A DNA stretch of 45,937 bases from Magnetococcales bacterium (GTDB lineage Bacteria; Pseudomonadota; Magnetococcia; Magnetococcales; JADGBX01): the NCBI GenBank assembly GCA_015231265.1, contig JADGBX010000008.1, positions 1-45,937 on the forward strand. The letters are read 5' to 3'. Below are positions 1-45,937 of this stretch, piece after piece; position 1 is the stretch's first letter; each line of letters starts with the position of its first letter. A program made the position numbers and the translations under genes. Under the pieces are notes generated by a model. The model was given only the letters and a program-made list of their open reading frames with translations. It had not been told where the DNA came from and made no database searches.

Positions 1-191
1 TAGTCGCGTCGATTGAGCTCCCGTTGGGTGATGATGGCCCGTATGCAGTGGAAGATCTGATCGACCTCTGGGTTGATGGGATCGGGTAAGCGGTTGAGCC
101 ACGCTTCGGCGGTTGGGTCGATCTCGCCGCCGGCGAGATTTTCTAGATGGCCATGCGCGTCAGTGCATTTACCGCCCCTTACCCAAATCAA
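1..191 (-). other. Open minus-strand reading frame running off the left edge
   Basis: A stop-free minus-strand frame runs from a possible TTG start at 191 to position 1, about 63 codons. The peptide contains the segments DPTAEAWLNRLPDP and IFHCIRAIITQREL, which read like real protein, but I do not recognise a family. There is no convincing ribosome binding site. If the molecule is circular and position 1 follows 45937, this frame would meet a stop within about ten codons and is not in frame with the integrase at the right edge. It may be a gene remnant or chance. Confidence 0.22.
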
Positions 192-241
192 TTCTATCGA
201 TCATAGATCACATTGATCCTTTATCCCCTAAAAAGAACCTT

Positions 242-296
242 GTCGCGATAGCCTGATTTTATCACGACGTAATTAAGATAATCCACTTTATCTTAA
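242..296. promoter_or_regulatory. Two inverted repeats upstream of the toxin-antitoxin operon
   Basis: A perfect 9-bp inverted repeat (TTAAGATAA / TTATCTTAA, 273-281 and 288-296, 6-bp spacer) follows an imperfect one (GTCGCGATA at 242-250 and TATCACGAC at 260-268, one mismatch). They lie 130-180 bp before the antitoxin start. They could be operators or a terminator for a leftward transcript. No T-run follows on the plus strand, so a plus-strand terminator is unlikely. Confidence 0.35.
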
Positions 297-390
297 CTAG
301 ACAGGGTATCAAATTTCCATTTCAACTCAAAGCTGAATTGATGGAAAAACGCCAAATCGAAATGGATGACACACCAACATCCTGCTACAC

Positions 391-396
391 TATAAT
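391..396 (+). promoter_or_regulatory. Probable -10 box of the toxin-antitoxin promoter
   Basis: A perfect TATAAT lies 28 bp before the antitoxin start codon. No good -35 hexamer stands 16-18 bp upstream; ATGACA at 366-371 is the nearest and is 19 bp away. A strong Shine-Dalgarno (AAGGAG, 413-418) follows, 5 nt from the ATG at 424. TATAAT itself is AT-rich, so an RHH operator overlapping it is possible but not visible as a clear repeat. Confidence 0.5.
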
Positions 397-423
397 ACAT
401 CGCATTATCTAAAAGGAGCACTC

Positions 424-690
424 ATGACCGTCACCAGCTTCAGACTCCAAAACGACCTGGCCGAGATTCTCGATCAAAAAGCCAAAGAGCTCGACCGCAG
501 CAAAGCCTGGATCATCAACGAAGCCCTCCGAGCATACTTCCAACAACAGAATCTGGAAAAAGAGCGCTGGCTGGAAACCATGGATGCTCTGGATTCCATC
601 AAAGATGGCGATCTCATTGAAGGCGACAAAGTTGATGACTGGTTACAGAGCTGGGGATCAGAAGATGAGAAAGCACCACCCGCCCCATGA
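424..690 (+). CDS. CopG/ParD-like ribbon-helix-helix antitoxin
   Basis: This 88-aa protein is the probable antitoxin and autorepressor of a type II toxin-antitoxin pair. Its N-terminal ~45 residues have the ribbon-helix-helix pattern: a short strand (TSFRLQNDLAEIL), then a helix, a KAWIINEALR turn-helix and a second helix. The C-terminal half is acidic and probably disordered, as expected for the toxin-binding tail. The start ATG has AAGGAG 5 nt upstream. The stop overlaps the next start (ATGA, 687-690), so the two are translationally coupled with the antitoxin first, as in parDE and relBE operons. On a plasmid the pair would act in post-segregational stabilisation. The RHH plus ParE assignment is from motif and context; the exact subfamily is not resolved. 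Confidence 0.85.
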   Translation: MTVTSFRLQNDLAEILDQKAKELDRSKAWIINEALRAYFQQQNLEKERWLETMDALDSIKDGDLIEGDKVDDWLQSWGSEDEKAPPAP

Positions 691-968
691 AACTCCTCTT
701 CACCAAAGACGCCGTTGCCGATCTCGCACGGCTCAGAGCATTCATCGCCGACAACCCCCCCCACGCAGCCAAAAGAACCGCCGATGATCTCCGCAAAGGG
801 ATCCAGAGCTTGCGGGAGTTTCCGATGAGGGGAAAACCTGTCCCACACGCTCCGGTTCCAGAGGCCATACGGGACATGGTGCGTGGAGAGTATGTGGTGC
901 GCTACCTGGTGCAAAAAGAAGCTCTCACCATCTTACGGGTGCTGCATGGCAAAGAGCATGGACGATAG
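687..968 (+). CDS. ParE/RelE-superfamily toxin
   Basis: This 93-aa protein fits the ParE/RelE toxin fold in size and pattern. It has an N-terminal strand (MKLLFTKDAVADLARLRAFI), a helical hairpin, a central GIQSLREFPMRGKPV segment, then VRGEYVVRYLVQ and ILRVLHGKEHGR, the typical terminal strands ending in the conserved xxxRVxHGxEH-like motif of ParE toxins. ParE members usually poison DNA gyrase and RelE members cut ribosome-bound mRNA; the target cannot be told from sequence. It overlaps the antitoxin by 4 nt and should be co-expressed with it. Adjacent to parA/trfA, it is best read as a plasmid addiction module. Confidence 0.85.
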   Translation: MKLLFTKDAVADLARLRAFIADNPPHAAKRTADDLRKGIQSLREFPMRGKPVPHAPVPEAIRDMVRGEYVVRYLVQKEALTILRVLHGKEHGR

Positions 969-1307
969 AAAAGAAGATGTCCATGAAGGTCCAGATTCGG
1001 CTTGGTAGTCTGACAATTATCCAGTCCCAACACGTTGGAAGCTCAGCAACTCCATCACACTCCAAGCATGATCTGTTATTCCAGCAGCCATAGCAGGCGT
1101 TCGGCACCTTTAACGTTGGTTTCCAGCTGGAACACGCAAAATGCGCGGTTTCCAACAGAAATTGCAATGAATCGCCATCAATAAAATCATGGCTTCATGT
1201 TCTTCATATTGCATTGAATTTATCTGATTCTTACCATTGCAACACGCTATGACAAGCGAGCAAAGACCGTCTTGGGCGGCGTGTATATGGCAACCACATG
1301 TATATAG

Positions 1308-1328
1308 CTTAATTGAGGACACACCCTG
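1308..1328. repeat. Solo end of the TA-flanked miniature element
   Basis: The sequence CTTAATTGAGGACACACCCTG matches the right terminal repeat seen at 4099-4118 and 5611-5630 (CTAATTGAGGACACGCCCTA) with a few changes. No matching left end or internal core is recognisable nearby, so this is a decayed remnant. Confidence 0.5.
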
Positions 1329-1340
1329 GACCATATTGAC

Positions 1341-1379
1341 ATGACGTAATGAGATCACGTGATTACATCATGTGATTCC
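1341..1379. promoter_or_regulatory. Three 13-bp direct repeats, candidate par centromere/operator
   Basis: Three units start at 1341, 1354 and 1367 (ATGACGTAATGAG, ATCACGTGATTAC, ATCATGTGATTCC) with an exact 13-bp period. The core ATCACGTGAT is palindromic. They lie 92-130 bp upstream of parA. In plasmids with a small ParA and an RHH-type partner, the centromere and operator usually sit just upstream of parA as short iterated sites, so this is the best parS/operator candidate here. That role is inference. Confidence 0.55.
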
Positions 1380-1470
1380 TTAAGCACCCCATTACTCGAC
1401 TCTTTTGTCCTATGTTGGCTTGTTTGTTGCTTTCACTAGATTAAGTAATCAGCACATTGAGGAATGATTC

Positions 1471-2118
1471 ATGGCAAAAGTGATCGCGGTGCTCAATCCA
1501 AAAGGTGGGTCTGGAAAGACGACATTGACCCTTAACATTGCTAGATCATTACAGATTCGTGGATACAGAGTATTGATCATGGACTCGGATCCTCAGGGCA
1601 CGGCGCGTGAATGGCGTCAAAGAGGTGATGGCGCCATGGATCAACCAACTCTTGTTGCCGTTGATCGCCCAGTTCTTGACAAAGAGGTTCCAGGATTGCG
1701 TCACGCCTTTGACATCATCCTGATTGATGGAGCCGCTAAACTTGAACAGATGGGAGTATCAGCACTTAAGGTCGCAGATCTTGTACTGCTTCCGGTACGT
1801 CCATCCGGTCCTGATATCTGGGCTGCTGCATCACTTGTCGAGTTAATCCAGACACGTCAGGAAATCACTGATGGCCGTCCTGCAGCAGCATGGATCATCA
1901 CTCAGCAAAAGCGCGGTACACGTCTTGCTGGAGACGTTGAGCAAACGCTTTCTGAGTTCAATCTTCCGGTATTACCGCACCGTGTTAGTGACCGCGTCTC
2001 TTTTGTCGAGACTATGACCCAAGGGACTACGGTGATGGAAAGCAATGATCCCAAAGCTAAACTGGAAATAAAGAACATCACAGACGAGATCCTGAACATC
2101 TTTGGAGAACAACCATGA
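1471..2118 (+). CDS. parA: ParA-family partition ATPase
   Basis: This 215-aa protein is a small (type Ib-like) ParA that would drive plasmid segregation by an ATP-dependent cycle on the nucleoid. The deviant Walker A motif NPKGGSGKTT spans residues 9-18, including the ParA signature lysine K11 and the canonical K16. Walker A' (MDSDPQG) is at 37-43 and Walker B (DIILIDG) at 81-87. It lacks the N-terminal HTH domain of type Ia ParA, so repression is probably by its partner. The start has GAGG upstream. The stop overlaps the next start by 4 nt (ATGA), consistent with a par operon that continues into the replication initiator. Confidence 0.93.
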   Translation: MAKVIAVLNPKGGSGKTTLTLNIARSLQIRGYRVLIMDSDPQGTAREWRQRGDGAMDQPTLVAVDRPVLDKEVPGLRHAFDIILIDGAAKLEQMGVSALKVADLVLLPVRPSGPDIWAAASLVELIQTRQEITDGRPAAAWIITQQKRGTRLAGDVEQTLSEFNLPVLPHRVSDRVSFVETMTQGTTVMESNDPKAKLEIKNITDEILNIFGEQP

Positions 2119-2459
2119 AAGAACAGACAACAACACCTACCACAGGTCGTGGTCGCCCAAATGGATTCCATAGCAGCCTTGATGATCTAAAATCCCAGCT
2201 CTCAGGAGATCAGAACGAGGAGGCTAAAGTGGGGCAGGGGAATAATCAAGATCAGAGCCATGCTTCAAAAGAATTCCTGTTGGATGCTGTTATACCTCCC
2301 TTAAAGATAAGAGAACCAACCGTAGCCGTCAGTCTTTACCTGAAAAAGGGCGTCCATACTCGCCTCAAGAGAACTGCTATGAACTCTGAAATATCCATGA
2401 ACAAACTGATTGGTAATCTGGTTGAACGGTGGCTGGATGCTGTTGAACATCACCATTAA
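2115..2459 (+). CDS. Small ParB-like centromere-binding protein (RHH type)
   Basis: This 114-aa protein is coupled to parA by a 4-nt overlap and is in the position of the centromere-binding partner. The N-terminal ~55 residues are polar and low in complexity (TTPTTGRGRPNGFHSS, SQLSGDQNEE), likely disordered. The C-terminal ~45 residues have the ribbon-helix-helix pattern: strand VAVSLYLKKGV, helix HTRLKRTAMNSE, turn, then SMNKLIGNLVERWL. This resembles ParG/omega-type partners with a mobile tail that stimulates the ATPase and an RHH DNA-binding domain. It is not a large KorB/Spo0J-type ParB. The function is inferred from fold pattern and operon position. Confidence 0.75.
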   Translation: MKEQTTTPTTGRGRPNGFHSSLDDLKSQLSGDQNEEAKVGQGNNQDQSHASKEFLLDAVIPPLKIREPTVAVSLYLKKGVHTRLKRTAMNSEISMNKLIGNLVERWLDAVEHHH

Positions 2460-2464
2460 GTCCT

Positions 2465-3307
2465 ATGAACCATAAAAAGCCATCAAAGCAGTTTGCATCA
2501 TCCGAAAAGCATCCTGGCAAGGTCGGTAGACAACTCACTTTCCCCCTGTGGCCTGATACCGACCGCGCCATCCCGAACAGCATTGCACGTTCGGCCCTAT
2601 TCGGCGTGGTTAAACGTGGCGCACGGCGCACCATGAACAGAGAACCCATTGCCACGTGGTCTGGTGTCACCATGATTTATTCAGGTGAACGTTTGGACCA
2701 AGCGGATCTTGATGTATGGCTTCAGGTCGTTCACATGGCCATGATACATAATCTAGACCCATCTGATCCCATCGTTTTTTCAGCTCATTCATTTCTCAAA
2801 GCCATCGGTCGTTCAACAGGAAAATCTCAATACCAATGGCTTGAACGATCTCTTACTCGAATGCACCGCAGTCATATCAATTTGGAACATGAAGATGCTA
2901 CCTATTATGGGTATCTTATTCCAGAATACAGCATCGACCGATCCTCACGTCAAATCTCAGTAACTCTCAATCCTAGACTAGCAAATATCTTTGGTGGACA
3001 ATCACTTACACGCGTCATCATAGAGCTACGCTTATCTCTTAAAAATGATCTTGCAAAGTGGTTGCATGCCTATATCTCTTCTCAGGAGGCACCTGTAAAC
3101 GCACCCCACAAAATTCGACTATCCAACCTTAAACCTCTGTGTGGTATGGAAGGGGATATCAAGGATTTTCGTCGAGCTATTAAGCGTGATATGGCAACAT
3201 TAAAATCAATGGGAATCATCAGTTCATGGAATATCAATAAGGATCTTTTAGAGTTTGTTAGACCACTATCACGTCAGACCACCCTTGGGAACACCACCTC
3301 GGCATAG
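2465..3307 (+). CDS. TrfA-family plasmid replication initiator
   Basis: This 280-aa protein resembles IncP TrfA, the initiator that binds iterons at oriV and recruits host DnaA and helicase. Its N-terminal part has the family landmark LTFPLWPDTDRAIPNSIARSALFGVV-like stretch (residues ~24-48), then MIYSGERLDQADLDVWLQVVHMAM and a long region with SLTRMHRSHINLE. The length is close to the short form of TrfA. It begins 5 nt after the ParB-like stop, so par and rep probably share a transcript. Its last codons (ACC TCG GCA TAG) are part of the first iteron, so the binding sites begin inside the gene and could mediate autorepression or handcuffing. The family call is by motif recall, not a search. 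Confidence 0.85.
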   Translation: MNHKKPSKQFASSEKHPGKVGRQLTFPLWPDTDRAIPNSIARSALFGVVKRGARRTMNREPIATWSGVTMIYSGERLDQADLDVWLQVVHMAMIHNLDPSDPIVFSAHSFLKAIGRSTGKSQYQWLERSLTRMHRSHINLEHEDATYYGYLIPEYSIDRSSRQISVTLNPRLANIFGGQSLTRVIIELRLSLKNDLAKWLHAYISSQEAPVNAPHKIRLSNLKPLCGMEGDIKDFRRAIKRDMATLKSMGIISSWNINKDLLEFVRPLSRQTTLGNTTSA

Positions 3308-3628
3308 ATCCCACACTCGACAGGTCGTCTCTCATACATTCCCTTCCTCTCAGCATAGCTCCCTCTGCTACCACCCCACCATCGATTCTGATTCGGCATA
3401 GCTCCCTCCACACCCGACCTAAATCTGACTCTACTCGGCATAGCTCCCTCTACATCCCCGTTCTAAATCTGATTCTACTCGGCATAGCTCCCTCCACATC
3501 CGATCTAAATCTGACTTTACTCGGCATAGCTCCCTCCAAAAATGCTCGGCATAGCTCCCACTTTCTACTCGGCATAGCTCCCACTTTCTACTCGGCATAG
3601 CTCCCACCTTCTACTCGGCATAGCTCCC
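3299..3628 (+). repeat. Iteron array of the TrfA-type origin (10 copies)
   Basis: Ten direct copies of a 14-bp core TCGGCATAGCTCCC start at 3299, 3350, 3393, 3435, 3479, 3521, 3546, 3569, 3592 and 3615. The first (TCGGCATAGATCCC) and second (TCAGCATAGCTCCC) have one change each. The first overlaps the stop codon of the initiator. Spacing falls into two classes: about 42-51 bp for the first five intervals, then 25, 23, 23 and 23 bp. Iterons next to a TrfA-like gene are its binding sites. Confidence 0.9.
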
Positions 3629-3932
3629 ACGCATGAATTATTTTTGTGTTTATTTTCAGCACTATATGCCATTAATTGCCTCTTCTAATCTTTATTCACA
3701 ATCATGGTGAATGAACCATCTGTTACGGCTATATATACCTTTCAAGCCTCAAGAAAACTCCTTGTGTAACTGCACATTAAGTAAATAAGCTGGAAGGACT
3801 TCCAGAGGCCAGTTATTGCTATCGAAGGCTGTAACGTGACCCAGGCATGAGAAAACACCACGTTGCCCAAGACACCATGGTTTCATGGAACTGCGTTTGT
3901 GATTTTGGAGAGAAATAAAGAGTAAATTTGAC
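3629..3932. other. Origin core: AT-rich stretch, DnaA box and palindrome
   Basis: Directly after the last iteron comes an AT-rich run (about 3636-3700), suited to strand opening. A sequence TTATTCACA at 3692-3700 fits the DnaA box consensus TTATNCACA. A 7+2+7 palindrome CTGGAAGGACTTCCAG lies at 3790-3805. Together with the iterons this is the expected layout of an iteron-controlled oriV. No gene is present. Confidence 0.7.
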
Positions 3933-4118
3933 TAGGACGTGTCCTCAATGAGAACGAATCCGCGTTTGTGACTGAAAATGCAGTAGGCAAGGCGTGAGGA
4001 GTGCGGTTTGGCATGGCCAAATGAGCGACGAACAACGCAGCATGGTGCATTTTCAGGCCAAACCCGAAGGGCTGGCGGCACGCCAGCGCGGTTTCGAGCT
4101 AATTGAGGACACGCCCTA
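3933..4118. mobile_element. 186-bp TA-flanked miniature element, copy 1
   Basis: The left end TAGGACGTGTCCTCAATGAG (3933-3952) and right end CTAATTGAGGACACGCCCTA (4099-4118) are near-perfect inverted repeats, each with TA at the outside. The interior holds GCGTTTGTGACTG, a GGTTTGGCATGGCCAAATGAGCG core and a GGCTGGCGGCACGCCAGC hairpin. It encodes nothing. A second copy of the same 186-bp length, inverted, lies at 33999-34184. The TA target is like IS630/Tc1-mariner or some IS5-group elements; which transposase moves it is unknown. Confidence 0.75.
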
Positions 4119-4128
4119 CAGAAATGCT

Positions 4129-4159
4129 GAACCCGAACAGCCGCAAACTGTTCGGGTTC
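4129..4159. repeat. 12-bp perfect hairpin in the inter-replication-gene region
   Basis: GAACCCGAACAG (4129-4140) and CTGTTCGGGTTC (4148-4159) form a perfect 12-bp stem with a 7-nt loop CCGCAAA. No T-run follows, so it is not a classical terminator. It sits between the miniature element and the 13-bp tandem repeats, and could be an operator or a single-strand structure used in replication. Confidence 0.6.
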
Positions 4160-4173
4160 GGTACTAGCTGGTG

Positions 4174-4238
4174 CTGAATGTGTCTACTTAATGCGTCTGC
4201 TGAATGCGTCTGCTGAATGCATCTACTGAGTGCATCAA
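4174..4238 (+). repeat. Five tandem 13-bp repeats upstream of the second rep gene
   Basis: Units start at 4174, 4187, 4200, 4213 and 4226: CTGAATGTGTCTA, CTTAATGCGTCTG, CTGAATGCGTCTG, CTGAATGCATCTA, CTGAGTGCATCAA. The period is exactly 13 bp with no gaps. They differ in sequence from the iterons and lie 124 bp before the phage-O-like gene, so they may be its control sites or a second set of initiator sites. A small inverted repeat GTTGAA/TTCAAC follows (4279-4284, 4292-4297). Confidence 0.7.
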
Positions 4239-4362
4239 TCAAACAGCCCCACAAAGACTATCCCTCTATTGTATGGGTGTTGAATTGTTATTTCAACCCC
4301 ATCTACGAGGATGTGGCGACAAATAGACGCGCACCGGCCCAACCCCAGGGAGAAAGTGCGTC

Positions 4363-5559
4363 ATGTCATTACCGTCTGTCGTAATAATACCCAACCAACA
4401 GTCCGACATACCAATCAACAAACTGTTTGAAAATGGTTATGTCAGAATTTCAAACGACCTCTGCGACTTCATACCTATCTATCCGTTCCGTCTCAGGGAA
4501 CGGCGTCTCTTCGATGTCATCTATCGCCAAACCATCGGCTACAACAAAGTGTGGGATGATCTTTCCGTTACACGATTAGGTCGCATGTCCCTTATGGAGC
4601 GCTCGGATGTCCGGCGCACTCTTGCAAACATGATTGCAGCTGGCATCGTGCTCCAAGAGAAAGGGAGATATGGACGCAGGCTGAAATTGAACCTCAATTT
4701 CAAGACCTGGAGAAAATATCACAAGGTCAAGAAACATTGGAACGAGATCCTGGAATTCCGTGCACCAAAACATCAAAAAACCAGGCAAGAAGCGAACAGA
4801 GTAGGGGGGGTGGGGCGAATTGCCCCCAATCAGGGAGAAAAGGGGGGGGCAATTCGCCCCATACAAAAAACAATCCCTGAAAACATCAACAAACAATCAC
4901 AACAGACAGCTCCCATTAATCCTGTCGTTGCGAATACTCTCCACTCCACTCCAGAACAAACGGAAACCGGGCATTGTGGTGATGATGTTTTATTGTCACT
5001 CCAAAAAAAGAAGGTTTCTGAGAACATCCCAGCACCACAACTTATCCTTCCAACGTGTCTTCAGAGCATTCACAAAGCAGTTATGAAACTTCTCAAGGGA
5101 GTTCCCTATGAGACAGCTCAAGAACTCGTGGATGAAACAGCAGCCCAAATCGAACGCCACAAGAAACGAAATAACCCTATACGCAATATTGGGGGCTATT
5201 TTGCGCGTATCGTTCAACGATGGCGACAAGGCACTTATACGTCTGGCTTTGCGGTATCGGTTAAAAAAGATCGTGAAAACAAGCGTATTCTGGCTAGACA
5301 GGTACAAAACAAGAAGGAAGAAGAGAGACGTCAGAAGGAGCAGGATGAGCAGAAGCAAAAGGAGATCGGAATCATTCTATCCAACATGGGGGATAAGGAG
5401 AGACAATCTGCTCTAGAGCATTTCATTGATTTCACTCATATTAATAATGCGTTTCTCTTTAGACGACTAGCCAAAAACGATTTTGCAGGCAGGATGTTCG
5501 ACATGATGTTCGGGGGCTTTGTTCACGAGCACTACAGATTCCTTTTAGATCATGATTAA
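4363..5559 (+). CDS. Phage replication protein O-like initiator, second plasmid rep gene
   Basis: This 398-aa protein has an N-terminal domain (about residues 23-115) like phage replication protein O: GYVRISNDLCDFIPIYPFRLRERRLFDVIYRQTIGYNK, then a winged-helix-like segment LSVTRLGRMSLMERSDVRRTLANMIAAGIVLQEKGR. O-type proteins bind origin DNA and load the helicase. A G-rich linker (GGVGRIAPNQGEKGGAIRP, ~147-165) separates it from a C-terminal half with a charged coiled-coil region (~300-345, rich in K, E, Q and R). A Shine-Dalgarno AGGGAG (4347-4352) lies 10 nt before the ATG. Having both a TrfA-like and an O-like protein on one plasmid suggests a fused or layered replicon, or an accessory primosomal role. 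Confidence 0.75.
   Translation: MSLPSVVIIPNQQSDIPINKLFENGYVRISNDLCDFIPIYPFRLRERRLFDVIYRQTIGYNKVWDDLSVTRLGRMSLMERSDVRRTLANMIAAGIVLQEKGRYGRRLKLNLNFKTWRKYHKVKKHWNEILEFRAPKHQKTRQEANRVGGVGRIAPNQGEKGGAIRPIQKTIPENINKQSQQTAPINPVVANTLHSTPEQTETGHCGDDVLLSLQKKKVSENIPAPQLILPTCLQSIHKAVMKLLKGVPYETAQELVDETAAQIERHKKRNNPIRNIGGYFARIVQRWRQGTYTSGFAVSVKKDRENKRILARQVQNKKEEERRQKEQDEQKQKEIGIILSNMGDKERQSALEHFIDFTHINNAFLFRRLAKNDFAGRMFDMMFGGFVHEHYRFLLDHD
4812..4860. repeat. G-rich inverted repeat inside the O-like gene
   Basis: GGGGCGAATTGCCCC (4812-4826) is the exact reverse complement of GGGGCAATTCGCCCC (4846-4860), and each arm is itself nearly palindromic. G-runs of 7-8 flank the arms. The repeat encodes the flexible linker between the DNA-binding and C-terminal parts. 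In phage lambda the origin lies inside the O gene at the equivalent linker, so this is an origin candidate by analogy only. Confidence 0.6.
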
Positions 5560-5571
5560 ATGATTGATATT

Positions 5572-5630
5572 TAGGGCTTGTCCTCAATTAGAACACAATC
5601 GCGTTTGTGGCTAATTGAGGACACGCCCTA
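5572..5630. mobile_element. 59-bp internally deleted copy of the TA-flanked element
   Basis: TAGGGCTTGTCCTCAATTAG (5572-5591) and CTAATTGAGGACACGCCCTA (5611-5630) form a 20-bp inverted repeat with one mismatch. The 19-bp middle keeps only CGCGTTTGTGG from the full element. It lies exactly between two convergent genes (5559 and 5674), and its RNA could fold into a long stem that ends transcription from both sides; a TTTT-containing AT-rich stretch follows. Confidence 0.7.
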
Positions 5631-5673
5631 ATTATTTTAAAGGAATCTTATCCTCATGAAGAATGATCATGCA

Positions 5674-7446
5674 CTATTCACTGGTATTTCCGTGTTCATG
5701 ACAGAGGCTGAATGATGGATCAACCACCTCCGATTCGATTCCGGAACAGTCTACCACGGTGTGGAACAGGTGGGCGTGATTGATGGGCTGTTTCTGGCGG
5801 TTTCGCATGAGGGCCAACCCCTCTGCATTGGCCTGTTGGAACCGCTGCGATGCCCAGACAATCATAGGAACACGATACTCCACAGGTGCGTTGTTGCCGT
5901 GGAGATAGAGTCCGTTTTCCCCGAGAGATTCGGCATGATCCGAGAGATAGATCACCAGAGCGTTACGCTGTTCCAAACGCTGGATCACGCTGTCGATGAG
6001 GTAATCTGTATAGACGATCGTGTTGTCGTAGGCGTTGTCTAGACGTCGCTGGGAGCAGCGGCTGACCGCCCCTTTGCAGACTGGGGAAAATCGTTGAAAA
6101 CTCTTAGGGTATCGCTGCGTATAGCGCCAGTGGCTGCCTTTGCCGTGCAGCATGATGAGTGAACGTCCGGGATGCTTCTTCAGAAACCGATCCAACACCG
6201 GCAGCATCTCCTCATCCCAGGTGGGGTGGTCCTTGGTTTCCCACGATATTGGATTGTGGAACCAGGAGAATCCCACCCCGTACATCAAATGCGTTGTCGG
6301 TGAATTGGCCCGATTGAATACCGGATTGACCGAAATCCAAGCCGTCTCAAACCCGTGCTTGGCAAACAGCGGAATGAAGGAGCTTTCCCGGGCAACCAGT
6401 TGCATCCGTTCATCATACCCCTCTTCCAGTTCGGAGAGAGGAAGGGTTTCTGCCGTATCGCGGGTCAGCATGCACGGGATGGCGATGAATGTGAGCGTCG
6501 CGCAGGCCGTGACATCCGGATAGACGATCAGCTCCGGACGCTGCATGAGGCGCGGTGTGGTGGGGCGATGGTAACCGGCGATTTGAAATCGATCCGACCG
6601 GGCTGCCTCGCCGATGATTACGACAACGACGAGATCCTCTTTCCCCTCAGCATGAAAATGGGAAGGTAAGGTGGAGAGATCATGGAGCTTGGCGTTCCTA
6701 CGTTCCAACCAGCGACTCCAGCTTATGGTGTCGCCAATCAAGCCTAGGATACGGAACGGCTCCCGTTCGAACAGTTCACCCTCAGAGATTCTGTTGAAGA
6801 GGTCGGAAGTCTGCCACGTGACAGTCAGAACCGCCACCACACCGACTGCAATCCGTCGTTGATGATTTCGGTCCGGAAAACGACTCAGGAGCGCCGCCAA
6901 AAGCAGCAGTAGAACCACCCATGGAGAGTAGCGGGCATATCCATCCAGAAAGTCACGGAAGCTCTCCCACGACACCCAGAACAGCCCCCCTGCCACCACG
7001 ACCACCGACCACCGAAAAGAGCGTTGCGTCACGCCCACTTTCTCACGTTGGGCCATAACGAAGATGGTGAGTGCCATGATAACGGCAACGGCCAACCATT
7101 GGGGCAGAACTCCATCGATGAATTCCGAAGATTCACTTAGGGTGGTTTCAAATACGGCTGCCAGGATACGGGTGGTCAGGTGTAGTGAGTAGAATGCTCG
7201 ATAGTAGAGCACCGTTGCCCCAAACACTGCTAGAGTCACCAACACCCCTAGAAACAGCCACCACCAAGCACTTGCCACCACCAAAATCACAGTCAAAACC
7301 GATACCGCTATCAGCAACTCGGGCAGAAGTTCCAGATCATAGTTCGAATGAGAAGTGAGAAATGCTGTCAGATCGAGGGCATTGAGGCATGGAACGACCA
7401 CCAATGCTACACAGACACAGTAGATGAGTGTCGTCCAGAAACGCAT
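5674..7446 (-). CDS. EptA/MCR-like phosphoethanolamine transferase
   Basis: This 590-aa inner-membrane protein should transfer phosphoethanolamine from phosphatidylethanolamine to a periplasmic acceptor such as lipid A, a core sugar or another surface glycan. Hydrophobic segments fill residues ~1-230, followed by a soluble alkaline-phosphatase-fold domain. Landmarks match EptA/MCR: GEAARSDR (E280), a C315-x3-T319-x5-C325 segment holding the expected threonine nucleophile between two cysteines, LHGKGSHW (H434-H439), YDNTIVYTDY, LSDHAESLGENGLYLHG (D503, H504, H516). All key residues look present, so it is likely active. The start ATG at 7446 is the only good choice. It is set off from the glycan cluster by the repeat at 7534-7567, so it may have arrived separately. 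Activity of this type often lowers sensitivity to cationic peptides, but the acceptor is unknown. Confidence 0.88.
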   Translation of the reverse strand: MRFWTTLIYCVCVALVVVPCLNALDLTAFLTSHSNYDLELLPELLIAVSVLTVILVVASAWWWLFLGVLVTLAVFGATVLYYRAFYSLHLTTRILAAVFETTLSESSEFIDGVLPQWLAVAVIMALTIFVMAQREKVGVTQRSFRWSVVVVAGGLFWVSWESFRDFLDGYARYSPWVVLLLLLAALLSRFPDRNHQRRIAVGVVAVLTVTWQTSDLFNRISEGELFEREPFRILGLIGDTISWSRWLERRNAKLHDLSTLPSHFHAEGKEDLVVVVIIGEAARSDRFQIAGYHRPTTPRLMQRPELIVYPDVTACATLTFIAIPCMLTRDTAETLPLSELEEGYDERMQLVARESSFIPLFAKHGFETAWISVNPVFNRANSPTTHLMYGVGFSWFHNPISWETKDHPTWDEEMLPVLDRFLKKHPGRSLIMLHGKGSHWRYTQRYPKSFQRFSPVCKGAVSRCSQRRLDNAYDNTIVYTDYLIDSVIQRLEQRNALVIYLSDHAESLGENGLYLHGNNAPVEYRVPMIVWASQRFQQANAEGLALMRNRQKQPINHAHLFHTVVDCSGIESEVVDPSFSLCHEHGNTSE

Positions 7447-7533
7447 TTAACTCTATTCCCTTTCCTTCATCCATAAGGATATTCTGACACTATTCAAACA
7501 CTGGCGCACCTTCCACTCTACGGCGTATAGCTA

Positions 7534-7567
7534 TGAAGTGCCGAGTGATTTTATTCCGACTATGAGC
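7534..7567 (+). repeat. Recombination-like motif copy 1 (glycan-region left edge)
   Basis: TGAAGTGCCGAGTGATTTTATTCCGACTATGAGC matches 45431-45464 at 31 of 34 positions by eye. It overlaps the stop codon (CTA on the plus strand at 7560-7562) of the next leftward gene. Related 17-bp cores lie at 38114 and 45471, each 33 bp beyond an integrase stop codon. It may be an attachment-site remnant or a boundary of recombined blocks. Confidence 0.55.
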
Positions 7568-8360
7568 GCTTCTCTCTTCCGATATTATTGGGACCAAACC
7601 CCAATAGAGCCCACTGTCCCAAGAAGGAACGAAGTATGAGAACAGTTCCGGACATCTCCAAAAACTCTTCAATGGCCCGGACCAGATGTTGGATGGCATT
7701 ACGACCTGGAAGATTGAACTCCATAGCGATGATTCCGTAGACACGACGCTGTTCTTCAAGCCCATCCACATAGTCCAGTATGATCGCTTGAGTGAAGAGT
7801 CCCAGCCCGGCAAGAAACAGAAACAGAAGAGACTTTGACTGAAAAGACCGAATTAAAAAAAGAACCATAATAACAGCTATCAGGATGAAGAAGGGCAAGA
7901 CGACAATCTGCCAGTTCCAACTAGGAAAAGCACTGACCATGGAGGTGATGAAAGTGGCCTCTCCCTGCTCCTTGAGGATATCACCCACGACCTGACCAAC
8001 TCGTTCATGAAAACGGGAAGCATCATCCATGGATAGAAAGAGGAAAAAGAGACCGATCAACAACCAAGCACTGCGTTCGACACTCTGTTGATGAAGTCGA
8101 TCCTCCAACCTGATCTGGAACGCCACGAGTGCACAGAACAGGAACAGCAGCGAAGAGAACCATGTTGGAATATTTCCCTCACGGGTGATATCGATCAACT
8201 GTCGTATATCATGAGGCAGTCTCGGCCATGCAAAGTAGAGCCATAGATCCAGAAACAGGATTCCAATAGACAGCAAGAACAGTAGTATCGTCAGACGATC
8301 GATGGAGATACCGAACACAACGGAGTGTCGTTGTTGTTGTTCGACCTGACGATCATTCAT
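7560..8360 (-). CDS. Uncharacterised six-helix membrane protein
   Basis: This 266-aa protein (a GTG start at 8372 would add four residues) has about six hydrophobic segments, near residues 20-42, 62-83, 96-112, 148-170, 176-197 and 236-256. The loop after helix 3 carries SMDDASRFHERVG and the loop before the last helix carries RAIEEFLEMSG. Acidic-pair and His-Glu motifs at membrane edges are typical of an unnamed family of polytopic proteins found near glycan genes. I cannot give a function. It follows the next gene by 27 nt on the same strand and is probably co-transcribed with it. Its last codon and stop lie in the repeat at 7534-7567, so the C-terminus may have been altered by recombination. 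No good Shine-Dalgarno decides the start. Confidence 0.7.
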   Translation of the reverse strand: MNDRQVEQQQRHSVVFGISIDRLTILLFLLSIGILFLDLWLYFAWPRLPHDIRQLIDITREGNIPTWFSSLLFLFCALVAFQIRLEDRLHQQSVERSAWLLIGLFFLFLSMDDASRFHERVGQVVGDILKEQGEATFITSMVSAFPSWNWQIVVLPFFILIAVIMVLFLIRSFQSKSLLFLFLAGLGLFTQAIILDYVDGLEEQRRVYGIIAMEFNLPGRNAIQHLVRAIEEFLEMSGTVLILRSFLGQWALLGFGPNNIGREKRS

Positions 8361-8387
8361 TGTTCGCACCACTCGGTTGCTGACAAA

Positions 8388-9551
8388 CTATGAATATAAT
8401 GAGGACATTCTATTGTCCCCATTACAGAAGAATTTCATGCGCACACCGACTTCAATAGACATAACCATAAAACCAAGAGCGATGAAACACTCCTTGTATT
8501 CACGAATATTTGACACCCGCCAGAACTGCTCCCCCAACATCAACCACGACACCTGACAGAACAGAAAGACACCCAGGATAGCCATGGAGATCCATCTCTC
8601 TCTCTTCGGATGACTGCTTCCTATCTGCTCGACTAAAATGAAGAGACTGATATAAAGAGCCAATTGAGCATGAACCGCATTCCAGAGATCGTAATTGAAA
8701 CAAACAACAACAAGACCAGCCGACTGAGAAGCGCGACCAGGAACGAAGAATTGAAACGCACGCAGGCGACGTAATCCAGGTTGCATCTCGACACAAAAAG
8801 GGGCCATGACCAAAACAACAAAGGCAAGAGAGTAGAACAGAGAGTCAGCACGCTCTGGAAAAAAAGCGTGAATGCTGATCTCCACAGTAGCACTGTTCAA
8901 AAATGGACCAAAAGGACGTATACCAAGAAGATGTTGGAACCAGGATAACTCCTCCAGCATGGCAAGAAAGGAGAAAGTGCACAGGCCTATGAGTATTATC
9001 GTACTCCCTCTACCGGGTGACCTGCCACACTCCAGCATGTTGATTAATGTTCCAAGAGTGAGCAGAGCAGAGATAAACCACAAGAGAGCCGATAGATTTT
9101 CCACAAACCCATTTTCCCAAGAGAGTGCGTAAAAATAGACGGGGCTGTGCATCATGACCATCACACACGCTACCGCACCTCCCAAAATCAGGATAGTAAC
9201 CAACTGGGTAACAGGTATGCCCCATGTTGATCTGGTTGGGGTTTTGGAATGTTCCCATGAAAAAAGTCCCCACTCCTGCCTGCGGATTCGCAACTGATCT
9301 CCGCTCCACAAACGCTGTTCCGGGGTACAAAAAGCCACACATCCTTTGACGATAAAATAACTTATCACTATCAATACGACTGACCGAAACAGAGAGAGCG
9401 GTTCGAAACGAGGCAGTCGTTCTGGTTCCCACCAGGCATGACCACCAAAACTACCGTCCAGGAGCATGACTGCATACAATCCTGCTGCTGCACCAAAGAA
9501 CCAAAATACCGGTCGAGGTTTGGAACGACACATCATCAACGCACTATCCAC
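8388..9551 (-). CDS. Uncharacterised polytopic membrane protein (EELSWFQ family)
   Basis: This 387-aa protein has about nine or ten hydrophobic segments. It shares a signature with the divergent neighbour at 9626-10756: NGFVENLSA (~148-155), then MLEELSWFQHLLGI (198-211) and EISIHAFF (224-231). The Glu-Glu, Trp and His residues sit at the end of a membrane helix and in the following loop, as if forming a site. The family is common near surface-glycan genes, but I know no established function. The start at 9551 is only 74 bp from the likely start of its paralogue on the other strand, so a compact divergent promoter is implied. Codons 6 and 7 (ATG ATG) are alternative starts. Confidence 0.75.
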   Translation of the reverse strand: MDSALMMCRSKPRPVFWFFGAAAGLYAVMLLDGSFGGHAWWEPERLPRFEPLSLFRSVVLIVISYFIVKGCVAFCTPEQRLWSGDQLRIRRQEWGLFSWEHSKTPTRSTWGIPVTQLVTILILGGAVACVMVMMHSPVYFYALSWENGFVENLSALLWFISALLTLGTLINMLECGRSPGRGSTIILIGLCTFSFLAMLEELSWFQHLLGIRPFGPFLNSATVEISIHAFFPERADSLFYSLAFVVLVMAPFCVEMQPGLRRLRAFQFFVPGRASQSAGLVVVCFNYDLWNAVHAQLALYISLFILVEQIGSSHPKRERWISMAILGVFLFCQVSWLMLGEQFWRVSNIREYKECFIALGFMVMSIEVGVRMKFFCNGDNRMSSLYS

Positions 9552-9625
9552 TGTGAATTGTCGGGGTGTATGATCAGAGGGTTACGTGCCCCTCTCTGAA
9601 AACCTTGAACAAGGGCTCCCCAATA

Positions 9626-10756
9626 ATGACGAGCTCATCTCCATGGCCACACATATGTTTGATCTCTGCGTTTCTTGCCCTATGCACGGCATTCAGTATC
9701 AATCATATTCATCTGGGATTTATCTGGGCCGAGGACCATGAACCACTCTTTGATACCATTTACATCGTACGATCTCTATTGATGGTGGTGGCAGGTGGCT
9801 GTTTCACAACAGTTCTTGCGTACTGGAGTTTCCAGTACGAACACGATCATACGCATCTTGTCTCTGATCAGAACAGCTGGTTGGCGTGGGGAGTGCTGCG
9901 ATGGACGCCTTCACACTATTCAACACTCTCGCCCGTTTCTCTGCCGGTCAAATGGGTGTTCACACTTCTAGTGTGGGGGTTTTTTGTAGCTCTTGTTTAC
10001 CAGTTTCTACACGATCCGCGCACATTTTCTCACAACTCTTTAGAAGATCGCTTCATTGAGAATATCTCTGCCGGTCTCTGTTTTACGACAGCGCTCATTC
10101 ACTTCATGTTGGCCAAGAGGCAATTCACCTCCTCTGCACGCACTCTATTCCTGCTCTTTTCCGTGGTGATGTTTCTAATCGGAATGGAGGAGATCTCCTG
10201 GTTTCAACGTATTCTCGACGTTGAGACACCTGAATTGTTCAGCAGTAACATGCAGAACGAAATGAATATTCACAACTTCTACACCACTACGTCAGAGTAT
10301 CTTTACTATACCGGGGCCTTTGTTTCTCTGGTTCTACTACCATTCGTGGCCGATGGTATACGTGGACGATATCCAAACGGTTTGATCTCTTGTGTTCTTC
10401 CAGACCGATTTATTTTGTCGCTGGGTGTGATTTCTCTCCAGTTAAACTATGATACATGGAATGCTCTGATCACCCAATTCTGTAGTTTCAGCGGTCTGTT
10501 CATCATTCTGTACTGGCTGAGAACCGCTCGTGGCACTCCTGAGAAGATCGCAATACTCTTCATAATGCTCGGCATGGTTACCGCCCAGGTTCTGTTTCTG
10601 ATCCATGGTCACACCCTGCACTGGATCTCGGTTTTGACCGAGTATAAGGAGCTGTTTATCACTGTCGGTCTGTTGTTCCATGCCCTGAACCTGGTTGGTA
10701 GAAACACGTCAGAGAAGCAGCCCTTTTCGGAGTTCCGAGAGAGTATCCGGTCGTGA
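9626..10756 (+). CDS. Uncharacterised polytopic membrane protein, paralogue of the divergent neighbour
   Basis: This 376-aa protein (an upstream in-frame ATG at 9566 would add 20 polar residues) has about nine hydrophobic segments. Motifs LEDRFIENISA (139-149), GMEEISWFQRIL (186-197) and NEMNIHNFY (211-219) align with those of the gene at 8388-9551, so the two are diverged paralogues facing away from each other. The Glu-Glu/Trp/Gln and Asn-His residues are the most conserved part. The ATG at 9626 is preferred because hydrophobic sequence begins right after it. The 3' end overlaps the end of the convergent GT2 gene by 48 bp. No function is established. Confidence 0.75.
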   Translation: MTSSSPWPHICLISAFLALCTAFSINHIHLGFIWAEDHEPLFDTIYIVRSLLMVVAGGCFTTVLAYWSFQYEHDHTHLVSDQNSWLAWGVLRWTPSHYSTLSPVSLPVKWVFTLLVWGFFVALVYQFLHDPRTFSHNSLEDRFIENISAGLCFTTALIHFMLAKRQFTSSARTLFLLFSVVMFLIGMEEISWFQRILDVETPELFSSNMQNEMNIHNFYTTTSEYLYYTGAFVSLVLLPFVADGIRGRYPNGLISCVLPDRFILSLGVISLQLNYDTWNALITQFCSFSGLFIILYWLRTARGTPEKIAILFIMLGMVTAQVLFLIHGHTLHWISVLTEYKELFITVGLLFHALNLVGRNTSEKQPFSEFRESIRS

Positions 10757-11710
10757 TGGATGTTCCGACAGTGCGTCACGGACACCGCGAAAAAAGAGTG
10801 CGTCCCGTATTACTCCCGAGAGTGACCGCCAGAACCCATGCCGCCAGCCGAGACGGCGCGCACCTTCCAAAATGGTCCCCGACAACAGGACAATTCCCTC
10901 TCCCATGAGGTTGCGGGGTATGATCACACGTCGCAACAGACGTTTGGCGGTGGTCACGGAATGCCAACGTTTAAGAATCAACGTCTCCGCCTGCTCCTGG
11001 GCTTCCATGACGAAAAGTAGCGCGTAAAAGCCATCCTGCTGGGTATCGTAGAAAAGTTCCGAGATGGTCTTATCGAATGTCTGGTACACCACCGCTTCGG
11101 GTGCGTGCACGATATCGACACCGTGAGAGATCAATGCCCTTCCCAACGCATAATCCTCCGCTCGGCGCAGATCCTCTCGATACCCACCGATTGCAAGAAA
11201 CAGATCGGTTTTCAATGCAATATTGGCCCCGAAGATATCCGTGCATCTGGTCGGACCGGACGTTCTCTCCATTCTATCCTGAATGCTCTTTCCCCACTCT
11301 GCTACAGGATCAGTGACAAAATCAGAGACCACATCGGGATCCAACGGAATGGGACCGATTGAGGCATCGGCCCGTGTCAGAGCGTTCAGATGCGCTTCGA
11401 TGAACGTGGTAGAAGCACGGATGTCGGCATCGGTAAATATCAACATCCGCCCTCCAGCACGTGCAACACCGGCGTTGAGTGCTGAGGCCCGGCCACGATT
11501 CTCCTGGGTGTGTACCGTCAGGGAGTATCCCGTCTTCAGTGATAGCAACGCCTCTTTACTACCATCCGTGGAACCATCCAACACCACGATGACTTCGAAT
11601 CGATCCACCGGCCAACTCTGTCCTTCCAAGCTCTTCAGACACTCCAACAACAGCAGGCGATTGTTATACGAGGGGATGACTACCGATGCATCGTATTCGA
11701 CAGGGTGCAT
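10709..11710 (-). CDS. Family 2 glycosyltransferase
   Basis: This 333-aa cytoplasmic-side enzyme has a GT-A fold: VVIPSYNN (10-17), VVLDGSTDGS (42-51), NRGRASALNAG (71-81), the metal-binding DAD (94-96) in a FTDADI context, and a RRAEDYALGRAL acceptor/base motif (~180). The nucleotide-sugar donor and acceptor are unknown. A basic, helical C-terminus (RWHSVTTAKRLLRRVIIPRN) may dock on the membrane. It is transcribed alone, divergent from the methyltransferase at 11859, and its 3' end overlaps the membrane-protein gene at 9626-10756 tail to tail. Confidence 0.85.
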   Translation of the reverse strand: MHPVEYDASVVIPSYNNRLLLLECLKSLEGQSWPVDRFEVIVVLDGSTDGSKEALLSLKTGYSLTVHTQENRGRASALNAGVARAGGRMLIFTDADIRASTTFIEAHLNALTRADASIGPIPLDPDVVSDFVTDPVAEWGKSIQDRMERTSGPTRCTDIFGANIALKTDLFLAIGGYREDLRRAEDYALGRALISHGVDIVHAPEAVVYQTFDKTISELFYDTQQDGFYALLFVMEAQEQAETLILKRWHSVTTAKRLLRRVIIPRNLMGEGIVLLSGTILEGARRLGWRHGFWRSLSGVIRDALFFRGVRDALSEHPSRPDTLSELRKGLLL

Positions 11711-11858
11711 GGCTGTTCAATTCTGATAAAATCGTTATGATTAAAGATGAAGTAGTCGGTAGATTCCAACATGATCCGATCTTGATATCTCCACCCCGGT
11801 TCGTCAATGGAGTGGCCGCACCGATCACAGTCTGACAAGGAGAGTGAGCGAAAAGATC

Positions 11859-12578
11859 ATGGATCAGAAAGACGAGATAGAGAAGACCAATCGCCTGTTC
11901 TACAATTGCCGACAGACGGTTGCTCATTACCGCAACGAAGATCAATTGAGTAACAAGGAGGAACGCGCCTTTCGGCACATTCCTGCCACCGCAACAATCC
12001 TCGACCTGGGATGTGGCACTGGAAGGACGACAACCCATCTGTATAGCAGAAACTACTCGGTAATAGGGGTCGACTATGCACATGCCATGACACACTCTGC
12101 GTCTGAACGACTGCCCGATGTGCCATTCTGCACTGCCGATGCCAAAACACTCTGCTTTCGAGACGACTCCTTCGATGTGGTGCTCTTTTCCTTCAATGGT
12201 ATCGACTACATCCACCCCTATTCCGCACGTCTGGCCGCTCTGCGTGAGATATGGCGCGTCCTCAAGCCTGATGGCTTATTCATCTTCAGCACCCACAACA
12301 ACTGCTTTCCCCGCAGCCGGGACGGGATCCGGCCTTTTTTCAAGACGCTTCTCAAGGGAAAACGGGAAACGATCATGCAGGATGATCACTACAAATGGGG
12401 ACGAACCACCATTCGTTTGACTACGCCTGCCATTCAAGTGAATGAGCTTCGTGACGCAGGGTTTCGGATGAAAGAGCTCGTCAGCAGAAAACGGTTGATG
12501 GCACTCAAGTCTTATCCCTTGCTCGGTCTGCTTGATGATTTCTGTTACTACGTCTGCACCCCTCGGAATAGGTCATGA
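11859..12578 (+). CDS. Class I SAM-dependent methyltransferase, first gene of the long glycan run
   Basis: This 239-aa protein carries the SAM-binding motif I ILDLGCGTGRTT (47-58), an acidic motif (VIGVDYA), FRDDSFDVVLFSFNGIDYI and WRVLKPDGLFIFSTHN. It belongs to the Methyltransf_11/25-like group, which methylates small molecules, lipids or sugars. A GTG at 11844 would add five residues but stands only one nt from AAGGAG, while the ATG at 11859 is 16 nt away; the start is uncertain. The stop overlaps the next start by 4 nt. It opens a run of closely packed plus-strand genes reaching 29777. Methylation of a glycan residue or chain end is a reasonable guess from context. Confidence 0.82.
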   Translation: MDQKDEIEKTNRLFYNCRQTVAHYRNEDQLSNKEERAFRHIPATATILDLGCGTGRTTTHLYSRNYSVIGVDYAHAMTHSASERLPDVPFCTADAKTLCFRDDSFDVVLFSFNGIDYIHPYSARLAALREIWRVLKPDGLFIFSTHNNCFPRSRDGIRPFFKTLLKGKRETIMQDDHYKWGRTTIRLTTPAIQVNELRDAGFRMKELVSRKRLMALKSYPLLGLLDDFCYYVCTPRNRS

Positions 12579-13492
12579 GCTCCCGCCCGGACAGTGTCAT
12601 AACTCCGGAGGCCGACTCTATCCGCATCGTGACCCTGATACTCTATGCCGGTCGCAGCCACTGTCTGATGAAATCACTGCACGCCATCACCACCACCGCG
12701 ATCCGCAACGCTCCCATTGTGCTGGTCAACAGCGCCCCGAATCCTCTTCTGCCGCATGAAATTACGCAACTTGGGCTCACCCTGATCACGATAACCCTTC
12801 CCAGCAGCACCGGGGTAAGCAGTTGTCGAAAAGTTGGATTGCAGAGGTGTTTAGAGATCAACCCTGCATTCATTTTACAGTTGGACGATGATATTATTCT
12901 ACAATCCGAGTGCCCGGAACGGCTGCTCCTGGCTATGGAGCAGGACCCCTCCATGGGAGTGGCAGCACCCCTTATCCTGGATCAGAACAGCGACAATGTT
13001 ATCTCTGCAGGCGGTCTCTACATACGCTGTTTCGGACAGCCGATCATGCTGAAACGACCAAGCCCACGCAATCTCGCTCTCGATTATGCCACAGGAGTCA
13101 TCGGACTGATTCGTCGGCAGGCTGTGGAAGAGGTCGGACTCTATGATTCCCGATTCGACCCCTACGCCTTCGAGGATATCGACTACTCCCTTCGCATCCG
13201 AGATGAAGGTTGGTCCATCGTGTTGGTTGACGAGGCGGTGTGTCAGCATATCACCCCGTTCTCCTTCCACAATGAGACGAGGAGCCGCCTCTTCCAAACC
13301 ACCAGCCACCGTCTCCTCTGCGCCTGGAAACATGTTAGTCCGAGAGGCTGCTTTCCTCTGTTTCTGATGTGGTATCTCCTGCGCTGGGTGATCCTGCCCG
13401 TCGTGAAGCATCTTCTACTGGGTCGACCTATTCTGGCTGGTGCCATTCTCAAAGGCGTTCTCAATGGCTGGCACACGGTGAGACAAGCATGA
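12575..13492 (+). CDS. Family 2 glycosyltransferase
   Basis: This 305-aa protein has a GT-A pattern with a DDD motif at 104-106 (LQLDDDIIL), SSCRKVGLQRCLE before it and FDPYAFEDIDYSLRIRDEGW after it (the ED base motif). ATGVIGLIRRQAVEEVGLYD matches the rhamnosyl/galactosyl transferase-like GT2 layout. The N-terminus is somewhat unusual: the expected VDNxS motif is replaced by IVLVNSAPN, so it is a diverged member. It overlaps both neighbours by 4 nt (ATGA), with tight translational coupling to the methyltransferase before and the phosphotransferase-like gene after. Confidence 0.82.
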   Translation: MSSRPDSVITPEADSIRIVTLILYAGRSHCLMKSLHAITTTAIRNAPIVLVNSAPNPLLPHEITQLGLTLITITLPSSTGVSSCRKVGLQRCLEINPAFILQLDDDIILQSECPERLLLAMEQDPSMGVAAPLILDQNSDNVISAGGLYIRCFGQPIMLKRPSPRNLALDYATGVIGLIRRQAVEEVGLYDSRFDPYAFEDIDYSLRIRDEGWSIVLVDEAVCQHITPFSFHNETRSRLFQTTSHRLLCAWKHVSPRGCFPLFLMWYLLRWVILPVVKHLLLGRPILAGAILKGVLNGWHTVRQA

Positions 13493-14361
13493 ATCCCCTG
13501 AAACGTATGGAGAGGGAGATGCCCGCCTTCCGAAAGCGGTGCTGGGACCCTGAAAAGCAGTCCAGCACCTATCGGGAGAATCCTGCCAATTGGGAAGCGC
13601 TCTTCGTTACGCGCAGGATCTCGCCATGGATCACCTATCTTCTGCACACCACATCCATCACGCCCAATCAGGTCACCGCTATGTGGGTGGTGTCCGGGAT
13701 CATTGGAGCTCTCCTGTTGATCCCCGGCCAATACGCCCTCTCCCTGATAGGGATTTTTCTGCTCTGGGTCGCTTGGGTTCTCGACAACGTTGATGGTGAA
13801 CTAGCCCGCGTGAAAGGGATCTTCTCCAGCAGGGGAGATCTCATGGATATGTTGGGTCATCAGATTCACCTGCCCCTGGCCATGGGTTCCCTGACGGCTG
13901 GGGTTGCTCTTCAGAATGGAGAACCGTTCGTTATCCTCTGCGGTATGATCGCAACAGCACTCTCCGGTCCGATCATGGCCTTGCGGAACAACGTTCTGCT
14001 TCTGGCAACGCTCTGTCATTTCGGGCGTACTCTTCCACCTGTCAGGCCCCACCGTAATTCCGAATCGGAGAATCGGTTCAGACCTCCTTCACTGCTAAAA
14101 TCGATGCTCGGTGTCGTCCATACCGATGTGGGTATGTTTTACTTGTTGATCGTAACGGTTCTCTTCTCAATGGAGGCGTTCTATCTGATCTTCTTTGGAA
14201 TGACTCTGGGACCAGCGCTTCTGGTTAAATTCCATACGCGCGCGCGTGAATTGGAGAACCTCTGCCACAATCCGGATCTGATCCATGAAACGACCCGCCC
14301 TGAATGGCTTCCACAGCGCACGGACGACGCCCACCACCAATCGACGGATACACCATCATGA
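13489..14361 (+). CDS. CDP-alcohol phosphotransferase-like membrane enzyme with altered last motif residue
   Basis: This 290-aa membrane protein belongs to the CDP-alcohol phosphatidyltransferase superfamily, which joins a CDP-linked group to an alcohol such as a lipid or polyol. The motif DX2DGX2ARX8GX3DX3D is present as D99, D102, G103, A106, R107, G116, D120, but the last position, normally the catalytic aspartate, is H124 (codon CAT, in DMLGH). The N-terminal ~45 residues are polar; hydrophobic segments surround the motif. The ATG at 13489 overlaps the previous stop (ATGA) and is preferred over further upstream in-frame codons. In glycan loci such enzymes may make a phospho-alcohol decoration or lipid anchor. 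The His could mark a distinct subgroup or an impaired enzyme. Confidence 0.8.
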   Translation: MNPLKRMEREMPAFRKRCWDPEKQSSTYRENPANWEALFVTRRISPWITYLLHTTSITPNQVTAMWVVSGIIGALLLIPGQYALSLIGIFLLWVAWVLDNVDGELARVKGIFSSRGDLMDMLGHQIHLPLAMGSLTAGVALQNGEPFVILCGMIATALSGPIMALRNNVLLLATLCHFGRTLPPVRPHRNSESENRFRPPSLLKSMLGVVHTDVGMFYLLIVTVLFSMEAFYLIFFGMTLGPALLVKFHTRARELENLCHNPDLIHETTRPEWLPQRTDDAHHQSTDTPS

Positions 14362-16187
14362 AGCGGCGTTTTGCCGTTCTGGTGATTACAAGTCAACGCA
14401 AATCAGTCTGGGCACATCTGAGAAGGATTCTCCCTTTTCAGTCACTGCTTCCCCAGGAACGCAGCCGCTCCTATCACGCTCTATTGACCGGAGCTGGGAT
14501 ACCATTCGACACCCTTCCTCTCTCCGATGTGACTCCAGCACGCATCGTCGATGGTGAGACGCTCCACTACTCCGCTATAATCCTTACCATTGCGCTGGAT
14601 GATCTTCCCCGCACCCTCAAAGATACCCTGAAGAAACTGGTTGAACATAAAGGTCTTACTCTGTTCAGCGACTCCTTTATCACACGGAGTAGAGAGCAGT
14701 GGGCGCTCTTCGGAATCCGCCGCCGCTCCCGCCTGCCCCACCTGGCGACAACGATCCGGTCACGGAACGGAACAACGCTCTATCAACCACGTCGTTACCC
14801 CTTCTCTTCCCACGGGCGCGACTTCGGTTTTCGTCCCCTCCTGCGCATGGTGGTACAGAGCTGGTTCGCCTACGCTATCGATCACACTCCGAGAACTAAG
14901 AGAGTAGCGCTTAATGACAGAGACGGAGCAGCACTTCTCTCCCACACTGTCGGGAGAGGGGTGTGTTATCTACTCAATGCGCACCCCTCCCTGCTGCTTA
15001 AGGAGGGTAACCGCTTCCACACTCTGATCCAGGAATCACTCTGCACCTCCCCTTTCTCCCTTCCGGTGACATGGGCATTCGAGGGATTGGGGGTCTTGCG
15101 GCTGGACGATCCGGGATCAGCGGAGCGGGTGCACCTTGAGAAGTTCAATGAGAGCATGCCGTCGGAGGAGGATTGGCAAGCGGTACTACAGGTTCTTCAA
15201 AAGGAGAAGAGCCATCTCAACGTTGCTACCGTTCCCTGCTGGGTAGATGACGGCGACACCAGCAAAGGACGGCTGTTTCTCGATGATGCCGAGCAGACCA
15301 GACGCACTCCCGGGGAGCACCATCCAGCCTGGATGGTTCGCTATGAACGATACGGTGCCGACTTTATCCATGACTATATCGGCACCTTCTCTGCACTGAG
15401 ACAGGGCCTGGAAAAAGGGCTCCTTTCCATACTCTCCCACGGATTGACACACATAACTCCGGATCACCAACGTTGGTTGGCTGCCAACAATCGATTCAGA
15501 AAGACGAAGTGGTTTAGAGAATTTGCACGGGACTGCAACGATCTTTCTGCCCGTATCCGAGGCAGCGCCGAACTCATTGAAGGGTATTTCGATACCCCAC
15601 CGACTATCCTGGTCCCCTCCGGCCATCTCTACACACCCTCAACGATTGAAACATGCTTCAAGGAGGGATTCTCCGGATTCTCTTCGGAACGGCTTTTCTG
15701 GCCTGATATGCCTTCCGGAGCTAACGGCCAGTGTCGAGCGATCTTTCCCCATGAGGTACTGGAGGGAATGAGTCTCATCGACAGTGGCTATCCGTTGATA
15801 CTGGTGCTGCACGACTATGATCTTTCCAACGATGCCCGGGAGGTTATGACCAGAATCATTCGCACATGGAAGGAGCGGGGTGTTCGCGCTTTCATACCCC
15901 TCGAGACCCTGTTCCTGATGCTTAGCAACCGGATGGAGGTGTGGCAGCAGGAGCAGGGATCCGTACGTGTGAGCATTGATATGACCCATTTCCCACTGGC
16001 AAGACACACGCATCACGACCTCTTTTTCACCGTCGGCAAAAAGCCCACTGCTCTTCTGGTCAATGGGGTCTCCCAACACCCCCTCTTTGAACCCGTCAGT
16101 GGAGACCGCTACCGGCTCGCAATGGCTGCCAATCCTGGAAAGGACGGCACCATGCGGATGACGATTCACTTCGCAGAGGAGGCGTAA
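14358..16187 (+). CDS. Two-domain protein with C-terminal NodB-like polysaccharide deacetylase domain
   Basis: This 609-aa protein begins with an alpha/beta region (1-230) reminiscent of class I glutamine-amidotransferase-like folds, with ITIALDDLPRTLKDTLKKLVEHKGL typical of a cell-surface sugar-enzyme accessory domain. The middle holds VLRLDDPGS (246-253) and LSHGLTHI (359-366, H361 and H365), and later ILVPSGHLYTPS, matching DUF2334/polysaccharide-deacetylase-like metal sites (Asp, two His). The last ~80 residues look like a beta-rich domain. It may deacetylate an N-acetyl sugar in a glycan. The ATG at 14358 overlaps the upstream stop (ATGA). No signal peptide is obvious, so a cytoplasmic role on lipid-linked precursors is possible. 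The N-terminal assignment is weak. Confidence 0.65.
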   Translation: MKRRFAVLVITSQRKSVWAHLRRILPFQSLLPQERSRSYHALLTGAGIPFDTLPLSDVTPARIVDGETLHYSAIILTIALDDLPRTLKDTLKKLVEHKGLTLFSDSFITRSREQWALFGIRRRSRLPHLATTIRSRNGTTLYQPRRYPFSSHGRDFGFRPLLRMVVQSWFAYAIDHTPRTKRVALNDRDGAALLSHTVGRGVCYLLNAHPSLLLKEGNRFHTLIQESLCTSPFSLPVTWAFEGLGVLRLDDPGSAERVHLEKFNESMPSEEDWQAVLQVLQKEKSHLNVATVPCWVDDGDTSKGRLFLDDAEQTRRTPGEHHPAWMVRYERYGADFIHDYIGTFSALRQGLEKGLLSILSHGLTHITPDHQRWLAANNRFRKTKWFREFARDCNDLSARIRGSAELIEGYFDTPPTILVPSGHLYTPSTIETCFKEGFSGFSSERLFWPDMPSGANGQCRAIFPHEVLEGMSLIDSGYPLILVLHDYDLSNDAREVMTRIIRTWKERGVRAFIPLETLFLMLSNRMEVWQQEQGSVRVSIDMTHFPLARHTHHDLFFTVGKKPTALLVNGVSQHPLFEPVSGDRYRLAMAANPGKDGTMRMTIHFAEEA

Positions 16188-16193
16188 CGCATC

Positions 16194-17345
16194 ATGGCGA
16201 CGCGCCTCCTCTTTGTCACCACGCGCCTGGGAAACTTCGGGGGCATCGAATCCACCCTGCGTCTGCTCTGCCGCAGACTCGACCCAAATCGATTCCGTGT
16301 TGGTCTCTGCGTTCTACAGCGTCCAGATGAGAGCGTATTGAGAGCGTGGAAAGAAGAGCAAGCGACACTGTTTATTCTCAATAGAAGAGGGGCGCTCTAT
16401 GATCCTGGAACCACACTGGCCGTTATTCGAACGATTCGCCGTTTCAGAGCCGATCTTGTACATACACACAACAACAAGGGCAATCTCCATGGACGAGCGG
16501 CGGCAGTCCTGACTGGAGTGAAGGGGATCGTTACCACACATCACGATCTGGGAGATGCACGCTTCTCCCGCACACGGCCAGCACCACAACGCCCCCCCTC
16601 AAAGATGACCAGCATGACGGAACGACTGCTCTATCCGTGGTTCAACGTCGCGATGAACCGTTTCAACCATCGTCTGATCGCCGTCTCCGGCGCCGTGGCC
16701 AGGATCCACGCCCCGGACGGCATCGACGCCCGCCTATCCGTGGTACCTGCTCCCTTCGCCTGCGATCTTTTCAACACCCCTCCACGTCCGTTGTCTGGCA
16801 ATCAACTGGTGATTGGAAGCGTCGGGCGCCTCGAGTGGCAGAAAGGCTTCGACTCTCTGATCGACGCCTTCCACACTCTTGCTCCCCGCTATCCCGATCT
16901 GAGTCTCAGGATCGTTGGGGAGGGATCCCTACGCCCAGACCTGATGGACCGTTCCGTCATGAATGGCTATGGAGATCGGATCCATATTGTAGGGGGAATA
17001 CCTCATGGTCCTAAGCTCTATCATGGCATGGATCTCTACGTCCAACCCTCACTCAGTGAAGGGTCTTCCATTACCATTCTGGAGGCGATGGGCTTGGGAC
17101 TACCGGTCATAGCCACACGAAGTGGAGGACCCGAAGAACTGATCCAAGATGGCAGGAGCGGTCTTCTCACCCCACCCGGGGATGCCACAGCACTGGCCCA
17201 GGCCATTATCACACTCCTCGAAAAGAGAGATCTTGCCCACTCCATAGCCATGGCAGGGCAGAGTCAGGCGCGGAAACGGTTCGGTTCAGACACATTCATC
17301 ACCACCATGTCCCATCTCTACGAGGCGTTGGTAAGGCCGTTATGA
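16194..17345 (+). CDS. Family 4 glycosyltransferase
   Basis: This 383-aa GT-B enzyme shows the N-terminal GGIES loop (16-20), VHTHNNKGN (89-97), SVGRLEWQKGFDSLIDAF (209-226), and the nucleotide-sugar signature EGSSITILEAMGLGLPVIAT with E289 and E297 as the EX7E pair. These features place it among retaining GT4 transferases that extend lipid-linked oligosaccharides in the cytoplasm. It starts 6 nt after the deacetylase stop and overlaps the flippase start by 4 nt. Donor sugar unknown. Confidence 0.9.
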   Translation: MATRLLFVTTRLGNFGGIESTLRLLCRRLDPNRFRVGLCVLQRPDESVLRAWKEEQATLFILNRRGALYDPGTTLAVIRTIRRFRADLVHTHNNKGNLHGRAAAVLTGVKGIVTTHHDLGDARFSRTRPAPQRPPSKMTSMTERLLYPWFNVAMNRFNHRLIAVSGAVARIHAPDGIDARLSVVPAPFACDLFNTPPRPLSGNQLVIGSVGRLEWQKGFDSLIDAFHTLAPRYPDLSLRIVGEGSLRPDLMDRSVMNGYGDRIHIVGGIPHGPKLYHGMDLYVQPSLSEGSSITILEAMGLGLPVIATRSGGPEELIQDGRSGLLTPPGDATALAQAIITLLEKRDLAHSIAMAGQSQARKRFGSDTFITTMSHLYEALVRPL

Positions 17346-18928
17346 GTTTTGCCCAAAAAATCACTTCTGGGCTGGTTTGGGGTCAGTTGGGCATGACGGG
17401 GAGAACCGTCATCACCTTCGCCATCTCCATGATCGTTGCCCGTGCCATCGGTGTGGAGGAGTATGGACTCTACGCCGCTCTGATCAGCATGGTGGAACTC
17501 CTTATCAAATCCACCGATATGGGAATCTATGCGGTACTTACCACCTATATTCCCCATCTGACAGAACAGAATTTCCATAATCTCTGTACACGTCTTGTGC
17601 GCCTTACCCTGCTGTTGCGGCAACTGGTAATGCTCGTCATGGCCGGTCTCTTTCTCCACTATCATACTCTTCTTGTTGTCTGGCTCGGGGTTCCCGATCT
17701 CGGAGATCATGTCGTTCCTGTTGTTCTCATCTTTCTGGTTCGAGGCACCATGGATGGCTTTCTTTTTATTGTCATCGCCCGTATCGATATGGGATTTCAG
17801 GCGTTTGTAGAAATCGTAGTCTCCATGGTGCAATTAGCCGGTGTCCTGTGGATATTGGATCATGGCATGACCACAGGTCCGCTCCTGCTGCTGATAGCTT
17901 TGGTCAACGCTCTGCAGTTGCTCGCCTATGGTGTTCGTTCCTCAGGAGTGTGGCTTGGCAACCCGGACAGCGCAGACCGGGGAGACGAGAACATCCCTGT
18001 TCCAGTTTCCGATCCCCCCACTTTGAAGAGAGTCGTGCGCTTCGGCCTGGTCTCCTGGATTGGCACGCTGTTTGACCATCTCCGTTATAAGGGGATAGAT
18101 CTGCTCATGATTCTCTTTTTTCTTCAAGCGACGGACAGCGTTGCCCACTACGAGATCGCCTATATGCTGGCAACCACCGGAGGTCTTTTCCTGCTCACGG
18201 CGTTGGATCGAATAGCGGTTCCCCTGTTGTCGGAGTCGTACACCAGAAAGGGAGAAGACGGTCTTTACCAAACATGGGATCTCCTTACCCGGATCGCCTG
18301 CTATCTGACCATCCCTCTGCTGCTTTTTTTGGCGATGCATGCCGAGATCGTTGTTGTTCTTCTCTATGGTCCGGAGTACATCGAAGCCGCTTTTCTCATC
18401 ACTACCATAGCGCTCTTCTCCGTTGCCAACATGATCATTGCCGGAGAAACCACAATATCTCTGCTCTTCCCTCTGCAACAGGAGAACCACTTCGCTCTTC
18501 TCTCAGCACTCAACGGTATTCTCAATCTTCTGGCCGGGGTCTCTCTCATTCCCCATTTCGGCACTCTGGGTGCCGCCGTGGCAACCGGAAGCTCTGCTCT
18601 GATCACAAATTTTCTGCTCTATCTCCATTTGAGAAGAAGACTACAGCTCCGCCTTCCCTGGGCATTTCTTTTTCGTTTGGTCACTCTCTCGTCAGTGATG
18701 GTGTTGGCATCACAGCTGATAGTAGGAACGACCGTAATTACCCTGCTTGTGACGGCACTGTTCTACGGATTTCTGGTAACGGTGGGTATTCTTCTGATTC
18801 ACCGTTTCAGCCCCCATGAGCGCGAGTGGTTGACCACCATAAGTCCGGTTCTGGCTCGCCGGGTTCGTAGCACTGGAACCGATCTCCCATCAACGCGCAA
18901 TGACGGAGCATCGCCACCATGTCCCTGA
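17342..18928 (+). CDS. Wzx-like lipid-linked oligosaccharide flippase
   Basis: This 528-aa protein has about 12-14 hydrophobic segments and the MOP-superfamily N-terminus (SGLVWGQLGMTGRTVITFAISMIVARAIGVEEYGLYAAL). Such proteins flip undecaprenyl-linked glycan units across the inner membrane. The repeated two-half layout is visible, with a second half beginning near VVRFGLVSWIGTLFDHLRYKGIDLLMI. It is embedded between a GT4 gene (4-nt overlap) and an acyltransferase-like gene (10-nt overlap), consistent with a Wzx/Wzy-type surface-glycan locus. No Wzy-like polymerase was clearly recognised in the window. A second flippase on the other strand (29731-31227) suggests two export units. Confidence 0.85.
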   Translation: MSFAQKITSGLVWGQLGMTGRTVITFAISMIVARAIGVEEYGLYAALISMVELLIKSTDMGIYAVLTTYIPHLTEQNFHNLCTRLVRLTLLLRQLVMLVMAGLFLHYHTLLVVWLGVPDLGDHVVPVVLIFLVRGTMDGFLFIVIARIDMGFQAFVEIVVSMVQLAGVLWILDHGMTTGPLLLLIALVNALQLLAYGVRSSGVWLGNPDSADRGDENIPVPVSDPPTLKRVVRFGLVSWIGTLFDHLRYKGIDLLMILFFLQATDSVAHYEIAYMLATTGGLFLLTALDRIAVPLLSESYTRKGEDGLYQTWDLLTRIACYLTIPLLLFLAMHAEIVVVLLYGPEYIEAAFLITTIALFSVANMIIAGETTISLLFPLQQENHFALLSALNGILNLLAGVSLIPHFGTLGAAVATGSSALITNFLLYLHLRRRLQLRLPWAFLFRLVTLSSVMVLASQLIVGTTVITLLVTALFYGFLVTVGILLIHRFSPHEREWLTTISPVLARRVRSTGTDLPSTRNDGASPPCP

Positions 18929-20109
18929 CCTATTCGGTGATCAGAGACCCTGAGGTGTTTCTGGACTTGAGTGATCAATGGAACACGTTGCTTGAAACCA
19001 CGGCGGTTCCACACCTCTTCCAACGTTGGGAGTGGCACTACAGTTGGTGGCAGAGTTTTGGTGGCGAGCTGTTCATCGTCCGCATTGATGATGGTGCAAC
19101 GCTCACAGCGCTCTTTCCATGGATCAGAAAACGGCACCGCCCTCTCTTTATTGGTCCGTGGCAGTGTGATGAGCTTCTACCTATCGGTGCTCCGGACTCC
19201 GACAATCTGGGACCTCTGATCTCTTCGGGCCGCGAAAAGGAGATCATGGGGTATCTTTTCGAGACGGTATTGGCTGAAACAGTCTCCGTTACTATCGTTG
19301 GATTCGAGGAAATTCATCAGGATGACCCTCTGATCCATCTAAAGGATACATATCTACCTCGCGCTTGGATGTTCAGACCACAGCAAGAGCGCATCTGCCC
19401 CTATCTGCCCCTTCCCGACTCCTATGACACGTGTCTTGCTGAACGCTCTGCGTCCTTCAGGGCCTCTGTGCGGCGCAAACACCGTCGGCTTTACAAACAG
19501 CATGACGTCACTTTTGGAGTGGTTCCCTCTCCACAACACGATCCGGAAACACTGGAGATCCATCTCGATGCTTTCATTCGACAGCATCAGGCTCGATGGC
19601 AGGGACGAGACCGTCCGGGCGCTTTCGCCACGCCGGAGCGAGAAGAGTTCATGCGTCGGGTGGCAAGACGGTTGTGTAAATCAGGTCATCTGCGCCTGAA
19701 TTATCTCTCCCTGGATGGGCAACCCGTAGCCAGCTATTGCCTCTTTCACTGGAATCGACGACGACTCTTTTATCTCAGCGGCTTCGATCCCTCTTATGGT
19801 CATCTGAGTCCCGGTTCGGTGTTGCTGGCCAATGCCATCCATCAGGCGATTGATGAAAAGTGTACGGAGTTTGATTTCATGCGTGGCACAGCCTCCTTCA
19901 AATATCACTGGACCGACCGGGTACGACGCAATCAAAGCTGGACACTCCTCAAAAGAACTCCTCTGACACTCCTCCTGCTTGGACGTCGATGGTGTGTACG
20001 ACGTCTGGCCTTGCTGATCAAGCGTTTCATTCCCCATACCCTTAAAAGCGTGATACGCTCACGGTTGCCTAATGTGCTGATTAAGGCAATCGATCCCTGG
20101 TTCAGATAA
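18919..20109 (+). CDS. CelD/FemAB-like GNAT acyltransferase
   Basis: This 396-aa protein matches the CelD/BcsL and FemAB-related acyltransferases common in polysaccharide loci. The C-terminal half holds the landmarks FRASVRRKHRRLYKQ, YLSLDGQPVASYCLFHW, FYLSGFDPSYGHLSPGSVLLANAIHQAI and EFDFMRGTASFKYHWTD. It probably adds an acyl group to a sugar residue from acyl-CoA or a related donor. Such proteins often accompany exosortase-linked EPS loci, but no exosortase is visible here. It overlaps the upstream flippase by 10 nt, and the downstream GT39 start is TAATG-coupled at 20109. Confidence 0.82.
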   Translation: MSLTYSVIRDPEVFLDLSDQWNTLLETTAVPHLFQRWEWHYSWWQSFGGELFIVRIDDGATLTALFPWIRKRHRPLFIGPWQCDELLPIGAPDSDNLGPLISSGREKEIMGYLFETVLAETVSVTIVGFEEIHQDDPLIHLKDTYLPRAWMFRPQQERICPYLPLPDSYDTCLAERSASFRASVRRKHRRLYKQHDVTFGVVPSPQHDPETLEIHLDAFIRQHQARWQGRDRPGAFATPEREEFMRRVARRLCKSGHLRLNYLSLDGQPVASYCLFHWNRRRLFYLSGFDPSYGHLSPGSVLLANAIHQAIDEKCTEFDFMRGTASFKYHWTDRVRRNQSWTLLKRTPLTLLLLGRRWCVRRLALLIKRFIPHTLKSVIRSRLPNVLIKAIDPWFR

Positions 20110-21914
20110 TGGGACTGTCTATGCTAAAACCTACGCCCTTCTCTTCACTATCATCGTGGAAACAAACCCTGCTGATTGTTCTGTTTCTGGAGATTGGCGC
20201 ACTGATCCTGTTTGGAGGTCATGCCGGTAGCTACGCGCTCTGGGACCCATGGGAACCGAAGTATCCACACACTGTTGGCAACATGCTGGAGCGGAATGAC
20301 CTGCTCACCCCCTACTACGACGACAAACCGCGTTGGACCAAACCCCCTCTGCACTATTGGGTGATGCTGCCAGGAATCGCCGCTTTTGGTCAGAGTGCGT
20401 TCATGGCCCGCCTGCCATCGATCATCGCAGCAACGCTGGGAGTCATCGGGGTCTTTTTAATTCTTGCCAGACTCTTTGACCGTACCACCGGTATCATTGC
20501 CGCTTTGGTATTGGCCTCTATTCCCCAGTATGCCGCTATGGCCCGTCAGGCGATGCCTGACATGCTCATGACCTTCTTTCTGCTCGCTGCAATGATATCC
20601 TTGGCGTTGGCTCGCTTCGATAAAGGGGTATCCTCCAGATGGTCTCTACTTTTCTATCTTTTTCTCGGTTTCGCTTTCATGACCAAGGGTCCGGTCACCC
20701 TGGCCATCGCAGTGGGGGCTCTGCTGGTAGATGCAACCTGGTACTTCTCAAACCGGGGCACTTCACCTCCCACTACTTATGGAGCACGATATTTCATATT
20801 ATTCAAAGAGATCTGGAGAGGAGCACTTCGACATAAGCTCCTCTTAGGGAGCGCCCTGTTCATGGTAATAGTTGTTCCGTGGTATGCTCTTACGTGGTGG
20901 GAATACGGGACGCATTTTACCGCAGCACTCAATTTCGAGAATCTGCAACGATTTCGTGAGCCGGTCCGAGAACACAACGGACTTGTCGGCTATTACGTCA
21001 CGACCTTCTTTCAGGGAATGTTGCCCTGGAGCGCCTTGCTATTGGCTGGACTGCCTGCTCTCCTGCATGCCAATAGTCGCAAGACAGCCGACTTAGATAC
21101 GCCAACCAGACACACCACCGACGATCAGCGCATCATCTGGTACTTCTTCTCCTGGTTTATCGCCACCTTCTTTATCTTCACCGCTGCCGGCACGAAACTC
21201 CCCCATTACCTGCTGCCTCTAACCCCCTCTGTGGCGATACTTGTTGCCATCCTTCTGCGCCTTATTCTCACTGGCAGAGACTCGCCACGCCTGTCCCGAA
21301 TTTATCCTGTTGCAGCACTGCTATTGATCCTCCCTTTTCGAGATTTCAATATGGAGGGTAACAAGTATCTGCTCTACAATTTCACGATTATCGATAGGGA
21401 GATCCTACACATCCCCAACTTGGATAATCTTCTGGTTATTCTCTGTCTGGTGTGGATTTCTCTGATGGTGTGGGCCTTCTTCAACCGCCAGTCACGACGC
21501 ACTGTAGCCATGATTCTCCTGGTGGCTCTGCTCAACGTATTTTATCTCTCTCACCACATCATCCCCGGCCACTTCACTGGTCGCGACATCACGCCCCACC
21601 TCGCACACAAGGCAGATATCCAGGGCCCGGATTCCGAGATCCTCTTTGTCGGCTCCATTCAAACGAGCCACGACTATACTCTGACATTTCATCAGAGTGC
21701 CCCTGTCCGACGGATACCAGCTTCCCGGGCAGACAGGCGTTTGATGCCGGTTATTCGAGAAGTCGATGATCTCTACATCATCACCGGAAAATGGAATCTG
21801 ATGACCCTGCTCACTCTGTTGAGCAAACATGGGATTCGAGAAGAGTGGACGATCTTTGACCACCCTGATTCATGGTATCTCATGCTGTACAGAATCCCCC
21901 AGAACGAGGGATGA
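20109..21914 (+). CDS. GT39/ArnT-like membrane glycosyltransferase, copy 1
   Basis: This 601-aa protein has an ArnT/PMT-type layout. A first helix leads to a periplasmic loop with LWDPWEPKYP (D46, E49), and PRWTKPPLHYW (75-84) is the KPPLxYW signature of GT39. About 11-12 membrane segments follow, with a C-terminal soluble part (~480-601). Enzymes of this group transfer a sugar from undecaprenyl-phosphate to a lipid or protein acceptor on the periplasmic side. The next gene is a paralogue with the same signatures. The start overlaps the preceding stop (TAATG). A lipid-linked donor could be made by the GT2/GtrB-like enzyme at 25595. Confidence 0.87.
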   Translation: MGLSMLKPTPFSSLSSWKQTLLIVLFLEIGALILFGGHAGSYALWDPWEPKYPHTVGNMLERNDLLTPYYDDKPRWTKPPLHYWVMLPGIAAFGQSAFMARLPSIIAATLGVIGVFLILARLFDRTTGIIAALVLASIPQYAAMARQAMPDMLMTFFLLAAMISLALARFDKGVSSRWSLLFYLFLGFAFMTKGPVTLAIAVGALLVDATWYFSNRGTSPPTTYGARYFILFKEIWRGALRHKLLLGSALFMVIVVPWYALTWWEYGTHFTAALNFENLQRFREPVREHNGLVGYYVTTFFQGMLPWSALLLAGLPALLHANSRKTADLDTPTRHTTDDQRIIWYFFSWFIATFFIFTAAGTKLPHYLLPLTPSVAILVAILLRLILTGRDSPRLSRIYPVAALLLILPFRDFNMEGNKYLLYNFTIIDREILHIPNLDNLLVILCLVWISLMVWAFFNRQSRRTVAMILLVALLNVFYLSHHIIPGHFTGRDITPHLAHKADIQGPDSEILFVGSIQTSHDYTLTFHQSAPVRRIPASRADRRLMPVIREVDDLYIITGKWNLMTLLTLLSKHGIREEWTIFDHPDSWYLMLYRIPQNEG

Positions 21915-21915
21915 A

Positions 21916-23772
21916 ATGGACACCTTCATGCCCAAGCCATCCCATGGTTCCCTCCGGTCGCGCATCATCCCCGTAGATAGTTATGATCTGCTGTTAATGC
22001 TCCTGTTGGCAGCGGGGTCGCTCATTCTCTTCATGTGGGGCCTGTCCAGTTACGAGCTTCACGATCCGTGGGAGCCGAAATACCCTCAGACCGTCGCCCA
22101 GATGATAGAACGCGACGACCTGCTCACACCATACTATGTGGATGAGAACCGCTGGACCAAACCGATCCTTCACTATTGGACGATCTATATCGGTGTCCAA
22201 TTGGTAGGCAACAATGAACTGGCCGCTCGTTTGCCATCTGTATTTGCTGCTACGTGGGGGGTTCTGGTCGTATTCCACCTGTTGCGACGAATCAGCAACA
22301 GGTGGACGGCGCTCATGGGTGGGGTGATCCTTGCCACGTTGCCGCAGTATTTCTTGATGGCCAGACAGGCAACACCAGACATGCTCATGGTGTCACTGCT
22401 CACCACCTCACTGGCTGCGTTGGCGCTCTATACGGTGGGTGGTGACGAGGATCGAGGTCGTCGTCGTTGGCTGGTACTCTTCTACATCTTCATGGGATTA
22501 GCGGCACTGACCAAAGGACCGTTGGCTCTTGCGATTCCGGTGGGTGTTCTGACTCTCTTCCATCTGTCTACCCTGCACTCAACCCTCCTGCAACGGGAGA
22601 TTGCTCCCCTACCACGCTCCATACTGGGGACTCCTACCCTTGATGGAGTTCGACGGGTCGTCCTACTCATTATCGAGATAATTCGTCACTACCGACCGTT
22701 ACTGGGTTTATTGATTCTATTCTCTATTCTCGCTCCATGGATCACCACCATGCTTCTCAAGCATGGCCACGAGTACTACGAATACGCTATCAACTACGAA
22801 AATCTTCTCCGCTTCAAACAGGTGTTCCGCGATCATCACGGAACGTCTCTCTATTACCTGCGCACCCTTTTCTACGGTATGCTGCCCTGGTCGGGGCTGT
22901 TGCCGCTTTTTCTCCTGCTAATAGTGCGAGATCCTTCCCCTTTTCCCTTGAAGCAGCGCCTCTTTTTTCTGGCTTGGTTCGGGGCGATTTTTCTGATCAT
23001 GACCAGTGCAGGCACCAAGCTTCAGCACTATCTTCTGCCCATCATGCCGGCAGCAGCGATTCTCCTGGCACTCTTCTGGCGCCACTATCTCTGGGAAAAG
23101 ACCTCCCCCCGGACCTTACTGGTGATGCTTACTGGGATGCTGTTTCTCTGGTGGGGAGTGAGAGACTATCTGATCGAGGATCTAGGACTGGTTTTCGATA
23201 GTTTCCGTCCCAACCACCGCACTCCGGTGCATATGAAGGCTCAGGTGCACGATTTTCTGGAGATACTTCTACCAGCTTGGAGTCTGGTCATGGCGCTGGG
23301 CATTCTCCTTGCGCGATCCCGGTTGGTCGCTGTTCTGGCGGTTTGTATTGCGGTGGCAAATGCCCATGTCTTCAGCCACCGTATACTCCCTCATCATGCG
23401 CTCAGATACAGTATCCGATCCCATATTCTTCAGTTCGAGCAGGATCGGGAGCACTACACCGAACTTGTCTATTTTGGCACTCTGCGTCCCTCAACTCGCT
23501 ACTATCTCCGCTACTACGAGCCACAGCCAGGACGCCACCGAATCGATATCAGTCGATACTTCGGAAAAAAGGAAAAAGAATCCTTTCTCAATCATATCAG
23601 AGATCGCAATGATCTCTTCGTTCTCACGCGCAACTCCCATGCCAGTGAGATTGTCGAAACGCTCCAACGTCAAACCGGTCAAACGTGGAAGATCGACGTC
23701 AAACTTCCCTCAATCCACGTCAGGCTAATTCCCCCCTCAGATACCGGGCAGGAACCACATGAGCAACGGTAG
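21916..23772 (+). CDS. GT39/ArnT-like membrane glycosyltransferase, copy 2
   Basis: This 618-aa protein is a tandem paralogue of the upstream gene: HDPWEPKYPQTVAQMIERDDLLTPYY (D50, E53) and NRWTKPILHYW align closely, and the helix layout and tail (RYYLRYY..., FVLTRNSHASEI) are similar. It has an extra ~20 polar N-terminal residues. ATG 21916 lies just after the previous stop (21912-21914); an upstream in-frame start would overlap the previous gene heavily and is unlikely. Two copies kept side by side suggest different donors or acceptors, such as two positions of the same glycan. Confidence 0.87.
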   Translation: MDTFMPKPSHGSLRSRIIPVDSYDLLLMLLLAAGSLILFMWGLSSYELHDPWEPKYPQTVAQMIERDDLLTPYYVDENRWTKPILHYWTIYIGVQLVGNNELAARLPSVFAATWGVLVVFHLLRRISNRWTALMGGVILATLPQYFLMARQATPDMLMVSLLTTSLAALALYTVGGDEDRGRRRWLVLFYIFMGLAALTKGPLALAIPVGVLTLFHLSTLHSTLLQREIAPLPRSILGTPTLDGVRRVVLLIIEIIRHYRPLLGLLILFSILAPWITTMLLKHGHEYYEYAINYENLLRFKQVFRDHHGTSLYYLRTLFYGMLPWSGLLPLFLLLIVRDPSPFPLKQRLFFLAWFGAIFLIMTSAGTKLQHYLLPIMPAAAILLALFWRHYLWEKTSPRTLLVMLTGMLFLWWGVRDYLIEDLGLVFDSFRPNHRTPVHMKAQVHDFLEILLPAWSLVMALGILLARSRLVAVLAVCIAVANAHVFSHRILPHHALRYSIRSHILQFEQDREHYTELVYFGTLRPSTRYYLRYYEPQPGRHRIDISRYFGKKEKESFLNHIRDRNDLFVLTRNSHASEIVETLQRQTGQTWKIDVKLPSIHVRLIPPSDTGQEPHEQR

Positions 23773-24754
23773 AATTCTCGTCACCGGCGGCTCCGGATTC
23801 ATTGGAAGTCGGATCGTTCTCCAACTACTTGCTCATGGCATACCCGTTCGCATCTTGACCCGGAATCCGAACGCTCTTACCCACCACCATATGGTGGAGC
23901 CGTTTCACGGTGATCTTGCCGTTCCTGAAAGCCTGGAGGGGATTGAAGCTGATATAGCTGGTGTCATCCACTGTGCTGGTGCTCTGGGGCGTTGGGGCGT
24001 TCCAGCTTCCGAACTTCATGCTATCAATACAGCCGCACCCCTGGCTCTACTGGAACGATTTTGTGAACAGTTCCGAAGAAGAAACGGTGGGCGCTTCATC
24101 CTGGTCAGTGGTGGTGGTGTCAGCGGTCCGCTGGGAACTATGATCGGAGATGAAACAACTCCCTGCTGCCCTGCTACCGCCTATGAGAAAACCAAGTATC
24201 AGGCCGAGACCGCACTTATTGAACGGGCTGAATCTCTCTCCATGGATGTGGTGGTGGTTCGACCCACCTTTACCTACGGACCCGACGATCCCCATAAACT
24301 GCCACTGTTCAAACGCATCCGTGACCGACGTTTCCTCTTTATTGGTGATGGTAATGCTCTGATCCATCCAGTACATGTGAATGATGCTGCACGAGGAATT
24401 CTTCTTGCACGTGAGAAGGGACGATCGGGCGAGATCTACATCATCGGTGGAAGAGAACCCGTCTCCTGGTTGCAACTCACCACAACACTCTCCCACGCTC
24501 TCGGAGTACCCCCACCCAGATGGCACATCCCGGAGGGTCTCTCCCGGATGGTTGCCGGATTTCTGGAGTTCACTGCCCATCGTCTCCCACTCTTCGAACC
24601 TCTGCTTACCCGTGGACGCATTCTCATGGTGAACGGTGGTTACGGCTACTCCATCGATAAAGCAATCAATGATCTGAAATATCACCCTAACCATACTTTA
24701 GAGGATGGTATCGTTGAGACTGTGGCAAGCTACCAAAGGATGGGGTGGTTGTGA
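23759..24754 (+). CDS. NAD-dependent sugar epimerase/dehydratase (extended SDR)
   Basis: This 331-aa protein has the Rossmann motif TGGSGFIG (9-16) and the catalytic Y142-x3-K146 (YEKTK), with PTFTYGPDDPHKLPLFKRI and IHPVHVNDAARGILLA as in extended SDR enzymes acting on nucleotide-sugars. The reaction (epimerase, dehydratase or reductase) is not determined. It overlaps the upstream GT39 gene by 14 nt, and its stop shares an A with the next ATG (TGATG at 24752-24756). Hopanoid clusters also pair such an enzyme with an HpnK-type protein, but nothing else of that pathway is present. Confidence 0.85.
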   Translation: MSNGRILVTGGSGFIGSRIVLQLLAHGIPVRILTRNPNALTHHHMVEPFHGDLAVPESLEGIEADIAGVIHCAGALGRWGVPASELHAINTAAPLALLERFCEQFRRRNGGRFILVSGGGVSGPLGTMIGDETTPCCPATAYEKTKYQAETALIERAESLSMDVVVVRPTFTYGPDDPHKLPLFKRIRDRRFLFIGDGNALIHPVHVNDAARGILLAREKGRSGEIYIIGGREPVSWLQLTTTLSHALGVPPPRWHIPEGLSRMVAGFLEFTAHRLPLFEPLLTRGRILMVNGGYGYSIDKAINDLKYHPNHTLEDGIVETVASYQRMGWL

Positions 24755-25608
24755 TGAATGCCCAGCCACGCCTGATCGTCAATGCCGATGATTTTGGTCT
24801 CTCTACCGGTGTCAATCGAGGTATAGTAGAGTGTTATCGGAATGGTATCGTTCGTTCTGCCACTCTGATGGCCAATATGCACGGTTTCGACGACGCCGTG
24901 GAGAGAGCACGAAATAACCCGGGTCTGGGCGTGGGTGTGCATCTGAATCTCTCCTGGGGAAGACCGATTGAAGTTCCGGAACGCGTACCGTCTCTACTGA
25001 CGGACGATGGACGTTTTCCTGGGACAAGTGTGCCGTTGGTGCTTCGCAGTATGATGGGAAAGCTCAGGCATCGTGAACTCGTCAAGGAGTTCAGGGCGCA
25101 GATTCGGCGGGTGCGTGCAGCGGGAATCATCCCGACCCATGTTGACACCCACAAACATCTCCATCTGTTGCCGATCATCTTCCGGGCTGCCATCACGGCA
25201 GCACTCCGGGAGGGAATCAATGCAATCCGTCTACCCAGGGAGCGGTTGCTGTTTCCCCTTCCCCATGACAGGAGATTTTTTCACGGGGCACGCCGACTCA
25301 CCATGACGGCTTTGTGCATGGTCACGCATCGGTATCGTTCGCAGAGGGGTATGCGTACCCCGGATAATCTTTCTGGCATCGGCTGGGAAGGGCGTCTTGA
25401 TGAACATTGTCTGTCACGGATAGTCTCATCCCATCGTAGCGGTGTTCTGGAACTGATGGTACACCCAGGCTTCGATGACAGTACGTCGCAACACTTCACC
25501 CGACGTGGTCTTCACCGCAAGAAGGAGATTGAGGTGCTAACGAATCCTCGTTGTTTCTCTCTACTTTCTCAACACGGCATCAAACTCGTTCACTATGGAA
25601 CACTTTGA
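24754..25608 (+). CDS. ChbG/HpnK (YdjC-family) carbohydrate deacetylase
   Basis: This 284-aa protein carries the YdjC-family metal and active-site pattern: NADDFGLSTGVNRGI (10-24, D12 and D13), GVGVHLNL (H63), THVDTHKHLHLLP (129-140) and LELMVHPGFDD near the end. These enzymes deacetylate N-acetylated oligosaccharides or glycolipids. The ATG at 24754 is preferred over one nine bases upstream because it shares the A of the preceding stop. It overlaps the next gene by 14 nt. Together with the NodB-type domains at 14358 and 31224, this gives three deacetylases of two folds in one locus, so free amino sugars are likely in the product. Confidence 0.87.
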   Translation: MNAQPRLIVNADDFGLSTGVNRGIVECYRNGIVRSATLMANMHGFDDAVERARNNPGLGVGVHLNLSWGRPIEVPERVPSLLTDDGRFPGTSVPLVLRSMMGKLRHRELVKEFRAQIRRVRAAGIIPTHVDTHKHLHLLPIIFRAAITAALREGINAIRLPRERLLFPLPHDRRFFHGARRLTMTALCMVTHRYRSQRGMRTPDNLSGIGWEGRLDEHCLSRIVSSHRSGVLELMVHPGFDDSTSQHFTRRGLHRKKEIEVLTNPRCFSLLSQHGIKLVHYGTL

Positions 25609-26602
25609 TCCCAGCCAGGCACATGATGATCGGATCTCGCTGTCCGTCGTGCTCCCTGTATACAATGAGGCCAACAACCTCGTTCAGCTCTACGACTCCC
25701 TGCACACTCTCCTATCCTCCCTGGGAATGAGCTACGAACTACTGTTTATCGATGACGGCAGTGATGACAGATCTTATGAAGTGATTCTGTCCCTTCATGA
25801 ACGAGATCCCCTTCACGTTCGCGGTTTTCAACTCAGAACCAACTTCGGTAAAGGGGCTGCCTATAGCACCGGTTTTTCCAAGGCACGTGGTGATATTATC
25901 GTCACCATGGATGCCGACAATCAGGATGACCCTGCCGACCTGCCTCTCTTCCTGGAGAGAATCAGGAAAGGTGCCGATGTGGTGGTGGGGTGGAAGCAGG
26001 ATGGCAAGAACACCAGAGTACGCAGTCACGCTTCCAAACTTTTCAACTGGACTGTTTCTAAGCTTACTGGGGTCCGTCTGCACGACGTTAACTGCCCGTT
26101 CAAAGCGTTTCGCCGAGAGGTTCTGGAGGAGGTTGAAATCTACGGTGATCTCTTCCGATTCCTGCCGGTCATTGCGGTTTCTCGTGGTTTTTCCGTCACC
26201 GAGATCCCTGTGCAGAACCGTCCACGACTGCATGGTTCCTCAAAATTTGGCATCTCCCGCTATCATCGCGGTCTACTGGATCTGATGACGGTGCTCATGC
26301 TCACCCGGTTTGCCAGACGACCACTCCACTTTATCGGGGTTAATGGAATCCTTGCCGGTGGGATTGGATTCGCCATTTTACTCTTTCTTACCATTGCCCA
26401 TCTGCTTTTTGAGCTGGGCGTACTCACCTCAGAATCATGGGATATCCATGAACGGCCTCTTTTAACCTTGGGTGTGTTGCTGATCATCGTCGGGCTCCAA
26501 TTCTTCTCTATCGGCCTGCTTGGAGAGTTGATCATTGCTCGTCACGGGACCAGACAAGACCAGTCAGAGTACCCCATTCGGCAATCCACCCCGGACGTGT
26601 AA
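25595..26602 (+). CDS. GtrB/ArnC/DPM1-like polyprenyl-phosphate glycosyltransferase
   Basis: This 335-aa GT2 enzyme has VVLPVYNEANNL (18-29), LLFIDDGSDDRS (49-60), NFGKGAAYSTGF (83-94) and a metal motif TMDADNQDDP (104-113; usual family form DADLQDDP, here with Asn). FRFLPVIAVSRGF and NRPRLHGSSKFG are typical of GtrB/ArnC. Two C-terminal membrane helices (about 243-265 and 288-312) anchor it. It should load a sugar onto undecaprenyl phosphate, giving the donor for the two GT39 transferases. It overlaps the deacetylase gene by 14 nt and precedes a GT4 gene. Confidence 0.9.
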   Translation: MEHFDPSQAHDDRISLSVVLPVYNEANNLVQLYDSLHTLLSSLGMSYELLFIDDGSDDRSYEVILSLHERDPLHVRGFQLRTNFGKGAAYSTGFSKARGDIIVTMDADNQDDPADLPLFLERIRKGADVVVGWKQDGKNTRVRSHASKLFNWTVSKLTGVRLHDVNCPFKAFRREVLEEVEIYGDLFRFLPVIAVSRGFSVTEIPVQNRPRLHGSSKFGISRYHRGLLDLMTVLMLTRFARRPLHFIGVNGILAGGIGFAILLFLTIAHLLFELGVLTSESWDIHERPLLTLGVLLIIVGLQFFSIGLLGELIIARHGTRQDQSEYPIRQSTPDV

Positions 26603-26603
26603 C

Positions 26604-27740
26604 ATGCGTATTGTCGTGATCGGCATCACCCACCCCTTTCGTGGTGGAATCGCCCACCACACCACTTGCCTCAGCCACGCTCTGAGCAAACACCATGACG
26701 TCACATTACTCTCATTAACCAGCCAATACCCATCCCTACTCTTCCCGGGTCAGACCCAGATCGACCACTCCGACAACGCCTTCACCTTCCCCAACCGACC
26801 TCTACTCCATCCACTCAATCCATTGAGCTGGTTGAAAGCCTGGCGTCTGATCAGGCGGATCACTCCCGACCTAGTTATCATTCCGTGGTGGCACCCCTAT
26901 TTTGCACCGATGATGGGCACTCTGGCGTTGCTTCTCCAGCGATTCGGATCGACCCAAGTACTGTTTCTCTGTCACAACGCCCAACCCCACGAATCCTCCT
27001 GGATCGACGGTCTTCTCCTGCGTTACGCCTATGCCTTTCCCAGCGGATTTCTCGTCCACTCTCACAAGGATCGGCAACGCTTGCAACGCTATGTCACCTC
27101 ACGCCCCATTATGGTGCACCCTCATCCCGTCTATGAGATCTTCACCGCTGACGATCCGCCAGATCGTTCATCCGCCAGAGAGAGACTGGGCGTCACAGGA
27201 AAAAAAGTGGTGCTCTGCTTCGGTTACATCCGGCGCTACAAGGGGGTTGATGTGCTGTTGGAGTGTTTTCTGAACGACCAACTTGATCAGGAGAGTCACC
27301 TGCTGCTGGTAGGGGAGTTCTATGACGACAGAGATCACTATCAGAAGAGTATTGATCGACTCCTCCAACAGAATCGGCTCACTCTGGTAGACCGCTATGT
27401 TTCCAACGAGGAGGTTCCCCTTTACTTTTCAGCGGCTGATTTGGTGGCAGCTCCCTACCTCTCGGCCTCACAGAGCGGAGTAATCCAGATCGCACGCGCA
27501 TTCAACACACCCGTTGTCGCATCGGATGTTGGTGGATTGACCGAAATGATTCAGAGTGACCGCTCAAGTTGGCTCTGTCCTCCCGGTGATCCCGAACAAC
27601 TGGCACTCACTATCAGTAAAGCTTTCACCACTCTGGAAAAAGGGGTGTCCACCGAGACACCTCCTCACACGGATGACTCCTGGCACAGCATGGTCTCAGC
27701 TATCGAAACCTTTCATAACGCACAGAGTAAAGAGAGATGA
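26604..27740 (+). CDS. Family 4 glycosyltransferase
   Basis: This 378-aa GT-B enzyme begins VVIGITHPFRGGIAHHT (glycine-rich N-terminal loop) and has the C-terminal domain entry FGYIRRYKGVDVLLE (206-220) and SASQSGVIQIARAFNTPVVASDVGGL. The usual EX7E pair is weak: the first Glu is replaced within YLSASQSGVIQIA, as in several diverged GT4 members. ATG 26604 is chosen as the first start after the previous stop (26600-26602); an in-frame upstream start would overlap it. The stop overlaps the next gene by 4 nt. Donor unknown. Confidence 0.87.
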   Translation: MRIVVIGITHPFRGGIAHHTTCLSHALSKHHDVTLLSLTSQYPSLLFPGQTQIDHSDNAFTFPNRPLLHPLNPLSWLKAWRLIRRITPDLVIIPWWHPYFAPMMGTLALLLQRFGSTQVLFLCHNAQPHESSWIDGLLLRYAYAFPSGFLVHSHKDRQRLQRYVTSRPIMVHPHPVYEIFTADDPPDRSSARERLGVTGKKVVLCFGYIRRYKGVDVLLECFLNDQLDQESHLLLVGEFYDDRDHYQKSIDRLLQQNRLTLVDRYVSNEEVPLYFSAADLVAAPYLSASQSGVIQIARAFNTPVVASDVGGLTEMIQSDRSSWLCPPGDPEQLALTISKAFTTLEKGVSTETPPHTDDSWHSMVSAIETFHNAQSKER

Positions 27741-28570
27741 ATACAGACGTCACCACTTCCCCCACCCTTCGCAACGGCCCCTCGCCAGATGAGCCGGTCT
27801 TGTGGGAGGGTAAAGGTCTGGACTATGAACGCTTTGCCATGGATAAACTCTTTCGGCGACTGGTAAGCGAATACTCCATCTCCTCGGTGCTGGAACTTCC
27901 CGCCAAAGGAGAGAAAGCGATGCCATCGCTCTACTCGCTACCCTTTGCCGCTGCTGGATGTCGTGTCACTCTGGCCAACCCGGTGAAGCGCTCCCTTTGG
28001 GCATGGCATCGGTTGAACCTCCCTTTCCATCAGGTCAACTGTCCGGATATCTCTGCAACTGGACTGTCGGACGCCTCCCATGATCTGGTGTGGAACTTCA
28101 TGACTCTTGCTCAATCCCGACACAAGGAAGCCTTGATCAGAGAGATGGTTCGACTGAGTCGGCGTCATGTGATGATCATTGCCGTCAATCGTTTTAATCC
28201 CGGTTTTTTTGTTCACCGATTGGTGCATCGATTCAGTGGTGTTCCCTGGACCCACGGTGATGTGCCGTTCATGAACCCATTTCACACTGCCCGTTTTCTG
28301 CGCGAGCAAGGACTGACTGTGCGTACCGTCGGTGTGGTGGATACACCTCCCTACCCCGATTCTCTGGGATTTCGTGACATGAAGCTCCACAAGATGAACA
28401 TCGACCTGAACGCCGCCAACTGGGACAGCCGCACCCTCGATTGGATGGAACGCGGAACATATCCTTTAAAACTACACCTGCTCTATCTTGCCGAACGTTT
28501 ACCACTGCCACTCATAATTAAGATGTTTTACGCGCATCTCTTCTATGTTCTGGCTGAGAAGCCTGTTTAA
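27737..28570 (+). CDS. Probable SAM-dependent methyltransferase, diverged
   Basis: This 277-aa protein has the outline of a Rossmann methyltransferase: VLELPAKGEKAMPSLY where motif I is expected, VTLANPVKRSL for the acidic loop region, DASHDLVWNFMTLAQS and MVRLSRRHVMIIAVNRFN. The canonical GxGxG is replaced by PAKGE, so SAM binding is not certain. The C-terminal ~60 residues contain LHKMNIDLNAANW and a hydrophobic end. It overlaps the GT4 gene by 4 nt and is followed after 10 nt by a radical SAM gene. It could act as a partner of that enzyme or be an inactive relative. Confidence 0.6.
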   Translation: MNTDVTTSPTLRNGPSPDEPVLWEGKGLDYERFAMDKLFRRLVSEYSISSVLELPAKGEKAMPSLYSLPFAAAGCRVTLANPVKRSLWAWHRLNLPFHQVNCPDISATGLSDASHDLVWNFMTLAQSRHKEALIREMVRLSRRHVMIIAVNRFNPGFFVHRLVHRFSGVPWTHGDVPFMNPFHTARFLREQGLTVRTVGVVDTPPYPDSLGFRDMKLHKMNIDLNAANWDSRTLDWMERGTYPLKLHLLYLAERLPLPLIIKMFYAHLFYVLAEKPV

Positions 28571-28580
28571 AGGTATTGCC

Positions 28581-29777
28581 ATGCAACTGAGAGATTACTT
28601 CACACACATTCTCCCGAAATCTCCTCTCTACGCAGCCATTTGGCGGGGTTGGATCGATCCGATCAACCCTCTTACACTCACATTCTCGGTGACTCCTGCC
28701 TGTCAGAGTCGCTGTCTCACCTGTCACATCGGCGACCGTTTTGCCGCCAACCCTCGTCTGGTGGAACAGAACCTCTCCTTAGAAGAGATTGAAACCGCTT
28801 TCCGCTCTCTCGGTCCAATCTATTTTTTCAACCTCTCTGGTGGAGAGCCTTTCATGCGCCCTGATCTACCAGAGATCATTCATCTTGCGTGCATCCACCT
28901 GAAACCAAGACTGATTCATATACCAACGAACGCACTGGATCCCAAAGGCATTGAGAATAAGACTCTGGCCATTCTGAAGATTCTAGAGCGCCACGCTCCA
29001 TACGCCTCACTCTCCATCAAACCATCCGTTGATGGGGTTGGTGAGCGCCACGATACCATCAGAGGAGTGCCCGGAAACTTCAAGGCGCTTACAGACACTC
29101 TTAAACGTCTCCTGGGCTTGCAGGAGCAGTACCATAAGCTACATGTGGATTTGGGCACTGTTATTTCAATCCACAATATCGATCATCTGGACGATCTGGA
29201 GAAGTGGGTACACAGCCAGGGAGTAGAGTCTTACCGTCATGAGATCGCCGAAGAGCGCTTTGAATTCCACAACATTGGAGACACCATCACGCCCGATGCC
29301 GACACCTATGCTCGTCTGATCCACCGTTTCAAGCAAAACATCATCGCCAATATTGGTCATAAAAGGCGTCTAACCCGGATCACCGAGGCCGTCCGTCTGG
29401 TTTACTATGATCTGGCACTACGCATCATCCGGGAGAATAGACAGGTGACACCTTGCCTGGGTGGGATCTCAAACATCCATCTCAACTATAACGGCGATCT
29501 CTGGCCCTGCTGTGTCTTGGGAAGCGACCACTCCATGGGCAATCTCCGGTACTTTAATGGCGATATGCACCGCGTGTTAAATTCAGATACTGCCCGTCGG
29601 ACTCGTCAATTCATCAAGGAAGGCGGCTGCGCCTGCCCCCTCAACAACCAGTGGATGAATAACATCCTTCTTTCACCTCGCTGGATGGTTCGTGTCGCCC
29701 TTCGTCTTCTTCAACTCACTCTGATCACCACTAACCGGAAGAGCCGTTGTGCGGATAACTCAACACCCTCTCGATGA
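28581..29777 (+). CDS. Radical SAM protein with SPASM-like C-terminus
   Basis: This 398-aa protein carries the CX3CX2C cluster motif at C41, C45, C48 (TPACQSRCLTCH), then FNLSGGEPFMRPDLPEI (the GGE SAM-binding motif). The C-terminal region has extra cysteines (PCLGG, WPCCVLGSDHS, GGCACPLNN) in SPASM/twitch style, which would bind one or two auxiliary clusters. Such enzymes modify peptides, cofactors or sugars. ATG 28581 is preferred; an upstream frame overlaps the methyltransferase. Its 3' end overlaps the end of the convergent flippase gene by 47 bp. It is the last gene of the plus-strand run. The substrate is unknown. Confidence 0.85.
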   Translation: MQLRDYFTHILPKSPLYAAIWRGWIDPINPLTLTFSVTPACQSRCLTCHIGDRFAANPRLVEQNLSLEEIETAFRSLGPIYFFNLSGGEPFMRPDLPEIIHLACIHLKPRLIHIPTNALDPKGIENKTLAILKILERHAPYASLSIKPSVDGVGERHDTIRGVPGNFKALTDTLKRLLGLQEQYHKLHVDLGTVISIHNIDHLDDLEKWVHSQGVESYRHEIAEERFEFHNIGDTITPDADTYARLIHRFKQNIIANIGHKRRLTRITEAVRLVYYDLALRIIRENRQVTPCLGGISNIHLNYNGDLWPCCVLGSDHSMGNLRYFNGDMHRVLNSDTARRTRQFIKEGGCACPLNNQWMNNILLSPRWMVRVALRLLQLTLITTNRKSRCADNSTPSR

Positions 29778-31227
29778 ACTGTCTCGACATCCACAATACT
29801 GACGTCAGGGTGATACCCACAACCACCAAACTATTCAGGAGAACGCCCACAACCGGTGACACTTCAACCATCGACATCAGGGACAAACAGAGAATAGTAA
29901 CCGTCACCAACACAACCACCGGTCCAAGAACCCTCCCATAGAAAGCGATCACACCGACACCCGTCAGCCGACACACGTAGGGAGGAACCACCACCCCGTT
30001 GGCGATCAGCAGAGGAAGAAGCGTTCCCAACGCCACCCCAACCACCCCAAGGCTCCTAACCAGAATCACGCTCAGAATCACATTGCAAACAGCCGCCACC
30101 GCCGAGACCCAAGCATCGAATACAACCTCTCCCGTACCCAGTAGAATCCGCCCCGCTACAGCTTCGAAAAGCGCCATGAACACAACACCCAACAGTACCC
30201 ATACCACAGAACTCACCGGCTCTGCATAGTCGGCACCTACCCACCATGTGACGAGTTCTTTCACATGCCACCCCACCAGGAGTAGCCCGGGAACGGCCAA
30301 AATAAGAACCAGGCGTGTTCCCTCCACCAGAAGAACGCCCAGCCGATCATGATCACCCTCTCCGTGCAGTTCCGAAGCCAAGGGAAAAAGAAGGTTTACC
30401 AATGGATCGAGACACTTCTCCATCATACCGCTGATCCGCGATCCAATGGTGTAGACAGTCACCTGGGTGACAGGAAGGTTGAGACCGATCACAAGAACAT
30501 CAATTCTATGGGAGAGCATCACCGCCACATCAGCCAGAAAAGCAGGAATCGCGTAACGGATCATCTCCGTAAAACAGGACCAGGAAGCCTTCAAAGGGGA
30601 GATTTTCAAGAAGAGACGATACCGAATGAAGAGAGCGTTCAGAAACAGCTCCAACGCCATCTGAACCGCGGCCGCCCAGAGTACTGCTTCGAGCCCCCAC
30701 CCACTGAGCAACAGGCTGACGGTGCACCCGGCACCAGTCAGTGTGGCAATGGTGGCATTGAGATTGAGAACCACCATCCGTTGTCGACCTTCAATCACCG
30801 CGTGGGAGAGACGCTTCAACCCTGTCAACACGATCAAAAACAGTATCGGCCAGTAGAGATCTTCAATAACCTCTATGTGTTCAGACTGGAGAGAGAACCA
30901 ACCCCCACCCTCCCTCACGAACAGTTCGACAACCGGAACAGAGACCACCAGACCCAAAACCACCCAGAGCAAGGCAGACGCAACCATCGATTCCATCTCT
31001 TCTCGATGGTTTCCTGACGCGGTGTGGTGAATCACGGCGGGCAACATGCCCATCTCCAGAACCTGGAAATAGCCCACGACCGTTTGGACAACAACCCAGA
31101 GACCGAATCCCCCATCACCCAGCATCCGGATCATGAATGGGGTCAGAATGAGCACGACCACTAATTGCGTGGCAAAACCGAAGTAGTTGCCGATGATGTT
31201 GTGGATGAAATGCCGCTTCCGGTTCAC
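29731..31227 (-). CDS. Second polysaccharide flippase (MOP superfamily)
   Basis: This 498-aa protein has about 12-14 hydrophobic segments and begins NRKRHFIHNIIGNYFGFATQLVVVLILTPFMIRMLGDGGFGLWVV, the typical Wzx/RfbX N-terminus. A GTG start at 31227 overlaps the upstream stop (GTGA) and is preferred; an upstream ATG at 31266 would add 13 residues and overlap more. The gene is downstream of the GT2-deacetylase and GT2 genes on the minus strand, so it probably closes a three-gene operon. It is convergent with the radical SAM gene, with a 47-bp overlap of coding ends. Its presence beside a first flippase implies two lipid-linked products or an alternative export step. Confidence 0.84.
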   Translation of the reverse strand: MNRKRHFIHNIIGNYFGFATQLVVVLILTPFMIRMLGDGGFGLWVVVQTVVGYFQVLEMGMLPAVIHHTASGNHREEMESMVASALLWVVLGLVVSVPVVELFVREGGGWFSLQSEHIEVIEDLYWPILFLIVLTGLKRLSHAVIEGRQRMVVLNLNATIATLTGAGCTVSLLLSGWGLEAVLWAAAVQMALELFLNALFIRYRLFLKISPLKASWSCFTEMIRYAIPAFLADVAVMLSHRIDVLVIGLNLPVTQVTVYTIGSRISGMMEKCLDPLVNLLFPLASELHGEGDHDRLGVLLVEGTRLVLILAVPGLLLVGWHVKELVTWWVGADYAEPVSSVVWVLLGVVFMALFEAVAGRILLGTGEVVFDAWVSAVAAVCNVILSVILVRSLGVVGVALGTLLPLLIANGVVVPPYVCRLTGVGVIAFYGRVLGPVVVLVTVTILCLSLMSMVEVSPVVGVLLNSLVVVGITLTSVLWMSRQFIERVLSYPHNGSSG

Positions 31228-32996
31228 CGAAGACCCTCGAAGAGTCGCTTCAGACGCCCACTCCACTTGCGATAGCGCTGTTTAAGAATTCGACGTGCAT
31301 CGGCTATGGGACTATGCCCCCACTTCACTTTCAGGATGAAATCTATCCACAGATCGTTGCCAAAGACTTCCACACGTGGCAGCTGAAAAACGTTTTGTCC
31401 CGGTTCACAGCGGCCACGATCAACCGTGAAAGCGGCCCGGAATCCTCCTTTGGCCACCTCAGAAACCGCTTGGCGATTGTAACAACCATATGGATAGGCA
31501 AGAAAACGGACCGGTTGGCCAGTGACTTCGGCAAGCGCTCTCCTACACGGAATGATCTGGTCTCGTATGGCATCGGTATCTTCAGTATCCAAACGATCAT
31601 GATCAACACCGTGTGCTTGGAATGAGACCCGCTCTCCGTACTCATCCTGAAGTGTCCTGATGGTATCGGCACTCATCAATGGCAGATCAGGTGCGCTATC
31701 TATCCAGTCGCTGACCCCTCCCATTCTACCAGTATTGATGAAATGCGTGTGGGGCACTCCCCTCTTTTCCAACCAAGGAGTAACGGTGGTTGCAAGGGTC
31801 TCGTAACCATCATCGAAGGTGATGACGACTGACCGCTCCGGTAGAGAATCACCTCGCTCAAGATAGTTCAGAAGTGCATCCAATCCAATAACCTGATAGC
31901 CACTTTCCTTCAGCCACCGTATCTGACGGCGAAAACGTGACGTCGCCAACTGATAGAGTCGAAACGACCATCGCCTACGATCAGTCACGTCATGGTAACA
32001 AAGAATCGTCACCGGTTGCGGACGAAAGCGGGTCCATCCCTCACCCGCTTCTCCACGAACACCGTGCCAGAATGCCACATCCCGTGCCAGACGATAGAGT
32101 GCGGCACTCACACGCCTTAATCCGAGAAATTCCGATACGGAAAGCAGCGTGCGAATTAGGGAGTCTATTCGTCCGAAATCCTGTCCACCTCCATCGAACA
32201 GCCACCCTCGCACCCAGTTTCGCAGCCTGGAATGCGGGTCAATCACAAAGGGGGAAAAACACCATATCGTATCGGGATGATCGTGACAGAGACGCACGTA
32301 TGTACAACCGTACAGCTTAGATTCACGGATAGAATCCATGAATCCCTTAAGATGTGTGGTATGGACCACTGCGTCCGTGATGTAGAGAAATCTCACCCCG
32401 TGTTGAGACAAACGCCAAGCCAACTCTCCATCCGTGTCGGTAAGAGCACGCAGATCAACATTGAACCCATCTACTTTGTCCAGAGTTGCCTTCTGCAGGG
32501 AGAAGTGCCCTCCTGACAAATCGTACTGTTCCAGTTCGCTCTTCTCGACACGACATGCTCTGTGAAATCGAGCCAGACGTTCCGCCTCGTACCTCTTGTA
32601 AGGCGTGTTTACCACACTTGGATCGGCCAGAATCACACCTTGCCCCCAACACATGGGGTGAGCTTGGTGGAATCGTCGATGGGCTGCAATCAGACCGGGA
32701 GTGACCACCATATCATCATCAAGGCTGAGTATGATCTCACCTTGCGCCAGAGAGTTACCCCTGTTGCGTGCTGCAGAGAGTCCTGAACGCTCCTGAACTA
32801 CGTAACGGAAGGGATATGATGAACTCCAACTTTCTAGAAACGTTTCGGTATCGTCACTGGAACCGTCCACAACAACGATTACTTCGAACCCATCCTCTTT
32901 CACTAATGTCAGGGAAACGAGACATCGCTCCAACAATTCCCGCCTGTTGTAGGTGGGAATGACGATGGAAAGATCACTGGTGGTATCCACGCTCAT
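31224..32996 (-). CDS. Fused family 2 glycosyltransferase and NodB-type deacetylase
   Basis: This 590-aa protein joins two enzymes. Residues ~8-260 form a GT2 domain with IVIPTYNRRE (11-20), VVVDGSSDD (41-49), AARNRGN (75-81) and a DDD metal motif (93-95). Residues ~325-570 form a NodB-type deacetylase with TILCYHDV (330-337), TFDDGY (393-398), QAHGVDHDRL (460-469, H462 and H466) and AYPYGCY (500-506), all key metal residues present. The natural reading is coupled transfer of an N-acetyl sugar and its deacetylation. The ATG at 32996 overlaps the upstream GT2 stop (ATGA). A further upstream in-frame ATG would run 114 bp into that gene and is unlikely. The stop overlaps the flippase start. Confidence 0.87.
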   Translation of the reverse strand: MSVDTTSDLSIVIPTYNRRELLERCLVSLTLVKEDGFEVIVVVDGSSDDTETFLESWSSSYPFRYVVQERSGLSAARNRGNSLAQGEIILSLDDDMVVTPGLIAAHRRFHQAHPMCWGQGVILADPSVVNTPYKRYEAERLARFHRACRVEKSELEQYDLSGGHFSLQKATLDKVDGFNVDLRALTDTDGELAWRLSQHGVRFLYITDAVVHTTHLKGFMDSIRESKLYGCTYVRLCHDHPDTIWCFSPFVIDPHSRLRNWVRGWLFDGGGQDFGRIDSLIRTLLSVSEFLGLRRVSAALYRLARDVAFWHGVRGEAGEGWTRFRPQPVTILCYHDVTDRRRWSFRLYQLATSRFRRQIRWLKESGYQVIGLDALLNYLERGDSLPERSVVITFDDGYETLATTVTPWLEKRGVPHTHFINTGRMGGVSDWIDSAPDLPLMSADTIRTLQDEYGERVSFQAHGVDHDRLDTEDTDAIRDQIIPCRRALAEVTGQPVRFLAYPYGCYNRQAVSEVAKGGFRAAFTVDRGRCEPGQNVFQLPRVEVFGNDLWIDFILKVKWGHSPIADARRILKQRYRKWSGRLKRLFEGLR

Positions 32997-33904
32997 TCCG
33001 AATTCCATTTCCAACCACGATATCCCCGCACCATGCCCAGTATCCACTGTCCATGACGCTGTACTCGCTCCCATTTTCCACATGCTGCATTCCAAGGCAA
33101 CGCAGCGCAACGGACAATCAGGTGGGGTAGAAACACTCTAAAAAAGGGGTATCCATCTCCCATGATCCAGTTCTTCGCAGCCCAAGCCCCGAACCCCTCA
33201 CCGTGGCGATGGTCATTCTCTGCCCGTTCTCTATCGTTCCGCCACGGCAGGTGGGCGATACGAATAGAAGGAGCGTAGGTAATGGCCTCTCCTTGTTTTA
33301 ATATCCGGTAGAGAATGTCTCCATCCTCTGCCCCTGGAAAACGAGAACCCTGCCCCAATTGCTCATCGAAACCGCCCACCTTCTGGAGAACCGACTTCAT
33401 AAAAAAAGAGTTGCCCCCGTTGGGACTACGGTACCAGGGATTGCTCCGACCTTTGATGGTGATGGAACGCGTTCCTTTTTCAGTCAATTCGGTCAAACTG
33501 GACAGTGCATCGGGACCATGATGTACATCACCGATCCAGGCTACCGAATTGGGATGGTGCAGCTTGGCAATGCAGGCTTGTTGAAGCCAGTCGGGAGGAG
33601 AGATGCAGTCATCGTCGATGAAGGCGATCACCTCCCCCTTGGCCTGCCTGATACCCACGTTTCGTGCCCGTGAAAGTCCCTTTTCCGAAGAGGGCAGGTA
33701 ACTCAAAAGTTCCGCTTCGAACTGCATCACTATCTCACGGCTCTCCGTTCCACTGCTCTGATCCACAACCAGAATCTCCTCTGGTGCCGGATCCAATTCC
33801 AGGAGCGCTAATAACGCCTGACGCAGCAGTTCAGGACGATCCCTTGTCGGCACTACGACGCTTACCGCACTTTCATCTCGACTGCGTGTACTATGGCGCC
33901 ACAT
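32993..33904 (-). CDS. Family 2 glycosyltransferase
   Basis: This 303-aa protein starts at an ATG (33904) with GGAGAG about 9 nt upstream; an in-frame ATG at 33973 lacks a ribosome site. Motifs: VSVVVPTRDRPELLRQAL, EILVVDQSSGTESRE, GLSRARNVGIRQAKGEVIAFIDDDCI (DDD) and GAEDGDILYRIL (ED base motif). It aligns with the divergent GT2 at 34211 (both have PEEIIxVDQS and similar ends), so the two are paralogues flanking a miniature element. It heads the minus-strand operon GT2 / GT2-deacetylase / flippase. Confidence 0.86.
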   Translation of the reverse strand: MWRHSTRSRDESAVSVVVPTRDRPELLRQALLALLELDPAPEEILVVDQSSGTESREIVMQFEAELLSYLPSSEKGLSRARNVGIRQAKGEVIAFIDDDCISPPDWLQQACIAKLHHPNSVAWIGDVHHGPDALSSLTELTEKGTRSITIKGRSNPWYRSPNGGNSFFMKSVLQKVGGFDEQLGQGSRFPGAEDGDILYRILKQGEAITYAPSIRIAHLPWRNDRERAENDHRHGEGFGAWAAKNWIMGDGYPFFRVFLPHLIVRCAALPWNAACGKWERVQRHGQWILGMVRGYRGWKWNSE

Positions 33905-33998
33905 CTTGTAATACTCTCCGAATATACCGGGAATATGGATTCCACTGGCAACATCGACTGCACGAACATACACTGATTCTTAGAAAATGCAGTGACAC

Positions 33999-34184
33999 TA
34001 GGGCGTGTTGACATTCAGCCCATATCCGCGCTGGCTTGGCGCCAGTCCTTCGGGTTCGGTCTGAAAAAGCGTCATGCTGCCTTGTTCATCACCCATTTGG
34101 CTGTGCCAAACCGTACTTCTCATCTCTTACCTACTGCATTTTTAGCCACAAACGCGGATCTGATCCGGTTGAGAATATGCTCTA
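33999..34184. mobile_element. 186-bp TA-flanked miniature element, copy 2 (inverted)
   Basis: This stretch aligns end to end with the reverse complement of 3933-4118, about three quarters identical by eye, and has the same length. The left end TAGGGCGTGTTGACATTCAG has diverged from the other copies, and the right end GAGAATATGCTCTA is degraded, but the core (CGCGCTGGCTTGGCGCCAGTCCTTCGGGTT..., CATTTGGCTGTGCCAAACCG, GCCACAAACGCGGAT) is clear. It fills the space between two divergent GT2 genes and so could carry or disturb their promoters. Confidence 0.7.
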
Positions 34185-34210
34185 GGTGGTTCGATTCAGG
34201 AGTGTAGCAC

Positions 34211-35134
34211 GTGACGACAGCCGGAACATCCAGGGACAAAGGTGCCTCCATCCCCACGATTTCAGTTGTGATTGCCACGTATCAGCGCCCGGAACTGCTG
34301 CATCACTGTCTGCAATCGATCCTTGAGAACAGCCTTCTCCCCGAAGAGATTATCATTGTGGATCAGAGTGAAGATTCCCGCTCGCGCCACGTCGTTGAAC
34401 GCTTCGGAACAACAGAGCCTCCCATTCGCTATGTACACTCCTCACCACCCAATAAATCCATAGCGCTTAATACGGTGATTCCACACTGCATAGGTGACTT
34501 TCTTGCCCTCACCGATGATGATGTGACTGTTGATCGAGAGTGGTTGAACACCTTCCTCTCTCTCTATGCACACTCCCCTGATATCGATGTCTACTACGGT
34601 CGCATGCTCCCCCAACCAGGCACCTCTCCGGACACCTATGTGAATCTCATTGTCGAAGAGAAACCACACACTGTGGAACCATTGCGCACTCCGCTCTATC
34701 CTCATTTTACCGGAGCGAATTGTTTCATGCGTCGCAGTCTCTGCCTCAAAGCGGGCCTTTTCAATCCCCACTTCGGTCCCGGCGCTCCTCTCAGCAACAA
34801 CGATGATGGTGAGATGGGTTATCGACTCGCCCGTTTCGGTGCTCGCATGCGCTTTGAACCTACGCTTAAGATCTTCCACGCTCCCTGGCGGAGTCCTCTG
34901 GACAACCAAGCACTCATGAAAGAATACGCCTTCAGCATCGGCGCTTTCGCCGGATACACCCTACGACAGGGTGACACCTGTCCAAGTCGTCATCTTCTTA
35001 TGAGACTCCTCGCCAAAGCGCGTCGGGTCCTGGTCGGGATTCTTCTGTGGCAATCCCATCGTGTGCAGGACGGGATCATACACCTCAAGGCCTTTTCATC
35101 TGGCTTTCTTCAAGGATGGGGCTACAAGACATGA
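34211..35134 (+). CDS. Family 2 glycosyltransferase
   Basis: This 307-aa protein begins at a GTG (34211) with no clear Shine-Dalgarno; no in-frame ATG precedes the conserved domain. It has ISVVIATYQRPELLHHCL, PEEIIIVDQSEDS, SPPNKSIALNTVI, FLALTDDDVTVD (DDD metal motif) and NNDDGEMGYRLARFG (base region). It is a paralogue of the divergent GT2 at 32993-33904. It overlaps the methyltransferase start by 4 nt (ATGA). Only 27 bp separate it from the miniature element upstream, so its promoter probably lies in or before that element. Confidence 0.83.
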   Translation: MTTAGTSRDKGASIPTISVVIATYQRPELLHHCLQSILENSLLPEEIIIVDQSEDSRSRHVVERFGTTEPPIRYVHSSPPNKSIALNTVIPHCIGDFLALTDDDVTVDREWLNTFLSLYAHSPDIDVYYGRMLPQPGTSPDTYVNLIVEEKPHTVEPLRTPLYPHFTGANCFMRRSLCLKAGLFNPHFGPGAPLSNNDDGEMGYRLARFGARMRFEPTLKIFHAPWRSPLDNQALMKEYAFSIGAFAGYTLRQGDTCPSRHLLMRLLAKARRVLVGILLWQSHRVQDGIIHLKAFSSGFLQGWGYKT

Positions 35135-35889
35135 GAGATCCCGCATCACGATTCTATCAACAGGTTGAGGTGTTGCGTGCTCGAGTCCGAACTCTGGCTG
35201 GAACCTCCACGGGACACGCACTGGATATCGGGTGTAAAAAAGGGGATGTTTCTTCCGCACTGGCCAAAACCATGCGCTGTGTGACGGCGCTTGACCCCTA
35301 CCCTCATCCTGACTGGCAGGTTCTGCAAGAGACGCACTCAAACCTCAATTTTGTTCAGGGAGATGGCCAGAATCTTCCTTTTTCCGATGCTTCTTTTGAA
35401 CGGGTAGTCGCCTGTGAGTGCCTGATGTATATGGATCCCGACCGAACCTTGAAAGAGTGCCACCGCGTCCTGAAACCAGACGGTCTTCTCGTGGTGACCT
35501 TTCCTGAGGCGGGACCAATAACCCAGGCTATAGATCCCTATAATCTTGAGAGATTATTTATAAATGTCATCCTGCCGGGACGAGTCTCCCATCGACAGAA
35601 AGCACATCACCTGAAAAGCAGTACTCTGCTGGACGCTGCTTCTGACAACGGCTGGCAACTCGAGCATATGGAACGCCGTGGATCGATCCTCTTTATCTAT
35701 CTTGCTTGGTGGATCGACCGTCTTCAGATCAGGCATCTACCGGAGGACTCCCCGCTACGTCATCTGGCTGCACAGGTGACTTTACCAGTACTCAAACTAC
35801 TCTTTTTTGCCATGCGTATGGACTGCACTCTCCGCTTTGGACCACTCTCATATAACACCATAATAGTTCTAAAAAAATCAAACACATGA
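35131..35889 (+). CDS. Class I SAM-dependent methyltransferase
   Basis: This 252-aa protein has motif I ALDIGCKKGDVSSAL (30-44), CVTALDPYPHPDW as the acidic region, LPFSDASFERVVACECLMYM and HRVLKPDGLLVVTFPEAG. The GxG element reads GCKKG, a common variant. A hydrophobic stretch near the C-terminus may bind the membrane. The start is set by the ATGA overlap with the GT2 gene. The pair GT2/methyltransferase could add and cap a sugar. No terminator hairpin is evident between it and the pilin promoter at 35926. Confidence 0.83.
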   Translation: MRDPASRFYQQVEVLRARVRTLAGTSTGHALDIGCKKGDVSSALAKTMRCVTALDPYPHPDWQVLQETHSNLNFVQGDGQNLPFSDASFERVVACECLMYMDPDRTLKECHRVLKPDGLLVVTFPEAGPITQAIDPYNLERLFINVILPGRVSHRQKAHHLKSSTLLDAASDNGWQLEHMERRGSILFIYLAWWIDRLQIRHLPEDSPLRHLAAQVTLPVLKLLFFAMRMDCTLRFGPLSYNTIIVLKKSNT

Positions 35890-35925
35890 CTGCATAGTGC
35901 GCATGTTCAAAAAATGCCATTTCAC

Positions 35926-35955
35926 TTGACATTATCGTGAAATAAAACTTATACT
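35926..35955 (+). promoter_or_regulatory. Sigma70-type promoter of the minor-pilin operon
   Basis: TTGACA (35926-35931) and TATACT (35950-35955) are separated by 18 bp. This is the best promoter match I found in the window. It is followed by a ~100-nt leader containing CGCCG/CGGCG (a short possible stem) and then GGAGG ahead of the first pilin ATG at 36065. Confidence 0.75.
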
Positions 35956-36064
35956 GTACGGTGGGTCGTTGGCTTTTCTCCGCCGCTCTATTTCAACCGG
36001 CGCGATCTATTAATATCTATTTGTAAGCGCTCTTTTCTGTTCTCACTGCTCAGTGGAGGTATCG

Positions 36065-36487
36065 ATGCTCCGCCACAGAAGGTCTCAAGAGAGTGGATTC
36101 ACCATAACGGAATTGGTGATGGTGATTGTCATCCTGGGCATTCTCTCCATAACCATCCTCTCTTCCAACCCTACTGACACCGCCTCCATGATGGAGGTTG
36201 AGCAGCTTGTTCAGGCAATCCGGCAAGCACAAGCCGGTAGTCTTGACGACACATCTGGATACAACATTCGCTACCTCAGCAGCTCCAGCTTCGAGGTCAG
36301 AAACAACAGCAACACGACACTCTCTACTATCATCCTTGATCAAGCCACGGTCTCTAACTTTGGCACCATCACCTTCGACGGCTACGGCGAGCCGGACAAT
36401 CCGAGCACCATTACCATCACCGGCTCCGGTAGCTCTACGGCCCAGGTTCGCGTCACACAGGAGACCGGCTATGCCGATATTCTCTAA
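36065..36487 (+). CDS. Type IV pilin-like minor pilin (MshC/GspH-like)
   Basis: This 140-aa prepilin has a short basic leader ending in G11 and the processed start FTITELVMVIVILGILSI, with Glu at position +5 of the mature chain. This is a prepilin-peptidase substrate that would join a pilus or pseudopilus tip in the inner membrane. The C-terminal region is beta-rich. A strong GGAGG sits ~7 nt before ATG 36065 (an upstream in-frame ATG at 36053 lies inside the ribosome site). It is the first of four minor-pilin genes in the same order as mshC, mshD, mshO, mshP of MSHA loci. It overlaps the next gene by 17 nt. Confidence 0.8.
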   Translation: MLRHRRSQESGFTITELVMVIVILGILSITILSSNPTDTASMMEVEQLVQAIRQAQAGSLDDTSGYNIRYLSSSSFEVRNNSNTTLSTIILDQATVSNFGTITFDGYGEPDNPSTITITGSGSSTAQVRVTQETGYADIL

Positions 36488-36968
36488 CTTCGGTCCGGAT
36501 GCCGTATCTAATCACTATCGAGATGAGATACGGCATCACTACAACTCTGAAGAGCGTACCAGACAAGCCGGTGTTACCCTGATCGAGTTGATTATTTTCC
36601 TCGTTCTTTTAGGCATCATAGTTTCATCTCTCAGCACCGTTATGTTCACCACCATGAAGGATCCGCTCCTGGCCAGGAAAATCCACCAAGCAAGCCTGCT
36701 CATCCAGGAGGTCACCGAAGAGATCACCTATGAATACAACAAACTCACACCAACTCAGACCCTCAGCAATATGAAGAGCTTCTCTGATGACACACCGGTC
36801 TCTGGTTTCTCGGAGTTCAACCGTACGATATCGGTCAACACCAATCCCGGGAAACCTCCCTGTCCTGCATCAACCTGGACTCAGTGTTGGGTTTTCTCGA
36901 TCGCAGTGACCGACAGCACCACCGGTGATACGTATGGCTCCATGACCATGACACCCCTGATCAAATAG
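36471..36968 (+). CDS. Type IV pilin-like minor pilin (MshD-like position)
   Basis: This 165-aa prepilin has an unusually long leader (34 residues) ending in G34, then VTLIELIIFLVLLGIIVSSLS with Glu at +5 (E39). Cleavage after Gly before Val is less usual but tolerated. A CPASTWTQCW segment gives two cysteines that could form a disulfide. AGGAG ~7 nt upstream supports ATG 36471; the frame is open further upstream but there it only shadows the previous gene. Its order after a GspH-like gene fits mshD. Confidence 0.75.
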   Translation: MPIFSNFGPDAVSNHYRDEIRHHYNSEERTRQAGVTLIELIIFLVLLGIIVSSLSTVMFTTMKDPLLARKIHQASLLIQEVTEEITYEYNKLTPTQTLSNMKSFSDDTPVSGFSEFNRTISVNTNPGKPPCPASTWTQCWVFSIAVTDSTTGDTYGSMTMTPLIK

Positions 36969-36981
36969 AGCGAGAGATCCC

Positions 36982-37455
36982 ATGCTCAACACATCCATTC
37001 ACCGAAAAGGTGACCGGGGATTCAGCCTGATTGAAATGGTGATTGTTATCATGCTGCTCGGTATTCTGGGTGGAGTTCTGGGAAATCTTGTGGTTCCTAT
37101 GGTCAACTCCTTTATACTTTCCCGCCTCATTTCCTCCACCGACACCGTTAACCGCATTGCTGTGAAACGCATGGCACTGGAGTTGAAACACGCTTCTGCC
37201 GTCTCCACCACATCTTATCCCACCTCAGACATCCAGTTCACCAGCGATAGCAAGACTATCCGTTATTACAGCAGCGGTTCCAATCTGATGCGTCAGGAGG
37301 ATGGCGGCACTGCCCGTCTGATGTCAGAAAGCATCTCCACGCTCCAGTTCAGTTCCGATGGCAACTACATCCAAATCAGTATCTCAAACACCGACGTCAA
37401 CTTACTATTGCGCACGCGTATTTATCCGAGAAATGTCAGTCTGCCATTTATGTGA
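36982..37455 (+). CDS. Type IV pilin-like minor pilin (MshO-like)
   Basis: This 157-aa prepilin has leader MLNTSIHRKGDRG, cleavage after G13, and mature start FSLIEMVIVIMLLGILGGVLGNLVVPMVNSF with Glu +5 (E18). The pattern with IVIMLLGILG resembles MshO/PilW-like minor pilins. It lies 13 nt after the previous stop. A small ribosome site (GAGAG) precedes it. Together with its neighbours it could form a tip complex, but no major pilin, ATPase, platform or secretin gene is in the window. Confidence 0.77.
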   Translation: MLNTSIHRKGDRGFSLIEMVIVIMLLGILGGVLGNLVVPMVNSFILSRLISSTDTVNRIAVKRMALELKHASAVSTTSYPTSDIQFTSDSKTIRYYSSGSNLMRQEDGGTARLMSESISTLQFSSDGNYIQISISNTDVNLLLRTRIYPRNVSLPFM

Positions 37456-37524
37456 TGGCTACAGCGATGGAAAACCGGTACACTGGTACAGTGCGGGTGT
37501 GGGGACAGGATGGAGGACTAATTG

Positions 37525-38055
37525 GTGAAAAAGATGCGCTCACAAAGAGGTTCACTTTTAATTTCAGCCATTATTCTTCTGGTGATGGGTGGCATAGTGA
37601 CTGCTGCCATGGTGAAGATGTCTGAAGTGAACACATCCACCACCGTTGAGAACTACCAAGCTGCAAAAGCTTTCAATCTGGCTGAGGGTGGCATTAAGTG
37701 GGCCGTGGGGTCTGTACAGGCTGTTGGCTGTGATCTATCGCAACTCGACTCTTCTGACGGCACCTTCACAACATCAGGTGGTAGTAGTGCTGGCTCTGGT
37801 GACTCCGGTGATTCTGGTGGATCCGGCACCGTAACAAATCCCAACAATGACGGCGACTCCTTCTCCTTCAGCCAAGTTACTTCTGCTGATGGTACTTTCC
37901 AGGTCGACACGACCGTCGTCAGCGACTCCTTTCTGTTTGAGGCGACTGGCAGCGCCAGTGGTAATACCCGTTCCATTGAGCAAACGTACACCTTCGACGA
38001 TCTCTGTAACTCCTCAACGTCGGCCTCACCGACGGGGTGGAAGGAATCGCTCTAG
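37525..38055 (+). CDS. PilX/MshP-like pilus assembly protein, 3' end altered by a repeat
   Basis: This 176-aa protein has a short basic N-terminus (KKMRSQRGSLLISAIILLVMGGIVTAAMVKMSEVN), the PilX/MshP-type hydrophobic helix without a Glu +5, followed by YQAAKAFNLAEGGIKWAV, a typical PilX motif. A Gly/Ser/Asp-rich repeat (SSAGSGDSGDSGGSG, ~92-106) is a flexible linker. GTG 37525 with GGAGG (37512-37516) 8 nt before is preferred over TTG 37522 and ATG 37534. The stop TAG (38053-38055) lies within the start of the miniature-element core at 38054, so the C-terminus may be truncated, and the mshQ-like gene expected next is absent. Confidence 0.75.
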   Translation: MKKMRSQRGSLLISAIILLVMGGIVTAAMVKMSEVNTSTTVENYQAAKAFNLAEGGIKWAVGSVQAVGCDLSQLDSSDGTFTTSGGSSAGSGDSGDSGGSGTVTNPNNDGDSFSFSQVTSADGTFQVDTTVVSDSFLFEATGSASGNTRSIEQTYTFDDLCNSSTSASPTGWKESL

Positions 38056-38108
38056 GAGCGCGGTTTGGCACGGCCAAATGAGCGACGATCAACGCAACAT
38101 GGCGCATT
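38054..38108. repeat. Core fragment of the TA-flanked miniature element
   Basis: The sequence AGGAGCGCGGTTTGGCACGG... to ...GCAACATGGCGCATT matches the core of copy 1 (around 4000-4056) with only a few changes, but both ends of the element are missing. It begins at the stop codon of the pilin operon and ends 6 bp before the recombination-like motif at 38114, marking a rearranged junction. Confidence 0.65.
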
Positions 38109-38113
38109 AGATG

Positions 38114-38130
38114 TGAAGTGCCGTGTGATT
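38114..38130 (+). repeat. Recombination-like motif copy 2
   Basis: TGAAGTGCCGTGTGATT starts 33 bp before the integrase-fragment stop codon (plus-strand coordinate 38147). The copy at 45471 has the same 33-bp distance to the stop of the right-edge integrase. Confidence 0.55.
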
Positions 38131-38146
38131 GGATCCTGTCTTTAGC

Positions 38147-38361
38147 CTAATACCGCACCACAAAACTCGCACTCTCCCGATGATGCATGGCACGCTTGTC
38201 GTACATTTGCGTGGTTGAGATATGGGCATGCCCCACGGAGCGTTGGACTGCTTCGATGGGGCATTTCTGTTCCAGGGCTTGGGTGATGAATGTTGCCCGT
38301 GCGGTGTGTAGGGTAACGCCTTTGGGGAGTCCAGCTTTTATGGCGTATTTATGAAAGGTTT
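38147..38361 (-). pseudogene. Truncated integrase 3' end, direct repeat of 45504-45718
   Basis: This 215-bp stretch is about 93% identical by eye to the integrase 3' end at 45504-45718, in the same orientation. It encodes the conserved HTARATFITQAL and GHAHISTTQMYDKRAM region and the true stop, but nothing upstream: homology stops at 38361, where an IS630-type fragment begins. It is a non-functional remnant that can act as a recombination site for the homologous copy. Confidence 0.85.
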
Positions 38362-38600
38362 ACCGATGATGAGCGTTCAATGCTCACCGACATAGTGAAC
38401 AAGGGTAAGGCAGCGGCTTGTAAGATTAAACATGCAAATAGCCTATTGAAAGTAGATGAGAATGGGCTCAGATGGACCGATTCCAAAACTGCTGAGGCAT
38501 TCTCCTGTACCAAGCATACTGTAGCCAACATCCGTCAGAGATATGTTCAACTGGGCACTAAAGCTGCTCTGAGGCGAAAAACGAGGAAAAAGTGGTCGCT
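38362..38600 (+). pseudogene. IS630-type transposase N-terminal fragment
   Basis: The frame reads LTDDERSMLTDIVNKGKAAACKIKHANSLLKVDENG, then WTDSKTAEAFSCTKHTVANIRQRYVQLGTKAALRRK, the N-terminal helix-turn-helix of IS630-family transposases. The start codon and terminal repeat are missing at the left, where it abuts the integrase fragment, and similarity is lost after about residue 75-80. The frame stays open to 38832 but the rest is not transposase-like. It is a relic. Confidence 0.75.
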
Positions 38601-38835
38601 ATCAACTGATCAAACCAATTCCTGCGGAGAGGAATTTACAGCAGATTTCGGACGTGACCTTGCCATATTCCCACTGAACCAGAACACCGCCCTCTGTCAG
38701 CAGTGCTTGACGCAGGCTGTTCCTTTCATTTACAAACAACAATCGTGTACGACATGGTCTTTTTCTTTCTGCTCTCCACTGTTCATATTGCGTTGTGGAT
38801 CTGGCAATCCATTATTGAAAAAAAGGGTGTGATTG

Positions 38836-39903
38836 ATGCTTATTTCAATGGGGGACCGCCAGGTTGGTGCCGGCGAACCAGTCTATCTCGTTTTTGAAGC
38901 AGGTCCGACTCACTATGGTCTGGAATCGGCAATGACCTTGGCCACGATGGCAAAAGAAGCTGGAGCCGATGCCATCAAGTTTCAAATAGCAGATCACAAA
39001 CGCCTAATTACCACAAAGGATCTCCCTTTTTCCTACGGTATTCTTACCGATCGGGACAGTGGTACGATTGAGACGGTGACCGAGCCGCTGATTGACATCT
39101 GGGAGCGTCGTTTCCTCTCCAGGGATGAATGGTCTTCACTCAAGGCGCACTGCGACACACTGGGCATTAACTTCTTTGCCACTGTTTTTTTTGAGGAGGA
39201 TGTCGAATTCCTGACCGAACTAGGGGTTCACTCTTTCAAGATCGCCTCCCAGGATATCGCCCACATGGATCTGATCCGCTACTGTGCTGGCAAACAGATT
39301 CCCATCCAAATCGATACGGGAAACGCTACCATCGGTGAGGTGGAACGTGCCGTGGACTGGATACGCGATGAAGGCAACGAAAAGATCATCATCAACCACT
39401 GCCCATCCGGTTATCCGGCTCGCACGGAGAGCATCAATCTACGTGTGATTCGCACTCTGAAGGAGATGTTCCCCTATCCTGTCGCTTTCTCCGATCACAC
39501 GCCTGGATGGGAGATGGATATTGCAGCCCGCGCTCTAGGGGCCGATATCATTGAAAAAACGATTACTCTGGATCGCACCATTCGCAGTTGCGAACATGTC
39601 ATGTCCCTGGAGCCTCCAGAGATGCCTGTGTTTATCAAGGCGATGCGGGAACTGGAGATCGCTCTCGGAAACTCCAGGTGCATTGTGACCCAGGAGGCGC
39701 GTGATTCTCGGGAGTCGGTCCGACGCAGCGGCTTTCTCGTCAGACCGGTGAAAAAGGGGGAACGGCTACAACGCAGTGACTTCGATCTTCGCCGTCCAGG
39801 TCACGGCGTGCTCAAGACTGACGACTACTTCCACTATCTAGGACGTACTTTTAGCCGGGATCTTCCGACAGAGCACATGGTGACGGTGGATGATCTAGAG
39901 TGA
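38836..39903 (+). CDS. NeuB-family nonulosonic acid synthase-like protein
   Basis: This 355-aa protein has the NeuB layout: an N-terminal TIM barrel with AGADAIKFQIADHKRL (42-57), DTLGINFFATVFFEEDVEFL, VHSFKIASQDIAHMDLI, CPSGYPAR, VAFSDHTPGWEMDIAARALGADIIEKTITLDR, and a C-terminal SAF (antifreeze-like) domain with RRSGFLVRPVKKGERLQRSDFDLRRPGHGV. NeuB enzymes condense phosphoenolpyruvate with a six-carbon amino sugar to make sialic, legionaminic or pseudaminic acid. The usual N-terminal AEIGxNHNG reads FEAGPTHYG (20-28), a divergent form. ATG 38836 is preferred (an ATG at 38848 is possible). No NeuA or NeuC is in the window. The substrate is unknown. Confidence 0.85.
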   Translation: MLISMGDRQVGAGEPVYLVFEAGPTHYGLESAMTLATMAKEAGADAIKFQIADHKRLITTKDLPFSYGILTDRDSGTIETVTEPLIDIWERRFLSRDEWSSLKAHCDTLGINFFATVFFEEDVEFLTELGVHSFKIASQDIAHMDLIRYCAGKQIPIQIDTGNATIGEVERAVDWIRDEGNEKIIINHCPSGYPARTESINLRVIRTLKEMFPYPVAFSDHTPGWEMDIAARALGADIIEKTITLDRTIRSCEHVMSLEPPEMPVFIKAMRELEIALGNSRCIVTQEARDSRESVRRSGFLVRPVKKGERLQRSDFDLRRPGHGVLKTDDYFHYLGRTFSRDLPTEHMVTVDDLE

Positions 39904-39969
39904 ATATGGATTGCTTCCCCTGCCTTATACGTCAACTGAAAGCTTGTCCACTGTAAAGAGAGATGCGCC

Positions 39970-41292
39970 ATGACTCGTGTCGCAGACCAAGATTCCGCTT
40001 CCCCCCTTGAGCTAAGTCGCTCCAACGCTTTGTGGCCTGAGACCATTAAGGCAATTCCTGCTGGCGTACAGACCTTCTCAAAAGCGCCTTCACAGCATGT
40101 TGAGGGGGTATCACCTTGTTACACGGTCAAGGGAAAAGGGTGTCGGAGTTGGGATCTAGATGACAACATCTATATCGACTATATGATGGGATTGGGGCCA
40201 ATTGTTCTGGGTTTTGCTGATGAAGAGGTAAATCGAGCAGCAATGGAAGGTATGTCGCTGGGTGTGGTTGCCTCGTTGGCTCACCCGTTGGAGACTAAGC
40301 TTTCACAAAAACTTATCGAGCTTATACCGTGCGCCGAGATGGTCCGCTTCGGTAAGAATGGTACCGATGTCACCTCTGCTGCCGTTCGAGCTGCCAGGGG
40401 ATTTACCAAACGGAATAAAGTCGCCGTGTGCGGCTATCACGGCTGGCAGGACTGGTATATCGGCTCCACCCCACGCAACATGGGAGTTCCCGAGAGTATC
40501 CAGGCGCTCACACTTAAGTTTCAGTATAATAATATTAAATCACTGCATGCGCTCTTCCAGAAACATCCTGGAGAGATTGCGGCCGTTATTATGGAACCGG
40601 TCAACTTCTACGAACCCGAAGATGATTTTCTATCCAAGGTTAAGGAGTTAACGCACAAAAATGGTGCGCTACTGGTGTTCGATGAGGTGATTACCGGTTT
40701 CCGCATGAATATTGGTGGTGCACAGAAGGAGTATGGCGTCACTCCGGATCTCGCCTCCTTTGGCAAAGCGATGGCCAACGGATTCCCCATCTCCGCCGTG
40801 GTGGGACGGTCTGACGTGATGGAGATATTCGACAAGGTGTTTTTCTCTGCCACCTTCGGAGGGGATCTTCCATCCATAAGCGCAGCACTGGCCACTATCG
40901 AAGCAATGGAACAGCGGCAGACACTCAGCCATATACATGCTATGGGAGCACGCCTCAAAACAGGCTACGCTTCTATCGTCCAGTCACTGGGTATTGAGAA
41001 GATAACAAGAATGATCGGTTTTGACTGGTGGCCGGAATATCTATTTTTTAATACCGAAGGGAAAGCATCCAGAGAGATTCAATCCCTCTTTCAGCAAGAG
41101 ATCGTGCGGCGGGGTGTTTTGACACGGGCTGGCATGATGCTCTGTGGAGCTCACCAAAAAGAAGATATCGACCAGACACTTCACGTGTTCGAACAGGCCC
41201 TCTTTGTGGTGAAGGATGCCGTGCGTACTGAGAGTGTCCTAGAACGTCTCGATGGTCCTGTCATTCAACCTGTTATCCGCAAGGTGGATTGA
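39970..41292 (+). CDS. Class III aminotransferase, glutamate-1-semialdehyde aminomutase-like
   Basis: This 440-aa PLP enzyme has the class III pattern: RSWDLDDNIYIDYMMGLGPIVLG, CGYHGWQDWY (154-163), VIMEPVN, LLVFDEVITGFR (234-245, D238) and the PLP lysine K266 in ASFGKAMANGFPISAVVG. The fold is that of HemL, but the context is not tetrapyrrole synthesis. It follows the NeuB-like gene by 66 bp on the same strand and probably shares its transcript. It may install an amino group on a sugar or on a C9-type acid. Residues beyond ~400 are unusual and may define a subgroup. Convergent with the minus-strand GT-B-like gene, whose stop lies 3 bp away. Confidence 0.88.
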   Translation: MTRVADQDSASPLELSRSNALWPETIKAIPAGVQTFSKAPSQHVEGVSPCYTVKGKGCRSWDLDDNIYIDYMMGLGPIVLGFADEEVNRAAMEGMSLGVVASLAHPLETKLSQKLIELIPCAEMVRFGKNGTDVTSAAVRAARGFTKRNKVAVCGYHGWQDWYIGSTPRNMGVPESIQALTLKFQYNNIKSLHALFQKHPGEIAAVIMEPVNFYEPEDDFLSKVKELTHKNGALLVFDEVITGFRMNIGGAQKEYGVTPDLASFGKAMANGFPISAVVGRSDVMEIFDKVFFSATFGGDLPSISAALATIEAMEQRQTLSHIHAMGARLKTGYASIVQSLGIEKITRMIGFDWWPEYLFFNTEGKASREIQSLFQQEIVRRGVLTRAGMMLCGAHQKEDIDQTLHVFEQALFVVKDAVRTESVLERLDGPVIQPVIRKVD

Positions 41293-41295
41293 CCG

Positions 41296-42441
41296 TTACT
41301 CTCTCAGTAGTGGTGCAATATCAGCTCGGTGTCCGAGGTTTTTCTCATAGTCTGGTTGCCGATAGTGACCGGCCATGCAGTCGTCTATGGCCTCTGAAAG
41401 ATCCTCCAGGTTCTCGGCAAGTGGATGTTTCAGACGCAAATAAACAGATTTATCCGGATGACGCCGCAACCAATGGGGTGTGAACTCCTGAAACTGAATG
41501 GTCGGCGTGCCGCTTGCTATGGCATCAAGCAGGACACCGGAGTGCAGACCAACGATCAGATCCGACCTGGTAGCAATTATCGAAGCGTGGAGATAACAGA
41601 GAACAGCTCGGTTATCTCCGATCTGTTCTAATATCTTCTCCAGATGCTCTCTCTTACTCATGGGGTGCGGTTTAAGAAGAATCAGAGCATTGGGATACTT
41701 TTTTCGTACCAGAGGTACAGTGATCTCAATCCACGTATCCAATTCTTCAAGATTATAGATTCCCTTCACCCACGATCCCAGAAATAGCGACACGACCTGG
41801 CTCTTAGGATCAAAGCCAAGTCGCGTAATCTCCTTCTCCATCATCTTGGGGGCCACCTCTCTGATCCGATCAAGCCAGCCCGGATAGAGCCGTGGGTAGC
41901 CAATAGCAGCTACCGGATGATTTAACCCGTACTTTTCCAGTAGATGCAGATCATTCATGCTGTAACAGGCAAAGAGGTCGGAAGCATTCTTATTTTCCAC
42001 AATATCGACCATTATACTGTCACGTAGCAATCCAAGGGCCGGGGGATGTTGCACCACCCAACCACCTCTGAAACGGGCAATCGCACTCATCCAGCGAACG
42101 GTGCGAGAATCAGGTGAACTGCCATAGAACAGAATGGGCGCTTTTGTCGCAAGAAGACGAATGAGCGAAGGGATCAAACAGACCAACGCCATCAGATACC
42201 GCAACACCTCTATACCCGGTTTACCCCAACTGTAGAGGTGCGAAATAGAATCGCAAACTCGCAAAGTTTCTTGGTAAAGAAAAGGATCCCGCTTCAATTT
42301 AGAATAGACGCTTGGCTCGATAAACAGGAGATGAATCTTGGCATCAGGGTGGTCTCGTCTGATTTCAAGATAGATGGGCAATAGAACGTCAAGTCCTCCA
42401 AGACGCGGAGGTATGATGGAGAAAATAGTTGGTGAGGTCAT
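41296..42441 (-). CDS. GT-B-like protein of surface-carbohydrate type
   Basis: This 381-aa protein shows a GT-B-like split: an N-terminal part with IFSIIPPRLGGLDVLLPIYLEIRRDHPDAKIHLLFIEP and a C-terminal part with LILLKPHPMSKREHLEKIL, RSDLIVGLHSGVLLDAIASGTPTIQFQEFTPHW. The latter resembles the capsular/surface carbohydrate biosynthesis proteins and CDP-glycerol-type transferases. A nucleotide-sugar or nucleotide-alcohol transferase role is likely but not proven. The start ATG 42441 lies 4 nt after the upstream radical SAM stop (42446); a start further up would overlap it. It is the last gene of a three-gene minus-strand operon. Confidence 0.65.
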   Translation of the reverse strand: MTSPTIFSIIPPRLGGLDVLLPIYLEIRRDHPDAKIHLLFIEPSVYSKLKRDPFLYQETLRVCDSISHLYSWGKPGIEVLRYLMALVCLIPSLIRLLATKAPILFYGSSPDSRTVRWMSAIARFRGGWVVQHPPALGLLRDSIMVDIVENKNASDLFACYSMNDLHLLEKYGLNHPVAAIGYPRLYPGWLDRIREVAPKMMEKEITRLGFDPKSQVVSLFLGSWVKGIYNLEELDTWIEITVPLVRKKYPNALILLKPHPMSKREHLEKILEQIGDNRAVLCYLHASIIATRSDLIVGLHSGVLLDAIASGTPTIQFQEFTPHWLRRHPDKSVYLRLKHPLAENLEDLSEAIDDCMAGHYRQPDYEKNLGHRADIAPLLRE

Positions 42442-42445
42442 TGGG

Positions 42446-43408
42446 CTAGGCTGATTTGGAAATAATCTCGATACTGTGGCTCCAACGATCCGCAATATCT
42501 GGATTGAGAGGTTCAATGGGATCTTGAACACTATTGAGACAGCGGTAACAGAGCGTTCCTTCCAAATTCTTCTCTAGATGACGGCGACGGAACTCTGTAG
42601 TCCGTTCACTGTAGAAAGCCTCTTTCAAGCTCATCTGATTGAGATCCTCAACGGCTAGGAAGTTTTCCATATCACCACAACACATGCGCAGATACCCTTC
42701 TGCTGTGACGTAAATGCGGGTGAAAGGCAGTTTACAGTTTTCCGAAATAAAGGTGTCATATTCGATCATCTGACCACTCTGGTTATCGGCTGGAACAACA
42801 AGCACTTCATCAACCAAATGACCGATAAGAGGTTCCAAATGGGTGATTGACTCCTCGTTCTGAGGCAAACTGACTGAAGAAACTCCAAGGAAAAAATCAT
42901 ACTTTTTCTTAAGTTTCGAAAGATGTTTGATGCTGGCAATCACCTGATCGAAATGATCACGACGGTGCACCTTCTTGTAGGTCTCCCGATCACCGGCATT
43001 GATACTGATCTTGACGCTCTCCAGACCCGCCTCTATGAATTGATCCCACCGCGATAGCTTTTTCTGAGTCACCATACCGTTTGTGGTCAAAAACACATAG
43101 TCGTAGTTCAGCTCTTGCTTTGCAATACGGATGAATGCGTCCAGATTTGGATGCATCAAGGGCTCCGCTCCAGCAGCAAAGGAGATCACACGTGACCCCT
43201 CTTCATACGCTTCCGTCATGATGCGCCGGCCAAACTCAAGATCCATCCGCTTTTTGGAACGCTTCATAGTATTAATGAAGCAGAAAAGGCAATCCTGATT
43301 GCAGGAGTTAGCCACTTCCAACTGAATCTGCTTGGGCCAGGAAGGGTGAAGGGAACATTGCGTACGGCTCTGCTTTTTCTTCAGAGCGCGCTTAAGTCGT
43401 GACGCCAT
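42446..43408 (-). CDS. Radical SAM/SPASM-type enzyme
   Basis: This 320-aa protein has CX3CX2C at C36, C40, C43 (NSCNQDCLFCF) and a variant GGE-like motif FAAGAEPLMHPNL. The C-terminal half has CKLPFTRIYVTAEGYLRMCCGD and LCYRCLNSVQ, a SPASM-like auxiliary cluster-binding set. The N-terminus is very basic (SRLKRALKKKQSR). ATG 43408 with AGGAG ~9 nt upstream is preferred over ATG 43456. Family members modify peptides, sugars or cofactors; here it lies between a B12-radical-SAM gene and a GT-B-like gene. The substrate is not known. Confidence 0.85.
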   Translation of the reverse strand: MASRLKRALKKKQSRTQCSLHPSWPKQIQLEVANSCNQDCLFCFINTMKRSKKRMDLEFGRRIMTEAYEEGSRVISFAAGAEPLMHPNLDAFIRIAKQELNYDYVFLTTNGMVTQKKLSRWDQFIEAGLESVKISINAGDRETYKKVHRRDHFDQVIASIKHLSKLKKKYDFFLGVSSVSLPQNEESITHLEPLIGHLVDEVLVVPADNQSGQMIEYDTFISENCKLPFTRIYVTAEGYLRMCCGDMENFLAVEDLNQMSLKEAFYSERTTEFRRRHLEKNLEGTLCYRCLNSVQDPIEPLNPDIADRWSHSIEIISKSA

Positions 43409-43568
43409 GGGAGATGGCTCCTGTCTATTGTGAGACGCATCAGATCTGGACCACAAACGATACGTATGAGCGTCTGTATATGCGATCCGCTATCTACGAA
43501 GAATACACATGGCATCACACGCAAAGACAAGGACCGTTTACAGCTAAAAAGAAAATGAAACGTCTCTC

Positions 43569-45104
43569 TCAAGAACCCATATCAGGGGCGTGTTTAGGAG
43601 AAGATTGAGAAGAGATATTGGTCGTAGCCGCCTTGGTCAATGCAGTCGCTTTTGCCGCTCTGGAGTAGTTGGTCGGTCGCCGCCACTGACTGTAATAATA
43701 ATAGACGGGATTCATAAAATCCTTGTAGCGCAGATAGCGGAAAAGATACTTAGGATGGGTAACAAGATACCAGAGATAGTTGCGCATCACCTTACGTGAT
43801 GATTCATGAAGAAGATCCGACAACTCCTGATCGGACATATCAGTGAAGTTGAAACGGAACTTGTACGGTCCGGTACCATCACCCAGAGACTCCAGATAGC
43901 TCAACTCATCGCTTATCGTTCCGTTGGCCACGCACTCATTGTAGAGCGGACTACCGGGATAAGGGGTGACGTAGTGAAACTTGGTGCCAGGAAAACCGAC
44001 ACGTTTCAACATGTCGATGGTCTCCTGTACTGTTTCCCGTGTCTCTCCAGGATAACCAAGAATCAGACCAATCGATGTGGGTAGTCCCACCTCAAGAGTC
44101 TCACGCATGGTGCGTTCGATCCGCTTCGGCGTGATCTTCTTGTGCATGCGCTTGAGAATCTCGGCACTGGCCGTTTCCACACCGTAACCTATGGTAAGAC
44201 AACCGCTCTTGGAAATGAGGGTAAGAAGCTCCTTGTCCACAGTATCAATGCGGGCGTTTCCATACCAACCCATCTTCATTGGTGCAACTTTTTCACAGAA
44301 CTCGCGGGTGTACTTTTTACTAAAGAAAAACAGCTCATCGACAAAGTTGATGATGGTGATCCCGTACTTCTCCTTAAGTAACGTCATCTCTTCCATCACA
44401 TTCTCGATGGAGCGCTTGCGAATACTCTCGAACATCTGGGTGCAATATCCGCAGACAAAAGGGCAGCCGCGACCAGACATCACTGCCATAACCCGGTGTT
44501 CCTGACCTTTTGGAAGTTTCGGCAGATATTTTGGAGACATGTAGATATCGGTTTTGAGAAACTCCGAGTACTCATCCATATCCACAAGATCGTAGGCAGG
44601 AAAAGGGACTGAATCGAGATCCTGGATCAGTTCACGGGGAGATGTTGAACGGGTCACTTCCCCGTCGCGATAGACAATCCCCTTCACTTGGCCAAGTTTG
44701 TCCATGTTGTTGAGAAGATCAACAATGGTCAGCTCTCCTTCGCCGATGACACAGATATCTACATCACTATTCTCAACCACCAATGTCGGGCTGTGGGAGG
44801 CAAGCTGTCCGCCAAGAATGATCGGTTTTGCGTACTTTTCCTTGAGCCAGGATGCCAACTTCTTGACAAAGACATACTCGAAACTGATGGCGGTCAGGCC
44901 AAACATGTCTGGATTGAAACGTTCGATACTCTGCGCCACACTCTCCATGTCCACATTCTCTTTGGAAAGATCCATAATCTGGACTTCATGACCTGACTCA
45001 CGCAAAACAGCAGCAATGTAGGCAAGTCCTAACGGGAATGTTCCGTAGGGATTTTTCTTACCATTTGAGTGGTTAGGACGAATGAGAAGTACGCGATATG
45101 CCAT
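43569..45104 (-). CDS. B12-binding-domain radical SAM protein
   Basis: This 511-aa protein has an N-terminal B12-binding-like Rossmann domain (YRVLLIRPNHSNGKKNPYGTFPLGLAYIAAVLRESGHEV, then GLTAISFEYVF and IILGGQLASHSP) and a radical SAM core with CX3CX2C at C214, C218, C221 (GRGCPFVCGYC), NFVDELFFFSKKY, GYGVETASAEILKRMHKKIT and GLILGYPGET. Proteins of this group include methyltransferases and ring-modifying enzymes. The DxHxxG motif is absent, as in most such radical SAM members. ATG 45104 with AGAGGA ~10 nt upstream is preferred over ATG 45194. It heads the minus-strand operon (gap of 160 bp to the next gene). Confidence 0.87.
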   Translation of the reverse strand: MAYRVLLIRPNHSNGKKNPYGTFPLGLAYIAAVLRESGHEVQIMDLSKENVDMESVAQSIERFNPDMFGLTAISFEYVFVKKLASWLKEKYAKPIILGGQLASHSPTLVVENSDVDICVIGEGELTIVDLLNNMDKLGQVKGIVYRDGEVTRSTSPRELIQDLDSVPFPAYDLVDMDEYSEFLKTDIYMSPKYLPKLPKGQEHRVMAVMSGRGCPFVCGYCTQMFESIRKRSIENVMEEMTLLKEKYGITIINFVDELFFFSKKYTREFCEKVAPMKMGWYGNARIDTVDKELLTLISKSGCLTIGYGVETASAEILKRMHKKITPKRIERTMRETLEVGLPTSIGLILGYPGETRETVQETIDMLKRVGFPGTKFHYVTPYPGSPLYNECVANGTISDELSYLESLGDGTGPYKFRFNFTDMSDQELSDLLHESSRKVMRNYLWYLVTHPKYLFRYLRYKDFMNPVYYYYSQWRRPTNYSRAAKATALTKAATTNISSQSSPKHAPDMGS

Positions 45105-45503
45105 GGATGGGAATCCTCTTTTTACTGGTCGGGATCCTAGATAACGAGGCGTCGATGGAGATATATGATCATATTCAAGATGCTCTCTTTCCAATACACA
45201 CAGAAACGGACAATCACACTCCGACCGCAGAAAGGATCACAGACATCAACCATTTTGACGAAAAACGCCAGCAAGCATGTAATTCAATTGAAACTGTCAA
45301 CGCAATAAAAATGGATCTCACTATATTGTCAGGTCGGGAGGATGTCACCTAGAAAACAGAACTGGATCTGTCCTGGTTCAGCGGGAACATGACAATCGCC
45401 AACATTAAACGATCGGGTATCAGACCGGCGTGAAGTACCGTGTGATTATATTCCGACTATGAGCTATCTATGAAGTCCCGTAAGATCAGGATGCGTTCTT
45501 GGT
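45105..45503. other. Gene-free 399-bp stretch at the right junction
   Basis: Only recombination-like motif copies (45431-45464 and 45471-45487) are recognised here. A plus-strand frame of 84 codons (45098-45352) overlaps the start of the radical SAM gene and is not supported. The promoter of the minus-strand operon should lie here; TTGACA on the minus strand (45300-45295) is the best -35 seen, but the -10 is weak. Confidence 0.55.
45431..45487 (+). repeat. Recombination-like motif copies 3 and 4
   Basis: TGAAGTACCGTGTGATT starts a 34-bp stretch (45431-45464) that matches 7534-7567 at 31 of 34 positions. A second, more diverged copy TGAAGTCCCGTAAGATC starts exactly 40 bp later at 45471, which is 33 bp before the integrase stop, the same spacing as at 38114. 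Confidence 0.55.
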
Positions 45504-45937
45504 CTAATACCGTACTACAAAACTCGCACTCTCCCGATGATGCATGGCACGTTTGTCGTACATTTGCGTGGTTGAGATATGGGCATGCCCCACGGAGCGT
45601 TGTACCGCTTCGATGGGGCATTTCTGTTCCAGGGCTTGAGTGATGAATGTTGCCCGTGCGGTGTGGGGAGTGACGCCTTTGGGGAGGCCGGCTTTTTTGG
45701 CGTATTTGTGGAAGGTTTTCCAGGCCTGGGTATTGGTGAGAGCGCGATGAGGATCGGGGTTGCGCACGCGCAGGATGATGTAAGCTTTGGGGTCGTTACC
45801 GTGGCCTGCTGTATCCAGATAGCGCCTGAGGGCAATCTGGAGTTCTGTATGGATGGCAATCTGGTTCTGTTTACCGCCTTTAATCTTGAAGTCCAGCACC
45901 CAGTAGCCGCCATCTTCATAAAAATCCCGCACCCGCA
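45504..45937 (-). CDS. Tyrosine-family integrase, C-terminal part at the window edge
   Basis: The frame runs off the right edge, so the N-terminal core-binding domain is missing from this window. Visible are the Arg-region WVLDFKIKGGKQNQIAIHTELQIALRRY, the HTARATFITQAL box (HxxR), VGHAHISTTQMYDKR (last His and the nucleophile Tyr) and a normal C-terminus. This is the catalytic domain of an XerC/integrase-type recombinase. Its 3' 215 bp are directly repeated at 38147-38361. Its likely att-like motif lies 33 bp beyond the stop. If the molecule is circular, the 5' part would have to continue from position 1, but I do not see an in-frame N-terminus there, so the edges may not join. Confidence 0.88.
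   Translation of the reverse strand, partial: RVRDFYEDGGYWVLDFKIKGGKQNQIAIHTELQIALRRYLDTAGHGNDPKAYIILRVRNPDPHRALTNTQAWKTFHKYAKKAGLPKGVTPHTARATFITQALEQKCPIEAVQRSVGHAHISTTQMYDKRAMHHRESASFVVRY

Follow-up and report, generated by a model that had tools for sequence, protein, structure and literature searches.

A five-gene block near one end of a Magnetococcales contig raises the question of whether it encodes a new route to an amino sugar or a piece of a known one. The block combines a NeuB-like protein, a class III aminotransferase (AT3), two radical SAM proteins, and a putative GT-B-like protein, and a first-pass annotation of the DNA had read these as a possible new nonulosonate or amino-sugar pathway. 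The window, that is, the whole stretch of DNA analyzed (45,937 bp), is an entire contig of a genome assembly that is 80% complete and broken into 459 contigs. The block was compared with the rest of this genome and with related loci elsewhere.

Organization of the Block and Its Genomic Setting

All five open reading frames are intact, full length, and free of frameshifts. The forward strand carries the gene for the NeuB-like protein with its C-terminal SAF domain (38836..39903; ATG start at 38836, with an in-frame TTG at 38833) and that for AT3, a PLP aminotransferase of HemL-like fold (39970..41292; Aminotran_3, 163 bits). On the reverse strand lie the genes for the putative GT-B-like protein (41296..42531), a radical SAM/SPASM protein (42446..43456; Radical_SAM 76.9 bits, SPASM 31.8 bits), and a B12-binding radical SAM protein (43569..45194; B12-binding 73.4 bits, Radical_SAM 70.6 bits), the Pfam domain matches bearing out the two radical SAM assignments made at first pass. 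An internal ATG of the B12-type frame at 45104 is the end coordinate given in that annotation. The five genes had been described as sharing one module, a description that their orientation does not bear out: the three reverse-strand genes are transcribed toward the NeuB-like gene and AT3, and the AT3 and GT-B-like frames converge with their stop codons 3 nt apart.

Both edges of the block bear traces of mobile elements. Directly upstream of the NeuB-like frame ends the remnant of an IS630-like transposase, of which only the N-terminal HTH part is left (38380..38832, forward strand; HTH_23 22.3 bits; 15.7 bits against the IS630 model NF033545, under its cut-off of 100), and the promoter region of the NeuB-like gene is IS-derived. 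The block is also flanked by 251-nt direct repeats, 88% identical, both of which represent the 3′ end of a tyrosine recombinase gene. Copy 1 lies at 38114..38364 (reverse strand; blastn 93% over 215 nt) and copy 2 at 45471..45721 (reverse strand), where it overlaps a tyrosine recombinase frame (45504-45935; Phage_integrase 69.4 bits) that runs to the contig end. Since these repeats bracket the five genes, the block may have moved in, or been reshuffled, as one piece; it does not follow that its genes serve a single pathway.

Just left of the integrase repeat, positions 36053-38055 hold a row of small frames with type IV pilin- or pseudopilin-like N-termini. A polysaccharide cluster occupies 16194-35889, with glycosyltransferases, flippases, an epimerase, and polysaccharide-deacetylase-like and PMT-like proteins; no gene common to this cluster and the block was seen.

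The window contains no NeuA, as the first-pass annotation had said. Other contigs of the genome account for this: their NeuA-like genes, one next to a DegT gene at the end of contig C77 and another on C222, indicate that NeuA is lacking from the window and not from the cell. The genome also encodes three more NeuB proteins and, on contig C401, a PseB that scores over its cut-off, while no PseG was found in this 80% complete assembly.

A Divergent NeuB Subfamily with an Altered Active Site

The NeuB-like protein exceeds the Pfam cut-offs for both of its domains (NeuB, PF03102, 221.7 vs. 22.1 bits; SAF, 22.5 vs. 21 bits). Its best NCBIfam score, 243.1 bits against the N-acetylneuraminate synthase model TIGR03569, does not reach the cut-off of 399.65, and against the PseI model TIGR03586 it obtains 201.6 bits, under the equivalog cut-off of 340.25. 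Its AF2 model has a pLDDT of 91.3, and a fold search with this model returned PseI of C. jejuni (8h2c) as the top PDB match (E 5.5e-29), followed by Neisseria NeuB, so that the likeness of the predicted structure to the NeuB family is not due to chance.

Related sequences define a subfamily of 29 members, hereafter the divergent NeuBs, about 49-57% identical to the window protein. A contig scan supplied 27 loci whose proteins are 50-56% identical to it, plus one distant locus, and searches of the order and phylum added two further genomes. When placed in a tree with 51 other NeuBs (80 proteins in all), they are set apart by a long stem and a branch with SH-aLRT support of 100. By this tree they are monophyletic, and they form a widespread and apparently undescribed subfamily; no prior description was found in the non-subscription literature searched. 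Divergent NeuBs are rare, being present in 4 of the 399 genomes sampled from the phylum, and no carriage by viruses or plasmids was found when looked for. Three of the loci come from cultured strains, namely Baaleninema simplex PCC 7105, Andreprevotia chitinilytica DSM 18519, and Bacterioplanes sanyensis KCTC 32220. Several come from metagenome bins, and the phylum label may be wrong for some. Near-identical genes occur in differently labeled bins in two cases (L011/L012, Alphaproteobacteria and Anaerolineae; L018/L021, Chloroflexi and Pseudomonadota), which reflects either misbinning or recent transfer.

The altered N-terminal motif FEAGPTHYG, already noticed at first pass, is real and marks the whole clade. 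Deeper substitutions are more telling. In Neisseria NeuB numbering, assigned by alignment, all 29 members show Asn29 replaced by Thr, Asn137 by His, Ser154 by Asp, and Asp247 by Glu, and position 236 is Thr in 28 and Ser in one. The other NeuBs retain both His236 and Asp247 in 51 of 51 sequences. His236 is reportedly a metal ligand in the structure of the Neisseria enzyme (Gunawan 2005, cited in PMC6795526), and the divergent NeuBs thus lack the second metal-ligand histidine of a canonical metal-dependent nonulosonate synthase. In contrast to these losses, E25, K53, Q55, T110, K129, S132, S213, H215, E234, and R314 are kept in every member; the PEP-site and catalytic residues K53, K129, T110, S213, H215, E25, and R314 are among them, and His215, Glu234, and Arg314 belong to the active-site residues listed in PMC6795526. 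Many subfamily-specific positions are invariant as well. The window protein is itself divergent, with Asn188 where 96% of the subfamily has His.

Comparison with characterized enzymes places these changes in context. Neu, Leg, and Pse synthases resemble one another in conserving the region around PEP and the sugar C1 (PMC7371886), and by alignment this is the region altered in the divergent NeuBs. These share the TIM-barrel plus SAF layout of NeuB/NnaB (TIGR03569; Neisseria 1xuu), from which they differ in this catalytic region and in scoring far under the family cut-off. With PseI (TIGR03586; 8h2c), they have in common fold, domains, and neighborhood (PseB, PseC-type DegT, NeuA, and PseG); unlike PseI, they fall short of its model and carry the metal-ligand His to Thr, Ser154 to Asp, and Asp247 to Glu changes, and their clusters also encode a true PseI alongside them. 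A parallel for the metal site is KDO8P synthase, another PEP-condensing TIM barrel, in which loss of one metal ligand together with nearby changes separates metal from non-metal classes (PMC3052366). The substrate differs, and the ligand lost is Cys to Asn in KDO8P synthase and His to Thr here.

A NeuB that adjoins a class III aminotransferase in Methylomagnum was considered as a further member and rejected, as it keeps His236 and Asp247. On a Methylomagnum ishizawai plasmid (L140, 7080-12692), transketolase halves, a class III aminotransferase, an SDR, a short NeuB-family protein with a normal active site, and a HAD-IIIA hydrolase are encoded in a row that looks like another amino-ketose or nonulosonate route.

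Gene Neighborhoods of the Divergent NeuBs

Gene content was assessed at 19 of the 29 loci, those well covered by at least 8 kb downstream and at least 4 kb upstream. NeuA is present at all 19, a DegT aminotransferase at 17, PseB and a second NeuB at 16 each, and PseG at 15; the typical order is PseB-DegT-divergent NeuB-NeuA-PseG-NeuB. All ten partner NeuBs tested exceed the PseI cut-off, with 436-514 bits, and three well-covered loci (L023, L026, and L067) show no second NeuB nearby. HisH, HisF, and WbuX each occur at 10 of the 19, and PIG-L or formyltransferase genes are also found next to divergent NeuBs. Because PseB, DegT, NeuA, PseG, and a PseI-grade second NeuB share these loci, the divergent NeuB appears from its neighborhoods to be an extra synthase-like gene inside Pse clusters, in many cases beside a normal synthase. 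No papers on a second NeuB in Pse clusters were found in the literature searched, which is not proof of absence.

The other members of the block are scarce at the same loci: AT3 at 2 of the 19, SPASM at one, and the B12-type radical SAM gene at none (AT3 3/29 and B12 radical SAM 0/29 over all loci). The full five-gene set was found in no other genome; the only recurrent combinations are SPASM with a divergent NeuB (genome G023) and SPASM with AT3 (G001). The first-pass annotation had named a lack of co-occurrence elsewhere as what would refute its pathway. This lack applies to the B12 radical SAM and GT-B-like genes, the SPASM gene being partly linked.

At four other Magnetococcales loci (L036, L038, L039, and L080), NeuB domains 33-36% identical to the window protein lie in frames of about 800 aa that adjoin NeuA and often an aldo/keto reductase; these are possible NeuB fusion proteins.

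The Class III Aminotransferase AT3

AT3 scores below every listed NCBIfam cut-off (best, NF004856, 404.8 vs. 486 bits; hemL, 258 vs. 527), and its alignment with 2gsa reveals a 9-residue deletion in what is presumably the substrate-gating loop of HemL. Identity with the heme enzyme HemL was rejected on the score and this deletion. Among 399 genomes, 14 hold a close homologue. Outside the window, 10 of 13 homologue loci encode AT3 together with nonulosonate genes (PseB, DegT, NeuA, PseG, or NeuB), usually with PseB and DegT, and an aldo/keto reductase is nearby at 8 of the 13. It had been proposed that AT3 takes the place of the usual DegT enzyme, a substitution that was rejected since both types co-occur at most AT3 loci. 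By this distribution, AT3 is mostly an addition to DegT in Pse-type clusters.

Such an arrangement has a published precedent in the Aeromonas group I flagellin glycosylation islands, whose Pse clusters contain a class III aminotransferase (PMC7874193). Four of the loci surveyed (L008, L123, L124, and L125) reproduce the published order of PseC, aldo/keto reductase, aminotransferase, and PseG, and L008 adds a divergent NeuB to it. The comparison with the Aeromonas aminotransferase is one of gene layout. Unlike that enzyme, the window AT3 is not encoded between PseF and PseG and has neither gene adjacent. It also branches outside the 99/97-supported clade that unites 15 AT3s of Pse clusters, so that transferring a function from these to the window protein is a guess.

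The Radical SAM and GT-B-like Genes

Close homologues of the SPASM protein occur in only three other genomes among 399. In G023, the gene follows divergent NeuB-HisH-HisF-WbuX-NeuA on the same strand; in G001, it is a near neighbor of NeuA and AT3; and in G008, the contig begins at the SPASM gene. A crude density model, for which gene numbers were assumed, puts the chance that both resolvable cases fall within 8 kb of such a gene at about 0.0002-0.002, and a nonulosonate role for the SPASM gene is thereby suggested. A large frame, which may encode a glycosyltransferase, comes after the SPASM gene in both G023 and G001, and the frame in this position differs from genome to genome. The literature searched yielded no papers on radical SAM proteins in Pse clusters, which does not prove that none exist.

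The B12-type radical SAM gene was rejected as a pathway member, given its absence from all 29 divergent NeuB loci. The contexts examined for its relatives in the order (G008 and G009) lent such a role no support, and the G008 contigs bearing the B12 and SPASM genes showed no end overlap that would make them adjacent. On two other contigs of the source genome, NeuA-like genes do have a B12-type relative no more than a few kb away. In G008, a B12 radical SAM gene is followed by a CDP-glycerol glycerophosphotransferase-like gene (L113, 250-3489), and a radical SAM gene adjoining a putative glycosyltransferase recurs in the order, with unrelated sequences.

The GT-B-like frame is intact and gives a weak NCBIfam glycosyltransferase match (NF046086) of 21.9 bits against a cut-off of 200. 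It has no Pfam match, a search of 47 further genomes from the order found no homologue, its single-sequence AF2 model is unusable (pLDDT 37.5), and hhalign comparison of the frames that follow SPASM or B12 genes in the window, G023, G001, and G008 gave nothing reliable for the window protein. Because the frame overlaps the SPASM frame by 86 nt, its true start probably lies further downstream. For the nonulosonate role envisaged at first pass, support is thus good in the case of the NeuB-like gene, present for the aminotransferase, and at the level of a suggestion for the SPASM gene; the B12 radical SAM and GT-B-like genes showed no independent linkage of this kind.

Proposed Role and Alternative Explanations

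The NeuB-like gene and AT3 are best regarded as an outlying piece of a pseudaminic-acid system and not as a free-standing new sugar pathway. Judged from sequence and gene context, the chances seem about even that the whole of the following account is right: the divergent NeuB would be a second NeuB-family synthase that serves a Pse-type pathway with altered metal use, and the block would be a detached part of such a pathway. The most likely role of the protein would be that of a metal-altered synthase for a Pse derivative. Its reaction would join PEP to a deoxyamino-aldose of six carbons, or to a sugar closely related to the PseI substrate; the resulting 3-deoxy-2-keto nonulosonate would then be activated by a CMP-sugar synthetase. 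The loss of His236, together with the replacement of Ser154, Asp247, Asn29, and Asn137, points to an enzyme that would be either metal-independent, like KDO8P synthases of the non-metal type, or equipped with a shifted metal site, for which Asp161, His144, and Glu254 (window numbering) are candidate ligands. AT3 would aminate a keto intermediate on the way to sugars of this family, and the SPASM protein would probably modify the same glycan. The block, held between integrase-gene repeats, would draw in trans on PseB, DegT, and NeuA encoded elsewhere in the genome. Several observations count against this account: 17 of the 19 well-covered loci have no AT3, and the pair is not obligatory; the genome has yielded no PseG; AT3 branches outside the main clade; the window protein is divergent within its subfamily; and the promoter region is IS-derived.

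A rather unlikely alternative is that the protein is a tailoring enzyme, joining PEP to a different and perhaps short aldehyde to build an N-acyl or other side group for Pse. The complete PseB/C/F/G/I set alongside would already make the backbone, the HisH-HisF-WbuX, PIG-L, and formyltransferase genes often found next to divergent NeuBs are themselves tailoring genes, and positions that contact the sugar differ (D141 and H144 in 29/29, and the WEMD segment). However, all 29 proteins keep the SAF domain with Arg314, a residue that reaches the sugar site in Neisseria NeuB, and NeuA follows directly in many loci, which favors a full-size ulosonate product.

The loss of a conserved catalytic histidine would also fit a non-catalytic subunit. 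NeuB enzymes form dimers in which the SAF domains are swapped, and a pseudoenzyme might bind PEP or sugar, carry out no condensation, and tune or assemble with the canonical synthase, as the subfamily-wide loss of His236 and the frequent PseI-grade partner would allow. We hold this to be unlikely, since E25, K53, Q55, T110, K129, S132, S213, H215, and R314 are invariant, the many invariant subfamily-specific positions argue for selection on catalysis, and L023, L026, and L067 offer no nearby partner.

That the block is an acquired fragment in decay, now without function in this genome, is improbable: the IS630 remnant at its 5′ edge, the truncated integrase copy, and the lack of an adjoining NeuA or PseG are what such decay would leave, but the five frames are undamaged and the PEP-site residues of the NeuB-like protein are intact. 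The new self-contained pathway of five proteins proposed at first pass is highly improbable, for although the repeats bracket the block like a mobile unit and SPASM recurs in a divergent NeuB operon (G023) and beside NeuA and AT3 (G001) with a large frame after it each time, the full set recurs nowhere, B12 radical SAM is absent from the 29 loci and AT3 from all but three, the GT-B-like protein has no homologue in the order, the strands converge, and the NeuB-like protein and AT3 each sit elsewhere within ordinary Pse-type clusters that contain DegT, NeuA, and a true PseI.

Implications for Nonulosonate Biosynthesis

Beyond this locus, the preferred reading of the divergent NeuB as a metal-altered synthase leads to a broader proposal, one that we advance tentatively and that falls short of an even chance: the subfamily may be a class of nonulosonate synthase not described before, one that either needs no metal or binds it at another place and that would make a second, unknown nonulosonate or an unknown Pse derivative in Pse producers from several phyla. 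Because cultured hosts carry these genes, the proposal is directly testable. Nonulosonates hold a key place among surface and flagellar sugars, and the sequence-based prediction of which nonulosonate a bacterium makes rests on NeuB. If the proposal is true, a recurrent, metal-altered second NeuB in Pse clusters would break such predictions and point to unknown sugars, and the sialic-acid-synthase family would gain a counterpart to the metal/non-metal split of KDO8P synthase.
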